A stretch of DNA of 64,000 nucleotides, taken from the NCBI RefSeq assembly GCF_017168235.1, contig NZ_JABFAO010000004.1, positions 1,044,028 through 1,108,027 of the forward strand, read 5' to 3'. The notes below the pieces were generated by a model. It ran no database searches and was not told the DNA's origin. It saw only the letters and a list, made by a program, of their open reading frames with translations. Position 1 is the first letter of the stretch, and every line of letters starts with the position of its first letter. The translations under genes and the position numbers were made by a program. This DNA is from Rhodococcus sp. KRD197. GTDB taxonomy: Bacteria; Actinomycetota; Actinomycetes; Mycobacteriales; Mycobacteriaceae. This document shows positions 1-64,000 of the stretch, in pieces.

Positions 1-1
1 A

Positions 2-565
2 CCGGGCGCAGCAGGCAGTCCAGGGGCCGTTCCGACCCCGTGCGGGGTCAACCCGGCTGCGGGCGGCGGCGAAACCGATCTCGCACCCGGGAAAGTACCT
101 CCCGAGTTCGAGCCGTGGGTGATCAAGGCCGGCAACACCTGCCCGCAGATCCGCCCGCCGATGATCGCCGGACAGCTCAAGCAGGAATCGGGCTTCAACC
201 CCCGCGCGGTCAGCCCGAGTGGAGCCGAAGGACCGGCCCAGTTCATGCCCGGCACCTGGCCCGGATACGGGCGCGACGACGACGGCAACGGCTCGGTCTC
301 CCCCTACGACATCGGAGACGCAGTGATGGCCCAAGGCCGCTACATGTGCGAGATCGCCGGCCAGGTCGACGCCGGTATCGCCAACGGGTCCATCTCGGCC
401 CCCAACGGGCCCGTCGAGCTGTATCTCGCCGCCTACAACGCGGGCTTCGGCGCGGTGCAGTCCTCCGGCGGATTCCCCACCGGCTCACCGGACTACGTCA
501 ATCAGACCCGCCCCTACGCCGACCTGATCCAGCAGTACGCCACCGAATTCGCCTCGATCGCCTGA
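2..565 (+). CDS. Lytic transglycosylase (SLT domain), 5' end cut by window edge
   Basis: The frame is open from the first bases of the window, so the true start lies to the left; the GTG at 119 falls inside the domain. The visible part is a C-terminal SLT domain: the catalytic glutamate is in KQESGFNP, followed by the GPAQFMPGTW motif and the late AYNAGFGAV motif, all hallmarks of Slt/VirB1-type muramidases. Such enzymes cleave peptidoglycan to let the conjugation channel through the wall. A Pro/Gly-rich linker precedes the domain. It is followed by transfer genes in the same direction, including the coupling protein, which fits a T4SS role. The family is clear; secretion route and full length cannot be judged. 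Confidence 0.85.
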   Translation, partial: PGAAGSPGAVPTPCGVNPAAGGGETDLAPGKVPPEFEPWVIKAGNTCPQIRPPMIAGQLKQESGFNPRAVSPSGAEGPAQFMPGTWPGYGRDDDGNGSVSPYDIGDAVMAQGRYMCEIAGQVDAGIANGSISAPNGPVELYLAAYNAGFGAVQSSGGFPTGSPDYVNQTRPYADLIQQYATEFASIA

Positions 566-608
566 GCGCACGAGACCGACCGACACGACAACCAAGGAGA
601 TACCCGAT

Positions 609-1292
609 ATGGCCAAACGACGCAGCACCCACAACTCCGTCGCCGAATGGGAGACCGCGAAAAAGACAGTCAAGGAACACCTCGACGACCTCCGCGCGCT
701 CGAGACCCACGGCGAGCTCTACGCATGGGCGAAAGAGCACGACCTCGCCGTCCCAGGCCTGTTCCCGAAGTTCAAGACCGAACTGTCCAAGCAGCTGGGC
801 ATCGACTACGACGCGCTGCGCGAGCAGGCCTACACCCAACGCCGAGAGCAGATCGCCGCAGCGGCAGCCGACGGGCCGGTACTGGAGATGTGGACAGCGG
901 CCGACGACGAGGTGTCCTCGTTCGCGATCTGCGGACCCGAAGGAGCCGTCGTCACTTACGCCACCTTTCACCCCGACGACAAGCTCTACCGCAACGGTGA
1001 TCAGGTCTCGGCCGATCGTTCGGTGGCGCAGCTCGCGGTGTTCGTCGCCGGTCAGGCCCGCGAGGAACTCGACGTCGAGGCGGTCCGGCTGATCCTGCAC
1101 GTGCTCAACCATGAAGTCGGTGCCGATGACCCGGCTCTGGAGCGAACGGCTCTGCGCGGCCGAGTACACATGAGCATCGAAATCGACCGGGACAACCCTG
1201 CGGCGGAATGGTGCCGTGAGAACGGCTACAAGTCCTGGCGAGAGACGAATTTGACCACCCTCGTCGTCGACGACGAACGGATCGCAGGATGA
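609..1292 (+). CDS. Hypothetical plasmid transfer-cluster protein
   Basis: 227 aa, no family recognised. A strong ribosome binding site (AAGGAGA, 594-600) lies just before the ATG, which fixes the start. The protein is acidic and soluble with no signal peptide or membrane segment; the first 60 residues look helical and charged. Its stop overlaps the start of the next gene by 4 nt (ATGA at 1289), so the two are translationally coupled. Its place between a lytic transglycosylase and a membrane-anchored VirB8-like protein suggests a transfer-related cytoplasmic role, but that is context only. Confidence 0.7.
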   Translation: MAKRRSTHNSVAEWETAKKTVKEHLDDLRALETHGELYAWAKEHDLAVPGLFPKFKTELSKQLGIDYDALREQAYTQRREQIAAAAADGPVLEMWTAADDEVSSFAICGPEGAVVTYATFHPDDKLYRNGDQVSADRSVAQLAVFVAGQAREELDVEAVRLILHVLNHEVGADDPALERTALRGRVHMSIEIDRDNPAAEWCRENGYKSWRETNLTTLVVDDERIAG

Positions 1293-1837
1293 AACGCGGC
1301 CAGCTCATCGCGGTCTGTGCGGTGTTGGTCTTCGTCGTCACGGTCGCCGCCGCTGTGGTAGCTCTCGTCAAGTTCAGTGGCACCGACGACAGCCATGGCC
1401 CGGCCACGGACGCCCACGTACACCTCGACGACGACCGCGGCTCCGATCCCGGCGGTGTCGCCGAAGCGGCGCTGGCGGCGATGTTCTCCTGGCAACCGGC
1501 AGTCGACCCCTCCCCCGCTGCCGCCGTCGGACGGTCTCAGCGCTGGCTCGGCGGTCAGCTCGCCGCCGATGCCACACAACCGACCGCGACCGGGATCCGG
1601 CCGCTGCCGCAGTGGGCGGGATGGCGCGAGTCCGGGGACATCGTCACTGCCACAGCACAATCGGGCGAGGCGATCACCGCATCCGACACTCGGCAGGTAC
1701 TCGACGTCGCCCTCACCCAGACCGTCCTACACCGAGACGGAAGCACCACACCGTACAGCGACTACCGCGTGAGGGCCGTCGTCGAAAAGAACTCCGACAC
1801 ATGGCAACTGACCGAATACAACTTGGCACCGAAGTGA
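1289..1837 (+). CDS. Membrane-anchored VirB8/TcpC-like transfer protein
   Basis: 182 aa with one N-terminal transmembrane helix (about residues 7-29) and an extracytoplasmic domain. The layout (short cytoplasmic tail, one helix, acidic linker, domain of about 110 aa including an MFSWQPAV segment and a closing TWQLTEYNL strand) is that of VirB8/TcpC NTF2-like proteins that scaffold T4SS channels. This assignment is by architecture, not a clear sequence match. ATGA overlap with the preceding gene. A degenerate relative with the similar segment VFTWQPAV is found near 14.7 kb on the minus strand. Alternative: another single-pass actinobacterial transfer protein. Confidence 0.6.
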   Translation: MKRGQLIAVCAVLVFVVTVAAAVVALVKFSGTDDSHGPATDAHVHLDDDRGSDPGGVAEAALAAMFSWQPAVDPSPAAAVGRSQRWLGGQLAADATQPTATGIRPLPQWAGWRESGDIVTATAQSGEAITASDTRQVLDVALTQTVLHRDGSTTPYSDYRVRAVVEKNSDTWQLTEYNLAPK

Positions 1838-1848
1838 GGACGTCGATC

Positions 1849-2247
1849 ATGAGAGAACAGATCATCCATCCGGACCCGATCGGTGCCTTCTTGCCGGGAC
1901 CATCGGGGTTCGACCTCGCAGAGCTTGCGGTGGTCAATACAGTTGCAGCTCTGCTCGTCTCCGTCATTGTGCTGCTCTGGTCGGTTCGCCGCCCCTGGGC
2001 CAGACCGGCAACGGTGGCCCTCACCATTGCCGTTCTCGGCGGTGCGGCGGTCGCCGGGCGCTCGATCGTCACACCCCATACCGGTCTGGCGGCGATCGCA
2101 TTTGTCCTGCCCGTATTCACCCTGGGCTTGGCCGGCCTGCTGCACGTGTTCGTGCACCATCGCCCCCCACGCGCATCGAACGATCAGAAAGACGATCCGA
2201 TGACCGCTGCCACCGCGCAGGACGCGCTCGAGGGGAGGGCGCTCTGA
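1849..2247 (+). CDS. Small integral membrane protein of transfer cluster
   Basis: 132 aa. The ATG at 1849 is chosen because it lies 12 nt after the previous stop and the gene ends in TGATG overlapping the coupling-protein start by 1 nt. Three hydrophobic stretches (about residues 24-44, 52-70 and 78-102) predict a small multi-pass inner-membrane protein, followed by a basic then acidic C-tail. Directly upstream of the T4SS coupling protein, so it may be a membrane partner of it; no family was recognised. Confidence 0.65.
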   Translation: MREQIIHPDPIGAFLPGPSGFDLAELAVVNTVAALLVSVIVLLWSVRRPWARPATVALTIAVLGGAAVAGRSIVTPHTGLAAIAFVLPVFTLGLAGLLHVFVHHRPPRASNDQKDDPMTAATAQDALEGRAL

Positions 2248-4205
2248 TGGCCCAGACACGCAGATCCGGAACCGGTGCACGATCGCAGGAGAACCTTCTG
2301 CAGGCGGTGCTGCTCTGCATCGTCCTGGCCGTCGTGATCACCCTCGTGTTGTCCTGGTGGGCAGGAACGTTCCTCGCCGGCGGGGATCCCAGCGGAAACC
2401 CCATTCAGGGTGTGTTCGAGTCCTTCACCGGCCAACGCCCCTGGCCGTGGCAGTCGACGGTCATCGCCGTGGCACTGGTGGTGTCGGTCGCCGCGGTCGC
2501 ACTGCCGATCGCAATTCGACGAGCCAAGGGACGTACCGAAGTCGACCGGGCAGCGCGCACGATGGTGGCACCGAACAAGCTTCGCGGAGTCTCCCCGAAA
2601 GAGTCGCATCGCCTGATGCCTCAATTCGACAAGTCGGATCCGCGGTCCTGGGGATTTCTCCTCGGCACCACCGTGGTGGGCGACAAGCCGGTGTACCTGT
2701 CGTGGGAAATGGTCATGGTTGCCCTGGCCGGCACCCGGATGGGGAAGACCGTCGCCCTCGCGGTGCGCGCGACACTGGCTGCCCCCGGCCCCGCCATCGT
2801 GACGAGCAACAAGCCCGACCTGCATGCCGCGACTCGCCTCGGCCGCGAACAGGTCGGACACGCGTGGGTGTCCGACCTGCAGGGTGTCAGCGGATCTGTG
2901 CAGCTCACGTTCTGGTGGAACGCCCTCAAGCACGTCAGAACCCTCGCGCAAGCTCGCAAGCTCGCCTCGTTCTTCGTCTCCGCGTCGACGAAGAAGGACG
3001 CCAAAACCGACGGCTACTTCGACGGCGGCGCTCAAGAACTGCTCGCCCTCTACTGCCTGGCGGCGGCATTGGCAGGCGGAGATCTCCTGCACGCGGTCAG
3101 TTGGCTCGGCAGCGACCAGAACAAGACCCCCGCGCAGATTCTCGATGCCTTCGACAAGAAGCGCGCCGCGGCGCGAGTCCTTGAGGCGCAGGGCCTGACC
3201 GAGCGTCAGCGTGACGGTCTGTTCGACATGGCGCGCCGATTCCTCGACATCCTCTCCGACGACGAGTACGCCCGCGCTGTCACACCGCCGGCGCGGGCAA
3301 TCATCGAAGTCGACGCGAGGGACAGAACCATCGCCCCGCTTGTGACCACCCGGTACGGGGAGCCGCTGCACGATCTCCCCGAGTTCGACCCGCGGGCGTT
3401 CGTGGCCAGTACCGACACCCTCTACGCGCTCTCACTCGAAGGCCCCGATTCGGCGGCACCACTGACCACCGCATTGGTGGGGCAGATCTTCGACGAAGCC
3501 GCTGCGTTGGCCTCACGGACCCCGGCACGCTCCTACGACAAGAAAATGCCGCGGTGGTGGCCGATCAGGCTGTGGCAGCCCACCGTCCGCACTCAGGGCG
3601 GGCGGCTCGACGTCCCGTTGCTGGCCATTCTCGACGAGGCCGCCAACACCGTCCTTCTTCGCCAACTGCCGGACCAGTACTCACACTTCGGTGGCCGCGG
3701 AATCATCCCGATCGCGATTCTGCAGTCACCACAGCAGGGTGCGCGAGTATGGGGCCGCGACGAGTTCGACTCGATGATCGCCGGGGCCGTGCACTTCTAC
3801 GGCGGCAACATCAAGGACAAGCAGTACCTCAGCGACCTGTCCGAGCAAATCGGTTCGCACGAAGTGCAATCGACCACTCGCAGCAGCGGCCAGGGCAGTC
3901 GCAGCTCTTCGCACAGCTGGCAGGAACGGCCCATTCTTCCGATCAACGAACTCGCGGCCCTCCCGAAAAGCCGTGCCATCGTGGTCTTTCCGGAGAATCC
4001 GCCTGTTCTGATCAAGAAGATCTGGTGGACCGACACCGACGACGCCGACACCATCAAACAATCGATCATGAGATACAGCGGATCCGCCGAGCAAGCGAAA
4101 GAACTGCTCGACGGCCCGTTCAACATCGACTACGAACCCGAGCACGTCGACGAGTACGAGCTCGAAGACTGGGATCGATCGGCGGTGAGCGTCGATGGAC
4201 GATGA
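2247..4205 (+). CDS. Type IV secretion coupling protein (VirD4/TraG/TraD-like ATPase)
   Basis: 652 aa. Two N-terminal transmembrane helices (about 18-44 and 70-90) are followed by a cytosolic RecA-like motor. Walker A is AGTRMGKT (161-168) and Walker B lies in LLAILDEAANT near residue 460. These, with the late ILQSPQQ segment, are typical of VirD4/TraG coupling ATPases that deliver the relaxase-DNA complex to the secretion channel. The C-terminus is acidic. It overlaps the gene before it by 1 nt and the gene after it by 11 nt, so the cluster is an operon. It should act with the TraA relaxase encoded at 25-31 kb. Confidence 0.88.
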   Translation: MAQTRRSGTGARSQENLLQAVLLCIVLAVVITLVLSWWAGTFLAGGDPSGNPIQGVFESFTGQRPWPWQSTVIAVALVVSVAAVALPIAIRRAKGRTEVDRAARTMVAPNKLRGVSPKESHRLMPQFDKSDPRSWGFLLGTTVVGDKPVYLSWEMVMVALAGTRMGKTVALAVRATLAAPGPAIVTSNKPDLHAATRLGREQVGHAWVSDLQGVSGSVQLTFWWNALKHVRTLAQARKLASFFVSASTKKDAKTDGYFDGGAQELLALYCLAAALAGGDLLHAVSWLGSDQNKTPAQILDAFDKKRAAARVLEAQGLTERQRDGLFDMARRFLDILSDDEYARAVTPPARAIIEVDARDRTIAPLVTTRYGEPLHDLPEFDPRAFVASTDTLYALSLEGPDSAAPLTTALVGQIFDEAAALASRTPARSYDKKMPRWWPIRLWQPTVRTQGGRLDVPLLAILDEAANTVLLRQLPDQYSHFGGRGIIPIAILQSPQQGARVWGRDEFDSMIAGAVHFYGGNIKDKQYLSDLSEQIGSHEVQSTTRSSGQGSRSSSHSWQERPILPINELAALPKSRAIVVFPENPPVLIKKIWWTDTDDADTIKQSIMRYSGSAEQAKELLDGPFNIDYEPEHVDEYELEDWDRSAVSVDGR

Positions 4206-5034
4206 ATTCGACCTCGACGACGAACTGGATCTCGACGCGGAACAGGAGGTCGAGCCCGCGTACGAGTCGGTCGAGGACTGGGTTCAGCATTACCTCGCGC
4301 GGGTGATCCAGCGTCGCATCAGTGAGCGACCTGGCCACGGGCTGACCTGGGATGCGCGGTGGTGGCGGCACGGTGAAGCGGTCGCACGACTGACCGCTCT
4401 GTGGTGGGCATGGGAGTCCGCGCGACGTTCGGTCGAGGACCGGGCCGCGATGTCGGGATGGTGGGTCGAGCATTGCGAACCTCACCTGCGGATGCTCCTA
4501 GACGGTGCCACCGGGCCGATGAGCGGCGCCGACGAAGCCGGCACCTGGGCCGGATACGGGCCTCTGACCTGCGATCCGGTTCCCGCAGACTGGGTCGCGG
4601 ACGATCTTGCAGACCTCTCGCACGAGCATCCGATCCCGATCGGGGAAGACGCCGACGAGTTGCCGGCCCCGGCTTTTCTGCGGCTCGAGGACTTCGTGGA
4701 GAACTACCTCCGCCACGTCATCAACCGCCAGATCGACGACAAGCCTGGTCGTGGGCTGTCCTGGGATCGGCGCTGGTGGCAGCACCAGGAGGTCGTGTCG
4801 CGGCTCAAGGCCCTGTGGTGGGCGTTCGAGGAAGCACGCAGTTCACCGGACGATCCGGCGGCGATGTCGAGCTGGTGGCTTCGGCACTGCGACCCCCACA
4901 TGCGATTGCTCCTCGACGGTGAATCCGGACCGATGAGCAACGCCGACGTCGACGGGAGCTGGCCCGGCCACGGCACTCTGCTCATCGCCTACCCACCCGA
5001 GGACTGGCAGGCCCCGAAATATCTGACCCCCTGA
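4195..5034 (+). CDS. Tandem DUF4913-type protein
   Basis: 279 aa. Two homologous halves (about 25-120 and 165-260) each carry the pattern of an RWWRHGEAVARLTALWWAWE-like helix, a SGWW/SSWW segment, a CxPH(L/M)R(M/L)LLDG segment and a closing GPMS. This matches the actinobacterial plasmid family DUF4913, whose function is unknown. The duplication is internal to one gene. Coupled by an 11-nt overlap to the coupling-protein gene, so it probably belongs to the transfer apparatus or its regulation. Very acidic N-terminus. Confidence 0.75.
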   Translation: MDDEFDLDDELDLDAEQEVEPAYESVEDWVQHYLARVIQRRISERPGHGLTWDARWWRHGEAVARLTALWWAWESARRSVEDRAAMSGWWVEHCEPHLRMLLDGATGPMSGADEAGTWAGYGPLTCDPVPADWVADDLADLSHEHPIPIGEDADELPAPAFLRLEDFVENYLRHVINRQIDDKPGRGLSWDRRWWQHQEVVSRLKALWWAFEEARSSPDDPAAMSSWWLRHCDPHMRLLLDGESGPMSNADVDGSWPGHGTLLIAYPPEDWQAPKYLTP

Positions 5035-5065
5035 CCACCATCGTCACCGAGAGAAGGCCTCTCCC

Positions 5066-5464
5066 ATGAAGACAGCACCTGCACCCGCACTCGAATCGTC
5101 GACCGCGCCCGGCGACCGGACCCGACTACTGGCATCGATCGCGTTGACGGCCGTCACCTGGTGGCTCGCCTGGTCGATTCCCGTCGCCGAGTGGGTGCTG
5201 TCCTCGTCGTCGAGTGGCTCGGCCGACCCCGTCCGGCGCGAGGCTGCCAACGATGCTGTGGCACAGGGGTGGTGGGCGATCATCACCGTCGTCTTCGCGC
5301 TGTCGATCGGCAGCCTCGTCGCCGTGGCCCTCGACTACGTGAACGGACGCCGCTGGGCGCTCACCGCATGGAAGAACGCGGTACGCCTGGCGAGCACCCT
5401 CGCCGTGATGTGGGCCATCTGGACCGCGAGCGTTCTCGCCGCCGGCGGAGTGCAACCCCTGTGA
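5066..5464 (+). CDS. Small multi-pass membrane protein
   Basis: 132 aa with about three predicted transmembrane helices (residues 22-46, 72-92 and 108-127) and a short charged loop. A GAGAAGG ribosome binding site (5050-5056) precedes the ATG. No family recognised. It sits in the same-strand transfer cluster between the DUF4913 gene and another membrane protein, so a role in T4SS assembly is plausible but unproven. Confidence 0.65.
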   Translation: MKTAPAPALESSTAPGDRTRLLASIALTAVTWWLAWSIPVAEWVLSSSSSGSADPVRREAANDAVAQGWWAIITVVFALSIGSLVAVALDYVNGRRWALTAWKNAVRLASTLAVMWAIWTASVLAAGGVQPL

Positions 5465-5510
5465 CCACCAACTCGACTACCGACCACGCCCGAGAAAGCG
5501 AGCAACAACC

Positions 5511-6206
5511 ATGAAGACGAGTACACAACACCACCCCAGCTCCATGCTCAGCTCGATCGTCAGCGCAGTCGGGGGCATCGAGGTGCGCTACACCCCCGAG
5601 AGCGATCGTGACGAGTGGATCCGCGACATAGACCGTGACCAGAAGCGATTCCGTGCGCGGCACGGTCTGTCGTCGACGCCGACCGAGCGTGCGGCCGCGC
5701 ACTCCGCGGCAATACTGGAAGTCGAACGCCGGCTCGCGCCCCGTGGTCGGGGGCGGCAACCGGTCATCACCGGTCGCCAGCTCGCCTCGATCGCGGACGC
5801 CCACACCCGCGCAGCAAGCCGCGTCACTCACCCCGGCGTGACGGCCGCGTATCTGGCAGCTGCAGCAGCAGCTTCGATCGCGTTCGCGATCCTGGCGTGG
5901 TGGGGCTGGTCCCCCGAACTGTCGTACTACGACTGGCCCGCAGGGACCTCGATCGAGCGGATGACGGATGCGCTCTCATCGGGCACCACCGTCATCGTGG
6001 AGATCGCAGCCTGGCTCCTGGCCCTGGTGCTCGCGACGTCCCTGAGCGACTACTGGATTCCGGCGAGAGCACATCGTCGCAGCCGCACTCCGCTTCGGCA
6101 CTGCTCGGTCCTGGTCGCACATTCCATCATGGCGGTCGCGGCACCGGCGATCATCGCGCTCGGAACGTACCTGATCGGCGTGCTCGTAGTCTTCGGGCGC
6201 GCATGA
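5511..6206 (+). CDS. Membrane protein with cytosolic N-terminal half
   Basis: 231 aa. The first 105 residues are charged and soluble; the rest carries about three to four hydrophobic helices (112-134, 158-180 and 202-228). The end overlaps the next start by 4 nt (ATGA at 6203). No family recognised. The cluster position suggests a transfer-associated membrane component. Confidence 0.65.
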   Translation: MKTSTQHHPSSMLSSIVSAVGGIEVRYTPESDRDEWIRDIDRDQKRFRARHGLSSTPTERAAAHSAAILEVERRLAPRGRGRQPVITGRQLASIADAHTRAASRVTHPGVTAAYLAAAAAASIAFAILAWWGWSPELSYYDWPAGTSIERMTDALSSGTTVIVEIAAWLLALVLATSLSDYWIPARAHRRSRTPLRHCSVLVAHSIMAVAAPAIIALGTYLIGVLVVFGRA

Positions 6207-6792
6207 ACACGCTACGAGCCCGGTACGGATCGACCGTTCGGGTACTCACGGCCTGCATGGCCGCGCCCGGGGCGGTGGCCCTGCTGTCGGGATGCAATCC
6301 CCTGATCGCTCCACCGAACCCCGAGACCGCCGCTGAGGCTGCCTCTGTGTCCAGCGGGGTGGTGGAACGGGTGATCGACGGCGACACCATCGAGGTGCAC
6401 CTGTCCACGGGTAGCGATTCGGTACGGGTTCGCATCCTCGGTATCGACACCCCTGAGACCGTCGACCCCGACACCGACGTGCAGTGCTGGGGGCCGGAAG
6501 CAAGCGCGTGGGCGCACCAGCAGCTCGACAACACCGTCGTCACCCTCATTTCCGACCCAGTGGCGGAGAGCGTCGACCGGTACGGGCGCGCCCTGCGCTA
6601 CGTCGTTCTTCCGGATGGACGCAACTACAGCACCGTCGCAGCCGAAGCCGGCATGGCCCGCGCCTACACATACAAGGATCAGCAGCTCTCGGAAGCAGCG
6701 AACATCGGTGCCGCGCAGTCGACAGCGCAACGCAACGCAACGGTGCCGGCCTCTGGGGCTCGCCGTGCTACGGACAGACAGCTCGACGCTGA
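6203..6792 (+). pseudogene. Secreted thermonuclease (SNase family), C-terminus frameshifted
   Basis: N-terminal signal with a lipobox-like LLSGC, then a staphylococcal-nuclease fold: VIDGDTIEVHL, VRILGIDTPE, DRYGRALRYV and an AxAGMARAY motif are all present, with the catalytic Arg/Glu/Arg pattern. The frame then shifts at a triple GCAAC repeat (6727-6741). Removing one 5-bp unit restores the expected end QRNGAGLWGSPCYGQT with a stop at 6792, before the next gene's ribosome binding site. As written the frame instead runs to 6982 across the lipoprotein start. Most family motifs precede the lesion, so partial activity is possible. Confidence 0.8.
6727..6741 (+). repeat. (GCAAC)x3 tandem repeat causing frameshift
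   Basis: Three perfect tandem copies of GCAAC. Two copies would keep the thermonuclease gene in frame; the third adds 5 bp and shifts it. This is a classic slipped-strand duplication site. Confidence 0.85.
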
Positions 6793-6851
6793 CCCATTCC
6801 TTCTCTCTCGCACAACCGTTTTCGTCGTCAGATTCCAGAAAGGCCCTTGCC

Positions 6852-7430
6852 GTGAACCAACTCCGCTCGTACGAGTCCTACTATCGCCCGCTCGCGTGCA
6901 CCGTCGCGGCTGTCGCCGCATTGACGGTGGGATGCAGCTCCCCCGCCTCCACACCACCGTCGGCGACGCCGTCCAGCAGTGACCACACCGCGATACTCGA
7001 CTCCGACGTCGACGCCGGCCGTGCCATGGACACCGCCCGCAACGGCGCGGAACTTCTGTTGTCCTGGTTCCCAGGCAGTGACGCCAACGAGGCAGCGGCC
7101 GCCGACCGCGCACGCGGCTACCTCGCCGACGCTCTGGTCGACCGCATCGTCTCGGCCGGTGCCGGCAAACCCGCCCAGACTCGGTTGTGGGACCGAATGG
7201 CCGAAGATCGGCTCACGGTGCAGGCTCGTTGCACCACCATCACAGCAATTCCCGAAACCGCGCGAACCATCGCCGTGGATCTCACGTGTGAGCAGTCAGC
7301 GACAGAACTCGGTCGTACGCCGCTCGAGGAAATCAGCCGCACGGTGCGTGCCATCGTCACCGCGGACGGCCAGCAGATACGAGTGACCGCAGTCTCGATG
7401 TCCCCATCAGAGTTCGATGGTGAGGCATGA
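6852..7430 (+). CDS. Lipoprotein of transfer cluster
   Basis: 192 aa from a GTG start preceded by an AGAAAGG-type ribosome binding site (6837-6843). A hydrophobic signal (residues 13-26) ends in the lipobox LTVGC followed by Ser/Pro-rich sequence, so it should be exported and lipid-anchored. The mature part of about 160 aa has alternating strand-like segments and ends in an acidic tail; the shape resembles NTF2/VirB8-like or Mce-associated domains but no specific family can be claimed. ATGA overlap with the following gene. Confidence 0.7.
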   Translation: MNQLRSYESYYRPLACTVAAVAALTVGCSSPASTPPSATPSSSDHTAILDSDVDAGRAMDTARNGAELLLSWFPGSDANEAAAADRARGYLADALVDRIVSAGAGKPAQTRLWDRMAEDRLTVQARCTTITAIPETARTIAVDLTCEQSATELGRTPLEEISRTVRAIVTADGQQIRVTAVSMSPSEFDGEA

Positions 7431-8314
7431 CAGCGCTACGTTCGATGCCCGCCGGACCATCGGATTCCGCCCGCTCGACCACCGAAGCATGGGAGAGCGG
7501 CGACCACTGGAACATCGGCGACCGCGCCGTGTGGGTCGCTCAAACCGGACACCGGCTCATCGAGTTCGAGGTGACGATCGCATCGCCGGACAACGGAACT
7601 GTGTTGTCGGGCAGTCTCTCCGGAGGTAGCGACCGGGAACCGTTCGAGCTCCCTGGGCGCTTCGGCAACGTTCGCCACACCGGATCCGAACAGCGGTACT
7701 GCCTCCCGTGCGCGCGGTCACTGCACGAACTACGGACCCAGACCCGCCGGTGGACCGACCTCCATTGGGGCGGATGGAGCCCGCGAGCACACCGGAAACA
7801 TGCACTGCTGCAAGCAAGTATCGAGTGGCAGCGCGTCATCGGCGGATTCCGCGGAACCTTCACCCGCGCCGCCGACGTACCGGACTGGCTACGCCAGGTC
7901 ACCGCCGGCGCACTGATCCGCAGCTACTCGGACTCCCTGCGCGTAGCCCGAATCGAGGAGCCGATCGACTGGCCGACCATGCTCACCGAACACCCCGGCG
8001 ACCTGCGGATCGTCGTCGACAAGTCGTTGGACACAGACGGTGACCTATGGTCACGGATCACCAAGGCCCACAACGCTATCGGAGATTCCGGCATGGCCGC
8101 GCATCTCACCGTCGACCTCGAAGTCACTGCCGACGGCGAGCTCGTCCTCAACCCGTACGCCGTCGGCAGTGCCGAGCTCGACACCACCACCGACGATCCG
8201 GAGTACTACCTGCAGCTCGACCCGCGGCACGCAGCACTCATCGACCACGTCACCGCCACACTCTCGACGGGCCCTCTGCAGCCGGCCGGATTCTGGCCCG
8301 TGACATCGCAGTAG
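7427..8314 (+). CDS. Hypothetical protein with CxxC, end of transfer cluster
   Basis: 295 aa, soluble, no family recognised. A single CLPC pair near residue 90 could bind metal or form a disulfide; it is followed by Trp-rich sequence (RRWTDLHWGGW). The start overlaps the lipoprotein stop by 4 nt. This is the last + strand gene of the cluster; the next gene converges from the minus strand 50 bp later. Confidence 0.6.
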   Translation: MTALRSMPAGPSDSARSTTEAWESGDHWNIGDRAVWVAQTGHRLIEFEVTIASPDNGTVLSGSLSGGSDREPFELPGRFGNVRHTGSEQRYCLPCARSLHELRTQTRRWTDLHWGGWSPRAHRKHALLQASIEWQRVIGGFRGTFTRAADVPDWLRQVTAGALIRSYSDSLRVARIEEPIDWPTMLTEHPGDLRIVVDKSLDTDGDLWSRITKAHNAIGDSGMAAHLTVDLEVTADGELVLNPYAVGSAELDTTTDDPEYYLQLDPRHAALIDHVTATLSTGPLQPAGFWPVTSQ

Positions 8315-8364
8315 CGGGCCTGGAGTGCGGTCGGGAACCGATCGATGAGACAAGGGTCGACCCG

Positions 8365-9807
8365 TCACGTCTTCGGGAGACCGAGCAGGAACATCACACG
8401 TGCGCGCGTCCCTGGACTATCGCGCGCATGGTCAACAGGAGGCTCGATCGTGAACTGACCGATACCGGTCAGCCTCGAGGTCGGTGTGTTCTTGATGGCT
8501 TCGTCCAACACACCCATGGCCGATGGAATGAGCCGCTCGACGAACGTTGCCGCGTCGATGTAGTCCCCGAGCCCGTCACCGAATCGACGCAATCCCCAGG
8601 CGTCTTGGCCTCCGAGCTGGTCGAAGTGGTCGACAAGGACATCGGCTTCATTCCGAGGCAACCGCACGAGAGTCTGCGTGTGCGCAACCCTGGATTCGTT
8701 CAACGCAATGGCCGGTAGTCCTTCGCCGTGAACGGTGTTCCGGAGAAATCGGCAGATCTCGAACAACCGGTAGCCGGTGCTGTCCGGTGCGAACAGGTCC
8801 TCCAAATCGGCGTTGCGCAGCTTCTTCAACCACTCTTCTTTTTGCCAACCCGCAGTTCTGGTCCTGTCTTTCGGTAAGTCGTAGACGAGGTGCGCGGCGC
8901 GGGCCGCGGCGTCGAAGGCCCCGACGAGATTGACCAGAAAGTAGTCCAGGGACTCGACCAGACGATCCATAGTGGTGTTGGTCTGGCTTGCCATCGACGC
9001 GATGAGCAGTTGGTCGCGGCACCGCAGCATGCGGATGATTCGCTCGCGGACCGACTGAGCCAACAGCGCAGGCGTGTCGTTGTCGGTCGCGTACGTGTGT
9101 CGACTGAGCTCGGAAGCCCACACCCGCCACGACGGAAGGAGCTCCTCCACTGCCAGAAGAAACATCGAGCGCTCATCGAGCACCAGACGCTCCGGACCGA
9201 CTACGGGGTACTGACCTTTGCTGCGGAGATACAACCCGACGACCCCCACCGCTTGGACGGCCGAAAGCGGGTTCGTCTCCGTTACGTACGCTGCCTGGCT
9301 CGACAGGAGGCGCGGATTGATGGTGGCCAGCAGGTCCGCGCGCATCTCGTTGCTGGCCCGGGCAACGAGAAGCTCCGCCAGCCACTGCTCAGCGGATAGA
9401 CCTGCGTGGGCTCCGGCGTCCTCCTGCGCGAACGTTTCGTAGGTGCTGTAGGGCCAGATCGCATATCCGGTCCGGTGCCCCTGGCCGTCGATGGTCGAGA
9501 ACTCCAGGTAGTCGTGGGCGCAGGGGTCTAGGGGTCCCGGCGGTATCACGACCCGGCCGGCAGCGGCCGGGTCGTCGGCGGTGCCGATCCAGTAGCGGTC
9601 GATACTCTCGCCCTCTGTCAGCGACCACAGAAAGACCTCCGGGTCCGGCATTGCGAGCGGGGCGTAGGTATTTCCATCCCAGTCTTCGACCTGGCGCTGA
9701 TCCTGTACGACGTCTACGACGATGCGCAGCGGCCGACCACCCTGATCGAACGGGCCAGGCGGATCGCCCGCGGCCTTCCCTTGTCGTGCAATTCGTGGAA
9801 AGCCCAT
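8365..9807 (-). CDS. Large hypothetical protein, possible HEPN-like C-terminal region
   Basis: 480 aa from the ATG at 9807 (the frame stays open to 10056 but that extension crosses a terminator and is compositionally unlike the rest). The N-terminal 130 aa read as a beta-rich domain; the remainder is helical. A FLRNTVHGEG motif near residue 370 recalls the Arg-x-His motif of HEPN RNases, though spacing is not canonical. No confident family. It is isolated: convergent with the transfer cluster and separated by a terminator from the next minus gene. Accessory or defence cargo is a reasonable guess only. Confidence 0.6.
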   Translation of the reverse strand: MGFPRIARQGKAAGDPPGPFDQGGRPLRIVVDVVQDQRQVEDWDGNTYAPLAMPDPEVFLWSLTEGESIDRYWIGTADDPAAAGRVVIPPGPLDPCAHDYLEFSTIDGQGHRTGYAIWPYSTYETFAQEDAGAHAGLSAEQWLAELLVARASNEMRADLLATINPRLLSSQAAYVTETNPLSAVQAVGVVGLYLRSKGQYPVVGPERLVLDERSMFLLAVEELLPSWRVWASELSRHTYATDNDTPALLAQSVRERIIRMLRCRDQLLIASMASQTNTTMDRLVESLDYFLVNLVGAFDAAARAAHLVYDLPKDRTRTAGWQKEEWLKKLRNADLEDLFAPDSTGYRLFEICRFLRNTVHGEGLPAIALNESRVAHTQTLVRLPRNEADVLVDHFDQLGGQDAWGLRRFGDGLGDYIDAATFVERLIPSAMGVLDEAIKNTPTSRLTGIGQFTIEPPVDHARDSPGTRARVMFLLGLPKT

Positions 9808-9856
9808 CGACGCAACTCTCTTCTGGATCTGTCCTCGGAGCCTGTTCAGACGAAAA

Positions 9857-9889
9857 GGGCACGGACAACAACTGTCCGTGCCCATTTTT
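9857..9889. terminator. Bidirectional intrinsic terminator
   Basis: Perfect 11-bp stem GGGCACGGACA / TGTCCGTGCCC with a 5-nt loop. T5 follows on the + strand and T4 on the minus strand. It would end transcription of the minus-strand gene at 10123-11118. The remaining 9890-10122 holds no gene I can support. Confidence 0.8.
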
Positions 9890-10122
9890 CTACGGGAATC
9901 AAGCCATGGGGCCTTGGGGGGCGACGTTACCCATCGCGCCGCTCCAATCACGGAGCCAGAAACCGAGCGGGCCGAGTCCGAGCATTCGGGCACTTCCTTT
10001 CGCTGGAGGAAACTGAGCCGTCCACCGTACCGACGAATGGACCGATGTGCACCCACAAGTCGCTCTACCAGCCACGGACCTTTCCGGGACGGTTGGCGAG
10101 CCGGCTTCGCATAACTACTCGC

Positions 10123-11118
10123 TCACTGCGCGGCCAGATACGTTTCGAGCGCCTGACGGATCTCGGACTCCACTTCCTCCGCGGGACGGCATTCAGGGCT
10201 GAATGTCTGCCACTGGTCCCAACGAACACCCAGCTCACCAGCGAATCTTTCGAGAACACGCGCACGTCGCTCATCGAGCGGATCCGCATCCAAATGGTGG
10301 TCCAGGACACGTAGATCACCGAAGTTGAACAACAGAAGGTCACGCGCGAGCACACGTGGATCTGTCGAATCGTCGGGCAAGGTCGGCAACAGTGTTCCGT
10401 AGCGCTTCATCTCGTCCTGTTCGCGCGCGGCTCGCTCCTCGAACTTCTTCTTCTCCCAGGGTTTTCCGTGATCGAACATCGCAGAGTGCCTGTGCGGGTG
10501 ACGGTAAAGGAAGTCGGGAACTTCGGAAACCACGGGAGTGCGCAGAAACTCCAGCATTTCGTCCTCACGGGCCCGCAGATCGACCTCCGTCGCTCCCGCT
10601 GCAGCGGCACGTAGAGCACCGACGCGTGCCGCGTCCACGTCCTCCTGTCGCGGCGTATACGGCCGCGCTACCTCGCAGCGAGCGAAAGCGCAGCTGTAAG
10701 TGTCGAGTTCATCGGTCACAGAACCGATCCGGTACTGCTCCAAGTTTCGCTCGGGCTGAGCGACGTCGGGCAGCCGCGTGGCATCCCACTCGAACGCGGC
10801 GTCGATTGCGAGCTTCAACCGTTGTTCGGACTTCCCCCACAGCGAGTGGGCAAGTGCCCATACGTCGATCGAGTGCAGCATCTCCGCGCGGCGTACCGGA
10901 TGGAACGGTGTGCGGGCCTGATCCCCGACCTGCTGTTTTCTGATGTGCATCGTTCGCGCCACTTGCGCGTGTGTGTAGCCGGCCGCGAGCAGTTGCTTGA
11001 CGGTGGGGTTGAGGACCAGCATCTTCACGAGTTCGTCGAACGTGGCCACGTACGCGTCGGAGATCTCCCTGGCAGATCCAGCCATTCGTACCGTGGTCAC
11101 ATCGAGTGCGGATTCCAT
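10123..11118 (-). CDS. Hypothetical protein with HTH-like segment
   Basis: 331 aa. Residues about 40-65 (LLAAGYTHAQVARTMHIRKQ) read as a helix-turn-helix, suggesting DNA binding. The middle and C-terminal parts are helical and charged with a Lys/Glu-rich coiled stretch. No family recognised. The start at 11118 is the only plausible ATG; the region upstream to the IS element at 11372 has no other gene. A terminator lies downstream. Confidence 0.55.
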   Translation of the reverse strand: MESALDVTTVRMAGSAREISDAYVATFDELVKMLVLNPTVKQLLAAGYTHAQVARTMHIRKQQVGDQARTPFHPVRRAEMLHSIDVWALAHSLWGKSEQRLKLAIDAAFEWDATRLPDVAQPERNLEQYRIGSVTDELDTYSCAFARCEVARPYTPRQEDVDAARVGALRAAAAGATEVDLRAREDEMLEFLRTPVVSEVPDFLYRHPHRHSAMFDHGKPWEKKKFEERAAREQDEMKRYGTLLPTLPDDSTDPRVLARDLLLFNFGDLRVLDHHLDADPLDERRARVLERFAGELGVRWDQWQTFSPECRPAEEVESEIRQALETYLAAQ

Positions 11119-11371
11119 TCTGCAACCATAGTCGTCGGGTTCCCGATTCGGAACCGACCAAGTTCCTGAGTCGGAACCTTGAGGCTAGTAGCCATTGATA
11201 TGTAGCGGGCAGTTCACGTTCCCGAGATGATGTGTTCCGATCCCCGAGCGTCCTGGGTAGATGCCCCCTCGGTCTAGTCCTAGGCTCGGCCCCGCAGCGT
11301 TGGCGGCTGGTCAAGCGCAGCGAAGTCTAGGTCGACTAAGACTTGGCGGACGTACGATGTGATCGGCCCAG

Positions 11372-11388
11372 GGATTTCGGACAGTGGA
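11372..11388 (+). repeat. IS left inverted repeat
   Basis: GGATTTCGGACAGTGGA; pairs with the right end with one mismatch. Confidence 0.85.
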
Positions 11389-11414
11389 CCCGCTTAGAAT
11401 AGGGATCTACTGAA

Positions 11415-11723
11415 ATGAGTCCGACCAGCATGAGCAGAGCACGGCGATCGTTCTCGGCCGAGTTCAAAGATGAACTGTGCCGAGAGGTGATCGAGTCATC
11501 GAAGCCGATCAGCGAAGTCGCCAAGGCCTACGGGGTCGGCGACGACAGCCTGCGCCGTTGGCTTGCCAAGTATCGTGACACCCACGGTGGTAGTCCAGGC
11601 AGCGAACTCACTGTGACCGAACGAGCGCGACTGGCCCAGCTCGAACGAGAGAATCGTGAACTTCGTTCTGAGGCAGCCTTTTTGAAAAAAGCAGCCTCGT
11701 ACTTCGCGCGGGAGCCACGGTAG
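11415..11723 (+). CDS. IS3-family OrfA (transposase HTH subunit)
   Basis: 102 aa. An N-terminal helix-turn-helix (RRSFSAEFKDELCREVIE then ISEVAKAYGVGDDSLRRWL) is followed by a leucine-zipper-like ERARLAQLERENRELRSE and FLKKA, the standard IS3 OrfA layout. The TAG stop overlaps the GTG of orfB by 1 nt. OrfA binds the IS ends; an OrfAB fusion made by -1 frameshifting at the A6 run would be the active transposase. Confidence 0.9.
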   Translation: MSPTSMSRARRSFSAEFKDELCREVIESSKPISEVAKAYGVGDDSLRRWLAKYRDTHGGSPGSELTVTERARLAQLERENRELRSEAAFLKKAASYFAREPR

Positions 11724-12610
11724 TGGCGAAGTACGAGTTCATAGATTCCCATGTCCCGGGCGACTCCGAGACCGCACCTGTCATCGACCGTTGCCGCTGG
11801 CTCGAGGTGTCCACCTCGGGTTTCTACAACTGGCGAAGCCGGCCACAATCAGCTACATCGAAACGCAGAGAATTTCTGGCGCAACAGATTCGCGTGTTCT
11901 TCGATGCCGCGCACGGAACATACGGATACCGGCGGATCCACGTAGATCTGCGTGCCGCGGGTGTCGAATGCTCCCCGGAGTTGGTCCGCTCGATCATGCG
12001 CGAACACGAGCTGGTCCCGTGCCAGCCGCGACCGTTTCGCACGACCACGCAGTCCGGTGACGACGACGCGGTCCCGGACCTGGTCAAGCGGGATTTCACT
12101 GCTGATCGGCCCGGGGTGAAGTTCGTCGGCGACATCACCTACGTCCACACCTGGCAGGGGTTCGTGTACTTGGCAACGGTGATCGACTGCTTCTCCCGCA
12201 AGGTGGTGGGTTGGTCGATCGCTGATCACATGCGCACCGAGCTCGTCGCGGCTGCGCTCGACAATGCTGCGTCGACAACTCTGATCGAGACAGGAGCGAT
12301 CTTTCACTCCGATCGGGGCAGTGTCTACACATCGCAGGCCTACCGGGCTCTGGTGGCCAGCGTGGGGATGCGGTCCTCGATGGGACGTACCGGGGTCTGC
12401 TGGGATAACAGTATGGCCGAAAGTTTCTTCGCTGCACTCAAGAACGAATGCGTGTATCGCACGGTGTACGCCACGAAATCACAAGCGCGTCAAGATGTCA
12501 TCAAATATATCGAGGGCTTCTACAATCCTCGACGCAGGCATTCGGCGCTCGGCTATCAAGTTCCGAACGATGTCCACTACAGTTACCGGCAGCACGACAA
12601 CGCGGCCTGA
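11723..12610 (+). CDS. IS3-family OrfB transposase (DDE integrase core)
   Basis: 295 aa from GTG. It has an HTH_21-like region (GTYGYRRIHVDLR) and an rve integrase core with the DDE triad: first Asp in VGDITYV, second in FHSDRGSVY, Glu in MAESFFAALKNE. The C-terminal YNPRRRHSALGY motif is typical of the family. Length is normal and no lesion is visible, so the element may be active. Confidence 0.92.
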   Translation: MAKYEFIDSHVPGDSETAPVIDRCRWLEVSTSGFYNWRSRPQSATSKRREFLAQQIRVFFDAAHGTYGYRRIHVDLRAAGVECSPELVRSIMREHELVPCQPRPFRTTTQSGDDDAVPDLVKRDFTADRPGVKFVGDITYVHTWQGFVYLATVIDCFSRKVVGWSIADHMRTELVAAALDNAASTTLIETGAIFHSDRGSVYTSQAYRALVASVGMRSSMGRTGVCWDNSMAESFFAALKNECVYRTVYATKSQARQDVIKYIEGFYNPRRRHSALGYQVPNDVHYSYRQHDNAA

Positions 12611-12621
12611 AATTAACCATC

Positions 12622-12638
12622 TCCAGTGTCCGAAATCC
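12622..12638 (-). repeat. IS right inverted repeat
   Basis: Reads GGATTTCGGACACTGGA on the minus strand, 16/17 identical to the left end. Confidence 0.85.
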
Positions 12639-13448
12639 TCGCGGCAGATCAATGGATCGCCCCCAGATGCTGTCTTGATGTCTTGCAATAACGGCCAACC
12701 AATCTCCTCCGTCGATCGTCCCGCCTCAACATACAAAGGATCGCCGTCGAAAGGTTCGTCGAACCATGCGAGCTTGGCGTGATCAAGAATGTCCAGATAG
12801 TCGTCCAAGTGTTCATTACTGCTCACGATGCTGCGAAGTAGTGACCAACGTATGCGGAATTCAGCGTCTCGCGGTCCCAGTGCTCGGCGTGACTCGCCGC
12901 GGGTCACGACCATCGCTAAGAGCGACCGAGCTCCTATGGGCAGCTGCGCCAAACGAGTTGCGAAGCGCTCTAGAACGGCCAGGTCAAAGGGTAGCTCTTC
13001 TGTCCTGTCTTCTGTGCCGAAGATGGCGGACAGAGTGGTCGGCATAGTCCAAGTGGTTCCCTCCGTGACGTCACCCAATTGCGCTCTCAATCGGTCGACC
13101 GCGCCTGTGTATATAGCTTCATGCTTAGCCTTGAGGCTTTGGAGCGCCTGCACTGTCCACGTGTCGAGGTCGCCGTCTATGACAGAGTGGTGGGTTCCGC
13201 ACATCAGAACCAGATTCGATTCGAGGCGGCGCTGCTCGTTCGTCATATTGTCGTTGAAGCGTGGTCCGTCCGGCATCGCCGCCTCGATATGCGCGATTTC
13301 CCCGACCAAGACGCTGTCAGACCCCAACAGAGGCTGGTCACAGCCGGGATATGCGCAACGATTGCCCGACTTCAAGAACAGAATCCCGGTGGTTGGCTTG
13401 TCCGGTGTCAGGCGCTTCGGTATCTCATCTCCCATAGGTGAAACCATA
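12639..13448 (-). pseudogene. HNH endonuclease gene interrupted by IS3 element
   Basis: The minus-strand frame encodes an HNH nuclease: GNRCAYPGC (first zinc/HNH cysteines), GEIAHIEA (His of the motif), and NLVLMCGTHHSVIDGD. Such HNH modules are common in nuclease toxins and defence proteins. The helical C-terminal part is cut at 12638 where the IS right end begins; the frame then reads on into IS sequence and stops at 12479. The likely native tail lies left of the IS at about 11336-11371 (LGRSHRTSAKS then stop). The start is uncertain: 13448 is used, 13435 is also possible. Confidence 0.75.
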
Positions 13449-13559
13449 GAGATAGGTGGGCGGGCAAAGCGATTGTTAGGGAGAGCAACTGTTCTTACAG
13501 TATGCCGAGGTCTCATCTGACCTGCGGCGGGATTCCGTTGTGGCTGCGACAATTCCTAG

Positions 13560-14597
13560 ATGATGAATGCAGTCGGACGGCGATCGGGCCGCCTCGTTAA
13601 CCGGGTGTCTGTACTTAGTCCATCGTCTCACAAGCCGTGGTATCGCCCTAGGCTTCGAGGGAGAAAGACAGAACGTAAACCTACCCGGCTCGGGCGGTCC
13701 TCCGACGTTCGTCGAGCGCGACGAGATGCGAGTTCTGATCGCTTTCCAGCAACTGTGAGATGGATCGGCGAGAAGCTTCTCACCCCGATGATCGTAGGTT
13801 TTACCATTTTCGGGGCAACGATCTACACGACCAACCAGCGCACTGAGGCCGATAGGGCTATTGCAGGTGAACAGGCTGCGACAGCACGGGACATCGAGGA
13901 CCAACGAGCTAAGTCGTCTGAGCGGTTAGAAAACTTGCGTTACCTCAGAACGCTGGCACAAACACCGGCCCCAGAGCGCTTCGTCTTAGGGATGCCGAGT
14001 ATTGACTTGCACGGAATGGATCTGTCTGGCATCGACATTAGTGGACTAAATTTGAACAAAGCCAATCTCTCAAATATTACTGCAGCAGACTTGACTGCTG
14101 TGTCGGAGATGCCGGCAGGCGATCAACCGGGCAATACCCCTTCAGGATCGCCGACTTGGGCACGGACACAACTCAATTCCGTAAACCTTGAAGGTGCTGA
14201 CTTGAGTTTCACGTCGACCTTCGCCGGCGCACAGATGCAGTGTGCCCGGCTCGGTGGCGCTCGCGTTGCGTCAATTGGAGCACTGAAGGGCGACAGAGTG
14301 ATTCCAACCGACCTACGGGCTGCTGATCTCCGTGGACTCGTCTTGCAACCACCTCTTCAAGTCACCTTCTGGCCACCCCCAATCGGTACCGCTAGGTTGG
14401 ACGGAGCGGATATAAGGGGTGTCGATTTCAGCCGTGTGTCGCTCGACGGCGTGACGTGGGGTTCTGGCTTGTTCTATGACGACACGACACAGTGGCCAGA
14501 AAGCTACCTAAAGCCCACGAACCTTGGAGATCCGACCCGACGTGAACAGGGGTGTGGCCGCATAGCCGTCAGCCCTTTTGGCAAGTTCGAATTTTGA
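13560..14597 (+). CDS. Membrane-anchored pentapeptide-repeat protein
   Basis: 345 aa. A basic N-terminal 65 residues precede one transmembrane helix (about 72-91), a short coiled coil (RTEADRAIAGEQAATARDIE) and then pentapeptide repeats of the A(D/N)LxX type (LHGMDLSGIDISGLNLNKAN, LEGADLSF, LRAADLRG, LDGADIRG). Right-handed beta-helices of this kind are widespread on actinobacterial plasmids; function unknown. Codon use is somewhat less GC-biased than in the transfer genes, hinting at separate acquisition. It resembles in layout the broken gene at 52.6-54.0 kb. Confidence 0.75.
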   Translation: MMNAVGRRSGRLVNRVSVLSPSSHKPWYRPRLRGRKTERKPTRLGRSSDVRRARRDASSDRFPATVRWIGEKLLTPMIVGFTIFGATIYTTNQRTEADRAIAGEQAATARDIEDQRAKSSERLENLRYLRTLAQTPAPERFVLGMPSIDLHGMDLSGIDISGLNLNKANLSNITAADLTAVSEMPAGDQPGNTPSGSPTWARTQLNSVNLEGADLSFTSTFAGAQMQCARLGGARVASIGALKGDRVIPTDLRAADLRGLVLQPPLQVTFWPPPIGTARLDGADIRGVDFSRVSLDGVTWGSGLFYDDTTQWPESYLKPTNLGDPTRREQGCGRIAVSPFGKFEF

Positions 14598-14689
14598 CTC
14601 CGCCACGAAGAGTCCTGTCCGCTGTAGAGATGTCGGTCTCAACGACCGCTGTTCCGAAGGCGGTAGTCCAAGACTTTCCATTGATCGGA

Positions 14690-14990
14690 ACTGTGTGCAG
14701 TGCGTCCCACGAGGAGTCTTGGACGGCGGGTTGCCAGGTGAACACGCCGGACATCACGGTTACGGCGACATCGGCGGGTTCGGTTCCGATGGGTGCGATG
14801 GCGTAGCCGGCGTCGGTGCCGGGTTGTTCGGGGGTGCTGGTGCTGCCGCCGAAGATGAGTACGACGATGGTTGCGATCCCGGAGGCGGCGAGCAGGCCGA
14901 GGCCGATAAGTACGGCCAGGGTTCCGTGTCACAGCTCGGGGTCCGTTGCTCGCTGGACCGGGTGACCGTCGGGGTTGAGCTGGCCGAGGG
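14690..14990 (-). pseudogene. Remnant of a VirB8-like membrane protein gene
   Basis: On the minus strand one frame reads DPEL, then an in-frame TGA (14929-14931), then a clean transmembrane helix (TLAVLIGLGLLAASGIATIV), a linker and VFTWQPAVQDSSWDALHTV before the similarity ends. The helix-linker-VFTWQPAV order matches the complete gene at 1289-1837 (MFSWQPAV). No start with a ribosome binding site and no natural end are visible, so this looks like a decayed fragment. It fills most of the gap between the pentapeptide gene and the toxin gene. Confidence 0.45.
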
Positions 14991-15092
14991 CGCGCCCTGG
15001 CACAGTGGACCGTCATGCTCGCCAAAGCGGGAAATGTTGGAGGAGCTCAATGCGGGACATAGCAAACGCTTAAATGCAGTCGGCGGTCAGGT

Positions 15093-16001
15093 CTATGGGC
15101 TTGTCCACTCCCCGCTGCGGTCTCTTGACCATGACTGCTCGTGCTTCGGCGGTTCCATAGGGGCGGTTGTTCTGTACAGGTCGTATTTCACGACCTCGGA
15201 GAAGTTGAAGGCGATCTCGCTCGCGTTCATTTCGCAGTGCGAGACGGTCCGCCCTGTCGCGAAGAGTCGAGTCACGGCCGACGCAGGCAACCACCGGCCG
15301 CCCATCGCCGCCGTCGGATCATGCGGATCAGCCAGGGCGTTCTCGTAGCCCGTCCTCCACCGTGTGACAACGCGTGCGAGTGATAGCTCCTCCTCAGCCT
15401 CGACGTCGATCACGTGGATCTTGTAACCGAAGTCCCCCAGCTGCCGAACCAAATCCTTCGCCCACGGCATGTACCCCAGCGTCCCGTCGATGGCTACGTT
15501 CTCGCCCGCACGCATCGCGTCGCTCAATGCACGTTCTTGAAGGATGGTCGACTCGCGGTGCACCAGCGCGGAGAGTTCGAGCGGGTGAAACTGTTCCTCG
15601 AAGTTGTCTCGCAGGGGTCGTGGTATCAGGGACGCGATCGAGCCGTCCTCCACAGCAGATTGAAGCAGCAGTGTCTTGAAGTCGTCGGCATCGATGCGAC
15701 GGTGGTCCGCGAGGTGCGTGTTCGATGCCCCCATCAGAGTGCTCTTGCCCGCGGCGGGCGGCCCGGCAAAGAGCGTCGCCCGGCGCGCGCTCCGTAGATC
15801 CTGGGAACTGTCGCGCCACCTGCCGAGCAGGGCAGCGTGCAGCTTTCTGCGAGCCGACGTGGGTACGAGTTCGCCAGCTACTGTCCGGAAATGGCGTCGG
15901 TCCTTGACGGTCGCCAATGGAGCATCGATGTTTAGCGGGCCGACGGGCGTCGACAAACTTTCCAGCCGCGCCCGACGGTCCTCTACTGCTTCGTGGGCCA
16001 A
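15093..16001 (-). CDS. Zeta-family toxin (UDP-sugar kinase type)
   Basis: 302 aa from a TTG one base after the antitoxin stop. Walker A GPPAAGKST (80-88) followed by RIDADDFK (102-109) are the nucleotide-binding and substrate motifs of zeta/PezT toxins, which phosphorylate UDP-N-acetylglucosamine and block wall synthesis. Paired with an upstream HTH antitoxin rather than an epsilon protein, so PezAT-like in layout. The C-terminal 80 aa (GRWLPASAVTRLF onward) are usual for actinobacterial zeta proteins. Role: plasmid maintenance. Confidence 0.85.
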   Translation of the reverse strand: MAHEAVEDRRARLESLSTPVGPLNIDAPLATVKDRRHFRTVAGELVPTSARRKLHAALLGRWRDSSQDLRSARRATLFAGPPAAGKSTLMGASNTHLADHRRIDADDFKTLLLQSAVEDGSIASLIPRPLRDNFEEQFHPLELSALVHRESTILQERALSDAMRAGENVAIDGTLGYMPWAKDLVRQLGDFGYKIHVIDVEAEEELSLARVVTRWRTGYENALADPHDPTAAMGGRWLPASAVTRLFATGRTVSHCEMNASEIAFNFSEVVKYDLYRTTAPMEPPKHEQSWSRDRSGEWTSP

Positions 16002-16002
16002 G

Positions 16003-16464
16003 TCAGTCTGCTACTGCCTCGAGGATGCGGTCGTAGTCGGCCTCGTCGATGAATCGATCGTCCAATGCCCGCCCGACCTGGAGGTTGAAGCCCGACAAGT
16101 TCAGTCGCGGCACGTCGCCCTCGCCTGCCGGAGCCTGCTCGACCGGCTCGTAGATCCATGTTGAGAGCTGTTCGATCATCGTCTCCCGATCGAGCATCTT
16201 CGCTGCGTACCGTGCCGCGATCTCGTACGGGGTACCGCCAGCCAAACCTGGACGCACATCCGGTGCATCGATGCGCGCCATCTTCAACCACTGCGAGATG
16301 GCGGGCTGACTGACCCCGTTCGCTTCCGCCAGACGCGTCTGCGTCCACCCCTTCTGCTCATGGAGCTGCCGCACGCTTCGAAGGTGCTCGATGCGATCGA
16401 CAGCACCACGCGCTTTGGACGTCGTCATGGTCGCCTCGAGTGCGCGTTCCAATAGATCTGTCAT
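16003..16464 (-). CDS. HTH antitoxin of zeta-toxin pair
   Basis: 153 aa. The ATG at 16464 is chosen because GAGGAGG lies just upstream; the longer frame to 16515 would run through the operator palindrome. An XRE-type helix-turn-helix (WTQTRLAEANGVSQPAISQW, about 40-59) is followed by a helical C-terminal domain likely to bind the toxin. The stop is 1 bp from the toxin's TTG, giving tight coupling. Probably represses its own promoter. Confidence 0.82.
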   Translation of the reverse strand: MTDLLERALEATMTTSKARGAVDRIEHLRSVRQLHEQKGWTQTRLAEANGVSQPAISQWLKMARIDAPDVRPGLAGGTPYEIAARYAAKMLDRETMIEQLSTWIYEPVEQAPAGEGDVPRLNLSGFNLQVGRALDDRFIDEADYDRILEAVAD

Positions 16465-16476
16465 GACTACCTCCTC

Positions 16477-16496
16477 GGTATAAGTAATCTTATACC
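16477..16496. promoter_or_regulatory. Palindromic operator of toxin-antitoxin operon
   Basis: Perfect 8-bp arms GGTATAAG / CTTATACC around TAAT, 12 bp upstream of the antitoxin ATG. It contains -10-like TATAAG/TATACC sequence in an otherwise GC-rich region, so antitoxin binding here would block the promoter. Confidence 0.7.
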
Positions 16497-16806
16497 TACA
16501 GTTCGAGGGGTGCAAAATCTATTTCCGCATGGCAATGCTCTTAGAGCCCGTGTCACATTGGCTACCGCTCATGTCCTAGATCACCGTCTTGTCGCGTGCG
16601 GGTATCTCTGGTCGGTCGAGTAGCTTGCCGCGTACGCTCAGGGTCGAGGTGGGAACGGCGCACTGGCAATGGGTTCGCCCAACAGAAGCGGTTCCCAGAT
16701 CAGCCAGCGTCGGACACAAGTTGCCATGGGGTTCGCCCCAACCTCTGTAGCTGATTCTGACGGTTATGGGTCCATACCTCAGGACACATGGACGTCAGGA
16801 CCGACT
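16497..16806. other. Intergenic region without supported gene
   Basis: Upstream flank of the toxin-antitoxin operon. Nothing with coding character or clear structure was seen here apart from the operator at its left edge. Confidence 0.5.
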
Positions 16807-17007
16807 ATGCCCGAACTCGCCAACAGCCGAACGACTACAACAGTCGCCTCATCGCTGCTCCTCACCCTCACTTTGACTGGCCAGACCACAACAGCATCCA
16901 TCCTGTATCTGCTCACCCTGGCAGCATGGACCTCCGTGGAACTGGCGTCCTCGCCAACAGCCGTCGCGTTGACGAACCGTCCTGCCAAATCGCGCAAGAA
17001 GACGTAG
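16807..17007 (+). CDS. Possible small membrane protein
   Basis: 66 aa with two hydrophobic stretches (about 12-28 and 30-44) and a basic PAKSRKKT tail. ATG start without a clear ribosome binding site. Only the hydrophobic pattern and basic tail support it; it may be a chance frame in the gap between the antitoxin and the giant helicase gene. Confidence 0.3.
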   Translation: MPELANSRTTTTVASSLLLTLTLTGQTTTASILYLLTLAAWTSVELASSPTAVALTNRPAKSRKKT

Positions 17008-17094
17008 TACGACCGCCGTAGCGGGGTCAGACGTGTCGCACTGCGTTGTTTGGCCTCCAAAATTTCCCTGGTAGGGCCCGCCAGGAGATGTCCG

Positions 17095-20000
17095 TCACCG
17101 CTCGAGGCCCTGATCGCGGGAGTGGTTCGAATCCGGCAGGTCGGGTCGTGAGTTCTCGCGCTTCTTGCCCGACTGCCGGTTGAGCATGGATCTCAGCGAC
17201 GGTGCCGAGCCCACCTCTGAGGACCGTTCCGGTCCGGCCGCGGATTCGCTATTCGATTCCGGCTCCGCGTCGAGCTTTCGTATCGCATCGTCGGCGGCGT
17301 AGCGGGCGGCGTCCCGGCGTTCCTCGAACCCGGAGGTCGAGTTGTCGGGACTGGTCCATGCCGTCCAGTGCCAAGTGCGGTCTGTCCATTGGATCGCCGC
17401 TCCCGGTGCACCACTGTCGCGGTCCGCTCCGCGCTGAAAGCGCGACCCGTCAGGCGATTTCGGCTTCCACGGGTCATCGGCTCGGCGTGCGTCTCGCTCG
17501 GCTTGGGCCGCGGCCCACTTCTCGGCGAATGCCTGCATCCGATCGGGGACGGACTCGACGAGCGCTGCCCGGCTGCTGTGTTGGGCGTCGGCGTGTGCGG
17601 GGGTGGGGTTGAGGTCAAGGCTCCATTTCGGGTACAGCCCTTGCGATCGGCGCCGGTCGAGGTCGCGGCCACGTTCGGTGAGCGCTTCGGGTGAGTTCTC
17701 GCGCGCGTTGACGTCCGCTTTGAGTTCGGCGAGCGCGTAGCGTGCCTGGGCGAGTTCGTCGGTGCGCGTGAAGATTCGGTCCTCCTGCGCGGTGAGTTCG
17801 GTCAGTCTCCCGGCGATGTGCGCGCGGTCGGCGTGCGCTGCGGTCGCTCGCACGGGCAGTTCTTTGATCATGTTGCGCATCTGCTGGAGGATCCCCCGAG
17901 CGGCGGTGGCACTGGACATCGCTTCGGTGAGTTTGCGGTGCTCGACGTACCGTTTCGGTCCTGCTGCGATGGACAGTTCGAGTTGGTCGTTGACCGGGCG
18001 GTAGGTGCCTGCGATCGCGACGCCGGCGATCTCCGCGAACTCGCTCGGTCGTCCGCTCTTGACCGCCCGCATGTCGATGTACGTGGTCTGCAGGACGTTC
18101 TGCAGCGCGTCGACGAGCGATTCGGTGTCGTCGTCGGCGGCGGTCCGGTGATCGATGGTGATCATCTTCTCGGCGCGGTCGTCGATGTCGAGCCATGCTG
18201 CAGCGCGGTCGGCATTGGCCTCGATCGTCGGCATGTCGGCGTCGAGGCGCTGGGCGGCGCGGTCGAGGCGGTCGATGGCCGCGCGGCGGGAGGCATTCGC
18301 GTTGGCGATCATGGTCTGTTCGGATTCGAGCGCGTCGACGTGCGCCTGCTGCTCGATCGCCCGGACGTAGACGGGGTCGCCGGTGGCGGCGGCCTTGGTC
18401 TGCGCGGCGGAGAGGGCGATGTCGCCGCCGACGTCTTCCATCGTGTCGGGGATCTCGCCGCCGCGTAGCTGCTGGACGGAGTGGGCTTTGCGTTCGATGA
18501 TCTGCCACATGGTGGCGTCGTAGGAGCGTCGGGCGACGATGTTGACCACGTCGACCTCGCGGTGGACGTTGCCCTGCCGGATGATGCGCCCGAACCGCTG
18601 CTGCATGTCCGCTGCGGTCCACGCGGGATCGAGGGAGATGAGCTGTTTGAGTAGGCGTTGGGCGTTGACCCCGGTGCCGAGCTTGGGTGTCGAGCCGATC
18701 AGCACGCGAACCTTTCCGGCGCGGCAGTCGGCGAAGAGCTGCTGCTTCTGTTTCGGTGTCGGGTAGTCGTGAATGAACACGACCTCCGATCGCTCCATGC
18801 CTCTGTCCACCAACGCTTCTCGCAGTCGCGCGTAGAGACTCTTCTCCCCCGCCCCACCGGCCTTCGGAGTGCCGCGGTCACAGAAGACCATCTGGAACAC
18901 CCCGCGGGCGTCGGGGCCGTGCCGGTCGGCGGGGGTGAACAGGTCGCGGTGCTCGAGGTGGGTCTTCCAGAGCAGATCCGCCGCGACAGCGACCCGGTCG
19001 TGTTCGGGCTCGGGTTCGGGCAGTTTCGCGAGCGTCGGGTGCAGGGAGGCGTTGCGCCCGTCGTTGGAGATCTTCAACGCGTTGTCGACGTCCATGCTGC
19101 GACCGGAGGTCGCGGCCATGCGTTCGTCGAGGTCGAACATGAAGTCGCGGACCTGCGGTGCGAGGTCGAACTCGACGACCAGCGGCTTGCCGGTGCGCAT
19201 TCGCGGCAGCTCGACGGGGATCTGGTCCTCGGTGACCACGTCGCGGAACTGATCGACCATGGCGATCAGTTGACGCAGGTTCTGGTACTCGGCCATCCGC
19301 GAGATCGGACGCAGTGAGGTGCCGGTGATGTTCATTTCGACGGTGGTGCGTTGTTTGGCGAATGTCTGTGCCCAGGCGTCGATGTGGCCGATGCCGGCGG
19401 CGTCGAGCAGATCGGGGCGCAGGTAGCGGTTCATCACCCACAGCTCGGACAGGGAGTTGCTCACCGGTGTTCCGGTGGCGAAGGCGATCGCTTTCGCGGG
19501 CGCGTCGGGCTGTCCGGATTCGATGTTGCGCAGGATCGCGCGGTCGCGCAGCCACCGCGCTTTCATCTCCAGGTCGGAGGCGCGTTGCGATCCCTCGGGC
19601 AGGGACAGGTCGGCGGAGTTGGAGGTGCGGGCGAGGTTCTTGTAGTAGTGCGCCTCGTCGACCCACAGGAAGTCGCAGCCGGACTGCTCGAACGTCAGGC
19701 CGGTGTCGGATGCCTTGGAGGACACCAGTTTCTGCTGTTTGGCCTGTTCGCGTTTGAGGACGCGTTCGATCTGTTTGACGGTGTGCTCGCCGCCGGTCTC
19801 CTTGGCGCGTTCGAGGCCTTCGCGTAGTTCCATCATGCGGGTCTCGATGTAGGCGAGTTCGGTGTCCTTGCTGACGGCGATCAGCTTCATCACCGATTCG
19901 GGGACGATGACCATGTCCCAGTCGGTCACCGCTGTTTGGCCGATGAAGCGTTGCCGGTCACGGGGGCCGGACAGGTCGCCGCCGACGAGCACTTTCGCGG

Positions 20001-23000
20001 CCGGGTAGGCATCGCGAACTTCCGCGGCCCACTGGTCGACGAGATGGTTCGGCACGACCACCCACGGCTGGCGTTTGTGTCCGAGTCGGCGCATCTCCAT
20101 GCAGCTGATGGTGATGGTGAGGGTCTTGCCCGATCCGACGCAGTGATCGAGCAGGATCGTCTCACCGTGGGTCAGACGCTGCTCGGCTTGGCGCTGGTAG
20201 TAGTACGGAATGTAGTTGGGGTTCAGGCCCGGGTACTGCTTGTGTTCGGTGGCGAACTGGGGTTTGACGAACCGGTTGAACCGGCCGTTGTAGACCTCGG
20301 TGAGGTGCTCGTAGCGGGCCGGATCGGACCAGAGCCACTGCACGAACTTCTCTTCCAGCCGAACGGCGCGATTACGCAGGTCGGTGGTGTGTTTGGGGTG
20401 GAATCGCGGTTTGGGCTCGCGGTCGAGCTCGCTCTCGGTCTTGAGCACTTCGACGGGCTTGTTGTTGGCGATCGCGGTGAACAGCTCGAGCCCGGAGTAG
20501 CGGCCGGCGATGCCCCACGGGTCCTCGTAGCCTTGCGGGTCGTCCCAGTTCGGTGCCGAGCTGGTCTCGAACTGCCAGGTCGCGTTGACTGCGGCGTACG
20601 AGACGGTCAGCTCGTCGGGGTCGATCCCGAACTCCTGGACCAGGAACTGCTTGTGGTTGTCGACTCCGACCCATTCCGCGCCGGGGCGCACCCCGATACG
20701 GGCCGGGTCGGCGTCGGGTGGCACGACGGCTTCGAGAGCGTCGACGACGCCGGTGTAGACGTCGGGGTTCTCCGCTTCGGCGACGCGGGCGCGTGCGAGC
20801 TTGCTGCGGACATCGCCGGCGAGGAATTGGCCGGCGACCTCGTAGGTGCTCGGATCGGTGAGCGAGGGGTAGATCTTGCCTCGCGCACGGTCGAGTACGT
20901 CCTCGACGTCGGTATCGAGGAGCTCGGCCACCCGTTCGGGGTCGATGCGGCCGCTTTCGTCGAAGGCGATGGCGATCGCTTCGTCGATGCCGGCGGCGCT
21001 GGTGGCGCGTTCGGTGGTGAAGGTGACGTCGGTATCGAAGATCGAGGTCTTGGAGGCCTGCTCGGTCTCGTCGTCGAAGAGTTCGAGCGATCGGACCATC
21101 GCCATGCGGGGGTCGAAGCTGATGGCCCCTTGCAGGTGATGGCGGCTCTTACGGGGCCCCTGCGCCGGGGTGCGTGCCTTCTCCAACAGCGCTTCGGTGA
21201 CCTCGGCGGGCATCTCACCCCGGTAAGGGGGTAGATCGAGATCCGCGAGGTCGTCGGGGTCCACTCCCCGGTCGAGAGCAGCCTGTTGGGCTGCGTCGAT
21301 ACGCCACTGCGCTTCGAGGGCGGTGAAGTTCTCGGCGGTCTTCTCGGGACTGTTCTCGGTGGCGTGGTTGGTCCACTTGAACCGGTTGATGAAGCCGTAC
21401 CGGCTGGTGTAGTCGGTGTATTGCCGATCGAGCTTCTCGCGCAGATCCTGTCGGTGTTCGGGTGTCGAGTCCGCGGTGCGCGCACTGTCACCGATGTCCA
21501 GGACGGTGTCGCCCATGGCGAGCAGTCGTTGCCACTGATCGTTGATCTCGCGGCCCTTGGCGGGGGTGAGGACCCATCCGGCACCGACTTGGTACTGCTC
21601 CCACCGGGAGCTGTGGGCGTCGAATCGCAGTGTGCCGGGGATGGTTCCGGTATCGCTCCCGGAGTCCGTGTGCAGGCCGGCGTCGTTGAGCTCGTGATGC
21701 TGGGTTCGATCCGGAGCCGCCGCGGTCATGGCCAGGCCCGAGTCCAGGGCGTCGTCGACGATGGTCTCCAGCGCCCGGGTCAGCAGTGCCGGTACGGACT
21801 GCGACTGCGGGGCAACGACTTTCATCGTGGTCGAGCCGTACATTCCGGAACCGACCTCGACGGTGCCCAGGATGCGGTCCCGGTGCCGGTTGAAGTACCG
21901 GTTCAGGTGGGCCGGTGCGGTGCTGTCTCCGTTCCCGGTGGGAAGGGTGACTTGGGCGACCTCGGTCCACAGCGTGGTCTGTTCGGTGGCCTCGCGGCCC
22001 GGCTCTCGCCGGCGGAAGATCAGAACGTCGGTGAGCACGTCGGTGGCGGCCTGGCGGCGATGCGCGGCCGACGGGAGCCGGACGCCGCCGACGAGGTCGC
22101 CCAGGGCTGCGATCTCGCGCCGCGCGGCCGGGCGCACCGAATCGGAGGTGAACGTGCTGGTGATGACCGCGACGTACCCGCCGGGGGCGGTCAGGTGCAG
22201 GGATTTGATGATGAAGTGGTTGTGGATCGAGCGGCTGTTGGGGTTGTGGATGTCGTCGTAGACCGGATAGTCACCGAACGGGACGTTGCCGATCGTTGCG
22301 GTGAAGGTGCCGTCGGCGGCGAACGCTGCCTCGAATCCGTGATTGCGGATGTGCTGGTTCGGATAGAGGTGATGGGCGATCGCTGCGGTGATCGGGTCGA
22401 GCTCGACGCCGACCATCGTGGTTCCGGTGGGTGCGAGACCGACGAAGTGTCCACTGCCGCAGCCCGGTTCGAGGACGCGGGCACCCTCGGGCAGACCGGC
22501 GCGTTCGACGGCGCGCCAGAGGGCGGAGGCGATGGCGGGGTCGGTGTAGTGGGCGTTGACGGTGCTCAGGCGGGCCGCGGCGTAGTCCGGGGCGCTGAGC
22601 AGGGTGCGCAGTTCCTCGCGCTCGGGCTCCCATTCGGCCTTGGCGGTATCGAATATCTGCGGAACGCCGCCCCATCCCGACCAGCGAGCCAGGGTGTCCT
22701 GCTCGGCAGCGGTGGCGGGGCGAGAGTCGGCGGCCAACGCCTGGACGACGGCGAGGGCGTCGAGGTTGGCGCGGGCTCGGGCTTTGGCTCCGGACGGAAC
22801 GAGAACGTCCGTGCCGAGAGTGAAATCGACTGCGGGAGCGACAGTTCTGACTGGATCGGCGGTTGCCTCGACCCCACTACCTAACGGTTCCCGGCCCCGG
22901 TCGCCTGCGTCGACGCCGCCGAGTTCGGGGGCGGTCTCGGGTTCGGGGGCGGTCTCGGGTTCGGGCGTCGCTTCCTGTTCGGACGTGGTCCGGGGTTCGG

Positions 23001-24345
23001 GTTCCGGCGTGACGGTATCGGAGACGCCGGCATAGCGGCGGGCGGTGTCGGCGCTGATGTAGACGGTGGAGCCGTCGGGGCGTTGGGCGGCGATGAGGCT
23101 GTTGCTACGCCACAACGGGCTGGTGAGGGGTTCTCCGGTCTCGTACTGAGGCACCTCGACCGGCGCGTCGGGTACCTCCCGGGGTGTCGCAGTGTCGGTG
23201 AGATCGCCAGCAGGACCGGATGTTTCGGTTCCCGCGGCGTCGACACTGGCCGCATCGGCGCTGGCGGCGGTGGTGTAGCCGTCGATGAAGTCGGCGCGGA
23301 TCTGTGTGGCGTCGACGCTGTCGGAGGGCAGTGATTCGAGTGCTGCGCCGACGACGGGGTCGGCGGAGGGATCGGGCGCGGCGAAGGGTGCGCGCGGGTC
23401 GTAGGCGCGACGTCCGCGATCGCCGAAGTCCACGATCTCGGCAGTGGCCGCGTTGTCGAGCTCGTCCTGGGCGCGGTGCTGACGTGCTGCTTCGTCGGTG
23501 GTCTCTGGCCCTGTGGTGTCCGGCTCTGTGGGGTCGGCCTCGGGTGCCCGGTGGTGGGTCTGCCAGAGCAGGTCGACCAGCTCGTGGGGAAGTGCGTCGA
23601 GGCGGGCAGGGTCGGCCAGTAGCGATTGTGCGGCGGCGGTGAGCGGGGTGTCGGTGTCGTCGATGGCCACGACGGCGTCGAGCATGACCGTTTTCGTCCG
23701 GGCCAGTGCCCAGGACTGGAACTGGGCGTAGGTGTTCGAGGACGCCTGGGCCGAGACGGTCAGATCTGCGTCGGCGAGGACGGCGGCGCGGATCCGCTCG
23801 GTGAGTGCCTCGTGTGCCGACGCCGGCGGGGGTGCCGTCGTCGCGTCCTCGCCGCTGCGCAGCAGTGGTAGCTCGCCGGCGAGGATGGCTTTGATGGAGC
23901 GGTCTGCTTCGGCTTTGGTCAGGCGCGCGTCGACGGTGTCGTCGGGCAGTCCGGATCGGGCGAGCAGCGTGCGCAGGGTGTCGAGTTGGCGTCCGGTGGC
24001 GGGATCGTTCGCCCAGGTCGGTGGGGTGCGGCGTTGCGCGGCGTCGGCGCGGGCGACGGCGCTGTGGTTGATCGAGGCGGGATCGATTCCGGACGCGCGC
24101 AGGGCGTTGCCGAGCTGCCCCTCGGCCGCGCGGGCGCGCTCGTAGTCGGCGAGCAGTCGGGTGCGGCGGTAGGACAGGTCCGAGATCCGCTGTGTCAGTG
24201 CCTCGATGCCGTCGCGGTTGCCTTGCTGGCGTGCGCGTTCGAGCGCCCTCTCGGCGTTGTCGAGGTGCTGCCTGAGCCGGCCTCCTCGGTGCAGGATGTC
24301 GGCGGTGGCCGTGTGGGCGTCGACCCACTGCGCCCGCAGGGTCAG
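17095..24345 (-). CDS. Giant DNA methyltransferase-SNF2 helicase (DarB-like)
   Basis: About 2400 aa. Order: coiled coil (24140-24280), acidic spacer, N6-adenine methyltransferase with RVLEPGCGSGHF (22441-22479) and the catalytic-type GNVPFGDY (22265-22300), then an SNF2/DEAH helicase with Walker A HCVGSGKT (20107-20145), WVDEAHYYKN (19632-19670) and motif VI RFGRIIRQGNV (18573-18603), a helical region and a disordered basic tail. Methylase-helicase giants like phage P1 DarB are carried by mobile DNA and can protect incoming DNA from restriction; that role is inferred. The start is uncertain: the frame is open to 25038 but 24342-24980 is better explained by another gene, and no ATG/GTG/TTG occurs from 24345 to about 23670. 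Confidence 0.8.
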   Translation of the reverse strand: MTLRAQWVDAHTATADILHRGGRLRQHLDNAERALERARQQGNRDGIEALTQRISDLSYRRTRLLADYERARAAEGQLGNALRASGIDPASINHSAVARADAAQRRTPPTWANDPATGRQLDTLRTLLARSGLPDDTVDARLTKAEADRSIKAILAGELPLLRSGEDATTAPPPASAHEALTERIRAAVLADADLTVSAQASSNTYAQFQSWALARTKTVMLDAVVAIDDTDTPLTAAAQSLLADPARLDALPHELVDLLWQTHHRAPEADPTEPDTTGPETTDEAARQHRAQDELDNAATAEIVDFGDRGRRAYDPRAPFAAPDPSADPVVGAALESLPSDSVDATQIRADFIDGYTTAASADAASVDAAGTETSGPAGDLTDTATPREVPDAPVEVPQYETGEPLTSPLWRSNSLIAAQRPDGSTVYISADTARRYAGVSDTVTPEPEPRTTSEQEATPEPETAPEPETAPELGGVDAGDRGREPLGSGVEATADPVRTVAPAVDFTLGTDVLVPSGAKARARANLDALAVVQALAADSRPATAAEQDTLARWSGWGGVPQIFDTAKAEWEPEREELRTLLSAPDYAAARLSTVNAHYTDPAIASALWRAVERAGLPEGARVLEPGCGSGHFVGLAPTGTTMVGVELDPITAAIAHHLYPNQHIRNHGFEAAFAADGTFTATIGNVPFGDYPVYDDIHNPNSRSIHNHFIIKSLHLTAPGGYVAVITSTFTSDSVRPAARREIAALGDLVGGVRLPSAAHRRQAATDVLTDVLIFRRREPGREATEQTTLWTEVAQVTLPTGNGDSTAPAHLNRYFNRHRDRILGTVEVGSGMYGSTTMKVVAPQSQSVPALLTRALETIVDDALDSGLAMTAAAPDRTQHHELNDAGLHTDSGSDTGTIPGTLRFDAHSSRWEQYQVGAGWVLTPAKGREINDQWQRLLAMGDTVLDIGDSARTADSTPEHRQDLREKLDRQYTDYTSRYGFINRFKWTNHATENSPEKTAENFTALEAQWRIDAAQQAALDRGVDPDDLADLDLPPYRGEMPAEVTEALLEKARTPAQGPRKSRHHLQGAISFDPRMAMVRSLELFDDETEQASKTSIFDTDVTFTTERATSAAGIDEAIAIAFDESGRIDPERVAELLDTDVEDVLDRARGKIYPSLTDPSTYEVAGQFLAGDVRSKLARARVAEAENPDVYTGVVDALEAVVPPDADPARIGVRPGAEWVGVDNHKQFLVQEFGIDPDELTVSYAAVNATWQFETSSAPNWDDPQGYEDPWGIAGRYSGLELFTAIANNKPVEVLKTESELDREPKPRFHPKHTTDLRNRAVRLEEKFVQWLWSDPARYEHLTEVYNGRFNRFVKPQFATEHKQYPGLNPNYIPYYYQRQAEQRLTHGETILLDHCVGSGKTLTITISCMEMRRLGHKRQPWVVVPNHLVDQWAAEVRDAYPAAKVLVGGDLSGPRDRQRFIGQTAVTDWDMVIVPESVMKLIAVSKDTELAYIETRMMELREGLERAKETGGEHTVKQIERVLKREQAKQQKLVSSKASDTGLTFEQSGCDFLWVDEAHYYKNLARTSNSADLSLPEGSQRASDLEMKARWLRDRAILRNIESGQPDAPAKAIAFATGTPVSNSLSELWVMNRYLRPDLLDAAGIGHIDAWAQTFAKQRTTVEMNITGTSLRPISRMAEYQNLRQLIAMVDQFRDVVTEDQIPVELPRMRTGKPLVVEFDLAPQVRDFMFDLDERMAATSGRSMDVDNALKISNDGRNASLHPTLAKLPEPEPEHDRVAVAADLLWKTHLEHRDLFTPADRHGPDARGVFQMVFCDRGTPKAGGAGEKSLYARLREALVDRGMERSEVVFIHDYPTPKQKQQLFADCRAGKVRVLIGSTPKLGTGVNAQRLLKQLISLDPAWTAADMQQRFGRIIRQGNVHREVDVVNIVARRSYDATMWQIIERKAHSVQQLRGGEIPDTMEDVGGDIALSAAQTKAAATGDPVYVRAIEQQAHVDALESEQTMIANANASRRAAIDRLDRAAQRLDADMPTIEANADRAAAWLDIDDRAEKMITIDHRTAADDDTESLVDALQNVLQTTYIDMRAVKSGRPSEFAEIAGVAIAGTYRPVNDQLELSIAAGPKRYVEHRKLTEAMSSATAARGILQQMRNMIKELPVRATAAHADRAHIAGRLTELTAQEDRIFTRTDELAQARYALAELKADVNARENSPEALTERGRDLDRRRSQGLYPKWSLDLNPTPAHADAQHSSRAALVESVPDRMQAFAEKWAAAQAERDARRADDPWKPKSPDGSRFQRGADRDSGAPGAAIQWTDRTWHWTAWTSPDNSTSGFEERRDAARYAADDAIRKLDAEPESNSESAAGPERSSEVGSAPSLRSMLNRQSGKKRENSRPDLPDSNHSRDQGLER

Positions 24346-24980
24346 AAGGGAGTCGTGCCCGGTGTCCGGTCCATCTCGTCGAGGATCAGTGTTTCGAGCT
24401 CCGCGGCGATCGGATCGTTCGCTGTGGTCGGCGTCGGCTGGTTGTCGTCGAGTCGTTGTTGGATCAGCGCCTGGGCGAGCAGCAGGAATCGGCCCGGCCG
24501 GTCCATCCACACCCGGTCCACGATCCGGCTCGCCAGCGGCGAGATGTCCACCGACAGTGTCGTCCAACGCATCTCGTCGCGATTGTCCTGCGCGGTCTGC
24601 AGGTGCGCTCGGCGCTCCTCCTCGATCACTGCGTCCGTGGAGATCACCCGTTGGTAGATCTCCTCGGTCACCTGCGGGTAGAGGTGTTCCTCGAGGATCT
24701 TCGACCGTGCCGACTGCCAGGCCGTGGTCATCAACGCCACGGTCGTGGGGTAGTCCGGTGTCACTCCCGGGTTCTCGGCCCGCCACCGGTCCATCAGGAA
24801 GCCGTGAGCGCTGTCCCCCACCGTTTCCTCCACCAGTTGGGTCAGTCGCGCCGCTTCGCGTTCGATCTGTTCCTCGCGGGCGGCCTCGGGCAGGTCCGGA
24901 TCGAGTCCGATCCACTCCCCCCAGATCCTGCGCACTTCGTCGCGGATCCGCAGATCCACGGTCATCTCTGGTTCCGACAT
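24342..24980 (-). CDS. Hypothetical protein coupled to giant helicase gene
   Basis: 212 aa. GAGGGGAC precedes the ATG at 24980, and the sequence has normal globular composition (for example IRDEVRRIWGEWIGLDPDLP), unlike the Arg/Gly/Asp-rich reading of the overlapping frame. Mostly helical, acidic, no membrane segment, no family recognised. It lies between the relaxase gene and the giant methylase-helicase on the same strand, so the three probably form one transfer operon. Its stop TTCTGA overlaps a CTG in the giant gene's frame. Confidence 0.65.
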   Translation of the reverse strand: MSEPEMTVDLRIRDEVRRIWGEWIGLDPDLPEAAREEQIEREAARLTQLVEETVGDSAHGFLMDRWRAENPGVTPDYPTTVALMTTAWQSARSKILEEHLYPQVTEEIYQRVISTDAVIEEERRAHLQTAQDNRDEMRWTTLSVDISPLASRIVDRVWMDRPGRFLLLAQALIQQRLDDNQPTPTTANDPIAAELETLILDEMDRTPGTTPF

Positions 24981-25160
24981 CGTCGGTCCCCTCTCCGATC
25001 GAAAACAGGGTCGGCTGGTCCTGGTCGTCACGCGCCATGGTCGCTGCGCCCCCGTTCGGTGTGTGGTGAAAGCGAAAAATCTACCCATGCGGCACACCGG
25101 TCGGGTGCGTCCGTTCGGCTGATCGGGCTCGTCCATCGTGGTCCGTCCTTCGGTCGGTGC

Positions 25161-28100
25161 TCACAGTTCATGGCCACGGTCCTTTCGTGGGCCGCTCTCG
25201 GGTTCTCGGTGCGGCCCCTTGGCTCCCTTCGCCTGCTGTTTGCGTAGTCGCTCGCGCACCGCGTCCTCGACGGCGCGTTCGTCCTGCGTGAGGGCGGCGC
25301 GGCGTTCGAGTTCTGCGCGGTAGCGAGCGAGCGTCGCGGCCCCGCTCTCGCTAGGGTTGAGCCGCTGACTGAGCGTGGTCTGTTTGATCTTTGCTTTGAG
25401 CTCGGGTGTAGCGGTTTTCATGGCTTTGGTTCCTTGTGTGATGCGTTCCTCGATCAGGTCCGGATCGACCGTGGTCTCTGCCGGTTCGGCAGTAGGCCCA
25501 GTGGCCTCGGTGCTGACACTGCTCGGCACCGGTGGGGTGCTCTCGTCGGGAAGCGATGTCCCGTGCAGGTCCGGCTCGGAGTCGGGCATCGCCGACGCGT
25601 CGGATGCCGGAAGTTCCGAATCGACGGACTCGGTGGTGAGTGCACGGGGATCTCGGGAGGGCTCGACCGCCGCGAACGCTGGATCCGACAGGGCAAGGCG
25701 CGCTGTGGTGCGGTCGGATCGAGCCGGTGTACTGCGATTCTGCGCAGGCTTTTTCAGTGCGGCGGCGGGGCTTGCACGGTCGACGTCGGGCCTGGTGAGG
25801 ACGGCGACCTGGCCCGGACCGCCCGGCTCGGGCGAGCGTGCCGGCGGGAGTGGGGTGTGTTCGGCGACGGCGGGTGCATCGTGGTGGGCCTCGTGCATTT
25901 CCGCGCGCATGATCTCGCCTTCGAGTGCGCGGACGGTGGCGCGGGCGTCGTCGACGGACATCTGGTCGATGCTGGCGGCTGTGTCGCGGATGACGTCGGC
26001 GTCGGCGGTGGTCACGATGTTGCCGGGTCCCCCGGCGGCGGTCTCGAGGCCGTCCTGGGCCCGCTGCCAGAGTTGGTGGGCGTCGCGTTCGGTGGCGTGA
26101 GCGTGCTCGCGCAGGATCTCGAGCAGGGCGAGGTCGGCTTGGGCGTGGAGTGCGTCGTCGTCGCGGCCGTCCTTGGTCGCTGCTGCTGCAGCTCGGGCCA
26201 GGTCTCGGCATCGGGCGTCGGTGGTTTCGAGTTCGTGGGTCGTCTCCAGCCATCGGGCGTGCGCGTCCTGTGCGGCGAAGTACAGCGGGCGCAGGGCGTC
26301 GGCGCGGCTGCGGATCTCGATGATCATGGGGATCGCGGCGGTCATCGCGGGGCCTCGTTCGTCGAGGTACGCGCGCCAGAGATCGTTGCTGCGGGTGCGT
26401 GCGTCGGCGAGCTCGGCGTGCAGCGCGGCCACGCGTGCGGCGGGTGCGATGTCTTCGTGTTCGGGGCGGACCATGCGCAGGGAGTCCATCGACTCCGCGA
26501 GCATGTCCCAGTCGGCTCCGGTGTCGTACTCGAAGTCCGGTGGGGGCAGGTCGGTCTCCGGGTCGGGAGGTAGGTCCGCGTCGCTCAGCTCGGGGTAGTA
26601 GTCGTCGAAGCCGACTTCGAGCACCGGGCCGATCTCGGCAACGGCGGCGATGGTGGTCTCGGGGCCGTGGCTCTGTGCGGTGGCGGGGGCCGACTCGTAG
26701 GGGTCGGTCTTCCCGGCGACCGCTGCTGCCGCCTCGTCCTCGGCGGGGTCGACCAATGCGTGTTCGGCCGCCGGGAAGTCGTGGTGGGTGAGCTCGTGAT
26801 GGCTCAGTGCGGTGATCCGCCACGCCAACGCCTGGGTGAGCTCGTCGGGGCGTAGTTCGTCGTCGACCTCGCGGGCCTGGGTGAGCAACTCGTCGGCGAA
26901 GGCCAGGATCTGTTCCGGTGTCCAGCTGATGGGCGCGTTGTCGACCGCGGCGACGAGGGAGGGCCATGCGTGATCGCTGCGGATCGTGCGAGCCCTCTCC
27001 TCGCCGAACACGACGTCGAGCGCCGGCGTCCAGTGCGGTGCGAGGTGCTTGGACGGTGTCGTGGAGTCCAGAGCTGCCGAGCTCAGGGTGCGCGAGAGCC
27101 GCCACCACAGGGCTGCGGCGGGCATCTCGTCGGGAAGTGGGCGGTCCCCGGTGACCGAGCGCAGCAGAGCGGGGACGTCGAGACCGGCGCGGCGGGCGGT
27201 GGTCAGACGGAGTGCGAGCACCGGCCAGAACGGGTCGGTGAGGATCCGCGGCTCGATCTTCTGTGCGAGCGCTCTCCAGGCATTGGTGGCGGCATCGGGC
27301 GAGCCGATAACCGCTGCTGCCCTCTTGTCGAGCCGGTTCTGCTGCCGCTTGTGGGCGGCGGCGTACTGCGGTGGGCCGGTGGGCCGGAGGTCGATGTCGT
27401 CGACGGTGCGTGCTGCGCGCCACACGGCGAGATCCGCGAGCAGGTCCGGGTGTTCGAGGAAGGGTCGGGCCCAGACGGGCGCGGTCTCGCTCGTCCAGTC
27501 GCGGGCACGTTCGTCGACCGCCTCCGAGAGCGAGTCGACCAGCTCGGCGCGGGCGGTGAGGTAGCTGCTCCACGTCGGGTCTGCTTGGAGGGCGGGGGGT
27601 ATGGCGGGCAGCCACGGCAGGGGTCCGCGGCCGGCAGAGTGCTCCCCGCTCGGGTCGAGCCTCCAGTCCAGCACGGCGGCGACGTCCACCGCGGTGTCGA
27701 GTTCGCGGTAGCCGGCGGCGCGGGTGAGGGCGGCGATCGGGTCGGTTCCCCCGATGGCGCGGATGGCCAGGTGCTTGCGCAGCACCGGCCATGCTGCGGC
27801 GTCGGTGACACCGGTGACAACCTTGTCCGCTTCGGCGTCGATGCGCTCCATCTCGTCGTCGCCGAGGACCTGTTCGGCGGCGGTGCCGACGGCATCGTCG
27901 TAGGCCGCTGCGGCAATCGGGAGTCGCTCGGCGGGGTCTGCGAGTCGGCGGGCGGCGGTGGTGGCCGATTCCTGCGCGCCGTCTCGGCCGAGGATGCGGG
28001 TGAACAGGTCCACCGCCGTGTGGGGTGTGACGGCTTCGGGGGTGATGACCGAGTGTTCGTCGCCGTCGAGGGCGGACCCGAAGTACAGGTGGTTCTCGTG

Positions 28101-30977
28101 GCGGCCACGGGTGGCGGCGACGTAGGCGAGTTGGCGGGTCTCGTGGCCGCTCAGGACGGTGTGGCAGGTGTCGGCGGTGATGCCCTGTGCGCCGTGGATG
28201 GTGCGGGCGTAGCCGAGGGTGACCTGTTCGCTGACGTAGTCGGCGGGCAGCGTAACCAGACGGCCGTCTCCGATGCGGCGGACTTTCAGGCCACCGCCCG
28301 GGAGCGTGTCTTCGACGGTCCACCGGTTGCCGTTGCGGACGAAGTCGGTGGCACCGACGACGAGTCGTCGATCGTTGCGGCGGGTGGTGATGACGTCACC
28401 GACGGAGGCGTGCAGTCCGTCGGCCAAGGTGACTTCGCGGCCGAGGATCGACTTGCCTGCGGCGGCGAGTCGGTCGATGCGGGCACGTTCGTTGAGGGTG
28501 CGGACCGTCTCCCGGGTGGGGGCGAGCATGACCGCGTCGAGGCCGTTGTCGATGTCGCGTTGCCATGCCGAGTAAGCCTGGTCTTCGGCGGCGACGAGAT
28601 CTCCGACGTGGACGCGGCCATTGTCGATGTAGAAGCCGATGGCTTCGGCGTTTCCGGCTCGCAGATCCAGGGAGGCGAGGCCTTCGGCGTTGTCCTTGAA
28701 TCGGACGACGTCGGTGAGGGTGATCGCCCCGGCGGTGGTGGCGATGTCGCGCAGCACTCCGCCGGCGGCGACGGAGGCGAGCTGTTGATCGTCTCCGACC
28801 AGACGGACGCTGCCACCACGGTCGAGGACGAACTGCACGGCCAGGTCGAGGTCGGCGGTCGAGGCCATGCCGGCTTCGTCGATGACGACGAGGGAACGGT
28901 GGTCGATGCTGTCGAACCAGTCGGGGACTGTCACGACGTCGCCGGGTTGGGCGTCGTCGAGATCGCGGAGGGTGCGGATGAGTTTGCCGAGGGTGTCGGT
29001 GGTTGCGTCGAGGTCTTGTTCGAGGGCGGAGGCGGCGGCGGCGGTCGGTGCCAGACCGAGGACGTGGCCCCCTTCTGCTTCCCAGCTGCTGCGCAGTACG
29101 GCCATGGCGGTGGTCTTGCCGGTGCCGGCGGGTGCGAGGGCGAGCTGCAGGCGTTGCCCGGAGGTGGCGAGCTCGCGGACCATCTGCGCTTGGGAGGCGT
29201 TGAGGTCGAACTTGTTGGCGGCGTGTTCGAGCAGGGCGAGGTCGACGGTGAGCGGGTCGACGCTGCGTCCCCCGCCGAGTTGCGCGGCCTGTACGAGGCG
29301 GTCTTCGGCGGCGAGGATGGACTCGCAGGTGTAGAGGCGGGTGCCTTCGGTGGTGTAGACACTCGCCCCGTTGCTGCGGCGCAACACCTCCGGCTCGTCG
29401 AGGTCGTCGTCCGGTCCCAAGGCGACCGATCGCTGCGGGTCCAACGCAGCATCGGTGATGGCAGTGATGGCGTATTCCATCTGCTCGCTCGGGACCGAGT
29501 GCGCGCGCACGATACGGGCCGCTTCGGCGCGCACATGCCATTCCTGCCAGCGGGCGCGGCTCTGACCGACCACCGACAGGGCGTGGTCGGCGCTCTCGGC
29601 GATCCACTGCGCGTCGACGGTGACGGGTTCGCGTACGGGTCCGTGGTCGTGGGTGGTGCGGCGGATCATCTCCGAGAGGGCGCGTTCGTCTCCGAGGACT
29701 TCGATCGCTTCGGCGCGCCAGGCGGCGCGTTGCTCTGCCAGGGAGCGGGGTTCGTGTTTTGCTTCGCGGGTTTCGAGGTTGGCGCGTTGGTTGAGTTTGC
29801 GAGCTTCGGCGGGTGTGGGTTCGCGGCCGAGTTCGCGTTGGAACTCGGCGGCGAGCTCTCCGCGGCGCAGGTCGATCATGCCGGCGCGGGAGGACCAGCG
29901 GGCCGCCAGATCGGCGTCGACGCCGATGATTTCGCGGATCGGGCGTTTGCCGGGGTCGGTGCCGGCGCGTTCGGCGAAGTCGACCCCGAGACGTTCGCGG
30001 AGGTATCCCTCGAGGCGGGTGTTGTAGGTCTCGGAGATCGCGACCATCGCTTTGTGCAGAGGCCGGCCGTCGATGGCGAGCCACTTGTTCTGCCCTTTGA
30101 CTTTCACCTTGTTCGAGATCGCGACGTGGGTGTGCAGGTCGGGCTCGCCGGCGCGGGAGTCGCGGTGAGTGAAGGCGGCGGCGAGCATCCCTTCGGTGTC
30201 GACCTGCTGCACACCGTCGGTGCCGAGCCGGGTGAGCAGGGCGTTGTTCTCGAACCAGTCGAGCGCGTCTTTGACCGCGTCGTGGTGCGCGGCTTCGATC
30301 GCTTCGGACATCTCGCGCGGGGCCAGCGCCCACAGGGCACTGACCGATTTCACCGGGGAGAAGGTGACGTCGTATCCGGCGACGGCGGTGGTCTTGGCGC
30401 GGGAGTTCTTGGCGACCCAGCCGCTGAGTTCGCGGTCGTCGAGCGGCGCGCGGCCGAGTTCGGTCTCGAACATGTCGCGGGCGATACGGGTGCGGATCTG
30501 CGCGCGGACATCGTCGTCGACCGGCGCGTGGGAGGGCAGACCGAGGGCTGCGTTGTGTTCGGTGAACGCTTCGCCGACCGCCTTGCGGAACTCGGTGACG
30601 CCGGAGTGAATGCGAAAGGGGTTGCCCAGCTTGCTCTCCCGCAGCGCGAGCGCGGCGGCGTCCTTCTTGCTGGCACCGTCGGCGACCAGGGCGGTGGCGT
30701 GCCTGCCCTCGATGGCGGTGGCGTCGGGGTGCTTGCCTTCGCCGAACAGGGCGAGCATGTGCGCTTCGGTGACCTCGTCGCCTGCCCCGATGGTGCGCAG
30801 GGTGGGCAGCCCCGAGCCCATCCAGAGGCCGGGTGACTCGCCTTTCGAGGAGTAGTAGTCCGCGAGGGTGTCGCGTCCACGTGCGGTGGCGTCGTGCGCA
30901 GCGACCTGCCGGATCAGGTACATGTACCCGTCCCCGGCCGTCAGCTTGTGCATCGTCGCGGTCACGAAAAAGATCAT
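25161..30977 (-). CDS. traA: TraA-type MobF relaxase-helicase
   Basis: 1938 aa from ATG at 30977. The N-terminal relaxase (TrwC/MobF) shows HKLTAGDGYMYLIRQVA with the candidate catalytic tyrosines, the family's DYYSSKGESPGLWMG and the metal-binding HTHVAISNKV (about residue 280). A RecD-like helicase follows with Walker A APAGTGKTTAM (about 612-622), VVIDEAGMAS, VGDDQQLASV and the late YARTIHGAQG and YVAATRGRH motifs. About 700 further residues are charged and helical, ending in a basic tail. It should nick oriT, pilot the strand through the coupling protein (2247-4205) and unwind the plasmid. The frame extends to 31169 but that part has no coding character. Confidence 0.92.
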   Translation of the reverse strand: MIFFVTATMHKLTAGDGYMYLIRQVAAHDATARGRDTLADYYSSKGESPGLWMGSGLPTLRTIGAGDEVTEAHMLALFGEGKHPDATAIEGRHATALVADGASKKDAAALALRESKLGNPFRIHSGVTEFRKAVGEAFTEHNAALGLPSHAPVDDDVRAQIRTRIARDMFETELGRAPLDDRELSGWVAKNSRAKTTAVAGYDVTFSPVKSVSALWALAPREMSEAIEAAHHDAVKDALDWFENNALLTRLGTDGVQQVDTEGMLAAAFTHRDSRAGEPDLHTHVAISNKVKVKGQNKWLAIDGRPLHKAMVAISETYNTRLEGYLRERLGVDFAERAGTDPGKRPIREIIGVDADLAARWSSRAGMIDLRRGELAAEFQRELGREPTPAEARKLNQRANLETREAKHEPRSLAEQRAAWRAEAIEVLGDERALSEMIRRTTHDHGPVREPVTVDAQWIAESADHALSVVGQSRARWQEWHVRAEAARIVRAHSVPSEQMEYAITAITDAALDPQRSVALGPDDDLDEPEVLRRSNGASVYTTEGTRLYTCESILAAEDRLVQAAQLGGGRSVDPLTVDLALLEHAANKFDLNASQAQMVRELATSGQRLQLALAPAGTGKTTAMAVLRSSWEAEGGHVLGLAPTAAAASALEQDLDATTDTLGKLIRTLRDLDDAQPGDVVTVPDWFDSIDHRSLVVIDEAGMASTADLDLAVQFVLDRGGSVRLVGDDQQLASVAAGGVLRDIATTAGAITLTDVVRFKDNAEGLASLDLRAGNAEAIGFYIDNGRVHVGDLVAAEDQAYSAWQRDIDNGLDAVMLAPTRETVRTLNERARIDRLAAAGKSILGREVTLADGLHASVGDVITTRRNDRRLVVGATDFVRNGNRWTVEDTLPGGGLKVRRIGDGRLVTLPADYVSEQVTLGYARTIHGAQGITADTCHTVLSGHETRQLAYVAATRGRHENHLYFGSALDGDEHSVITPEAVTPHTAVDLFTRILGRDGAQESATTAARRLADPAERLPIAAAAYDDAVGTAAEQVLGDDEMERIDAEADKVVTGVTDAAAWPVLRKHLAIRAIGGTDPIAALTRAAGYRELDTAVDVAAVLDWRLDPSGEHSAGRGPLPWLPAIPPALQADPTWSSYLTARAELVDSLSEAVDERARDWTSETAPVWARPFLEHPDLLADLAVWRAARTVDDIDLRPTGPPQYAAAHKRQQNRLDKRAAAVIGSPDAATNAWRALAQKIEPRILTDPFWPVLALRLTTARRAGLDVPALLRSVTGDRPLPDEMPAAALWWRLSRTLSSAALDSTTPSKHLAPHWTPALDVVFGEERARTIRSDHAWPSLVAAVDNAPISWTPEQILAFADELLTQAREVDDELRPDELTQALAWRITALSHHELTHHDFPAAEHALVDPAEDEAAAAVAGKTDPYESAPATAQSHGPETTIAAVAEIGPVLEVGFDDYYPELSDADLPPDPETDLPPPDFEYDTGADWDMLAESMDSLRMVRPEHEDIAPAARVAALHAELADARTRSNDLWRAYLDERGPAMTAAIPMIIEIRSRADALRPLYFAAQDAHARWLETTHELETTDARCRDLARAAAAATKDGRDDDALHAQADLALLEILREHAHATERDAHQLWQRAQDGLETAAGGPGNIVTTADADVIRDTAASIDQMSVDDARATVRALEGEIMRAEMHEAHHDAPAVAEHTPLPPARSPEPGGPGQVAVLTRPDVDRASPAAALKKPAQNRSTPARSDRTTARLALSDPAFAAVEPSRDPRALTTESVDSELPASDASAMPDSEPDLHGTSLPDESTPPVPSSVSTEATGPTAEPAETTVDPDLIEERITQGTKAMKTATPELKAKIKQTTLSQRLNPSESGAATLARYRAELERRAALTQDERAVEDAVRERLRKQQAKGAKGPHREPESGPRKDRGHEL

Positions 30978-30984
30978 AGCTGCT

Positions 30985-31001
30985 GTTATCGTGTCGTTAT
31001 C
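30985..31001. promoter_or_regulatory. GTTATC direct repeat in traA divergent promoter region
   Basis: Two GTTATC half-sites 11 bp apart (30985-30990, 30996-31001), one helical turn, just upstream of traA and facing the divergent small gene at 31141. A plausible regulator site or part of oriT; low confidence. Confidence 0.35.
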
Positions 31002-31140
31002 CTTAATGCAAGAGGTCTGTGGGGCTTGATCTTGGGTTCGTGAGGTGAAATGGTGTGGCGACGAGAACGGAACTGCAGGCGAGGGCCTGTGGGGCCGTGA
31101 CGAGGTCAGGCTGGCGTCTGGGTTGGAGGTGGGGACTGCG

Positions 31141-31428
31141 GTGAGCAAGTCGGGTGATCGGATCTCCACACGGACTCAGCTCCGCGCGGCGGCAGCGGCG
31201 AAAGTGGCCGATGCAGCCGTGTCGGCGCGTCCGGCGGTGGCATCGTTTCTGGCAGCGCACGCCCAAGTGGTCGCGGCGGAGCGGGCGATGGTGGCGGCGT
31301 TGATCGAGTTGCAGTCCCATGTCGGTGGCCTGGACGTGGCGGCGGAGATGGTGGGCCTGGATGCCGAGTCGGCGCGGGCCTTGGTCTCGCGTGTGGCTGC
31401 CGATGGCACCGAGCGCGGAGGCGGGTGA
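31141..31428 (+). CDS. Small Ala-rich helical protein
   Basis: 95 aa from GTG. Helical with an HTH-like C-terminal segment (GGLDVAAEMVGLDAESARAL). The end overlaps the metalloprotease start by 4 nt (GTGA), so the pair is coupled. Divergent from traA; it could be a regulator of that promoter, but no family was recognised. Confidence 0.55.
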   Translation: MSKSGDRISTRTQLRAAAAAKVADAAVSARPAVASFLAAHAQVVAAERAMVAALIELQSHVGGLDVAAEMVGLDAESARALVSRVAADGTERGGG

Positions 31429-32078
31429 GGTCCGTGCGTCGGTCGGTGCCGCAGTCGGCGACGACTGCCGAGCAGCGCGAGGTGTGGGTGGCTCGTGTCG
31501 GTGAGCTTGCGGCGCTACTCGGTCAGTCCACTCCCCCGTCCGTCGAGTTCCTGCCCGGTCCGTTGGGTATGGGTGCTCGCTATCACCACGGCACCGACAC
31601 GTTGGGTGTCACGGACGGATGGATCAGTGCAGAGCCGGATCCGCGGTCGTTGCCGTCGTCGGCATTGCTGGCCCACGAACTGGGGCACCGCGAGGACTTG
31701 ACCAAGCTGCGTCGCGCCCGCCGGCTCTACTACGTGGCGTACGTCGTTCTGGTGGTGATCCTGCTCGGTGGCTGCGCCGCCGCGTTCGTGTCGTCGACGC
31801 GCGATGCCAACGGCGGGTTGGCCGGCTCGGTGTGGTTCCCCTTGTTCATTGCGTCGATGGGTGTTGCCATCGTGGTCTCGCTCATGGTGATGAGTTGGCC
31901 GCGTGAGTACTACGCGGACGGTGTGGCGGCGCGTCTGTTCGGCAGTGACGGTGTTGCGGCATGCTTGGCCGTGTACGCCGCCAACGGTCCTCGTTCGACC
32001 GTCTGGCCGTCGCACACGCACCCCTCACACCGCATGCGGATCGCACGGCAACGCCGCCGCGAAACCCAGAGACGTTAG
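31425..32078 (+). CDS. M48-type membrane zinc metalloprotease
   Basis: 217 aa. HELGH (84-88) is the zinc-binding HExxH; REYYADGVA supplies the third ligand after two transmembrane helices (about 102-125 and 137-157), and HPSHRMRI is the late M48 motif. This matches Ste24/HtpX-like peptidases in compact form. The active site would be cytosolic or membrane-proximal. Coupled to the small upstream gene. Plasmid M48 proteases are uncommon; a role in envelope remodelling or regulator cleavage is possible. Confidence 0.75.
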   Translation: MRSVRRSVPQSATTAEQREVWVARVGELAALLGQSTPPSVEFLPGPLGMGARYHHGTDTLGVTDGWISAEPDPRSLPSSALLAHELGHREDLTKLRRARRLYYVAYVVLVVILLGGCAAAFVSSTRDANGGLAGSVWFPLFIASMGVAIVVSLMVMSWPREYYADGVAARLFGSDGVAACLAVYAANGPRSTVWPSHTHPSHRMRIARQRRRETQRR

Positions 32079-32183
32079 GTTGCCCGGCACGAGAGCACGT
32101 GGACGGGCGGGTTTCTTCGCTCACCCCTCCACGCCTGTGTCGATCAGGTCTGATCGGACTGTGCGACCGCCGCTTGGTAGCTG

Positions 32184-33401
32184 TCACCGGATGGTCCCGG
32201 CCTGAACCGGGATGTTGATTGGCGCTCCGCTGTAGGACTCGCCGTAGGTTTGCGCGGTCACGGTCCACTCAGCGGTCAGAGAGGACGCGGTGTGATCGAT
32301 CGCGTGCAGGATCAGCAGTTCGTCGTCGCTTGTCCACGTCTGGTCGGGGCGGAGGTGTTGCAGATCGATTGTGATGACGACCGTCTCGTCGTCGACGTTC
32401 TCCCACTCAAGGGGCGCGCCTGCAAGTTGCAAGCCTTTGCTGTAGCCCATCACCGGGGGTCGAAGAAAGGAGTCGAACAATGGCTCTCCGGGTGGCGAGA
32501 CGGGGGGGATGAACTCGCTGAACTCGAAGGCATCGCGATCCACCCAGTCGAGACCTTGCGCGCCCTTGATCGTGATGATGACCTGAACGTCGTTGAGAAA
32601 AACCTTCTCAATGTTTCGTAGACGCAGTCGCATGCCCGGCCACGTGATTGCGGCCAGGTACTGCTCGCTGTCGGCCCAGCCTTCTCGCACTTCCTCAGAC
32701 CACTGATTTAGACGGTTGTCGAGGTCTGCTCTCGTTCGCGGCTGTGAGTCGCTCTCGATTCCCAACAAGCTTGAGAGGTGGGGCGGGACACCGAACGGCG
32801 ATGCCTTTCGCGCAGCCTCGTCGGCCTCGGCGAATTGCTTTCTCTCGATGTCACCGACCGCGGAAGTGAAATGCGCTCGCGCAGCGTCGCCATTGGAGAA
32901 GTAGCGAGCAGCGCCGTCGATGGACAGTGATACGTCGATGGGCGGTGGGCCGGCCTCGATGTCGAGGTACTGCTTGCGGATCTGCGCCATCTTGGGCCGA
33001 TCGATGACACCAGTGGTTCGCTCGAGGTGGTAGAGCTCAACCGCGGTTCCGTCTCCGAGATCTTCCAGGTCCGCTCGTTCACCCAAGGTCAGCTCCTGGT
33101 TGGTGACGAAGACGAAGCCATGCGGTGAGTGCGTCTTTGCACCGGCCAGGTCCTCGGTGAACTTCTTCTTGATCGTGGTGAACGTCTGCTGCCCTCTGGG
33201 GAAGTACACACCCATGATCCAGCTTTTTCCGTCCTTGGTGGCGACGGCGTCTTTGCCGCCGTCCTTGCCGCCGAGCGGGTGTGAGGGGTCGATGTTCTCG
33301 TACCCCTCCGCGTCGAGGACGTGCGCCGCGAGGCGTTCCGATGGAGTCTGGCCTTGCGTCCACTCTCGGAGGCGGAACCACGTCTCGTCTGTGCGCGTCA
33401 T
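32184..33401 (-). CDS. PD-(D/E)XK-like nuclease-domain protein
   Basis: 405 aa. The N-terminal domain has E22, then HPLGGKDGGKDAVA (41-54) and WIMGVYFP, a pattern of Mrr-like PD-(D/E)XK modules seen at the front of several defence proteins; the final catalytic lysine is not obvious. Residues 100-400 form an unrecognised helical then beta-rich domain. Standalone gene, convergent with the protease gene. An immunity or DNA-sensing role is inferred from the domain type only. Confidence 0.55.
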   Translation of the reverse strand: MTRTDETWFRLREWTQGQTPSERLAAHVLDAEGYENIDPSHPLGGKDGGKDAVATKDGKSWIMGVYFPRGQQTFTTIKKKFTEDLAGAKTHSPHGFVFVTNQELTLGERADLEDLGDGTAVELYHLERTTGVIDRPKMAQIRKQYLDIEAGPPPIDVSLSIDGAARYFSNGDAARAHFTSAVGDIERKQFAEADEAARKASPFGVPPHLSSLLGIESDSQPRTRADLDNRLNQWSEEVREGWADSEQYLAAITWPGMRLRLRNIEKVFLNDVQVIITIKGAQGLDWVDRDAFEFSEFIPPVSPPGEPLFDSFLRPPVMGYSKGLQLAGAPLEWENVDDETVVITIDLQHLRPDQTWTSDDELLILHAIDHTASSLTAEWTVTAQTYGESYSGAPINIPVQAGTIR

Positions 33402-33673
33402 CTAAAGGGGCCTTCCGATCTCGAACAACGGTGCACCCGCGAGAGTAGCCACCTGCCGTCGCGCACCTCGCCATATCGATGCGGCGTTCCGTCGTTCTCG
33501 ATCGCGGAGGAATGCCGTCGTTCGACCCGTGTGTGTGCGGCCTTTACCGGGTAGACTCGGCGGCGCTGAGGATGCCGTTGCGGGTCGATCCTTCAAGCGC
33601 CGATTCGTGTACCCACCGAACTCGTCGCGCCGATGTTGCCGACGGTTCGGGCGACTTGAAAGGCCCGCAACTC

Positions 33674-34213
33674 ATGAGTGCCACCCCCATCAACACAGAC
33701 GCCATCTATGCCGCAGCGGAGGCTGCCGTTCGCGGACGTGTCGCCTTGGCCGAAGCCATCGTCACTGCCCAGCAAGCAGTCGGCACCGCCGAGGAGAACG
33801 CCGCCAAGCAACGAGCCGAAGCCGACGCCGCGATCAAAGCCGCCGAAGCAACCAAACGCGCAGCAACGAAATCGGTCGAGGTCAGCAAGAAGGCCGTCCA
33901 CACCGCCATGAAAGAAGCGCTGACGGGCGGATGGACTGCAGCCGAGCTCCGCGACATCGGGCTCACCGTGCCGACATCGGTCATCGCTGCCGCCGCCGGC
34001 GGTAAAACGTCGGAGTCGCGCAAACGCAGTGCGAGCACCACACCGAAGCGCCCCCGGATCAGCCTGAACGCCAGCGAAGACGCGGCGTCGACCAACGCCG
34101 GTGAACAAGGCTCCACCGAACCGGGTACGACTCCCCCGGAACACCAGCTGCAGAACGAACACGGGCACACCGGCAACGCTCCCGACGTACAGTCACTGGC
34201 CTACACCGGATAG
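33674..34213 (+). CDS. Helical hypothetical plasmid protein
   Basis: 179 aa from ATG with GAAAGG upstream (33657-33662). Residues 10-80 form a long Ala/Glu/Lys helix likely to be coiled coil, followed by TGGWTAAELRDIGLTVP and a disordered Ser/Thr/Pro tail. The GWTAxELRDIGL segment looks like a small binding motif. No family recognised; may be DNA-associated. Confidence 0.6.
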   Translation: MSATPINTDAIYAAAEAAVRGRVALAEAIVTAQQAVGTAEENAAKQRAEADAAIKAAEATKRAATKSVEVSKKAVHTAMKEALTGGWTAAELRDIGLTVPTSVIAAAAGGKTSESRKRSASTTPKRPRISLNASEDAASTNAGEQGSTEPGTTPPEHQLQNEHGHTGNAPDVQSLAYTG

Positions 34214-34325
34214 CGCGGGCGACGGGTCATGAGATCCTCGACAGCGGGCCGTGCTCGCGGCGAGAAGTCGTTGGCGCACAGCGGTCGTCGTGTCCACGAC
34301 AGGCCGAACGGCCGGGAAGCGTTAG

Positions 34326-34847
34326 GTGGGTGGGGAGTTCGTGCCGAAACCGTTAGCAGTGGGCGACGCCGACGAACGAGCTCGGTTCCGCAGCTACATC
34401 GTGCACGGGCCGCATCGGTCCTCGTGTGCGATCTGGATCGGAGCCATTGCCGACGACGGGTACGGCCGATTCTGGGTTGCACGCGATGGACGGCAGCGGG
34501 TGGTTCGCCCGCACCGCTACGCGCTTGCGATCGAACTCGGTGGGTCGATCGACGACACGGTGAACGCCTTGCACATGTGCGACAACCCGATCTGCGTTCG
34601 GGTCACGCTCGACGAGGCGCAGCAACAGCCGCTTCACGTCGTCGACGGGAATCAGTCGCAGAATCTGCGAGACATGGCCGCGAAGGGACGCGGCGGTGGA
34701 CGTCGCCAACCCGGGCTTTGGTACGGGCCGGATCGAGCCGCGCGTGCGGCTCGATCGCGTCGGCTACGTGCCGCGGTCCGCACGGGTTGGGACGACGCAG
34801 CGGTACAGGCAGCTCTATTGGAGAGCGGTACTCCCACGCTGTTCTGA
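34326..34847 (+). CDS. HNH endonuclease
   Basis: 173 aa. It follows the phage/plasmid HNH pattern: CAIWIGAIADDGYGRF, RPHRYALAIELGG, ALHMCDNPICV and NLRDMAAKGRGGG, where His/Asn/Cys build the metal finger. The GTG at 34326 is used; an internal GTG at 34341 is possible. Likely a homing-type or plasmid nuclease; the basic tail would help DNA binding. Confidence 0.75.
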   Translation: MGGEFVPKPLAVGDADERARFRSYIVHGPHRSSCAIWIGAIADDGYGRFWVARDGRQRVVRPHRYALAIELGGSIDDTVNALHMCDNPICVRVTLDEAQQQPLHVVDGNQSQNLRDMAAKGRGGGRRQPGLWYGPDRAARAARSRRLRAAVRTGWDDAAVQAALLESGTPTLF

Positions 34848-34867
34848 CACAGGGGCCGGGCGCGAGG

Positions 34868-35080
34868 TCACAGTGGGCTGCTGAAAGCACTGGCCACGAC
34901 GGCCACGGCCATGGCGAACAGGATCCCGACCACCACGGCCACGAGTCGGAAGCCCATTCCGAACACCATGCCCGTGGCGCGCATCGGTGCGAATCGCCAG
35001 CCGCCGTCGTCGGTGACGCCGGCGCGCAACACCGCAACGACGATGACGATGCCGACCACTATCGCGATCACCACGATCAT
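34868..35080 (-). CDS. Small two-helix membrane protein
   Basis: 70 aa from the ATG at 35080 with GTGAGG upstream. Two hydrophobic helices (2-21 and 43-66) are joined by a loop with several charged residues. Orphan on the minus strand between plus-strand genes. Confidence 0.5.
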   Translation of the reverse strand: MIVVIAIVVGIVIVVAVLRAGVTDDGGWRFAPMRATGMVFGMGFRLVAVVVGILFAMAVAVVASAFSSPL

Positions 35081-35267
35081 TACCTCACTTCTCGTTCTGG
35101 GGGTCGCCCCGTGTGGCGGCCAGTAGACACCACGCCACCGACAGGTTTCCGCGCGCTCGGTTCCAGCCGGCGTGTCGACGCCGGCTGAACCAACACACTT
35201 TCGCACTTCTTCCGCGCGTGCCGTCTTCGGGAGAACACGCGCGCACGACGACAAAGGATCACTCCTC

Positions 35268-36206
35268 ATGACTTCTCCACGAAATCGCCCTACCCGCTCC
35301 GAATTGATCACGGTCGAGGTCGCGACCCTCGATCAGCACAACGATCCCGGACATGTGTTCGCTCGCGCCGAGTTCCAGTCGCGGACAGCGGCTGCGTCCT
35401 TCGCCGTCAGCCAAGCCGCGATGCTCTCCGCCGGCAGGGAAATCGACCGTATCGCCGCCACGGTCAGCGTTCGGGCGCGCGACGGTGCACACACCGAGCT
35501 CCCCTTCACCGGGACTCCCAACGAATTGGCGGTGATGCTCAGCAGCGAACCCGGGTACGCGGCGGGTGTGCGCAAGGCGCAGGTGCCGGCCCCGGCCGCA
35601 GTAGCCGAGGTGATCGCTCGATTCGCCGACTCGGCACCCTCACGGATCGACGCTTCTCCTACCGCCCCGGACGTGAGTGAGGTCCGAGTGCAGTCGACCC
35701 GTCCGGAGCCGATTCCCGATTCGCGGACCGTGGTCGGGGTGTACTCGACAGCGGACGCAACGCGCATTGCCACCGCGATCGCCGAACGGGTCGGCGGTTC
35801 GGTCACCGCAGATCCCGGGAGCCAAACACTGACCGTCAGCCATGCGGCACCGATCGCAGCGCAGGAGCGTGAGGCAGTCGAGCGGCGTCATCGCATCGCC
35901 TCGCTTCGGGCGAACATCGCAACCCTGGACACGGTGCGAGACCGCGACCATGTCTCCGCGCTCAGTGGCGAACTGGACGATCTGCAGAAGCGAATGCAGT
36001 CGTTCGAGCCACGGCCGGACATCGCGCCGATGGACGACCCGGCGGCGCTGGGTCGGTCACGCGCGCCAGTTGCCGGCGAGCCCGCCGTATCGTCGACTCC
36101 TCCCTCGTTGCGGGCAGTGCTCAATCGCCAGCCGAGTCACCCACGCGAAGCGGCCCCACCGGTGCAATCCGCTCAACCGCGCGCTGCACACGATCTCGGA
36201 CGGTGA
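35268..36206 (+). CDS. Hypothetical protein sharing C-terminal motif with giant helicase
   Basis: 312 aa from ATG with an AAAGGA ribosome binding site (35253-35258). Two beta-alpha-type domains are separated by a linker; a coiled stretch follows (about 225-265). The tail PPSLRAVLNRQ then a basic Pro/Ala-rich stretch ending DLGR closely resembles the end of the giant methylase-helicase (APSLRSMLNRQ ... GLER). Could be a protein exported or docked through the same signal. GTGA overlap with the next gene. Confidence 0.6.
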   Translation: MTSPRNRPTRSELITVEVATLDQHNDPGHVFARAEFQSRTAAASFAVSQAAMLSAGREIDRIAATVSVRARDGAHTELPFTGTPNELAVMLSSEPGYAAGVRKAQVPAPAAVAEVIARFADSAPSRIDASPTAPDVSEVRVQSTRPEPIPDSRTVVGVYSTADATRIATAIAERVGGSVTADPGSQTLTVSHAAPIAAQEREAVERRHRIASLRANIATLDTVRDRDHVSALSGELDDLQKRMQSFEPRPDIAPMDDPAALGRSRAPVAGEPAVSSTPPSLRAVLNRQPSHPREAAPPVQSAQPRAAHDLGR

Positions 36207-36622
36207 GCGATGACGGGCCTGCTGAGTCGCATGGTCGACGATCCGAGCGCAGCGACGTGATCGAGGTCGGCTGGTATGTCGGGCTGCTGGGCCACCGCAC
36301 GGCCGAGGAGATCCCCGAAATTGTCGAGCGGTTTCGGGCGTGCGGTGTCACTGCGGAGATCCTCGAGGAGGTTCTCAGTGATCCGAACCGACTGTTGCAT
36401 TCCCCCGATCGTGATGGTGAACAGTGGGCTCAGCAGTACGGCGGCCCTGCCGGTGCTGCACTGCTCGTCTCCGAGCTGCTGACCTACCTCGCACACCAAC
36501 ACCGCATGGCCGCGCGGATACAGCTGGATCTGGCCAGCGGACACGCGGTATCCCCATTGCATCTTGTCCACCCTGCGCCGCCGGCCACCGGTGACGTATC
36601 GACCGAAGGACCCACACCATGA
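36203..36622 (+). CDS. Hypothetical protein of three-gene plasmid operon
   Basis: 139 aa from GTG, overlapping both neighbours by 4 nt, so the three genes 35268-36954 are translationally coupled. Helical, acidic, no membrane segment; a WAQQYGGPAGAALLVSELL segment is hydrophobic but short. No family recognised. Confidence 0.6.
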   Translation: MSDDGPAESHGRRSERSDVIEVGWYVGLLGHRTAEEIPEIVERFRACGVTAEILEEVLSDPNRLLHSPDRDGEQWAQQYGGPAGAALLVSELLTYLAHQHRMAARIQLDLASGHAVSPLHLVHPAPPATGDVSTEGPTP

Positions 36623-36954
36623 GTTCATCCGAATCCTCCACCGCCGCACTGTCTGAGATCGACAGTCTGGAACTGGCGGTCCTCACTGAACTGTGTTCCC
36701 CCGAAGCGGTGGCCGCGTTCGAGATGATGCATGCCAGCATCCGCCCGTCCAATGCGGCGCGGTTCGCCGACTTGCTCTCGATCATCAACGGACTGTCGGG
36801 CCCGAATTTCGCCGATGCCGCGTCTCTGAATCTGCTCGAGGCGATCGAGGATTCGTCGGACCTCGAGTTCGTCGAGTCCGTCGCGTCACGCCTCGACCAT
36901 CCGATCACCGCACTTTCTGTCGCGCAGCTTTTGCGGACCTACCACCGAGCGTGA
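36619..36954 (+). CDS. Small acidic helical protein
   Basis: 111 aa, ATGA overlap with the gene before. Leu/Ala-rich acidic helices throughout, consistent with a small adaptor or inhibitor. No family recognised. A strong hairpin follows the stop. Confidence 0.6.
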   Translation: MSSSESSTAALSEIDSLELAVLTELCSPEAVAAFEMMHASIRPSNAARFADLLSIINGLSGPNFADAASLNLLEAIEDSSDLEFVESVASRLDHPITALSVAQLLRTYHRA

Positions 36955-36977
36955 CTGCCACGCCCGTTCCTCACGCA

Positions 36978-37017
36978 CCGAAGCCCCACAGGCGCACATT
37001 GGCCTGTGGGGCTTCGG
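36978..37017. terminator. Long hairpin between convergent genes
   Basis: Perfect 16-bp stem CCGAAGCCCCACAGGC / GCCTGTGGGGCTTCGG with an 8-nt loop, between the end of a plus operon and the end of a minus gene. No clear T-run; likely a bidirectional terminator. Confidence 0.75.
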
Positions 37018-37118
37018 CGTTCGGAGGGGTTCTGTTTGCCCTCACTGCCTGGCGATCAGCACCGTCGGGCGCGCAGCGACCCTCATACTCCCCCGCCTCA
37101 GGGTCCCCGGCGAAGTGC

Positions 37119-38102
37119 TCAGTCGTTCGCGGCGGTGGCTCGATGGGAGCGGACTCTGCAGGAGGTCGAACAGAACCGGCGACGTCGTCCGGTGACGGGT
37201 TGAGTGAGCACCATCCTGCAGTCGAGAGCAGCGCACAGAGTTTCGTTACATTCGGCGGTGACGGGCTGCGTTTCGTTACACGTAGCGGGTGGGGTGCGGA
37301 GTGGACTGTTGGACCACAGCACTTCGGTACGCGCCTTCCAGGTTCCGCCTTGGCTGGTGTGGGAGGCCAGTTCGGTGCGGTACCAGTCGGGGTAGAGCTC
37401 GCGGTCGTACAGATCGCACGCGTAGCCGGACACCACCACGGTGGCGTTGCAGGCGCGCACGTGTTCGGCAAGTTCGTGATGCTTTGCCGTACTCGCCATT
37501 TCGGTTCGGTAGTTCCGCGCGCGGATACCGCCGACGTAGGGCGGATCGGCGTAGATGAGCGTGCGTCGACCGGTGCCGTAGGCGTCGATGACGTCGACGG
37601 CGGCGCGGTGCTCGAGAGAGACCTGCCGCAGGCGTTGCGCGGATGCTTCGATGCGGGCGACGTAGGCGTCGAGCCGTCGGGGCATCGAGGTGGTGGGGGT
37701 GTCGGCGGTGTCGTGCCGCCACCCGGTGTTGCGCAGGGTGCCGGTGCGCCCTTCGGTCAGACATACCCAGATCCGGCGTGCTCGTTCGATGTCGTCGAGA
37801 GGTCCGCGTCGGTGCAGCGCGTCGGATCGTTCGGTACGTGAGTGCGGGGTGAGGGCGCAGGCGCGGGCGAGATCGTGGGGGCGATCGCGCAGCATCTTCC
37901 AAAAGTGCACGATGTCGCCGTCGAGGTCGTTGACCGTTTCGAGTCGGCTCGGTTGCTTGGCGAGCAGGACGGCCAGTGATCCTGCGTACGGTTCGACGTA
38001 GTGCACGTGCTCGGGCAGTGCCGCGACGATGGACGGTGCCAGTCGCGTCTTGCCGCCGTAGTAGACCATCGGGGGCCGTAGCGGCGGGCTGGCGATCGTC
38101 AT
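37119..38102 (-). CDS. D12-class (Dam-type) DNA adenine methyltransferase
   Basis: 327 aa. N-terminal YYGGKTRLAP (14-23) is the AdoMet-binding FxGxK motif and YADPPYVGG near residue 182 the catalytic DPPY motif of D12 N6-adenine methylases. The C-terminal 60 aa carry a cysteine cluster (CNETQPVTAECNETLC, CRMV, FCSTSCRVRSHR) suggesting a small zinc finger, perhaps for DNA recognition. ATGA overlap with the DnaB-N gene upstream. It may modify plasmid DNA against restriction; no cognate nuclease is adjacent. Confidence 0.85.
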   Translation of the reverse strand: MTIASPPLRPPMVYYGGKTRLAPSIVAALPEHVHYVEPYAGSLAVLLAKQPSRLETVNDLDGDIVHFWKMLRDRPHDLARACALTPHSRTERSDALHRRGPLDDIERARRIWVCLTEGRTGTLRNTGWRHDTADTPTTSMPRRLDAYVARIEASAQRLRQVSLEHRAAVDVIDAYGTGRRTLIYADPPYVGGIRARNYRTEMASTAKHHELAEHVRACNATVVVSGYACDLYDRELYPDWYRTELASHTSQGGTWKARTEVLWSNSPLRTPPATCNETQPVTAECNETLCAALDCRMVLTQPVTGRRRRFCSTSCRVRSHRATAAND

Positions 38103-38695
38103 GGGCGGGGCTGCCGAAAAGCGTTGAGCCGGTTGAACGCTGCGCGTTGGCGGCGTCCGTAGTCGAGCATCTGCTCGAACAGGTCTTCCTCGGGTAGTTC
38201 TTCGGCGCCCTGCATGATCGCTTGGCCGGCGGTGTGAAAGCTGCGTCGGTAGCTCTGGGACAGGACGATGCCGGCGTAGTGGGCGACGGCCAGTCCGTCG
38301 GCTCCGGTGGTGATGACTTCGTTGAGGCGTCGTCGCAGTGCTGAGTCTTTGGCTCCGTCGGCTCCGGATCGCATGAGGGCGGCGGTGACGCTGGCCGGGT
38401 CGTACGGCTGGCTTGCGGTGATGAGGTCGGCGATGACGGTGAACATGCGCCGGTAGGCGGGATTGTCGAAGTCGTCGGCGGTCACGATGGTCGCGACGCG
38501 GTGGTCTTCGGTGGACACTCCCCCGGTGTTGTTGCTCCACATCAGCGCGCACAGCAGCAGTGCTTCGGGGTCGGTGGCGGGGTTGTAGCCGACTTCGTCC
38601 GCGAGGACCTGTAGCACGTGCTCGACGGGTGCGAGGTCCGCGTGTGCCTGGCCCGCGTCGTCGCCGGGTGTGGGGACTGCGCGTAGCGGTGTCAT
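38099..38695 (-). CDS. DnaB N-terminal-domain protein lacking helicase domain
   Basis: 198 aa. The fold pattern EALLLCALMW, DFDNPAYRRMFTVIADL and YAGIVLSQSYRRSFHTAG matches the DnaB helicase N-terminal domain, which binds primase; no Walker motifs follow. Standalone DnaB-N proteins occur on actinobacterial plasmids and phages and might modulate replication priming. Coupled by a 4-nt overlap to the methylase. Confidence 0.7.
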   Translation of the reverse strand: MTPLRAVPTPGDDAGQAHADLAPVEHVLQVLADEVGYNPATDPEALLLCALMWSNNTGGVSTEDHRVATIVTADDFDNPAYRRMFTVIADLITASQPYDPASVTAALMRSGADGAKDSALRRRLNEVITTGADGLAVAHYAGIVLSQSYRRSFHTAGQAIMQGAEELPEEDLFEQMLDYGRRQRAAFNRLNAFRQPRP

Positions 38696-38728
38696 TGCGG
38701 GCCTCGTTCGTGTCGGTGGTCTGGGCGG

Positions 38729-39025
38729 TCAGAAGTTGTGGTTGTCGAGCGTGTGGGCGAGGTCGGCGCGTATCGCTTCGAGCGTGGTGCGGACGTCGTC
38801 GAGGCGCTCGGCGGTGGCCGCTGCGTCCTCGTGGGACAGCACGAGTCCGGTGGTGCGGCCTCGGAGTCCGTGGAGGATCTTCTGCGTGGGGCCGAGAACC
38901 ATCAATGCATCCTCGAGGCTGTCGTCGAGCTCTTCGACGGCCTCCACTGCCCTGCGTAGCGCAAGGGTGGGCCGGCTCGGGGTGGAGTCGTCGACGTCGG
39001 TGTCCGCGCTGCTCAGTGTGGTCAT
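38729..39025 (-). CDS. Small coiled-coil protein
   Basis: 98 aa, acidic, two predicted coiled-coil helices (RRAVEAVEELDDSLEDAL; AATAERLDDVRTTLEAIRAD). ATGA overlap with the short gene before it. No family recognised. Confidence 0.6.
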   Translation of the reverse strand: MTTLSSADTDVDDSTPSRPTLALRRAVEAVEELDDSLEDALMVLGPTQKILHGLRGRTTGLVLSHEDAAATAERLDDVRTTLEAIRADLAHTLDNHNF

Positions 39026-39168
39026 GATGCGATCTTGTCGGTGTCGGACTGCCCGGTGCCGGACTGCTGGGTGGGGGCCTGCGCCTGGTCGTGTTCTGCG
39101 GCCAGTTCGGCGTCGATCTGTCGGTCGATGTAGTCGGGGTCCGGTGTGTAGGCGGGTACGAGTCGCAT
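39022..39168 (-). CDS. 48-aa plasmid protein
   Basis: Starts MRLVPAYTPDPDYIDRQIDA and ends in Gln/Ser-rich sequence. AGGAGAG sits 8 nt upstream of the ATG at 39168 and the stop overlaps the next start by 4 nt (ATGA), two strong signs that this very short frame is real. Function unknown. Confidence 0.65.
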   Translation of the reverse strand: MRLVPAYTPDPDYIDRQIDAELAAEHDQAQAPTQQSGTGQSDTDKIAS

Positions 39169-39219
39169 GGCGGGTCTCTCCTGTGTCGGCGGGTGTGTGG
39201 GTTTGTGGGTTTGTACGTT

Positions 39220-39453
39220 TCAGGCTGCCGCGAGCTTCTTCAGCGCGTCGATCCGGAACCCGCTCCAGTGGTTGTTCTCGTCGACGTAGACGACGGGGGT
39301 CTGTCGGTAGCCGAGTTCGTCGGTGATGAATCGGTAGGCGTCGGGATCTTCGGTGACGTCGATGATTCGGTAGCTCACCTTCTTGTTGTCGAGCATTGTT
39401 TTGGTTGCGCTGCAGGGGTCGCATTGCGGTTTTGTGTAGACGGTGATCGACAT
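39220..39453 (-). CDS. NrdH-type glutaredoxin-like protein
   Basis: 77 aa. TVYTKPQCDPCSATK has the redox CxxC (C11, C14), and RQTPVVYVDENNHWSGFR holds the cis-Pro TP and the WSGFR typical of NrdH redoxins, which reduce ribonucleotide reductase. AGGAG upstream of the ATG. On a plasmid it could support dNTP supply during transfer replication. No nrd genes nearby. Confidence 0.85.
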   Translation of the reverse strand: MSITVYTKPQCDPCSATKTMLDNKKVSYRIIDVTEDPDAYRFITDELGYRQTPVVYVDENNHWSGFRIDALKKLAAA

Positions 39454-39665
39454 AGGTTTCTCCTGGTGAGAATTGTTTCTGTTGGCTTCCATTCTACTTC
39501 AATAAGGCCCGCTGTGCCATCCCTTTCTAACCGTAATTTGCATCTATTCGATTGCTGCATAACGTGATTCGGACCGCGCATTATGTCGCTCCACAGTTTC
39601 CTATTTGCGCGTTCCGAATACTGCTGAAATTTCTGTATCTCCGCCAATATCGGCGGCTATGGCAT

Positions 39666-39938
39666 TCAAATAATGCGTCGTAGGAAGCGGCGGATTCTGT
39701 CGGTGATGGATTGGCCGGTGACGGCTACGTCGAACCAGTCGATGGTGTGCTCGTAGCAGGTGGGACAGTCGTGGTCTTCGCATGGTGAGTTGTCGGTAGC
39801 GCCGCGTGTGTCTTCGTGGAGGCACGGGAGTCCGGGGATGGCACCTGCGGGGCAGTTGTAGTCGCGGCAGTCGCAGAGAGTGCCTGCGTAGAGCCCGGTG
39901 GTGTTGTCGTCACTTGCTGCATTGTGGTCCTCGTGCAT
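39666..39938 (-). CDS. Cys-rich small protein downstream of repeat element A
   Basis: 90 aa. Cys-rich (CDCRDYNC, LPC, SPCEDHDCPTCYEH), with several CxC/CxxC pairs suggesting zinc binding, then a hydrophobic-basic tail. ATG at 39938 with GAAGGAAG upstream. The first of three genes that start Met-His directly downstream of the conserved intergenic element. Confidence 0.6.
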   Translation of the reverse strand: MHEDHNAASDDNTTGLYAGTLCDCRDYNCPAGAIPGLPCLHEDTRGATDNSPCEDHDCPTCYEHTIDWFDVAVTGQSITDRIRRFLRRII

Positions 39939-39970
39939 GACGGGCCCTCTTCCTTCTCGACTGGTGACAG

Positions 39971-40423
39971 GACCTGCTGCCCTGCCAATTTCTTTTGCCG
40001 TGGTGGCTGGGGAGAGAAACCAGCGCACGGGAACGACGGGGCAATCCCTCGTCTCGGACAGTTTTCGTGGGAGCGCAGCGAGTACGGGACGAAAAGTGTT
40101 CGGAGCCTTGGCCGTAGCGCAGCGGAGCGAGGGGTTGAGGCGGCGGGCCCGGGTGATGGATGCTCGGAGAAGCCACCTACGTCAAAGAAATTGATTCTTC
40201 TCGCTCTTGTGAGTGCGGAGCGCAGCGGAGTTCGATTCGGTGCAGCCCGTAGGGGTACGTGTAGCCCGCCAGGGCCTGCCTGTGAGCGGTGCCGGCCTCT
40301 AGTGGTGGGACGCGAAACGCCGCCGGAGCTGGTGCTCTACGGCGGCGCGATAGTGGGGTACGGCTGGGAAGGTGATTGTGCGGGAGCGACGGAGGGTGAG
40401 GACGCTGGGTGTCGCGGTAGCTC
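39971..40423 (-). repeat. Conserved intergenic element, copy A
   Basis: About 450 bp matching copies B (52211-52625) and C (55481-55897). Shared tracts include GTGCGGAGCGCAGCGGAGTT (40213-40232) and GGTGATTGTGCGGGAGCG near 40370-40390 (plus-strand reading). It lies between two minus-strand genes, immediately upstream of a Met-His-starting small gene. No sustained coding frame is shared by the copies. Confidence 0.8.
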
Positions 40424-40456
40424 TTCGGTGTTGCCTGGGTGGGTGTGCGGTGGGCG

Positions 40457-40978
40457 TCAGTATGGGTGTGGGTGGTTCTTGTCGGCGTCGTGTTGGATTT
40501 GTTGCAGTATTTGGCCGTTGGGGTGGTAGGCGGTGCTGGTGCCGGTGTGGGGGTCGTAGTCGATGGGGATGTCGTTGCCGTGTCGGGTGCGGAGGGTTTC
40601 GACTCCGAGCGGGGGAATGTCGTAGGGCCAGCGGCTGGTTGCTTTGGCGAATCGGTTGTATGCGTATCCGACGACTGCAGCTACGAGAGCGGTCACGATG
40701 ATGACGATGGTGGCGAGTCGCGCTGCGAGGCTGGCGAGGGTGAAGATGGCGAATCCGAGACTGACGGTGAAGGCCAGGACTGCCGAGGCGGGGTTGTCGG
40801 GGTCGGCGTGTTCGACGGTCTCCTTGCACCATTGGGCGACAGCTGGTGTGAGGACTCCGCTTCCGAGGGTCAGGACGGCGGCGAGCGTTGCGGCGGTCTT
40901 GATGTTGTAGTAGCGGAGGGCTTTTCGTGTGATGGCGTGTTTGCGTCTGATGACGTTGTAGCGCATTGCTGCAGGCAT
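40457..40978 (-). CDS. Two-helix membrane protein
   Basis: 173 aa from the ATG at 40978. Two to three hydrophobic helices (about 25-42, 58-78 and 81-102), then a soluble tail ending His/Pro-rich (GQILQQIQHDADKNHPHPY). Last gene in a run of seven minus-strand membrane-protein genes. No family recognised. Confidence 0.6.
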   Translation of the reverse strand: MPAAMRYNVIRRKHAITRKALRYYNIKTAATLAAVLTLGSGVLTPAVAQWCKETVEHADPDNPASAVLAFTVSLGFAIFTLASLAARLATIVIIVTALVAAVVGYAYNRFAKATSRWPYDIPPLGVETLRTRHGNDIPIDYDPHTGTSTAYHPNGQILQQIQHDADKNHPHPY

Positions 40979-41063
40979 GTCGGCTTCTCGCTGGGTGTCG
41001 GTCGTCAGTAGTCGAGTTCGTAGGGTCGGGTGCGGTGTGTTCCCCCCTGGTTGAGTCGGGCGG

Positions 41064-41444
41064 TCAGTGGTCGGACGCGCTCGCTCGGCGTTGATCGCCG
41101 ATGAACTTGGCCCTGTTCGCGGTGGCGACGACCTCTTTCGTACCTTTCGAGCCCAGTTCGTTGCCGATACGTACAAGAGCGAACACCAATGCCACTGCAA
41201 GAGCGGGAAATAAGAGCTCGATGATGCTGACGCCAGATCCGTCGAAGCCCATCTTGACGTTGTACGCGGCTGCGGCCACCCCGAGGATGCCTACCACAAC
41301 AGCGGCAAATCTGTTGAGCCCGATCCGAAGCCGGTCCATCGCGTCCGCGGATTCGAAGTAACGTTCGGCGTTGTCTGCGCTGTCGTCGAACAGGAATTCG
41401 TGGCGGATCCGGGCGTGGTCGCGGAACGCGGTGAACGGGTTCAT
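41064..41444 (-). CDS. Membrane protein of coupled cluster
   Basis: 126 aa from the ATG at 41444. A soluble N-terminal part (FRDHARIRHEFLFDDSADNA) is followed by two transmembrane helices (about 48-68 and 75-97) and a basic tail. In the restored reading of the upstream gene it overlaps it by 4 nt (ATGA). Because of the G7 run the two genes are currently in one frame and could be read as a 225-aa fusion. Confidence 0.6.
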   Translation of the reverse strand: MNPFTAFRDHARIRHEFLFDDSADNAERYFESADAMDRLRIGLNRFAAVVVGILGVAAAAYNVKMGFDGSGVSIIELLFPALAVALVFALVRIGNELGSKGTKEVVATANRAKFIGDQRRASASDH

Positions 41445-41741
41445 CGGTTGCCGCCCGTGGGGTCGATGGTCTCGTGGCTTCCGTTGAGGCCCTTGCGGTG
41501 CGCGCGTTCTACTCGTAGGGGGGGTGATGACTTCCACCCAGATCACGAAGGCGACCAAGATGAGTGAGATCGCCGCGCCGACGCTGAACAGAAAGGTGCC
41601 GAGGCTGGGCATCTGCGGTTGGATCCCGCTACTGTCGGGATTGTCGTTGCCTGAGTAGGCGAAACAGATCACCAGGGCTGCGATGCCGAGTCCGATGATG
41701 CCGGTGAGTGCGAAGAATGCGTATTGCTTGCGTGTGTTCAT
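41441..41741 (-). pseudogene. Two-helix membrane protein, frameshifted at G7 run
   Basis: Starts MNTRKQYAFFALTGIIGLGI with two transmembrane helices (8-29 and 48-70). As written the frame runs past its end into the next gene. Removing one G from the run at 41518-41524 gives a tail ending IDPTGGNR and a TGA that overlaps the next ATG by 4 nt, exactly like its neighbours, which end NNR and NHR. Sequencing error, recent mutation or a phase-variable tract are all possible. Confidence 0.6.
41518..41524. repeat. G7 homopolymer at frameshift
   Basis: Seven consecutive G (C on the coding strand). Six would keep the upstream membrane gene in its expected frame. Confidence 0.7.
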
Positions 41742-42172
41742 CGGTTGTTCCTGTCGCGATGGTCGACGGTCTGGGTGTGGCCGGTGTGTGGTTCGCGGGT
41801 GGCGTAGTCGTATCGGCCGGTGATCGTGTCTGTGAGGTGGCGTGCGAGCAGGGCGGGGACGGCCAGTGCGACGGCCATGGCCAGCAGTAGGACGATGATT
41901 GGGACTTGGCTGTAGTTGCTGTCGGGGTCGAATACTGCGATGAATTTGGTGGGCAGGTTGAGGGTGATCCAGCAGAGGGCCGCGATGGCTGCTGCGATGC
42001 ATCCGAGGATGGCTCGGCGTCGGTTGGTGGTGTCGTGGGTGGGTCGGGTTCGGTAGTAGTGGACGAGTTTGCTGATGGTGACGGTGGTGATCAGGATTGC
42101 CGAGATGGCGACGTAGGCAGTGGATGTGAGGGTGTCGATGGTTGCGATCCAGAGTGCGTGGGGCAGTGTCAT
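41738..42172 (-). CDS. Multi-pass membrane protein of coupled cluster
   Basis: 144 aa with about four transmembrane helices (7-33, 52-74 and 88-112 among them) and a His/Arg-rich tail. Overlaps both neighbours by 4 nt. No family recognised; the chain looks like a membrane complex. Confidence 0.6.
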   Translation of the reverse strand: MTLPHALWIATIDTLTSTAYVAISAILITTVTISKLVHYYRTRPTHDTTNRRRAILGCIAAAIAALCWITLNLPTKFIAVFDPDSNYSQVPIIVLLLAMAVALAVPALLARHLTDTITGRYDYATREPHTGHTQTVDHRDRNNR

Positions 42173-42501
42173 CGGTGGTTCCTGTCGTCGTCGAGGGTGG
42201 CTTGGGTGAAGCTGCGTTGCTGGTCGGCTTCGTATTCGGCGCGGGTGCTGTTGAACTGCCGTGCGGTCAGGTAGCCGAACAGGATGGAGCCTGCGATGAG
42301 GGCCGCTTTCCATTCGAAGATGAGGTCGGGGTAGGTGAGGGCGAAGACGCTGGCGGCGACTACGGCGAGGCCGATGAGGGCGAGTGCGTTGGCGTGCAGT
42401 GTCACTCGGGACGGCTTGCGTACGTAGACGGCCCCAACGGCGTAGGACCCGGTGACGAGTACGACGAACACGATGAAGGCTGTGGTGTTGACCAGGTTCA
42501 T
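42169..42501 (-). CDS. Small multi-pass membrane protein
   Basis: 110 aa, three hydrophobic helices (6-26, 38-57 and 62-82) and a charged tail with ARQFNSTRAEYEADQQRS. 4-nt overlaps on both sides. No family recognised. Confidence 0.6.
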   Translation of the reverse strand: MNLVNTTAFIVFVVLVTGSYAVGAVYVRKPSRVTLHANALALIGLAVVAASVFALTYPDLIFEWKAALIAGSILFGYLTARQFNSTRAEYEADQQRSFTQATLDDDRNHR

Positions 42502-42815
42502 GCGTGTTCACCTGATTCGGGTTCGGCGGTTCCGTGTCGTGTGCCGAGCAAGGCGGCAGGGCCGGTGCGGCGGAGCGCGTGGACACCTGCGGCGGCGATC
42601 ATGGCCACTGCTGCGGTGCCGCCGATTTTCATGATCCAGTGCACGACGTTGTGGGGATCGTCGAGCTGGGTCCAGAGCCCTGCGATGGTGACGATGTTGC
42701 CGACGATCATGAGCAGGAACGCCCAGTTCGCCAGGGTGGTCTTGTCCTTGGTGCGAAAAGCGAGATTGACGACGGCTGCGGCGAAGATCAGCGCGATTCC
42801 GGCGGTGATGAGCAT
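42498..42815 (-). CDS. Three-helix membrane protein
   Basis: 105 aa, helices at about 2-19, 30-47 and 60-79, then a basic/acidic tail. First of the chain of 4-nt-overlapping genes; 142 bp separate it from the VirB2-like gene upstream. Confidence 0.6.
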   Translation of the reverse strand: MLITAGIALIFAAAVVNLAFRTKDKTTLANWAFLLMIVGNIVTIAGLWTQLDDPHNVVHWIMKIGGTAAVAMIAAAGVHALRRTGPAALLGTRHGTAEPESGEHA

Positions 42816-42957
42816 GTGGTCTGCCCCCCTTGCATTGTGTCGACTCGAGTCTGCCGTGATCGACAGTTGTGTCCGTCGTTGTGTTGTCGGTGGGTCATGT
42901 TGCCAGGTGGGGCCGACACATTGCTGGGTGTCGACCGCCACCGGGGCCGGGTTGGGG

Positions 42958-43902
42958 TCAGCTGGTGAGTTGTTTGCGTGTGGTGGTTTCTATGGCGATC
43001 TTGACGTTGTCGTAGATGCGGTCGGGGAGGGTGACGATCCCGGCCGCGAGTTCCTCGACGGTGCGTAGCGCTGTCTCGCGTTCCTGCCCGGTGGCCGAGG
43101 TGTCGAGGGCGATACCGAGTGCGCTGCGGATCCGGCGAACGGTGCGTTGGCCCTCGACGCTTGTCACGCGTAGGCCCATGGTGCGGGCGTAGCCGTCGGC
43201 ACTGCGCCAGGCGGTGCGTGCTTTCTGCGCGGCGACCGCGAAGGCCTGCACGCGCTCTGCGGTGTCGGGGCACTGTTCGAGCCGAACATCGTTCATGGCG
43301 GCGAAGGCGTCGATGAAGGCCGCAGTGCGGGGCTCGGTGAGGTCGTCGAGCAGGGGCCTGATGAAGATGGAGTACGGGTCGGCCAGGTAGGCGGCGTAGG
43401 CGTCCGCGACCTCGCTGTAGACCGCGTGAGCGGCGGCGTAGTCGGCTTCGAGTGCCTTCTTGGCGTTGCGGCGGTCGACGACATGGCTGCGGGTCCGAAC
43501 GATCAGGTACGCGGCCAATGCGAGGGCGAGCACAACCACGACGATCCAGACCAGCGGAGTCCAGTCCATCGGAACGTCGGGGGCGGCATCGACCGTCGGC
43601 GGTGCCGGGGCTGCCGGAATCGCGGGCGGGTCGGCGGACGGCAGGTCCGTCAGGTCCGTCGCCTCCTCGGTCGACACCGGAAAGAGCATCACTCGGACTG
43701 CGGTGGCGGCGATGGCGAAGAGGAGCCCTCCACCGCAGATCGGTAGGGCCTTACTGACTCCACCACCTGAATACTGAGGTCGAAAAACCATGGCTGCGCC
43801 GTAGGCCATGCCTAGGAGACCGAGCAGGGTGCATCCCCACATCAGGTACGAGAGGACGACGACGAACTGCTCGCTCGACGTGGCGACGTAATTGTTTTGC
43901 AT
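42958..43902 (-). CDS. Membrane protein with VirB2-like N-terminus
   Basis: 314 aa. The first 75 residues carry two helices joined by a short Gly-rich loop, as in VirB2/TrbC pilins. After a Pro/Ala-rich linker comes a third helix (about 115-136) and a cytosolic helical domain rich in Ala/Arg. The resemblance to pilin subunits is in pattern only. It heads the membrane-gene cluster and is divergent from a ribbon-helix-helix gene across a repeat-bearing promoter. Confidence 0.55.
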   Translation of the reverse strand: MQNNYVATSSEQFVVVLSYLMWGCTLLGLLGMAYGAAMVFRPQYSGGGVSKALPICGGGLLFAIAATAVRVMLFPVSTEEATDLTDLPSADPPAIPAAPAPPTVDAAPDVPMDWTPLVWIVVVVLALALAAYLIVRTRSHVVDRRNAKKALEADYAAAHAVYSEVADAYAAYLADPYSIFIRPLLDDLTEPRTAAFIDAFAAMNDVRLEQCPDTAERVQAFAVAAQKARTAWRSADGYARTMGLRVTSVEGQRTVRRIRSALGIALDTSATGQERETALRTVEELAAGIVTLPDRIYDNVKIAIETTTRKQLTS

Positions 43903-43953
43903 GAGTTCCCCGAATCATTGCCAACTGCAGTCGATCCCCGACTCTGTCCACGC

Positions 43954-44000
43954 TTTATTGTAGTCGATTAAATAGTGCGGAGCAACCATTTATCGTAGTC
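43954..44000. promoter_or_regulatory. Direct-repeat operator in divergent promoter
   Basis: TTTATTGTAGTC (43954-43965) and TTTATCGTAGTC (43989-44000) differ by one base and are 35 bp apart in an AT-rich gap between the membrane cluster and an RHH gene. A likely binding site for the RHH protein. Confidence 0.6.
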
Positions 44001-44016
44001 AGGTAATATTGCGAGC

Positions 44017-44217
44017 ATGGGTCAGCGCGGTAGGCCGAAGTCGACGGAGCCGACGAGGGATCGGGTTGTGCCGGTGAGGTTTACCGAGTCCGAGCATGGC
44101 GAGGTGTCGGCTGCTGCGGCGGCTGAGGGTGTGACGTTGAGTGCGTTTCTGCGGGCACGTGGTGTGGCGTCTGCGAGGCGGGCCCTCAGGCGTGAGGCCG
44201 GTTCGGCGGACGGCTAG
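44017..44217 (+). CDS. Ribbon-helix-helix regulator
   Basis: 66 aa. RVVPVRFTESEHGEVSAAAA with EGVTLSAFLRARG is the strand-helix-helix pattern of CopG/MobC-type RHH proteins; both termini are basic. It starts 17 bp from the direct repeats and is the only plus gene here, so it probably controls the divergent membrane-protein operon and itself. A relaxosome accessory role is the alternative. Confidence 0.7.
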   Translation: MGQRGRPKSTEPTRDRVVPVRFTESEHGEVSAAAAAEGVTLSAFLRARGVASARRALRREAGSADG

Positions 44218-44227
44218 CACTGGCGGG

Positions 44228-44488
44228 TCAGAGGCGGGCTCGGATGTCTGCGAACCACTGCGCTGCTGTGTCGAGGTCGGGTTTGCCGATGTCGTACCGG
44301 AGTCGGTCGAGTGCTTCGACTTCGGTGTAGCCGAGGCGCGTGAGCATGGCTGTGTCGCGGAGGAGGACGGCGACGGCGAGGACTTCGCCGGTGGACCAGG
44401 CGGGCCAGGGTTCGTCCCGATCGTTGCAGGTGCGGGCAAATCGGGCTTTGTCGAGCCAGTCGGTGGCGAAACGGTCTGCGGATGTCAT
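44228..44488 (-). CDS. Small hypothetical protein
   Basis: 86 aa from ATG. Helical, with VLLRDTAMLTRLGYTEVEAL resembling a compact helical bundle. No family recognised. Confidence 0.55.
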   Translation of the reverse strand: MTSADRFATDWLDKARFARTCNDRDEPWPAWSTGEVLAVAVLLRDTAMLTRLGYTEVEALDRLRYDIGKPDLDTAAQWFADIRARL

Positions 44489-44534
44489 GGTCGATCCTTC
44501 GTTCGGGTGTGGACGAATCGGATGGTGCTGCGTA

Positions 44535-44888
44535 TCAGTATGTTTCGATGTGGAGTCGTTCGCGGTCGTATCGCTTGCACGTGGCGATGGCTGCGGCTGC
44601 AGCGTCGTCGGATCCCCAGATGTAGCGGTAGAACGGCGTGGCGTCGGGCAGCTCCAACCCTTTCGCGGCGGCGGTCGGCACCCAGGGGCGTCGGGCGTGT
44701 GTGTTGACGGTCTTCTTGCTCATGCCGAGCGCTTTCGCGGTCTCGGATTGACTGAGCCCCTGTAGGAGTGCGGTTTTGACCAATGCTTGGTCGACGTAGT
44801 TGTCGGCAAGGTAGGTGAATTGCTGGACGAATCTGCGTGATCGTCGGCGTTGTTCGGCAAGTGTGTCGACGTCGGGTGTGGCGGTCAT
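44535..44888 (-). CDS. HTH DNA-binding protein
   Basis: 117 aa. QGLSQSETAKALGMSKKTVN is a sigma70-region-4/LuxR-type helix-turn-helix, here in mid-protein, with helical flanks. Probably a plasmid regulator. Confidence 0.6.
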   Translation of the reverse strand: MTATPDVDTLAEQRRRSRRFVQQFTYLADNYVDQALVKTALLQGLSQSETAKALGMSKKTVNTHARRPWVPTAAAKGLELPDATPFYRYIWGSDDAAAAAIATCKRYDRERLHIETY

Positions 44889-44934
44889 GCGTCCAGTATG
44901 CCGGTACACGTCTGGTACCGCAATGCCCAGATGG

Positions 44935-45096
44935 TTACGGCCGCGGCGTGACCGCGTCGGCGGGCACCCACTGCCGATCGAGGTCGAGCCGCCCCATCTT
45001 GTTGCCCGTGGGTATCGAAAACGTCACGCTCGCAAGCCAATCCCCGACGTTCGTGCGGGCCCACGCGTACAAGGTCCCCTCGACAATGGTGTCCAT
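44935..45096 (-). CDS. 53-aa beta-rich protein
   Basis: AAGGG lies before the ATG at 45096. Strand-like pattern (IVEGTLYAWARTNVGDWLA, KMGRLDLDRQWVPADAV) recalls a small SH3-like fold. No family recognised. Confidence 0.5.
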   Translation of the reverse strand: MDTIVEGTLYAWARTNVGDWLASVTFSIPTGNKMGRLDLDRQWVPADAVTPRP

Positions 45097-45367
45097 CGCG
45101 AGCCCTTCGGATCTCTCGCCTGTCCGGCACTGTTGCTGGGGCCGTATCTCGTTGAGGGGTGAAGCCGTCGTCCTGCCGTGGAACCGGCGGGTGTGGTGTG
45201 GTGGTTGAAGGGGCATGCCGTTTGTGCTTGTCGGGTGTCTTTTTTCTTTCGCGCGGGAGATCGCTGGGCGTTGTTTGTTGTCCGGGGTGGTTCTGAGTTT
45301 TGCAGCAGTGATCGACGACACGGCAAGCGCGAGTGCGGGTGTCGGCCGATCAGCTTACGATCGACCG

Positions 45368-45958
45368 ATGTCCCTACCTCCGCCTTCGGTTCCGGATGGG
45401 TCGAGCACCGCCGACGTCCCAGGGTGCATTGTCCTATTCGACGGCAGCGTCCAGCTCGATTACGGCCAGTTCTATTTTCGATCCCCTGATGGACAGGGCG
45501 GGTGCGAGTTCGATGAAGCTTTTGTTGGTCAGCGCAACGGGTTGTGCGGTGCAGCAACGCCAGGTCAGCTCGTCCTGATCACCGGGCCGAACGTAGGCGA
45601 TCCGCATGTGCGCGCCGTGCTCCACACTCGCGAACCCGCTCTCGACGACCGATGGGAGGACATCGTGGAAGCAACCATGATCGTCCCTGAGCGTTCGGCG
45701 TACTCCATCGTGGAGTGGTCCGGAGCCGCACTCGGGGATGCCACGTACCTGTCCGCCGGCAGTTACCGGGTGCGGTACAGCGCTTCGGGAACGGACAATG
45801 CCCATCCCGCATCCACCAATTTCGTCGCAGATTCCGATGATTACTTGTTGCAACTGTGGCCGGCACCCACTGCCCCGGATCGAGTGGTCAAGCAAACCAG
45901 CAGTTCAGCGGCCTACTGGCACGCGTACTTCTCGCAGCAACAACACTTCACTGGCTAG
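45368..45958 (+). CDS. Hypothetical protein, possible immunity type
   Basis: 196 aa from ATG at 45368 (the frame is open further upstream but without coding character). Beta-rich, with CEFDEAFVGQRNGLCGA, LDDRWEDIVEATM, GSYRVRYSASG and DYLLQLWPAP. Such acidic Trp-containing proteins are often single-gene immunity proteins in actinobacteria; this is pattern-based and no family was recognised. Confidence 0.5.
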   Translation: MSLPPPSVPDGSSTADVPGCIVLFDGSVQLDYGQFYFRSPDGQGGCEFDEAFVGQRNGLCGAATPGQLVLITGPNVGDPHVRAVLHTREPALDDRWEDIVEATMIVPERSAYSIVEWSGAALGDATYLSAGSYRVRYSASGTDNAHPASTNFVADSDDYLLQLWPAPTAPDRVVKQTSSSAAYWHAYFSQQQHFTG

Positions 45959-46137
45959 AGACCTTCGGCTCTCACTTTGAGAGCTGTGGTGTCGCGGAAT
46001 CGTCCGCCTCGGGATCGTCCGATCGCGGTTGCCACGTTCACGTTCACTGACATCGGTGGATCGACGATGCGGCGGGTGGGTGGCTCGAAGGTGGTGGGCC
46101 AGGCGTCGAAGATGCCGGCCTCGTTGTCGGTGGTCAT
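45955..46137 (-). CDS. 60-aa protein coupled to ImuA-like gene
   Basis: Starts MTTDNEAGIFDAWPTTFEPP. Its ATG overlaps the ImuA-like gene's stop by 4 nt, and the tail is basic (GRSRGGRFRD). Function unknown; likely a partner of the upstream protein. Confidence 0.55.
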   Translation of the reverse strand: MTTDNEAGIFDAWPTTFEPPTRRIVDPPMSVNVNVATAIGRSRGGRFRDTTALKVRAEGL

Positions 46138-46973
46138 TGCGCTGCCGCGAGCGGTCGTCGGCCGGCGAGTTCGTCGGCGGGTGCGGGTGTCCACCGCAGG
46201 CCTTGCTCGCCGAAACTTGGGGCGGTGAGGGTGTAGCGGCCGGTGCGGTGCTGCGTTCCACGTCCGTGGACGGTGGTGTCGAGGGTGATCGACTTGATGC
46301 GGCCCCTCCCCTGCTCGATGCCGCCGTAGCTGTGGACGGTCGATGCGATGGTGAGATCGATACCGGGCATGCGTCCGTCCGTGACGGCCAGGATGCTGCC
46401 GTGCCGACGATTCCTGGCAAGCAAAGCTCTTGCGCGCGTGGGTGGTACGTCTCGACCGTGCACGGTCGTCACGACCAGATCTATGCCGTCGAGACAGATC
46501 GACGCGGCATCGAGAGGGTCGGTCGATCCCGGATCTACGAGATGGATCTTCGCGAGATTGCCGCCGTGTTCGTGGACGGCGAGCAGGCTCAAGCGGGGTT
46601 GGCCGACGAGGGCGACGTGGTGGCCTGCGGCGGATGCTTCGGCGATGAGGGCGATGAGCATCGATCCGGCACCGGTGACGGCGATGGCGGTTCCGCGGGC
46701 CAGGGCACCGCGTGGGAGCAGTTCGGCCAGTGGTCGCGGCACGGGCATGGTCCGCAGGGTTTTGCCGCGTACAGCGGCGATGAGCGGTTCCGGATCGCTG
46801 TCGACGACGGGCGCGAGGGGTTCAGCCCGATCGGGTGCGGTGATGGTGGGCAGGTCGGCGGGTGCGTGGTCGCGTCGGCCGCCGGGGACGGTGGCCATGC
46901 GTCGACGGAGGACGTCGAGCTGGGCGCTCTTGTCGAGTCCGGTGAGGTCTTCGATCGCGTCGACGGTGGCCAC
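46134..46973 (-). CDS. ImuA-like RecA-fold protein
   Basis: 279 aa from GTG with GAAAGG upstream. LLPRGALARGTAIAVTGAGS, VALVGQPRLSLLAVHEHGG, DGIDLVVTTVHGRDV and PGIDLTIAST follow the actinobacterial ImuA' pattern, a RecA-fold protein without a functional Walker A that acts with ImuB and DnaE2 in mutagenic repair. No ImuB or DnaE2 is in the window, so it may recruit host partners or serve another recombination-related task. The assignment is by pattern memory and should be searched. Confidence 0.55.
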   Translation of the reverse strand: MATVDAIEDLTGLDKSAQLDVLRRRMATVPGGRRDHAPADLPTITAPDRAEPLAPVVDSDPEPLIAAVRGKTLRTMPVPRPLAELLPRGALARGTAIAVTGAGSMLIALIAEASAAGHHVALVGQPRLSLLAVHEHGGNLAKIHLVDPGSTDPLDAASICLDGIDLVVTTVHGRDVPPTRARALLARNRRHGSILAVTDGRMPGIDLTIASTVHSYGGIEQGRGRIKSITLDTTVHGRGTQHRTGRYTLTAPSFGEQGLRWTPAPADELAGRRPLAAAQ

Positions 46974-47060
46974 GTGGATCGACCTTTCGTCGTGCCGGTA
47001 GGAGCCACCGTCAGAGTATCGAACACCCGTTCGAGTTGTCGAATGTGCTGGTGAGGGCGG

Positions 47061-47225
47061 TCAGCGAGGAACGGCGTGGCCGTCGAGGTCGGCCGCGGTG
47101 AAGGTCCAGGCGAGGTGCCGGTGCAGGTTGAGGGTGCGTTTGACCTGGTCGAGAGCTGCGACGACTGCCGGATGGTTGGGGTCGTGACCCTCGTTTCGGA
47201 TGGCGGTTCGTTCGTGGTGGTCCAT
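47061..47225 (-). CDS. 54-aa hypothetical protein
   Basis: Starts MDHHERTAIRNEGHDPNHPA and contains a short helix and a WTFTAADLDG segment. The start is uncertain: no good ribosome binding site, and the frame is open upstream. Low-moderate support. Confidence 0.4.
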   Translation of the reverse strand: MDHHERTAIRNEGHDPNHPAVVAALDQVKRTLNLHRHLAWTFTAADLDGHAVPR

Positions 47226-47313
47226 ACCTGCTTGGACGCCGTCGGGCTCGAGTTGGTTCCGGCAACAGTCATTCGCGTGAACGACTGGACGGGCATGGAT
47301 GAGCGCTGGGTGT

Positions 47314-47338
47314 GGCCCCGCCCGGTGTGGGCGGGGCC
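47314..47338. terminator. Terminator-like hairpin
   Basis: Perfect 10-bp GGCCCCGCCC / GGGCGGGGCC stem with a 5-nt loop just past the stop of the minus gene at 47345. No T-run. Confidence 0.6.
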
Positions 47339-47344
47339 GTCCGG

Positions 47345-47557
47345 CTAGAGCTGCAGCGGCTGGATCGGTTCGTCGGTGCGGTGTTTGCCGAGTAGGCATT
47401 CCCAGGTCCGGGTGTCGAGCTGCTCGGGAGCGAGGCGTTGCCCGAACTTCGTGGCGTGGTGGATGTCCGCGTGCAGGCCGCCCAGATTGTGGGTGGCTGC
47501 GCGTGCGCCGCGGTTGTAGGCGGCGGATGCGATGGCGGAGAGGCGATCTGGATACAT
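47345..47557 (-). CDS. Small protein behind structured leader copy 1
   Basis: 70 aa, AAAGGA before the ATG at 47557. Starts MYPDRLSAIASAAYNRGARA and reads as helical with a TWECLLGKHRTDEP end. Its upstream region is the conserved leader shared with the gene at 48855. No family recognised. Confidence 0.6.
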   Translation of the reverse strand: MYPDRLSAIASAAYNRGARAATHNLGGLHADIHHATKFGQRLAPEQLDTRTWECLLGKHRTDEPIQPLQL

Positions 47558-47575
47558 GGCGACGGTCCTTTCGAG

Positions 47576-47740
47576 GTTCGGATGAGACGCAGCGATCGGA
47601 CATGACGAGGGTGGACTGTCAAACCACGTCTTGGGAGCTTGCGACCGTGGTTTGACTGGACGGGGTCCCCGGCATGTCAGACTCGGGCGACTCGTACGAC
47701 CCCCTTGGTGACCCACATGGGGCGACGCCGGAGGCGTCGA
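47576..47740 (-). promoter_or_regulatory. Conserved structured leader, copy 1
   Basis: Minus-strand leader of about 165 bp directly upstream of the 47557 start, matching copy 2 (49138-49300) over most of its length. Stems: TCAAACCACG (47619-47628) with CGTGGTTTGA (47646-47655), and a 5'-end hairpin GACGCC/GGCGTC. Copy 2 keeps both stems with changed bases, so the RNA shape is probably selected. Conserved loops include GTCGCAAGCTCCC. Confidence 0.7.
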
Positions 47741-47795
47741 GGTAGTGCAGTGAACGTCTACTCCCCCGCATCACCGCCCTGACAGCCGCGGCTTT

Positions 47796-48725
47796 TCAGT
47801 TGTGTCGGCGGTCTTCCTCGAGGCCGCGGAGTCGATCGAGTTCGGCTCGGTGCAGCGAGATCTCCTCGCGCAGGTCAGCGGCGATCGTCTTCTGCTCGTC
47901 GATGCGTTCGGTGTAGTCGCGGCGCAGCTCGGCTTCGCGTTTGGTGGCGTCGGTGCGCTGCTGGGCGAGCGTTGCCGCGTTGCTGCGGTTGTCGTCCTGG
48001 TGGGCGCTGCGTTCGGCGGCGAGATCGGTGCGCAGGGTCTTTGCCTCGGCACGTAGCTCGACTAGCTCGGCCTCGAGACGGCGGTCCTTCTCGTCGTAGC
48101 GGTCGATCGCTTCGCGGTGGCTGGTGTTGAGCGATGCCACTATGGAGTCGTGGGTGTCCTGCAGGGCGCCGATCTCGGCGCGTTGGCGTGCGTCGAGCTC
48201 GTCGAGTTCGGCGCGGTGCGCCGCCTTCTGATCCTCGACCTGGGCGCGGGCCAGCTCGGCGGCGTCTTCTGCTTCCTCGGTCCGCTCCCATGCCTCGGCC
48301 GCGTCGCGGCGTAGTTCGTCATTCTCGGCGTCGAGGGCGTCGGCGCGCACGGTCGCGGCGTGCGCTGCCGCTTCGGCGGCGGCGGCGCGCTCCTCGGCGG
48401 CCGAGACGGTGCGTGCGGTTTCGGCGCGCATCAGCTCCAGTCGTTGGTCGAGGGCTTTGGGGTCCGAGACGGTCCCGATCGCGGATTCGACTCGCTGGAC
48501 CAGGGCCGTGAACTGCTCGGCCTGCGTGGCCAGCGCCGGGAGGACGGCGGCGAGCGATGCGACGGCCAGCTCGGGGGTCGCGGTGTCGGCCTCGTCGACG
48601 CCGGCAACTGCGCCGACCTTGCCGGCCTTCTCCGCTGCCCTGGCCCGGTGTGCCCGCACCCGGTCGGACGCGCTGGCGTGAATGCGGGGTCGGCCTGGCT
48701 TGCGGGGCGGCTCGGCTGCGGTCAT
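47796..48725 (-). CDS. Kfr-like coiled-coil DNA-binding protein
   Basis: 309 aa. A basic N-terminus (RKPGRPRIHASASDRVRAHR) precedes about 220 residues of nearly continuous coiled coil (AEERAAAAEAAAHAATVRAD onward). This matches KfrA-type plasmid proteins, whose N-terminus binds iteron-like operators and whose long coil assists segregation or nucleoid contact. Repeats directly upstream of its start fit autoregulation. Confidence 0.7.
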   Translation of the reverse strand: MTAAEPPRKPGRPRIHASASDRVRAHRARAAEKAGKVGAVAGVDEADTATPELAVASLAAVLPALATQAEQFTALVQRVESAIGTVSDPKALDQRLELMRAETARTVSAAEERAAAAEAAAHAATVRADALDAENDELRRDAAEAWERTEEAEDAAELARAQVEDQKAAHRAELDELDARQRAEIGALQDTHDSIVASLNTSHREAIDRYDEKDRRLEAELVELRAEAKTLRTDLAAERSAHQDDNRSNAATLAQQRTDATKREAELRRDYTERIDEQKTIAADLREEISLHRAELDRLRGLEEDRRHN

Positions 48726-48740
48726 GACTCAACTCTACCA

Positions 48741-48775
48741 TTTCATTTCATATCATTACGTTTCATTTCATTACG
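48741..48775. promoter_or_regulatory. AT-rich iterons upstream of Kfr-like gene
   Basis: Two adjacent copies of TTTCATTTCAT..ATTACG (48741-48760 and 48761-48775), 16-50 bp before the ATG. Strikingly AT-rich for this DNA; likely operator of the Kfr-like protein. Confidence 0.65.
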
Positions 48776-48797
48776 TTGCCGTAACGGGTTGGGAGAC

Positions 48798-48835
48798 AAA
48801 AAGGGGTCCCGGCCCCGTGATGGGACCGGGACCCC
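48798..48835 (-). terminator. Intrinsic terminator (minus strand)
   Basis: On the minus strand: GGGGTCCCGG stem with perfect 10-bp complement followed by TTTTT. Ends the gene at 48855-49118. Confidence 0.85.
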
Positions 48836-48854
48836 GGCTGTGGGGGGGCCTAGC

Positions 48855-49118
48855 TCAGTTAGTGCACCAGAAGGACCCGACCGGGATGGCTGCGCCCGGC
48901 TGCCCGGCGCACCACCGGCAGGTGGTGTCGTGCTCGATGCGTCCGAGCACTCCTTCGGCCTCCTCGATGAGGATGGGCAGCTCTGCTGCGCTGGCGAGCG
49001 CGAGCGCTTCGGTGGCCCACCGGGCCGCGCGCGGATCTTCGGCGGGGAGCTGAGCGGCTGTGCCGATGAGATCGGTGATGATCTGGTGATCGTTGAGCAG
49101 TTCGCTGTTGTTGTACAT
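48855..49118 (-). CDS. Cys-containing small protein behind leader copy 2
   Basis: 87 aa from ATG at 49118. Starts MYNNSELLNDHQIITDLIGT, helical middle, and ends with CRWCAGQP ... FWCTN, which could bind a metal. Its leader is the conserved structured element; an intrinsic terminator follows. No family recognised. Confidence 0.6.
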   Translation of the reverse strand: MYNNSELLNDHQIITDLIGTAAQLPAEDPRAARWATEALALASAAELPILIEEAEGVLGRIEHDTTCRWCAGQPGAAIPVGSFWCTN

Positions 49119-49137
49119 GACTGGACACCTTCCAAAG

Positions 49138-49300
49138 GTTCGGATGAGACGTCCTGGACTGACAGGCTGAGGGTGGACTGTCAACCCCGAAGAGGGAGCT
49201 TGCGACCGTGGGTTGATTGGACGGGCCCCCGGCATGTCAGGCTGGGACGACTCGTACGACCAAAATGGTGACCCATATGGGGCGGCCCCGAAGGGGGCGT
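49138..49300 (-). promoter_or_regulatory. Conserved structured leader, copy 2
   Basis: Second copy of the structured leader, ending about 20 bp before the ATG at 49118. The main stem is TCAACCC (49181-49187) with GGGTTGA (49210-49216): one pair differs from copy 1 on both sides (C-G for A-T), preserving pairing. The 5'-end hairpin is GCCCC-CTTC-GGGGC instead of GACGCC-TCC-GGCGTC. Conserved: GTCGTACGAGTCG and the ATGCCGGGG tract. Confidence 0.7.
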
Positions 49301-49322
49301 GCGGACGCGGTCACGCGTCCGA

Positions 49323-49460
49323 ATGCTGTTGCACTGCAACGGCTGCGGCTACCGCAATCCTCTTGCGATGCGAGAGCTGTATTGCTTTCTCAGTGTCTGT
49401 GAGAACGACTGCCGGAAATGGAATTCGGCTCGATTGCGGCTCGAATTACCGTGTCGATGA
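49323..49460 (+). CDS. Possible 45-aa zinc-ribbon protein
   Basis: Frame starting MLLHCNGCGYRNPLAM with CNGC and a second pair VCENDC, spaced like a small zinc ribbon. ATG without ribosome binding site, in the gap before the Lsr2-like gene. Only the cysteine spacing supports it. Confidence 0.3.
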   Translation: MLLHCNGCGYRNPLAMRELYCFLSVCENDCRKWNSARLRLELPCR

Positions 49461-49545
49461 AGAATGCGGATATCGGCGCTGGTTACTCTCTTGATGACGA
49501 ATGCGGTTGCGCATAGCGAATGTGTCGATGAAAGGTTTTCCGGCT

Positions 49546-49914
49546 GTGGCCAAACGAGTGACAACCCAATTGGTGGACGATATCGACGGGTCGGTCATCG
49601 ACGACGAGTCCGGCGAAACGATCGAATTCACGATCAACGGCGTCGAGTACTCGATCGACCTGAAAGCAAAGAACGCGAACGAGTTTCACAAAAAGCTCGA
49701 CTACTACGTCGGGTACGCGACGCGGGTCGGTGGGCGTAAGCGTAAGCCCTCCCCCACTGCTGCGTCGACCGCGACAGCGGCCGGCGGATCGGTCAAGCGT
49801 GATCCGGCGCAGACGCGGGCGATTCGGCAGTGGGCGTTCGACCAGGGTTACGAGATCAGCGAGCGTGGCCGGATTCCGGCCGATGTGGAAGAGGCGTACA
49901 ACGCCGCTCACTGA
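49546..49914 (+). CDS. lsr2: Lsr2-family nucleoid-associated protein
   Basis: 122 aa from the GTG at 49546, chosen because Lsr2 proteins begin MAKxVT and GAAAGG lies 10 nt upstream. N-terminal dimerisation domain (RVTTQLVDDIDGS, IEFTINGVEYSIDL), linker, and C-terminal DNA-binding domain ending with an RAIRQWAFDQGYEISERGRI helix pair; the family's RGR AT-hook-like residues are present. Lsr2 silences AT-rich foreign DNA; a plasmid copy can lower fitness cost to the host. Confidence 0.92.
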   Translation: MAKRVTTQLVDDIDGSVIDDESGETIEFTINGVEYSIDLKAKNANEFHKKLDYYVGYATRVGGRKRKPSPTAASTATAAGGSVKRDPAQTRAIRQWAFDQGYEISERGRIPADVEEAYNAAH

Positions 49915-50025
49915 TTTCGGTGAGTCGCCTGCGGCGACGTGAGCGGGTGCCGGTGGTGGTGCGCCGAGCGGGGGAGCTCGAGGGCGGCGGCAGCCCCCTC
50001 GACCCGGGCCGGGGACGCCGAGCCG

Positions 50026-50060
50026 CCGGTGGCGGGCACCGTAGAGGTACCCGCCACCGG
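50026..50060. terminator. Hairpin between convergent lsr2-like and parB-like genes
   Basis: 11-bp CCGGTGGCGGG / CCCGCCACCGG stem with a 13-nt loop, and TTTCGG on the plus side. Positioned to stop both genes. Confidence 0.7.
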
Positions 50061-50069
50061 TTTCGGTTC

Positions 50070-51788
50070 CTAATCGGTGATGCTCTCCTCGCTGGGGGCG
50101 GTCAGTGCGTCGTAGCCCTGCTCTGGGGTGAGCGTTCCGGCTGCGACCTGCTCGACCGGGCTCAGGTCGTAGCCGTGCTCGACCAGCAGGTCCAGGTAGT
50201 TGTCCTGGTTGCCGTAGCCGCTGCGCTTCCACCAGTCCTTGCCGGTCCCGCTCATACGAGCTTCGTAGGCGGCGAGGATCTGGGCGAGCAGGATGACCTG
50301 CGCGCGGGTGTCGTTGGCCTTGTCGATCACCTGTGCCAGCGCATCACGCGCGGCCCGCTCTTTCCAATCGCCGTACACGATGGTCGTTGGCTCGGCCACC
50401 GTGACTCCGAGCAGCTCCGCGAGGTACTGCGACGCCTTGTTCTGGGTAAGCAGTCCAGGCTCTTCGACGAGGGTGTCGGTGATCCACTTCGCGGCACCCT
50501 TCGGCAGGGTCTTGCCGGTGAGGAACCTCGACAGGAACTCCTTGCGGACCACGGTCGCAGCGAGTGACGCGACGTTCAGCGCCTTGGTGCGCCGCCGCAC
50601 GGCCCTCTCGGCTTCCTTCGCTGCCGCCTCGGCGGCGAGTCGCTTCTGCTCGGCCGCCTGGGCGACTGCCTCGGCGTCGGCGGGGTCAACGTCACCGGCG
50701 GGTGCGGCCAACGCGGCCGCGAGGATCGGCCCTGGCTTCACACCAGCGTCGTCGGGGTCTGCGGTGAAGTATTCCGGCACCCAGACCTCGACGGTTCCGA
50801 TGTCCTTGTGGTGGTGCAGTCCGGCCTCGGGCTCTGCTGACAGGTCGTCCTCGGTGTCCCAGTCGATGCTGTCCTCTTCGATAATTTCGCCTGTGTCGGT
50901 GAGGGTGTATCGCTCTTCCTTCGACAGCCACACCGCCCAGTGCCCCGCTGCGCCGTCGATCACGGCGTCGGTCACTGGGCCACCGTCGGCGGTCACCAGA
51001 TCGTCTGCGCGCAGGTACGGGTCGCCGTAGGCCGGTTCTTCCTCGAGGAGGGTGAACCCTCGTTCGGCGTAGGGGATGCCTGCCTCGGCGCGGGCTTTGC
51101 GCTCGGCGCGGTCGTTGAGCAATCGCTGCGCGGTCCACCGGAAGTCGTACCGCGCTCCCAGGAGCTTCTCGACGGCGGCGGCGTCGCCTTCGGCGTCGAA
51201 CTCCGCGACGATCGCGGCCTGGTCGAGGGTGAGCTGCCCGGCGTCGAGGGCCGCGCGGGCGGTCTGCGAGCGGCCCGCTGTACCTGCGGTTTTCGCGGTC
51301 TCCCGATTGTCGTAGTGCAACGCCTTGGCGATCTTGGTGACAGAGACACCGAGATCGAGCATGTCGGTCACGGCCTTGGCGCGTTGGCCGTCGGTGAGCG
51401 CGATGCGGCAGTCGTTGGTGTTCACCTGCTTGGTGAGACGTTCGATTTCTCGATCCTTGGCCTTGCTCGCGGCGGTCCGGATCAGTACCGGCACGCTCTC
51501 GACACCGGCTTCGATCGCGGCGAGGGTACGAACCTGTCCATCGATGACGACGACCAGGTCACCGTCGCGGCGCGCGAGGATCGGCACCAGGACACCGAGC
51601 TCGATGATGGAGGCGACGACCGCGCGGAACTTGGCCGACTCGGTGTCGACCTCGTCGCGGACGTTCGGTCCGACCTCGAGGGCAGTGGGGTGCAGGCGGG
51701 CGTACTCCTCGCCCGCCCCCACGACCGGCGTGGTGCCAGTCGTGGGGGCTTCGGTTGCGGCGGTGGTGGTTTCGATGCTTGCGGTCAT
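50070..51788 (-). CDS. ParB-like partition protein
   Basis: 572 aa, GGGAGAG before ATG. N-terminal ParB/Spo0J domain: NVRDEVDTESAKFRAVVASI, ELGVLVPILARRDGDLVVVI, DGQVRTLAAIEAGVESVPV and an HTH region (DLGVSVTKIAKALHYDNRET). A long helical C-terminal half (about 380-570) with a coiled Ala/Glu/Lys stretch makes it larger than typical ParB. No ParA in the window. Likely role: segregation or regulation of plasmid copies. Confidence 0.82.
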   Translation of the reverse strand: MTASIETTTAATEAPTTGTTPVVGAGEEYARLHPTALEVGPNVRDEVDTESAKFRAVVASIIELGVLVPILARRDGDLVVVIDGQVRTLAAIEAGVESVPVLIRTAASKAKDREIERLTKQVNTNDCRIALTDGQRAKAVTDMLDLGVSVTKIAKALHYDNRETAKTAGTAGRSQTARAALDAGQLTLDQAAIVAEFDAEGDAAAVEKLLGARYDFRWTAQRLLNDRAERKARAEAGIPYAERGFTLLEEEPAYGDPYLRADDLVTADGGPVTDAVIDGAAGHWAVWLSKEERYTLTDTGEIIEEDSIDWDTEDDLSAEPEAGLHHHKDIGTVEVWVPEYFTADPDDAGVKPGPILAAALAAPAGDVDPADAEAVAQAAEQKRLAAEAAAKEAERAVRRRTKALNVASLAATVVRKEFLSRFLTGKTLPKGAAKWITDTLVEEPGLLTQNKASQYLAELLGVTVAEPTTIVYGDWKERAARDALAQVIDKANDTRAQVILLAQILAAYEARMSGTGKDWWKRSGYGNQDNYLDLLVEHGYDLSPVEQVAAGTLTPEQGYDALTAPSEESITD

Positions 51789-51824
51789 GGCGGTGTCTCT
51801 CCCTGGTAGATTCTTCGGTTGGAG

Positions 51825-51853
51825 ACACCGGGCAGGTAGGAACTGTCCGGTGT
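51825..51853. terminator. Hairpin between 51889 gene and parB-like gene
   Basis: ACACCGGGCAG pairs with CTGTCCGGTGT (one mismatch), 7-nt loop, 35 bp upstream of the parB-like ATG. Could be a terminator or a leader structure of that gene. Confidence 0.5.
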
Positions 51854-51888
51854 TTCTTCGTTTCCGGGGCCGGTGTGGCCCTGGGGGT

Positions 51889-52176
51889 TTACTGCTGGGC
51901 GGTGGCCACGTGGTGGTGGCCTGCGAGCCGTGCGGCGTGGATCTCGGCCTCGCTGGCTCCGCGTTCGCGTGCGGTGCACGCCCAGAACGCGGCCCGCTCG
52001 AGGTGCGCGTCGACGGTGGTCGAGTTCGCGTCCGCAGCGGCCCGGTTGACCTGCTCGGTGTAGGCGGTGACCTGCGCGAGTGCGTGAGTCTTGACCTGTC
52101 CCGGTACCTGACCGATCGCGGCCATGATGGCGGTGTGCAGTCCCACCGTCCTCGGTCCTGTGATGGTGTCGTGCAT
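51889..52176 (-). CDS. Small helical protein downstream of element copy B
   Basis: 95 aa from ATG at 52176 with GAAGGGAAG upstream. Starts MHDTITGPRTVGLHTAIMAA and is helical (ADANSTTVDAHLERAAFWAC). Second of the three Met-His genes behind the long conserved element. No family recognised. Confidence 0.6.
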   Translation of the reverse strand: MHDTITGPRTVGLHTAIMAAIGQVPGQVKTHALAQVTAYTEQVNRAAADANSTTVDAHLERAAFWACTARERGASEAEIHAARLAGHHHVATAQQ

Positions 52177-52210
52177 GTCGCGTACTTCCCTTCTCAACTG
52201 GTGGCCGGAC

Positions 52211-52625
52211 CTTGTTGCCCTGCCACGTTTTTTCGCCGTTTCTGGCGTGAGGAGAGAAGTCAGCGCACGGGGCCGGAGCGTCAAGGGTCGGTCCGAAAAG
52301 TTTTCAGCCGAAGGCGTTTTGAAAAGTTTTCGGAGCCCTTGGGCCGGGAGCGCAGCGGACGCCGGCGGTTGATGCGGAGGTCACGGGTGATGAATGCTCG
52401 CCGGTAGCCAGAACCGAGTGAAAAAACGTCCTTCGCTCTTGTGAGTGCGGAGCGCAGCGGAGTTCAATTCGGGGGACGCCCGCAGGGTGGCCGGCACCGC
52501 CGTCAGGCGGAATGCACGACCGCTCGTCGACGCCGGCGGGGTGGCCACCTCCCGGCCGTGGAGCGCGTAAAGGTGATTGTGCGGGAGCGGCGGAGACCGG
52601 CCACGCCCAGCGGGTCGCGGTAGCG
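52211..52625 (-). repeat. Conserved intergenic element, copy B
   Basis: About 415 bp, from the stop of the pentapeptide pseudogene to the leader of the 52176 gene. It shares GTGCGGAGCGCAGCGGAGTT (52445-52464), GGTGATTGTGCGGGAGCG and the end tract near CTGGCGTGAGGAGAGA with copy C. It contains an internal AAAAGTTTTC repeat not seen in the other two. Confidence 0.8.
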
Positions 52626-54020
52626 CTAGGGCACTGGCTCCACGACGGTGGGTGGCCAGTTGTGTGGTGTGACGTTGTCCGGTTTGGTGCCTTTGACAGC
52701 CTCTGGGTCTTCGGGGTCGGGGTCCCAGTCGAAGTAGACGTTGTTCCACGCCCCCGGCGAGTCGAACAACGTCTCCTCGCTGTGAAACTCCGCCCGAGCG
52801 AACAACGTCCACTCCTCACTGTGGAACTCCGCCCCGACGAACCCCGTCCACTCCTTACTGCGGAACTGCGCCTCGGCGAACGAGGTCCGCTCACCGTGGA
52901 ACTCCGCAAAGCCGAACGACGTCCGCCCACCGTGGAACTGCGCTTCCATGAACGATGTCCGCTCACCGTGGAACTGCGCCTGGTTGAACCCCGTCCACTC
53001 CTTACTGCGAAACTGCGCGTTGTCGAACGACGTCCGCTCACCGTGGAACTCCGCCCGAGCGAACGACGTCCACTCCTTACTGCGAAACTGCGCGTCGCGG
53101 AACCCCGTCCACTCCTTACTGCGAAACTGCGCGTCGGCGAACGACGTCCAACCACCATGGAACTGCGCCTCGGCGAACGACGTCCGTTCACCGTGGAAGT
53201 GGGCACCGCTGAAGTCGGTGATGCCGCGGAAGTGCGCGCCGGTGAAGTCCGCGTTGTGAAAGTGCGCGCCAGTGAGGTCGTAGTTGAAGTTGCTCCAGTT
53301 GTGGTGGTGGTCGGGTTTGAGGTGGGTGGCGATGATGCGGGTGATGGCTCGTCGGACGGTGAGGTCGTCGTGGGGGTGGTGGTAGGTGCGTTCGATGGTG
53401 GTGGCTGCGTCGGGGGTGACCACGGTTTGGCGCAGGTGGGGGTGTTCGGTGGGTGGTGTGTAGGGGCGGGTGAGGTAGCCACAGAGGTAGTTGATGCATG
53501 TTTGGGCGTCGGCGTGTTTGCCTCGGTCGATCCAGTCGTCGGTGAGGGCTTCGAGGGCGTAGACGCCGGCGAGCCTGACTTCGGGTGACGGGTCGGCGAA
53601 TTGGGCTGTTGTACTGACGAATCGACGTCGTAGCTCTTGAACGTCCGCGAGGTCGTGGGTCCGTGCGGCGTGGAGGGTATCGAGAGTGTTCTTTTGGTCT
53701 GCGATGCGCTCGGTGCTGGTTCGGGTGAGGTGTGTTCCGGTGTAGGCGATGGCAGCGGCGGTGACGACGAAGAAGCCGCCGATGATGGTTCCGTGGCCGG
53801 GTGTGATGTCTTGGCGTAGGTACCAGTCCCAAGCGGTCGGTCCAGCGAAACCGCCGGCGAAACCGATAGCGAAGCAGCCCCCGAGGGATATCTTGTGCCG
53901 CTCTATCTACAATTCGGCCCGTCGACGGATCGACGCGGCGGTTGGGTTCGCGGGCGTGGCGGCGGCGACGGCTGGGTCGAAGTCGTCGCTTGGGGCGGGG
54001 ACCGACTCGGAGCTGCTCAC
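52626..54020 (-). pseudogene. Pentapeptide-repeat protein gene with amber codon
   Basis: A GTG at 54020 begins a frame (SSSESVPAPSDDFD ... RRRAEL) that meets TAG at 53907-53909; the same frame then continues IERHKISLGGC, two transmembrane helices, the helical LEALTDDWIDRGKHADAQTC region and about 20 pentapeptide-like blocks (FHGERTSFAEAQ, FRSKEWTGF). Continuity on both sides of the stop argues for a nonsense mutation (GAG to TAG) in one gene of about 464 codons. The GTG at 53423 would give only the repeat part. Function of these beta-helix proteins is unknown. Confidence 0.7.
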
Positions 54021-54168
54021 GATGTGACCGTAGCGGATTGCGCTGCTCTACGTGACTCAAGGATCGAGCCGTCTGACCAGCCAATATGTGAGCTGGCTGC
54101 TCGTGCTCTCATCATCTGTCGGCCATCAGCCTGGCGTCCCGAAATGCGGATCGGGGAGGCGTCCCGTC

Positions 54169-54333
54169 TTACTCGGCTGCGCTGGTGAGTGCATCCGGAC
54201 GGTCTGTTGCGGCGTTGTTTCCGCTGGTGGATCGTCCGGTGCGGTGGTGTACCTGTGTCAGAGCGAGTGCGCGGGCGGTCATCTCGGCGATTTCGGCATC
54301 CAGTGGTGGGCCGTCGATGGTTCGGATTCGCAT
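54169..54333 (-). CDS. 54-aa hypothetical protein
   Basis: Starts MRIRTIDGPPLDAEIAEMTA, then ALALTQVHHRTG and a Ser/Asn-rich tail. Normal composition in this frame compared with its shadows, and it fills the gap between two minus genes. The start could be further upstream, since the frame is open. Confidence 0.45.
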   Translation of the reverse strand: MRIRTIDGPPLDAEIAEMTARALALTQVHHRTGRSTSGNNAATDRPDALTSAAE

Positions 54334-54396
54334 ACGGATGATCGTGCCACCGGGTACCGACAGATTCAGTTGCGGCGCAACACAACCACGCTCGTA

Positions 54397-54699
54397 TCAG
54401 AGGTGGAGCAGGTTCGGTGGTGCTGTTCCGTCGAACTGTTCGAGTGCGTCGAGGATGCCTTCGTAGTTGGCGGGGCGGCAGTCTCCGAGTGTGGCGATGA
54501 GAACGTTGTCGCCGTCGATGGTGGCGAGGTAGGACGGTGGGGTTCCGTTGTCGGAGACGAGGGTGGCGGCGTCGAGCAGGGCAGTGCGGATGGCGTCGGC
54601 TGCGGCGCGTTTGGCGGCATCTCGGCTCGGTTCGGCTCCGGATGCGGTGATGATCTCGGGGTGGTTGTCGGGTCGGGTGGTGACGGTCCAGGTGATCAT
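54397..54699 (-). CDS. Small hypothetical protein
   Basis: 100 aa with AAGGACG before the ATG. Beta-alpha pattern with WTVTTRPDNHPEIITASGAE, PSYLATIDGDNVLIATLGD. No family recognised; a small single-domain plasmid protein. Confidence 0.6.
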   Translation of the reverse strand: MITWTVTTRPDNHPEIITASGAEPSRDAAKRAAADAIRTALLDAATLVSDNGTPPSYLATIDGDNVLIATLGDCRPANYEGILDALEQFDGTAPPNLLHL

Positions 54700-54833
54700 G
54701 TGCGGTCGTCCTTGTGTCGGCGTGAAGGTGAGTGGCTGCTGGCTGACAGCGTCGCGCACCGAGCCCTGGCGAGGGGCGCGACGTCGCCGTTTCGTCGCTG
54801 CCTGTGGATCACCGAAGGCCTGTGGACGAACAA

Positions 54834-54863
54834 GATCCCCGGCCCCGGGCGGGGTCGGGGATC
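54834..54863 (-). terminator. Terminator hairpin
   Basis: GATCCCCGGCCCCG pairs with CGGGGATC and inner GGGG tracts; located past the minus gene ending at 54879, followed by TTGTT. Confidence 0.7.
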
Positions 54864-54878
54864 TGCTGGTGCTGCGGG

Positions 54879-55445
54879 TCAGGTCTGCTCGAAGGCATCG
54901 GGGACGACGGTGGGGTCACGGCGGAACTTTCCTCCGTCACGGAAAACGCCGACGGCGGCGCGGTGGACGGTGCGCAGTTCGCTCATGAGGGTGTCGTAGC
55001 CGATGCGGTCGGTGATGCGCCAGGTGATCGGGCCCATACGGAGGTCGACCCAGTGCAGGGTGCGGCGCTGTTCGGCCGAGTAGGCGTTTCGGGCGATGGT
55101 GGTTGCTTCGGGCTTGGCGAGCCAGACGATCGACAGAGCGGGTAGGGCGAAGTCGTCGCCGGATTGTGTCGGTAGTGCGGTGCGGGCGTCGACGCCGGTG
55201 AGGACGGCGCGGACGTGGGCAAAGGCGGTGATGACTCCGGATACGGCGGCTGCGGTGCGGAAGGTCATCATGACGTGGCCGAAGGCGACGACCATCTGCG
55301 CTTCGTCGGTGCCTGCGGCGTGAACGCTGATTTTCGCGGTCTGTGGACCTGAGATGAATGCCGTTGTATGGGTGACGATCCCAGGTGTACGGGCTGTGTG
55401 CTCGGCGGCAGTTTTGTCTGCGGCGGTGATCGTGGGTTGGTGCAT
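54879..55445 (-). CDS. Hypothetical protein downstream of element copy C
   Basis: 188 aa from ATG at 55445 with CGAGGAG upstream. Starts MHQPTITAADKTAAEHTART; the rest looks like a mixed alpha/beta domain (FGHVMMTFRTAAAVSGVITA, WRITDRIGYDTLMSELRTVH). Third Met-His gene behind the conserved element. No family recognised. Confidence 0.6.
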   Translation of the reverse strand: MHQPTITAADKTAAEHTARTPGIVTHTTAFISGPQTAKISVHAAGTDEAQMVVAFGHVMMTFRTAAAVSGVITAFAHVRAVLTGVDARTALPTQSGDDFALPALSIVWLAKPEATTIARNAYSAEQRRTLHWVDLRMGPITWRITDRIGYDTLMSELRTVHRAAVGVFRDGGKFRRDPTVVPDAFEQT

Positions 55446-55480
55446 GTCCGGCTCCTCGACGTCTCGACCGGTCCCCCGGC

Positions 55481-55897
55481 CTTGCTCTGCCAATTTCTTT
55501 TCGCCGTCATCTGGCGTGAGGAGAGACAGCAGCGCACGGGCACGACGGGGCAACGCCGCGGCCGGGCAGTTTTCGTGGGAGCGCAGCGAGTGCGGGACGA
55601 AAAGTGTTCGGAGCCTTCGGCCGTAGCGCAGCGGAGCGAGGGGTTGAGGCGGCGGGCACGGGTGATGCAGTATCGCCGGGAGCCAGATGTACGAGAAAGA
55701 AATTCGATGTCTTTTCACGGTGCGGAGCGCAGCGGAGTTCGATTCGGTGGACGCCCGCAGGGTGGCCGGCCCCGCCGGCAGGCGGGAATGCTAGACCGCT
55801 GGTCGACGCCGGTGAAGGGGCCACCTCCCGCTCGTGGAGCTCGTGAGGTGATTGTGCGGGAGCGACGGAGATCGGCCGCGCTCGGTGTCGCGGTAGC
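55481..55897 (-). repeat. Conserved intergenic element, copy C
   Basis: About 417 bp with GTGCGGAGCGCAGCGGAGTT at 55730-55749. It is the copy closest to A in the tracts GTGTTCGGAGCCT and GTAGCGCAGCGGAGCGAGGG. It sits upstream of the 55445 gene; its far side faces a divergent plus gene, so here the element holds or adjoins the promoter. Confidence 0.8.
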
Positions 55898-56108
55898 ACG
55901 ACGGTTAGTCCTTGAGACCAATCGGCACTGTCCGCTGCCCGGCCGTCGCGGAGGCTGTGAAGCGTGAGCGTCTATTGCATTCTCTGCTCTATTATCATTC
56001 TGGCGCAACCGATTTGGAGCTCCTTTGATATTGCGCGGTGCGTGTAGGTGGACTACGGTGATCACAAAAGTGCCCCGTGCGTGAAATCGATCAGCAGGAG
56101 TTTGCGAG
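55898..56108. other. AT-richer promoter region
   Basis: Gap between element C and the plus gene at 56109. Contains TATTATCATTC (55990-56000) and an AGCAGGAG ribosome binding site at its right end. No gene seen. Confidence 0.5.
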
Positions 56109-56549
56109 TTGACATCGATACCTTTGTCCGATGGTTGGGTTCGCCACTATCAGCTTCCGACGCGCGATGATTACTGGTTGGACCCGTTTCCCTCTGGGGT
56201 GACAGAGGAGGAGCGGTATCACTTTGGGCTCGGCGGCGACCGTCGGGTTAGCCCGATTCGGGGGTATGACTCTCGGGGTATTGGGCCTGTGGAGTGGGTC
56301 AATGCACTGAACGACCGCGCGGTGATCTTGGATGCCGATGGCGGCTGGGAAGCTGGTGGCGAGTTTCATGTGTGGTACTCGCGGGGCGGCGGGACGCTTC
56401 CGTACGAGATCACGAGGAGTGCTGTTCGCGGCCCCCGCATTGTGGCCGGTGACAATGCGGGGTGGGTTGAGCAGCTTGACGAAGCAATCGCGCAGGTGGA
56501 GGCGTACGTGGGGATCGTTCACGGCGCTGCCGATGCCCTGGTGAGCTGA
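56109..56549 (+). CDS. Hypothetical protein preceding ART-like gene
   Basis: 146 aa from TTG with AGCAGGAG 7 nt upstream. Acidic, Trp/Tyr-containing, beta-rich (FHVWYSRGGGTLPYEITRSA) with a helical end. No family recognised. Only 4 bp separate it from the following gene, so they probably form a pair. Confidence 0.55.
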   Translation: MTSIPLSDGWVRHYQLPTRDDYWLDPFPSGVTEEERYHFGLGGDRRVSPIRGYDSRGIGPVEWVNALNDRAVILDADGGWEAGGEFHVWYSRGGGTLPYEITRSAVRGPRIVAGDNAGWVEQLDEAIAQVEAYVGIVHGAADALVS

Positions 56550-56553
56550 TCCG

Positions 56554-57453
56554 TTGCCGCCCTCATATTCGAGGCGATCGAATCGGAGTTTCGTCCGACC
56601 AGCAGCACCGGAGTTCAAAGATGTTCGCGCGGCGATTATCTCGACGCCGTACCTGACCGCGCGACAGAAGCTCCGCTACCTTTCCGCTTGGCTCAGGATT
56701 GCCCCTCACGCTTCCCGCAACGCATCGGTGTTCCGGAAATATCTTGACCATACGAGCTTCGAGGCACGGCTGATCGGTCTCCGCTACCAGCTCGACATCG
56801 TCGATCCGGAGTTGTTCAGCCTCACCTCGTCCGACTCGGCCGTAATCTCACGAACCGATCGCTGGCCCAACGCATCATTGTGCCGGAACATCTTCGGAGA
56901 TGTTGTCGGACCACGCATCTGTCGCTTGTCCCTCGAATGGGACGGCAATACGAAAAACACCTGGCCTCGGCTACTGCACCGCGCGGTCGACCCGAGCAGT
57001 GCCTACAACCAGCACACGATCGAAGGCGGCCTTCTCGACCGGCGCGTCGCACATGCGCTCGCCTGCGCACTACCGGCGTACATGCACCACGAACTTGCGC
57101 AACTTCCGCTGCGTGGCAGTCATATCCTGCTCTGGCGGGGGCTCGGCAATGACGCGGGTAGTCATGATACCTTCTTCGCCGACGCTGCGCGCCGCCGTCC
57201 TCACGACTACAGCGCACCGCCGCTGTCTTCGTACACAACGTCCGTCGTGGACGGAATGGGTTGGGCGCGTGACGGACACGGAATATTGCTTGTCGAGCTC
57301 GTTCCGTTCGGTGCGCTGTTCTCGGCTGAATACATTCTCGGGGAACTCGGTGAGATCGTCGTCCGAGACCACAAGCACCGGTGGCTGTTGCCGCTGCGTC
57401 TACGAGATCAGACGTGGCACGTCGATTACCCATCGCTCGACAATCGGGGCTAG
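56554..57453 (+). CDS. Hypothetical protein, weak ADP-ribosyltransferase-like pattern
   Basis: 299 aa from TTG. An N-terminal helical half is followed by ILLWRGLG (candidate Arg), LSSYTTSVVDG (candidate Ser/Thr) and YILGELGEIVVRDH (candidate Glu pair), in the order of R-S-E ADP-ribosyltransferases. The Glu spacing is ExxE rather than ExE, so this is tentative. Paired with the small upstream gene, possibly an effector-and-partner unit. GC is lower than in the transfer genes. Confidence 0.45.
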   Translation: MPPSYSRRSNRSFVRPAAPEFKDVRAAIISTPYLTARQKLRYLSAWLRIAPHASRNASVFRKYLDHTSFEARLIGLRYQLDIVDPELFSLTSSDSAVISRTDRWPNASLCRNIFGDVVGPRICRLSLEWDGNTKNTWPRLLHRAVDPSSAYNQHTIEGGLLDRRVAHALACALPAYMHHELAQLPLRGSHILLWRGLGNDAGSHDTFFADAARRRPHDYSAPPLSSYTTSVVDGMGWARDGHGILLVELVPFGALFSAEYILGELGEIVVRDHKHRWLLPLRLRDQTWHVDYPSLDNRG

Positions 57454-57487
57454 AGGCCGGCCAGCAGCGATTTCTCGGACGATACGC

Positions 57488-58072
57488 CTAGGCGGTTGCC
57501 TCACGTTCGGCACGGGCTAGAGCGAGGTTGCTATACAGTGCGGACCGTTTCAAACCTGTGTTCTTGCACAGCGTTTCGAGTTTGAACTGCCGCGTTTCGT
57601 AGACCTGAAGTAGGTAGGCTCGTTCCTCTGGTGTGAGGGTGTGCGGGCGGCCTTTCATCTTGCCGGCGGCTGCAGCCGCTGCGATGGCGTCGCGGGTGCG
57701 TGCTCGGATGAGATCGGATTCGAATTCGGCCATGAGACCGAGCATTCCGATGAACATCTTGCCCATCGGGTCTGCCGGGTCGTAGATCTTCCCGTCGATC
57801 GACAGTGCCACCCCGCGTGCAGCCAGCCGACCGACAGTTTCGTGCAGGTCGCCAGCCGATCGGGAGAGCCGATCGAGTTTGGTGACACAGAATTCGTCTC
57901 CCTCGCGGCTGGCGTTGATGGCATTCTCGAGCCCGGGTCGTTTGCTTTGTCGGCCGCTGACTCCGTTGTCGACGTAGACATGATCGCGGTCGACGCCGAT
58001 CTTGCCGAGCAACCCGATCTGGACCGCGGTGTCCTGCCGGGCGGTACTGCACCGCGCGTATCCGATTTTCAT
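57488..58072 (-). CDS. Serine resolvase/invertase
   Basis: 194 aa. YARCSTARQDTAVQ holds the catalytic serine, KLDRLSRSAGDL and GLMAEFESDLI are resolvase core motifs, and the C-terminal HTH (TLCKNTGLKRSALYSNL) binds res. Likely resolves plasmid multimers or cointegrates. A Tn402-type transposon end lies 112 bp upstream of its start, in the expected res region. Confidence 0.9.
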   Translation of the reverse strand: MKIGYARCSTARQDTAVQIGLLGKIGVDRDHVYVDNGVSGRQSKRPGLENAINASREGDEFCVTKLDRLSRSAGDLHETVGRLAARGVALSIDGKIYDPADPMGKMFIGMLGLMAEFESDLIRARTRDAIAAAAAAGKMKGRPHTLTPEERAYLLQVYETRQFKLETLCKNTGLKRSALYSNLALARAEREATA

Positions 58073-58087
58073 GCCCCTCCTGCCCTG

Positions 58088-58183
58088 CTGGACTCGATCT
58101 GTCCAGTAGAGACTACGTTAAGCCGGAATAATCCAATGGACCTTCTAATGGACTTCTCAGCCGGTCGAAGCGCGACGTCATTC
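58088..58183. promoter_or_regulatory. Candidate res site of resolvase
   Basis: Contains CTGGAC/GTCCAG inverted repeat (58088-58106) and two AATGGAC direct repeats (58134-58154) between the resolvase start and the transposon end. The half-site pattern fits a multi-subsite res region. Confidence 0.45.
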
Positions 58184-58229
58184 TGTCAGTTTCAGAAGAC
58201 GACTGCACTTGTTCAGAAGTGGACTGCAC
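58184..58229 (+). repeat. Tn402/Tn5053-type terminal inverted repeat
   Basis: 58184-58208 reads TGTCAGTTTCAGAAGACGACTGCAC in two parts TGTCAGTTTCAGAAG and ACGACTGCAC; it differs at one base of 25 from the Tn402/Tn5053 end as I recall it. A second repeat TTCAGAAGTGGACTGCAC follows at 58212-58229, as at Tn402-family ends where TniA binds several repeats. The orientation puts the element to the right. Confidence 0.75.
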
Positions 58230-58396
58230 ATCGCCTTTTCGGACGTTCCGAGATGGAGGTGCTTCTGTTGAGCGTGTGGTTCCAACCCTGACGCGCAAGA
58301 GGTAGCTCGCGCGGTCGTCAACACTTAGCACCAGAAATCGACTGGATGGGCCAACTTCCGAGCTGATCGTCACTATATCCGAGCGACAGGTATGCG

Positions 58397-58414
58397 ATGT
58401 AACGCCTGTTACAT
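58397..58414. promoter_or_regulatory. Palindromic operator upstream of chrB-like gene
   Basis: ATGTAAC-GCCT-GTTACAT, perfect 7-bp arms, 8 bp before the GTG start of the ChrB-N-like gene. Likely autoregulatory or chromate-responsive operator. Confidence 0.55.
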
Positions 58415-58422
58415 TCTTCACT

Positions 58423-58998
58423 GTGACTGATGAAGCACCACCGACACGGTGGGTCGTGTTGTTGATAAAACTGCCGTCGGATCCGTCACGGCATCGAGTG
58501 GCTGTCTGGCGGGAGTTGAGCAAGGCGGGCGCGTTGTCGGTAGGCCAGGGTGTGTGGGCTGCACCGGACGTACCGGTGTTCGCTGCTGGAATCGCACGGG
58601 CGTTGGAACTGTCAGACCGGGCTGGCGGCGAGGTGGTTTCACTCCATGCCTCTGGTGTCACCGCCGCTGATTCGTATCGGTTCCAGGCAATGTTCACTTC
58701 CGCACGGGAGGACGAGTGGACGGAATTCGTCGCCGACAGTGGCAAGTACGAGCTCGAGCTGGACAAGGAAATCAGCAACGCCAAGTTCACCTTGGCCGAG
58801 CTTGAGGAGGAAGAACAAAGCCTCGACCGACTCAGGCGTTGGCACCGAGACATCACGGCCCGGGATGTGTTCGGGTCACCGAGCGCCCCCGAGGCCGAGC
58901 GGCGGCTACAGCGCTGCACCGCGCGGTTCGCTGACTACACCGAACGGGTTTTCTCTGCGCTGCACGTCCCTGACGGATCAGTCGGGGACGTCCTGTGA
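58423..58998 (+). CDS. ChrB N-terminal-domain protein
   Basis: 191 aa from GTG. WVVLLIKLPSDPSRHRVAVW and GALSVGQGVWAAPD are the conserved start of ChrB_N proteins; the rest is helical and charged. Full ChrB regulates chromate resistance; actinobacteria often carry the N-domain as a separate protein. ATGA overlap with the MFS gene. No ChrA is in the window, so the substrate may not be chromate. Confidence 0.75.
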   Translation: MTDEAPPTRWVVLLIKLPSDPSRHRVAVWRELSKAGALSVGQGVWAAPDVPVFAAGIARALELSDRAGGEVVSLHASGVTAADSYRFQAMFTSAREDEWTEFVADSGKYELELDKEISNAKFTLAELEEEEQSLDRLRRWHRDITARDVFGSPSAPEAERRLQRCTARFADYTERVFSALHVPDGSVGDVL

Positions 58999-60170
58999 TG
59001 ACCACGCCGGCTACGGGAGTACCGCCTCGGGCACAGATGTGGCCGCTCTACGCGGCAGGCTTCACAACTGCGTTCGGTGCCCACGGTATCGCCGCAAACC
59101 TGTTCTCGGAGACTGGGAATCTGCCTGCTTCGCTGCTGTATCTCGGTCTTCTGTTGGCACTGTACGACGGTGCCGAGGTGGTGTTGAAGCCCGTGTTCGG
59201 TTCTCTTGCGGACCGGATTGGGGCCCGTCCGGTTTTGATCGGCGGACTGATCGCTTTCGCGGCAGCGTCCGCAGTGTTCGTGGTTGTCGACGACCCGAGC
59301 TGGCTGTGGCTCGCACGCCTGGGCCAAGGTGCAGGTGCGTCGGCGTTCTCACCGGCCGCGAGCTCCCTGGTCGCCCGGATGAATCCGAAGAGCAAGCAGG
59401 GCAGAGCATTCGGCACGTACGGGTTCTACAAAAGCATCGGCTACACCCTGGGTCCGCTACTGGGAGGGGCCATCGTATGGTTCGGAGGACTGTCGCTGCT
59501 GTTCGCGGTCATGGCGGTCCTCGCGGTCTCGGTGGCGGTGTGGGGAGCATTGGCGGTCCCATCGATTCCGCCGCTTCCGCGTGCAAGGCAGACCGTGGTC
59601 GACCTGGCGCGTCGTCTCTCGGACGGTGCGTTTCTTCGTCCGACCGCTGCGCTAGCCGCCGCTACCGCCGCCTTGTCGGTGGGTGTGGGATTTCTACCTG
59701 TGTCCGGGGCTGCTGCCGGTCTCGGACCGGTCGTCACCGGTGCTGCGGTGTCACTGCTCGCCGCCTGCGCGGCGCTGACTCAACCGCGTGCAGGTCGGGC
59801 GTTGGATGCGGGGCGGCTGCACACTCGTACGGGGATCCGCGCTGGGCTGCTGATCACTGCGGCGGGACTTGGATGTGCGATGTTGCCGGGACTGGTGGGA
59901 GTGTTGCTTGCTGCCGTTGCGGTCGGAATCGGCACGGGACTGATCACCCCGCTGGCGTTCGCTGCGTTGGCGGCCTCGACGCCCGAGGAGCGGCTGGGGC
60001 AGACGATGGGCGCGGCCGAACTGGGCCGTGAACTCGGCGACGCCGGCGGACCACTGCTGGTGGCCGGTGCAGCCGCCGTGGCCACTCTCACCGTGGGCTA
60101 TGCGGTTCTGGCCGTGCTGATCGCGGCGGCTCCCCTCGCTGTGGCACAACGTGAGCGACCTCGGTCGTGA
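58995..60170 (+). CDS. MFS efflux transporter
   Basis: 391 aa, about 12 transmembrane helices. GSLADRIGARPVL and LARLGQGAGASAFSPAASSL are MFS motifs A- and C-like, as in drug/metabolite efflux pumps. Coupled to the ChrB-N-like gene by a 4-nt overlap, so the latter may regulate it. The substrate cannot be told from sequence. Confidence 0.85.
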   Translation: MMTTPATGVPPRAQMWPLYAAGFTTAFGAHGIAANLFSETGNLPASLLYLGLLLALYDGAEVVLKPVFGSLADRIGARPVLIGGLIAFAAASAVFVVVDDPSWLWLARLGQGAGASAFSPAASSLVARMNPKSKQGRAFGTYGFYKSIGYTLGPLLGGAIVWFGGLSLLFAVMAVLAVSVAVWGALAVPSIPPLPRARQTVVDLARRLSDGAFLRPTAALAAATAALSVGVGFLPVSGAAAGLGPVVTGAAVSLLAACAALTQPRAGRALDAGRLHTRTGIRAGLLITAAGLGCAMLPGLVGVLLAAVAVGIGTGLITPLAFAALAASTPEERLGQTMGAAELGRELGDAGGPLLVAGAAAVATLTVGYAVLAVLIAAAPLAVAQRERPRS

Positions 60171-60393
60171 ACGAACCGCTGCAGCATCGTTGCAAGTTCG
60201 GCGTGTCGACGACCGTTGTCTCCGGACGCTGTGCGATCACGAAGCGGTTTCGCTGTTCAGCCAAAATGGGTATCCCGCAGCCTGTGGGCGCGATTGGGTG
60301 TGTGACCTTCTGGGCGCACCACTCTGGGCCGGCAGAACAGGCGCGCCCCCGTTTGCGCAGTCCGAGTCGTGCAGGTGCGTTTGCCGATTCGGT
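60171..60393. other. Gap between convergent genes
   Basis: Between the MFS gene end and the MprF-like gene end. No gene, and no clear terminator hairpin with T-run was seen. Confidence 0.5.
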
Positions 60394-63036
60394 TCAGGAG
60401 CGTTGTACCAACGTGGTGATCAGTCGCAGGCTTTGCCTTGGGGACAGGTCCGGTAGATACGCTTTGGTGATCGCGGTGCCGATGCTGGGCAAGGCCGCGG
60501 GATCGGGGTACGCCATGTACATGGGCCTGTATTCGGGTTGGAACTTCGATTTGAACGCGAGCAGCGATCGAAATCCGTACACCGGTTCGAGAGTTCGACC
60601 GAGCAGGTCGAGCCCTCGGTCCATGACTCCATCGGTCGATCGTTCGGCCGCAGTCGGTGTTGAAACTGCAGTGGGCGTCGAAGCTTTGGCCAACGGGGCA
60701 CCGGACAGGCTGAGGAACTGCGCACCCTCCTCTTTGGCCATCACCGCTGCGGAGGCGATCAAGAATTCGATGGCCGGCCGAAACCCGTCTGGTCGTCGGC
60801 GCATGAAGTCCATCGTCCACCCCACCACCGATCCGTCCCGGTACACAGGCATCCACGAGGTGATCGCGTGCACGGTCCGGTGCTCGTCCACAGCGATGAG
60901 GCATCGAACGTCTCGGTCGTCGAGCTCGTCGAGTCCACCGAGGGTGAACCCCATCTCGGGCATGCCCTTGTCGGATACCCATTCTTCGGAGATGGCAGCG
61001 ATCTGATCGGTGATCACGAAGGGCGCGTCAGGGTAAGAGAGCCATTCTGCGTGCACACCGGCCTTGCCCGCCCGATTGATCGCAGTACGCACATCCTGGA
61101 ACTTCTTCCCGGTGAACGCCAGGTTCGACAGGGTCAGCACCGCTTCCTGGGCGACCTGCACACTCGACCACCCCAGCGAGTCGGTGACCGACCGAACCTC
61201 GGCCGAGACCGAATACAGGCAGGGTGTCCATCCGTTGTCGACACAGAAATCTGCGAATCGCACGACCGTCTCGTGCACGGTGCCGGGCGGGCACACCGGG
61301 CTTCCGGTGGTGATCGCGACGCGGCCGATCACTCGGTAGGCGATGAAGGCTGTTCCTGCCTCGTCGAACCAGTACTGATTTCCCTGCCATGTGGTCATCC
61401 ACGACAACGATTCGCCGCCGCAGGACCGCAGAACGTCGCGGGCGCGCACGACATCACCGGTTCCGACCGTGGAGGCAGGTTTGAGGAACGTTCTGAACAT
61501 GGCCACGGTCAGAACCGTCCAGAACACCACACCTGTCCACTCGAACAGCAGCGTTGCCGACGCGTTCGTGGGCAGCAGACGCGGGTCGAGCCAGGTCAGG
61601 TCCACCGGCGGGATCAGCCGGTTGGGAAATTCGGCGATGAGCGCGGTCGGTGTAGCCACCGGATCGAACCCCGCTCCTGCGAGCAGACCACCGACGACGA
61701 AGACCGCGAACAGTGTCCCCACAGTTGTCGCGGCCGCGTAGCCGAACCGCCGATACGTTCCAGGCGGCGCCGCCGCGTCGAACAACTCTCGAGACCACAG
61801 CAGCAGTGCCAAGATCAGGATCGGGGTCGCTACCGGTATGGCAGACCTAGCGATCTGCGAAGTCTCGTCCAGGCCGTAGAACACCGAACCCGGTGTGACA
61901 CTGTCGATGTAGCGCAACACCATGTTCAGAACGGCGAAACCGATCAGGATGCCTTGGGCGGTCACTGCCGTCCACCAGGCTCCGCGCCGACCACGCCGCA
62001 GACCGTCCGCCACCGCCAACACGAATACGGTCGGCATGATCGCCAGCATTGTGGGACCGAACCCGGAAAGCCGGATCGCAGCGAGACCTTCCCGGCATTC
62101 CCGCGGATCCCCTCCCGCCGAGCACAGTGCCCGGACGTCACCGACCGTGGCCTCGGATCCACCGAACACATCTTTCAAGCCGGCGAACGGGCCGATTGCA
62201 TTGGGAGACAGTGCCGCGAGGATGGGACCGATCGCACTGGCCGCCACCACGAGTGCAACCAGCAACCGGCCCTCGCGTTGGGTACCTGCCACCGGTTGCC
62301 GCCGCGGAGCCCGGCCGAGCAGAAGAGGTCCCAGAAGCAACCCGGTCGACGCGGCCATGAGCCGGATGACGTCCTGCAGGTGTCCACCGAACAGAACCAG
62401 GGTGATCAACAAGGTCACCATCACCACCCGCACCCGCCATCGCCACAAGGTGCTCATCGAGACCGTGGACGCCATGACGACCCCCACGATCCAGGTGGTC
62501 GGGCCCACCGCGGCACCGCTGTGCAGAGCAGATGCCCACCGCAGACCGATATGTTCGGTCACCGAGGTGAACAGCACTCCAGATGCGGTGCCGCCCAGCT
62601 GTGTCAGCACTGCGGCCGCGACCCAGCTGCGTGTGCCCAGCCGTCTCTCGAGGGGCACAGCCACACACAGCGCCAAGACCGTCGCGAGTAGATACCCGGT
62701 CAGGCTCGGTGCCCAGAGACCAGCCGAGAGCAGGGTCCACACCCGGCCCTGCTGCAAGGACTCGCTCCCGACACCGACCTGAGTCAGCACCGACCGCCCA
62801 GGACCGTGCCCCACACTCCCGGTGGAAACCCCTGCCACCCACATCCCGGCCACGAACACTGCAGTCGCCGGCGCACACAGCACGGTCTCACGTACGAACG
62901 CCACCGCCTCGTTCATGCGCCGCGGCGTGGCCCGTACGGCTGAGCTGGCCGCGGCTGCCCAGCGCTGTGGTCGGTCCAGCTCACGATCGCCGGCCGGCAC
63001 AGCACTCGGGTGCACCGCAACGCGTGGCTGCGTCAC
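60394..63036 (-). CDS. MprF-like lysylphosphatidylglycerol synthase (DUF2156)
   Basis: 880 aa from the GTG overlapping the preceding gene by 4 nt. The N-terminal half has about a dozen hydrophobic helices, the first ones rhomboid-like, and the C-terminal 300 residues match the DUF2156 aminoacyl-transfer domain (SWMTTWQGNQYWFDEAGTAF, RFADFCVDNGWTPCLYSVSA, FKSKFQPEYRPMYMAYPDP). Such enzymes add amino acids to phosphatidylglycerol, lowering surface charge and giving resistance to cationic peptides. Unusual as mobile cargo. Confidence 0.8.
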   Translation of the reverse strand: MTQPRVAVHPSAVPAGDRELDRPQRWAAAASSAVRATPRRMNEAVAFVRETVLCAPATAVFVAGMWVAGVSTGSVGHGPGRSVLTQVGVGSESLQQGRVWTLLSAGLWAPSLTGYLLATVLALCVAVPLERRLGTRSWVAAAVLTQLGGTASGVLFTSVTEHIGLRWASALHSGAAVGPTTWIVGVVMASTVSMSTLWRWRVRVVMVTLLITLVLFGGHLQDVIRLMAASTGLLLGPLLLGRAPRRQPVAGTQREGRLLVALVVAASAIGPILAALSPNAIGPFAGLKDVFGGSEATVGDVRALCSAGGDPRECREGLAAIRLSGFGPTMLAIMPTVFVLAVADGLRRGRRGAWWTAVTAQGILIGFAVLNMVLRYIDSVTPGSVFYGLDETSQIARSAIPVATPILILALLLWSRELFDAAAPPGTYRRFGYAAATTVGTLFAVFVVGGLLAGAGFDPVATPTALIAEFPNRLIPPVDLTWLDPRLLPTNASATLLFEWTGVVFWTVLTVAMFRTFLKPASTVGTGDVVRARDVLRSCGGESLSWMTTWQGNQYWFDEAGTAFIAYRVIGRVAITTGSPVCPPGTVHETVVRFADFCVDNGWTPCLYSVSAEVRSVTDSLGWSSVQVAQEAVLTLSNLAFTGKKFQDVRTAINRAGKAGVHAEWLSYPDAPFVITDQIAAISEEWVSDKGMPEMGFTLGGLDELDDRDVRCLIAVDEHRTVHAITSWMPVYRDGSVVGWTMDFMRRRPDGFRPAIEFLIASAAVMAKEEGAQFLSLSGAPLAKASTPTAVSTPTAAERSTDGVMDRGLDLLGRTLEPVYGFRSLLAFKSKFQPEYRPMYMAYPDPAALPSIGTAITKAYLPDLSPRQSLRLITTLVQRS

Positions 63037-64000
63037 TGCAGGGCGGCTGCGAGGTCCGTCAGCGCAGCGGTCTCCGCGGCGGAGTCGGGGGTGTTGGAGC
63101 GGATCGCGGTGAGCACGATGTCGATACGCGAGTCGAGAGCGGTCCACCCCGCAGCGTCGAGCGGCTGCAACACGGGTTGATCGTCGTCCCAGGTGGTTTC
63201 GAGATTCTTCGCAGCAGTGTTCGCCTCGTCCTGATGACCGGACCGAACGGCCCCGGCAGTGTCGTCGACGATCGAGCGGAGCTCGGTGACCTGCTGCGGC
63301 GGGAACTGTGCGATCGCCTCTCCAGGTGCGAGATCGGCGATTGCAGCCCCGGAACCCTCCGCCTCGCTGGCCGGCGCTGTGTGTGGCTGCGCGGCCGCCC
63401 ACGACAGGAGTCCCGCAGTCGCTACCGCGACTGCCGCGAAGTAGACCAGCATCGTGCGCTCACGGCGTGAGTCTGTGGCGACCGGTTCGGGCTCGACACG
63501 GTGATTCCCGATCACGTCTCGTTTCGTTTTCGTCAGGTACAGCACCGTGGCCAGGATCGCGACCAGGAACACGACGCTGGTGACGAATGTGCCGAGACCG
63601 AGGCCGTGTTCGGTTCTCGGTTGGGCGAACCAGTCTCCTAAGTTCGCGCCCAACGGACGGGTGAGGATGTAGGCCAACCAGAACGCCAACACCGCGTTCG
63701 CGCCGAGCCGCCAACCGGCGACGACCGCCACGATCAGACCGGCGGGCAGAAGTACCGACGTGCCCGGGCCCCACCCGGTGATGCTCAGCGTCCAGTCACC
63801 CGCCGCGGTACCGAGTGCGAACGTCACGAGAATCGCCAGCCAGTAGAACAGCTCTCGGGGCACGGTGACGATGCTGTGGATCGACAGAGTCCGCTCCCGT
63901 ACGAACCACACCCCGAACACCACCGCCAACAACGCGGCGAACACCGACATACTCACCGCCAACGGAACACCACGACTGTCGGTGAGGATGTCGGTGTACA
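63033..64000 (-). CDS. COG4705-like membrane protein, 5' end beyond window
   Basis: The frame is open to the right edge, so the start is missing. Several transmembrane helices with the family hallmarks VRERTLSIHSI, FYWLAILVTFALGTAAGD and LAFWLAYILTRPLGA, then a short soluble C-terminal extension with an extra helix and acidic sequence. This family often occurs next to MprF-like genes; function unknown. GTGA overlap with the MprF-like gene shows co-translation. Confidence 0.8.
   Translation of the reverse strand, partial: YTDILTDSRGVPLAVSMSVFAALLAVVFGVWFVRERTLSIHSIVTVPRELFYWLAILVTFALGTAAGDWTLSITGWGPGTSVLLPAGLIVAVVAGWRLGANAVLAFWLAYILTRPLGANLGDWFAQPRTEHGLGLGTFVTSVVFLVAILATVLYLTKTKRDVIGNHRVEPEPVATDSRRERTMLVYFAAVAVATAGLLSWAAAQPHTAPASEAEGSGAAIADLAPGEAIAQFPPQQVTELRSIVDDTAGAVRSGHQDEANTAAKNLETTWDDDQPVLQPLDAAGWTALDSRIDIVLTAIRSNTPDSAAETAALTDLAAALQ

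Follow-up and report, generated by a model that had tools for sequence, protein, structure and literature searches.

What are the two similar sequences that stand before small, unrelated genes in this actinobacterial DNA, and on which of its strands do they act? The window (the whole stretch of 64,000 nucleotides analyzed here, from Rhodococcus sp. KRD197) comes from a genome of 5.56 Mb in 100 contigs. It carries two copies of an element on its minus strand, at about 47576-47745 (copy 1) and about 49138-49305 (copy 2). The original prediction had read them as a cis-acting RNA, perhaps a regulatory leader, that could not be matched to any described class. The two copies are real, structured and members of a large family. 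The explanation that we favor, with a probability of about 0.77, is that they are single-stranded-DNA promoters in the leading region of a conjugative element and work in the manner of the Frpo promoters on plasmid F.

Two copies of a structured element and their relatives

The likeness of the two leaders was borne out, with a mean column identity of 81% in an alignment that includes the flanks. The main stem reads TCAAACC/GGTTTGA in copy 1 and TCAACCC/GGGTTGA in copy 2, the paired exchange that had been reported, and both sides of the 5' hairpin differ between the copies, as claimed. The two loop motifs, searched with zero mismatches, are present within the window at copies 1 and 2 only. A small ORF starts ca. 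20 bp past each copy, also as described. The one after copy 1 (47348-47557, minus strand, 70 aa) has no Pfam match above the cut-off, and the one after copy 2 (48855-49118, minus strand, 87 aa) has 33 homologues and belongs to no Pfam family; BLASTP produced no alignment between the two proteins, in agreement with the view that they are unrelated. Outside each hairpin there is a conserved flank with GGTCACC and a GC-rich hairpin (47702-47745 and 49262-49305, minus strand). The lack of a known RNA class also stood, since Rfam gave no match at gathering scores in the window; its five sub-threshold matches (best E value, 0.54) were all far under those scores. No tRNA or tmRNA was found, and no match indicating a phage origin appeared among 50,697 phage records at an E value of ≤0.01.

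DNA matches to the element were found in 17 of 101 genomes (own genome counted), among which the match in L016 is a CRISPR spacer and no element, and the one in L018 was not followed. The covariance model that the original prediction had suggested was built from 18 copies (model R1) and searched at an E value of ≤0.01; the two copies in the window, both in its seed, score 145 and 138 bits. R1 matched 14 of 37 genomes of the genus, 30 of 401 in the family sample and 11 of 397 in the order sample. The weak rows L210, L212 and L216 were judged to be due to chance, and the element set omits these three and the weak row L215. A BLASTN search of PLSDB with one distant copy as the query recovered 60 records, with a query coverage of at least 80% in only 15 and partial matches in the others, from Prescottella (26), Rhodococcus (18), Arthrobacter (6), Mycobacterium (4), Gordonia (2), Paenarthrobacter (2), Nocardia (1) and Mycolicibacterium (1). 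A wider model (R2, 30 sequences), for which several of the searched stretches supplied seeds, gave 39 matches in 17 of 18 stretches at an E value of ≤0.05, two of them in the window. Eight were in pMyong1, inside about 8.3 kb, five in M. avium and five in G. polyisoprenivorans, and L220 and L225 gave weak ones (30 and 26 bits). Across the class, R2 matched 7 of 394 sampled genomes, all from one family.

The counts given below refer to two sets of 46 elements and, as the elements share descent, are not independent. The pattern set, used for strand and spacer counts, contains the elements caught by a pattern, including two that are cut by an insertion sequence. The distinct set, used for the outer stem, the hexamers and the start codons, was drawn from 56 elements, i.e., 44 found by the pattern (the IS-cut L180 and L203 being dropped) and 12 added by hand with anchors set by eye; the anchors of L173 and L147 were moved by one, also by eye. 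The 33 elements anchored by script only, with no choice by eye, were counted separately. The L219 copy used in alignment A4 spans positions 23197-23420.

The hairpin formed by the element is long and imperfect. Of its three stems, the inner one reads TCAACCC/GGGTTGA or a variant of this, the outer one is variable and the third lies at the base. In the window, the hairpins extend over 47569-47701 (105.7 bits with R2) and 49131-49261 (120.5 bits), both copies being part of the R2 seed. Covarying homologues exist, and their substitutions mostly keep the stems. Over 26 modelled pairs in 30 sequences, 85.6% of the cells are paired, and both sides are altered in 15 of the 26 pairs (86 cells), a result that none of 500 shuffles equaled. 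The inner stem is paired in 97.9% of the cells and the basal stem, the weakest, in 66.7%. When the structure was slid along the alignment, at most 47.4% of the cells were paired, and at a slide of +1 one of five measures was as high as in the real structure (37 further pair types against 36). In the outer stem (positions -20 to -12) of the 46 distinct elements, 340 of 414 cells are Watson-Crick pairs, with a maximum of 260 in 5,000 permutations of the partners. The template arm of this covarying stem in copy 1, GACATGACG (47599-47607, plus strand), pairs with a partner arm that ends at 47678.

The strand that folds

In both copies it is the plus strand, the template of the small genes, that folds better. 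With DNA parameters, the plus strand of copy 1 reaches -32.6 kcal/mol (z = -4.19) and the opposite, coding strand -24.3 kcal/mol (z = -2.15). For copy 2, the values are -30.9 kcal/mol (z = -3.69) and -19.3 kcal/mol (z = -0.50), and in neither case was any of 200 shuffles as stable as the plus strand. The same bias is found across the family, the template strand being the more stable one in 45 of the 46 pattern-found elements (mean difference, -8.8 kcal/mol) and in 19 of 19 representatives (mean, -9.0 kcal/mol); 289 random segments gave a mean strand difference of 0.1 kcal/mol (standard deviation, 4.4). Base composition accounts for part of this, as shuffles of nine elements differed by -2.3 to -4.4 kcal/mol, and the difference goes beyond composition (z < -1.5) in seven of the nine and not in the other two. 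The leader strand, folded as RNA, is not unusually stable (z = -0.75 for copy 1 and +0.79 for copy 2).

Wobble pairs point the same way, with one exception. Among the cells of the outer stem that are not Watson-Crick pairs, 35 would be G·T wobbles if the template strand folds, 1 would be a G·U if the coding strand does and 38 would be neither, and over the 26 modelled pairs of the 30 sequences the template strand has 64 G·T against 13 A·C. Position -21, which lies outside the modelled pairs, runs in the opposite direction, as it forms a G·U in 38 of 46 elements if the coding strand folds and a mismatch if the template strand does. The ratio of 35 to 1 therefore holds for the variable part only; with positions -24 to -12 counted together, there are 60 template-strand G·T and 39 coding-strand G·U. 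This position weakens the wobble count as evidence for the strand, although it hardly varies and may thus be a kept mismatch.

These results bear directly on the reading as a regulatory RNA leader, in which a transcript of the coding strand would fold and control the small genes. The location directly before ribosome-binding sites, the covariation and the nearly invariant coding-strand G·U (18 of 18 rows, and position -21 as above) would all suit such a leader. However, the variable wobbles and the relative stability favor the template strand, the coding strand shows no exceptional fold as RNA, and the motifs resembling -35 and -10 hexamers occur at regular places inside the structure. Since it is the plus strand of the window that folds, we regard a leader RNA as improbable, and the folding strand is most likely not the leader RNA. 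What survives of the original prediction is a conserved, covarying, structured cis-acting element that has no Rfam class; its assignment to an RNA leader is not supported by the strand comparisons and the motifs.

Promoter-like motifs in the hairpin

The 3' arm of the folded strand can serve as a nontemplate strand because the other arm continues into the template of the gene. On this arm, copy 1 has a -35-like TTGAC at 47652-47656 (plus strand), which pairs with the arm at 47616-47625, and a -10-like CAGACT at 47678-47683. Copy 2 has TTGAT at 49213-49217 and CAGGCT at 49238-49243, the latter being the last six bases of CATGTCAGGCT (49233-49243, plus strand). The -35-like TTGA(C) sits in the inner stem, and TTGA was seen in nearly all of the elements found first; TTGAC is not absolute, pREC1 having TGGACA with a compensating change. 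The nontemplate spacer between the two motifs is mostly 19 to 20 nt long. In the 46 distinct elements, the nontemplate arm has A at -11 in 40, T at -7 in 45 and both in 39, and the same hexamer test on the other arm gave 11, 0 and 0, respectively. The 33 script-anchored elements behave alike, with A at -11 in 28, T at -7 in 32 and both in 27 on the nontemplate arm, and 7 and 0 for the two single positions on the other.

The -10-like hexamers include TAGACT, TACGCT, TACGAT, CATAAT, CAGACT and CACACT. They are imperfect, with a proper TANNNT in only 15 of 46 and exceptions such as TGTTCT, TGGACT, TTCACT and CCCAAT. Sigma factors capture the bases at -11 and -7 in an unpaired state. Watson-Crick pairing is present in 44 of 46 elements at -12 and then drops to 16 at -11, 11 at -9 and 1 at -7. 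It should be noted that the -10 is not always a mismatch bubble, as position -7 is a G·T wobble in 23 of 46 and the -10 of copy 2 is largely paired. TTGA and -12 are separated by 17 nt on the template-side arm of 41 of the 46 elements, a value that is partly a matter of construction, since the script allowed only 16 to 18 nt. A free search returned 17 alone for 15 of 44 and 17 along with further values for 14 more, the other distances arising because pairing runs on past -12.

Double-stranded DNA offers no good -35/-10 pair in either reading. The coding side keeps TTGACA and has no -10, and on the other side the -10 is located at 19 to 20 nt. The combination of the coding-strand TTGACA with a -10 in duplex DNA was considered and rejected, the next hexamer being TANNNT in 0 of 46 elements. 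The presence of an ORF within 160 nt was likewise discarded as uninformative, since this was also the case at 372 of 400 random places. In 41 of 46 elements, the inferred start is followed at 25 to 60 nt by an ATG that has a ribosome-binding-like site; random places taken from these loci showed this in 15 of 400 cases.

Three other proposals were weighed. One is an RNA, antisense or divergent, that a promoter on the gene side would produce and that would match the folding strand in sequence. It would explain the same strand bias, but the promoter-like hexamers at fixed places of the hairpin, the ATG and ribosome-binding-like site 25 to 60 nt further on (41 of 46) and the constant orientation relative to the relaxase (see below) would all be left unexplained, which makes it very unlikely in our view. 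Another is an initiation site on the single strand, where synthesis of the complementary strand would be started by RNA polymerase or primase and gene expression would be only a side effect. Its appeal comes from the better folding of one strand, from the many copies per plasmid and from the title of the Frpo paper, which names both transcription and primer synthesis. However, most copies closely precede a start codon, at a distance of some tens of bases, and eight priming sites within the 8.3 kb of pMyong1 would be redundant, so that this possibility seems unlikely. The third is a site of recombination, folded from one strand and similar to the attC of integrons, with the small genes as cassettes. 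The arrays of element plus small gene and the hairpin on one strand are reminiscent of such sites, and an IS110-family element is inserted at one place in the hairpin (its right-hand junctions were read by eye, a pattern search for them having no match). Against this, an integron integrase above the curated cut-off was found in 0 of 19 genomes or records, with weaker recombinase matches only, and the elements precede start codons and are not at cassette ends. We consider a role of this kind extremely improbable.

The reading as single-stranded-DNA promoters would bring these features together as follows. During conjugation, the template strand of the leading-region genes would enter the recipient as single-stranded DNA, and each element, once inside, would fold into its long imperfect hairpin. 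One arm would act as the nontemplate strand, with TTGAC as a paired -35 duplex, a spacer and a weakly paired -10 (xANNNT) that would begin just beyond the last firm base pair at -12, and the other arm, continuing into the gene, would be the template. Transcription by the host RNA polymerase would begin close to the hairpin base, some 25 to 60 nt before the start codon, and the small protein would be made at once. After synthesis of the second strand, no arm would offer a properly spaced -35/-10 pair and the promoter would fall silent. The structure, its covariation, the better-folding strand, the motif positions and the orientation to the relaxase gene are observed, and we infer that the polymerase uses the folded strand and that the promoter is off in double-stranded DNA; the small proteins would presumably help the plasmid to establish itself.

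Orientation to the relaxase gene and comparison with known systems

A MOBF relaxase gene (TrwC, 25161-31169, minus strand; PF08751, E value of 6.8e-82) lies downstream of both copies on the same strand and marks a conjugative element. On the contig of the window there is also a second TrwC gene, about 100 kb away and on the opposite strand. The relaxase family is present in 34 of the 46 genomes or records searched, and element and relaxase occur together on one contig or circular record in 21 replicons (records W01, W02, W03, W04, W06-W10, W12, W13, W15, W16 and W18 and contigs of G000, G010, G016, G024, G035, G232 and G330; G011, G104 and G320 repeat W01, W12 and W08 and were not counted). 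They share the same strand in 21 of 21. The element is upstream of the relaxase in 18 replicons with the contig as given, and in W03, W04 and W06 by the shorter way round the circle. These counts include weak element matches (W06 and W10), a distance of about 130 kb between element and relaxase (G035) and a relaxase of the MOBP type taken from the annotation (W07). The contig of G024 carries a further element on its far side.

Between the element and the relaxase, many stretches contain runs of small co-directional genes, with products that are ParB-like, DUF932, DUF4192, DUF3560, NrdH, ArdC-like or SSB proteins. ParB-like genes occur in the vicinity of several related elements and in the leading region of F; the window has one at 50070-51788 (minus strand), with a PF02195 score of 21.8 bits that is under the curated cut-off of 26.3. 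In Paenarthrobacter, the element adjoins umuD and a gene for a Y-family polymerase, in opposite orientation.

The direction of transfer can be approached through a nic-like motif, CACACCTNNT(G/C)C. Of 19 stretches searched upstream of the relaxase, 15 carry it, always on the strand that codes for the relaxase and never on the opposite one. Five of these stretches had served to derive the pattern, and the independent test is thus 10 of 12. Plasmid F carries CACCACACCCCACGC, its nic region, in the same orientation as the nic-like motif. With this F-like orientation, the transferred strand would be the template of the element genes. Upstream of the relaxase in the window, and in L223, L249 and L257, the motif is absent, so that for the window the identity of the folding strand with the transferred strand would follow by analogy.

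More broadly, it seems more likely than not that single-stranded-DNA promoters arose independently in the conjugative plasmids of actinobacteria and form a family of their own there. Arrayed along the plasmid, they would switch on establishment genes in the recipient before the second strand is made, and the weakly paired -10 within the hairpin would offer the polymerase a nearly open complex. If so, early expression from the entering single strand would be a general and repeatedly evolved step of conjugation and not an enterobacterial speciality. With model R2, genes that are probably expressed early could be located on Rhodococcus, Gordonia, Mycobacterium and Arthrobacter plasmids, and many unnamed small proteins would therefore become candidates for establishment or anti-defence functions. 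The elements would also be naturally occurring hairpins with which the requirements of RNA polymerase at a -10 element could be tested.

The closest parallels are Frpo1 and Frpo2 of F and their homologues in ColIb-P9. There, too, two or more copies precede separate genes (in the leading region of F and in the presumed one here), the strand that folds stably is the template of those genes, -35 and -10 are rebuilt in a stem (read out here in the actinobacterial hairpins), and the neighbors include ParB-like, DUF932, methylase and SSB genes. When the template strand of the F leading region was scanned in windows of 220 nt, the two most stable (L235:15561-15780 and 10121-10340) lay about 5.4 kb from each other, each exceeding its complement in stability by 5 kcal/mol, and the one at 10121-10340 ended about 300 nt before ssb. 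In the passages on these promoters in Couturier et al. 2023 (PMC9849209), Frpo2 is located upstream of ssb and about 5 kb from Frpo1, with which it shares 92% identity, and early expression in recipients is reported to depend on both. The two windows fit this description of Frpo2 and Frpo1, a correspondence of position and not of compared sequence. Unlike Frpo, the elements described here reside in hosts of the Actinomycetota, have a weakly paired -10 and reach 8 copies in one fetched stretch. The two groups have no detectable sequence relation, R2 giving no match in the F stretch at an E value of ≤0.05.

Frpo-like promoters before anti-defence genes have been described by Samuel et al. 2024 (PMC11541004), whose main text also places umu-like genes at the flanks of many islands. 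Their Frpo' and Frpo* candidates resemble the present elements in being leading-region candidates picked by fold and by -35/-10 motifs. Islands named there come from Salmonella, Serratia, an insect metagenome and Streptococcus, the string "actinomycet" being absent from the main text, whereas the evidence presented here includes covariation over several genera. Similarly, the main text of a 2026 search of PLSDB with known Frpo sequences (PMC12826799) contains no word that starts with "actino", and the mentions of Frpo in the text of PMC12614216 and PMC10897028 concern plasmid F. In the open-licence literature, we found no report of Frpo-like single-stranded-DNA promoters in Actinomycetota. Among Gram-positive plasmids, the EGeRS of pLS20 (PMC8708921) are also repeated structured regions upstream of establishment genes. 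In the sections of that paper dealing with them, its authors reject single-stranded-DNA promoters, as the transferred strand is the nontemplate one and no promoter was seen; in the elements described here, in contrast, it is the template strand that folds better and carries promoter-like motifs. The mechanism proposed is thus of a known kind, and the family, its hosts and its layout look new.

A CRISPR spacer and IS insertions at the hairpin element

A CRISPR array whose period is mostly 61 bases was found in a related genome (stretch L016, G006:C1), and one of its spacers (L016:1501-1533) is identical in 32 of 33 bases to the element of genome G011 and of the R. fascians A21d2 plasmid. By this match, the element hairpin has been sampled by a host's immune system. 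An IS110-family insertion (PF01548) was also located within the element of G017, with junctions of this kind in G248 and G011 (loci L151:10368-11675, L004:5-153 and the interrupted, pattern-found elements L180 and L203). The hairpin may be a target of this IS type: the element of G017 is interrupted directly after CCACCC, the identical left junction recurs in G248, and a right-hand half is present in G011.

Sequences flanking the putative promoter hairpin

Outside the hairpin, both window copies carry a conserved GGTCACC and a GC-rich hairpin (47707-47745 and 49267-49305), the latter altered on both sides between copies. AT-rich repeats of the type AACGTAATGAAATG (ca. 48738-48778), upstream of the 309-aa ORF (47796-48725), are perhaps an ordinary regulated plasmid promoter.

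Relaxase neighborhood

Adjoining the MOBF relaxase gene, a 2647-aa ORF (17095-25038) has SNF2, helicase and ResIII matches, together with a sub-threshold methyltransferase match, and its product is possibly an anti-restriction protein. Upstream of MOBF relaxase genes, the nic-like motif CACACCTNNT(G/C)C (loci L225, L227, L228, L230, L233, L248, L250-L256, L258 and L259) is a candidate for the oriT core of actinobacterial plasmids.
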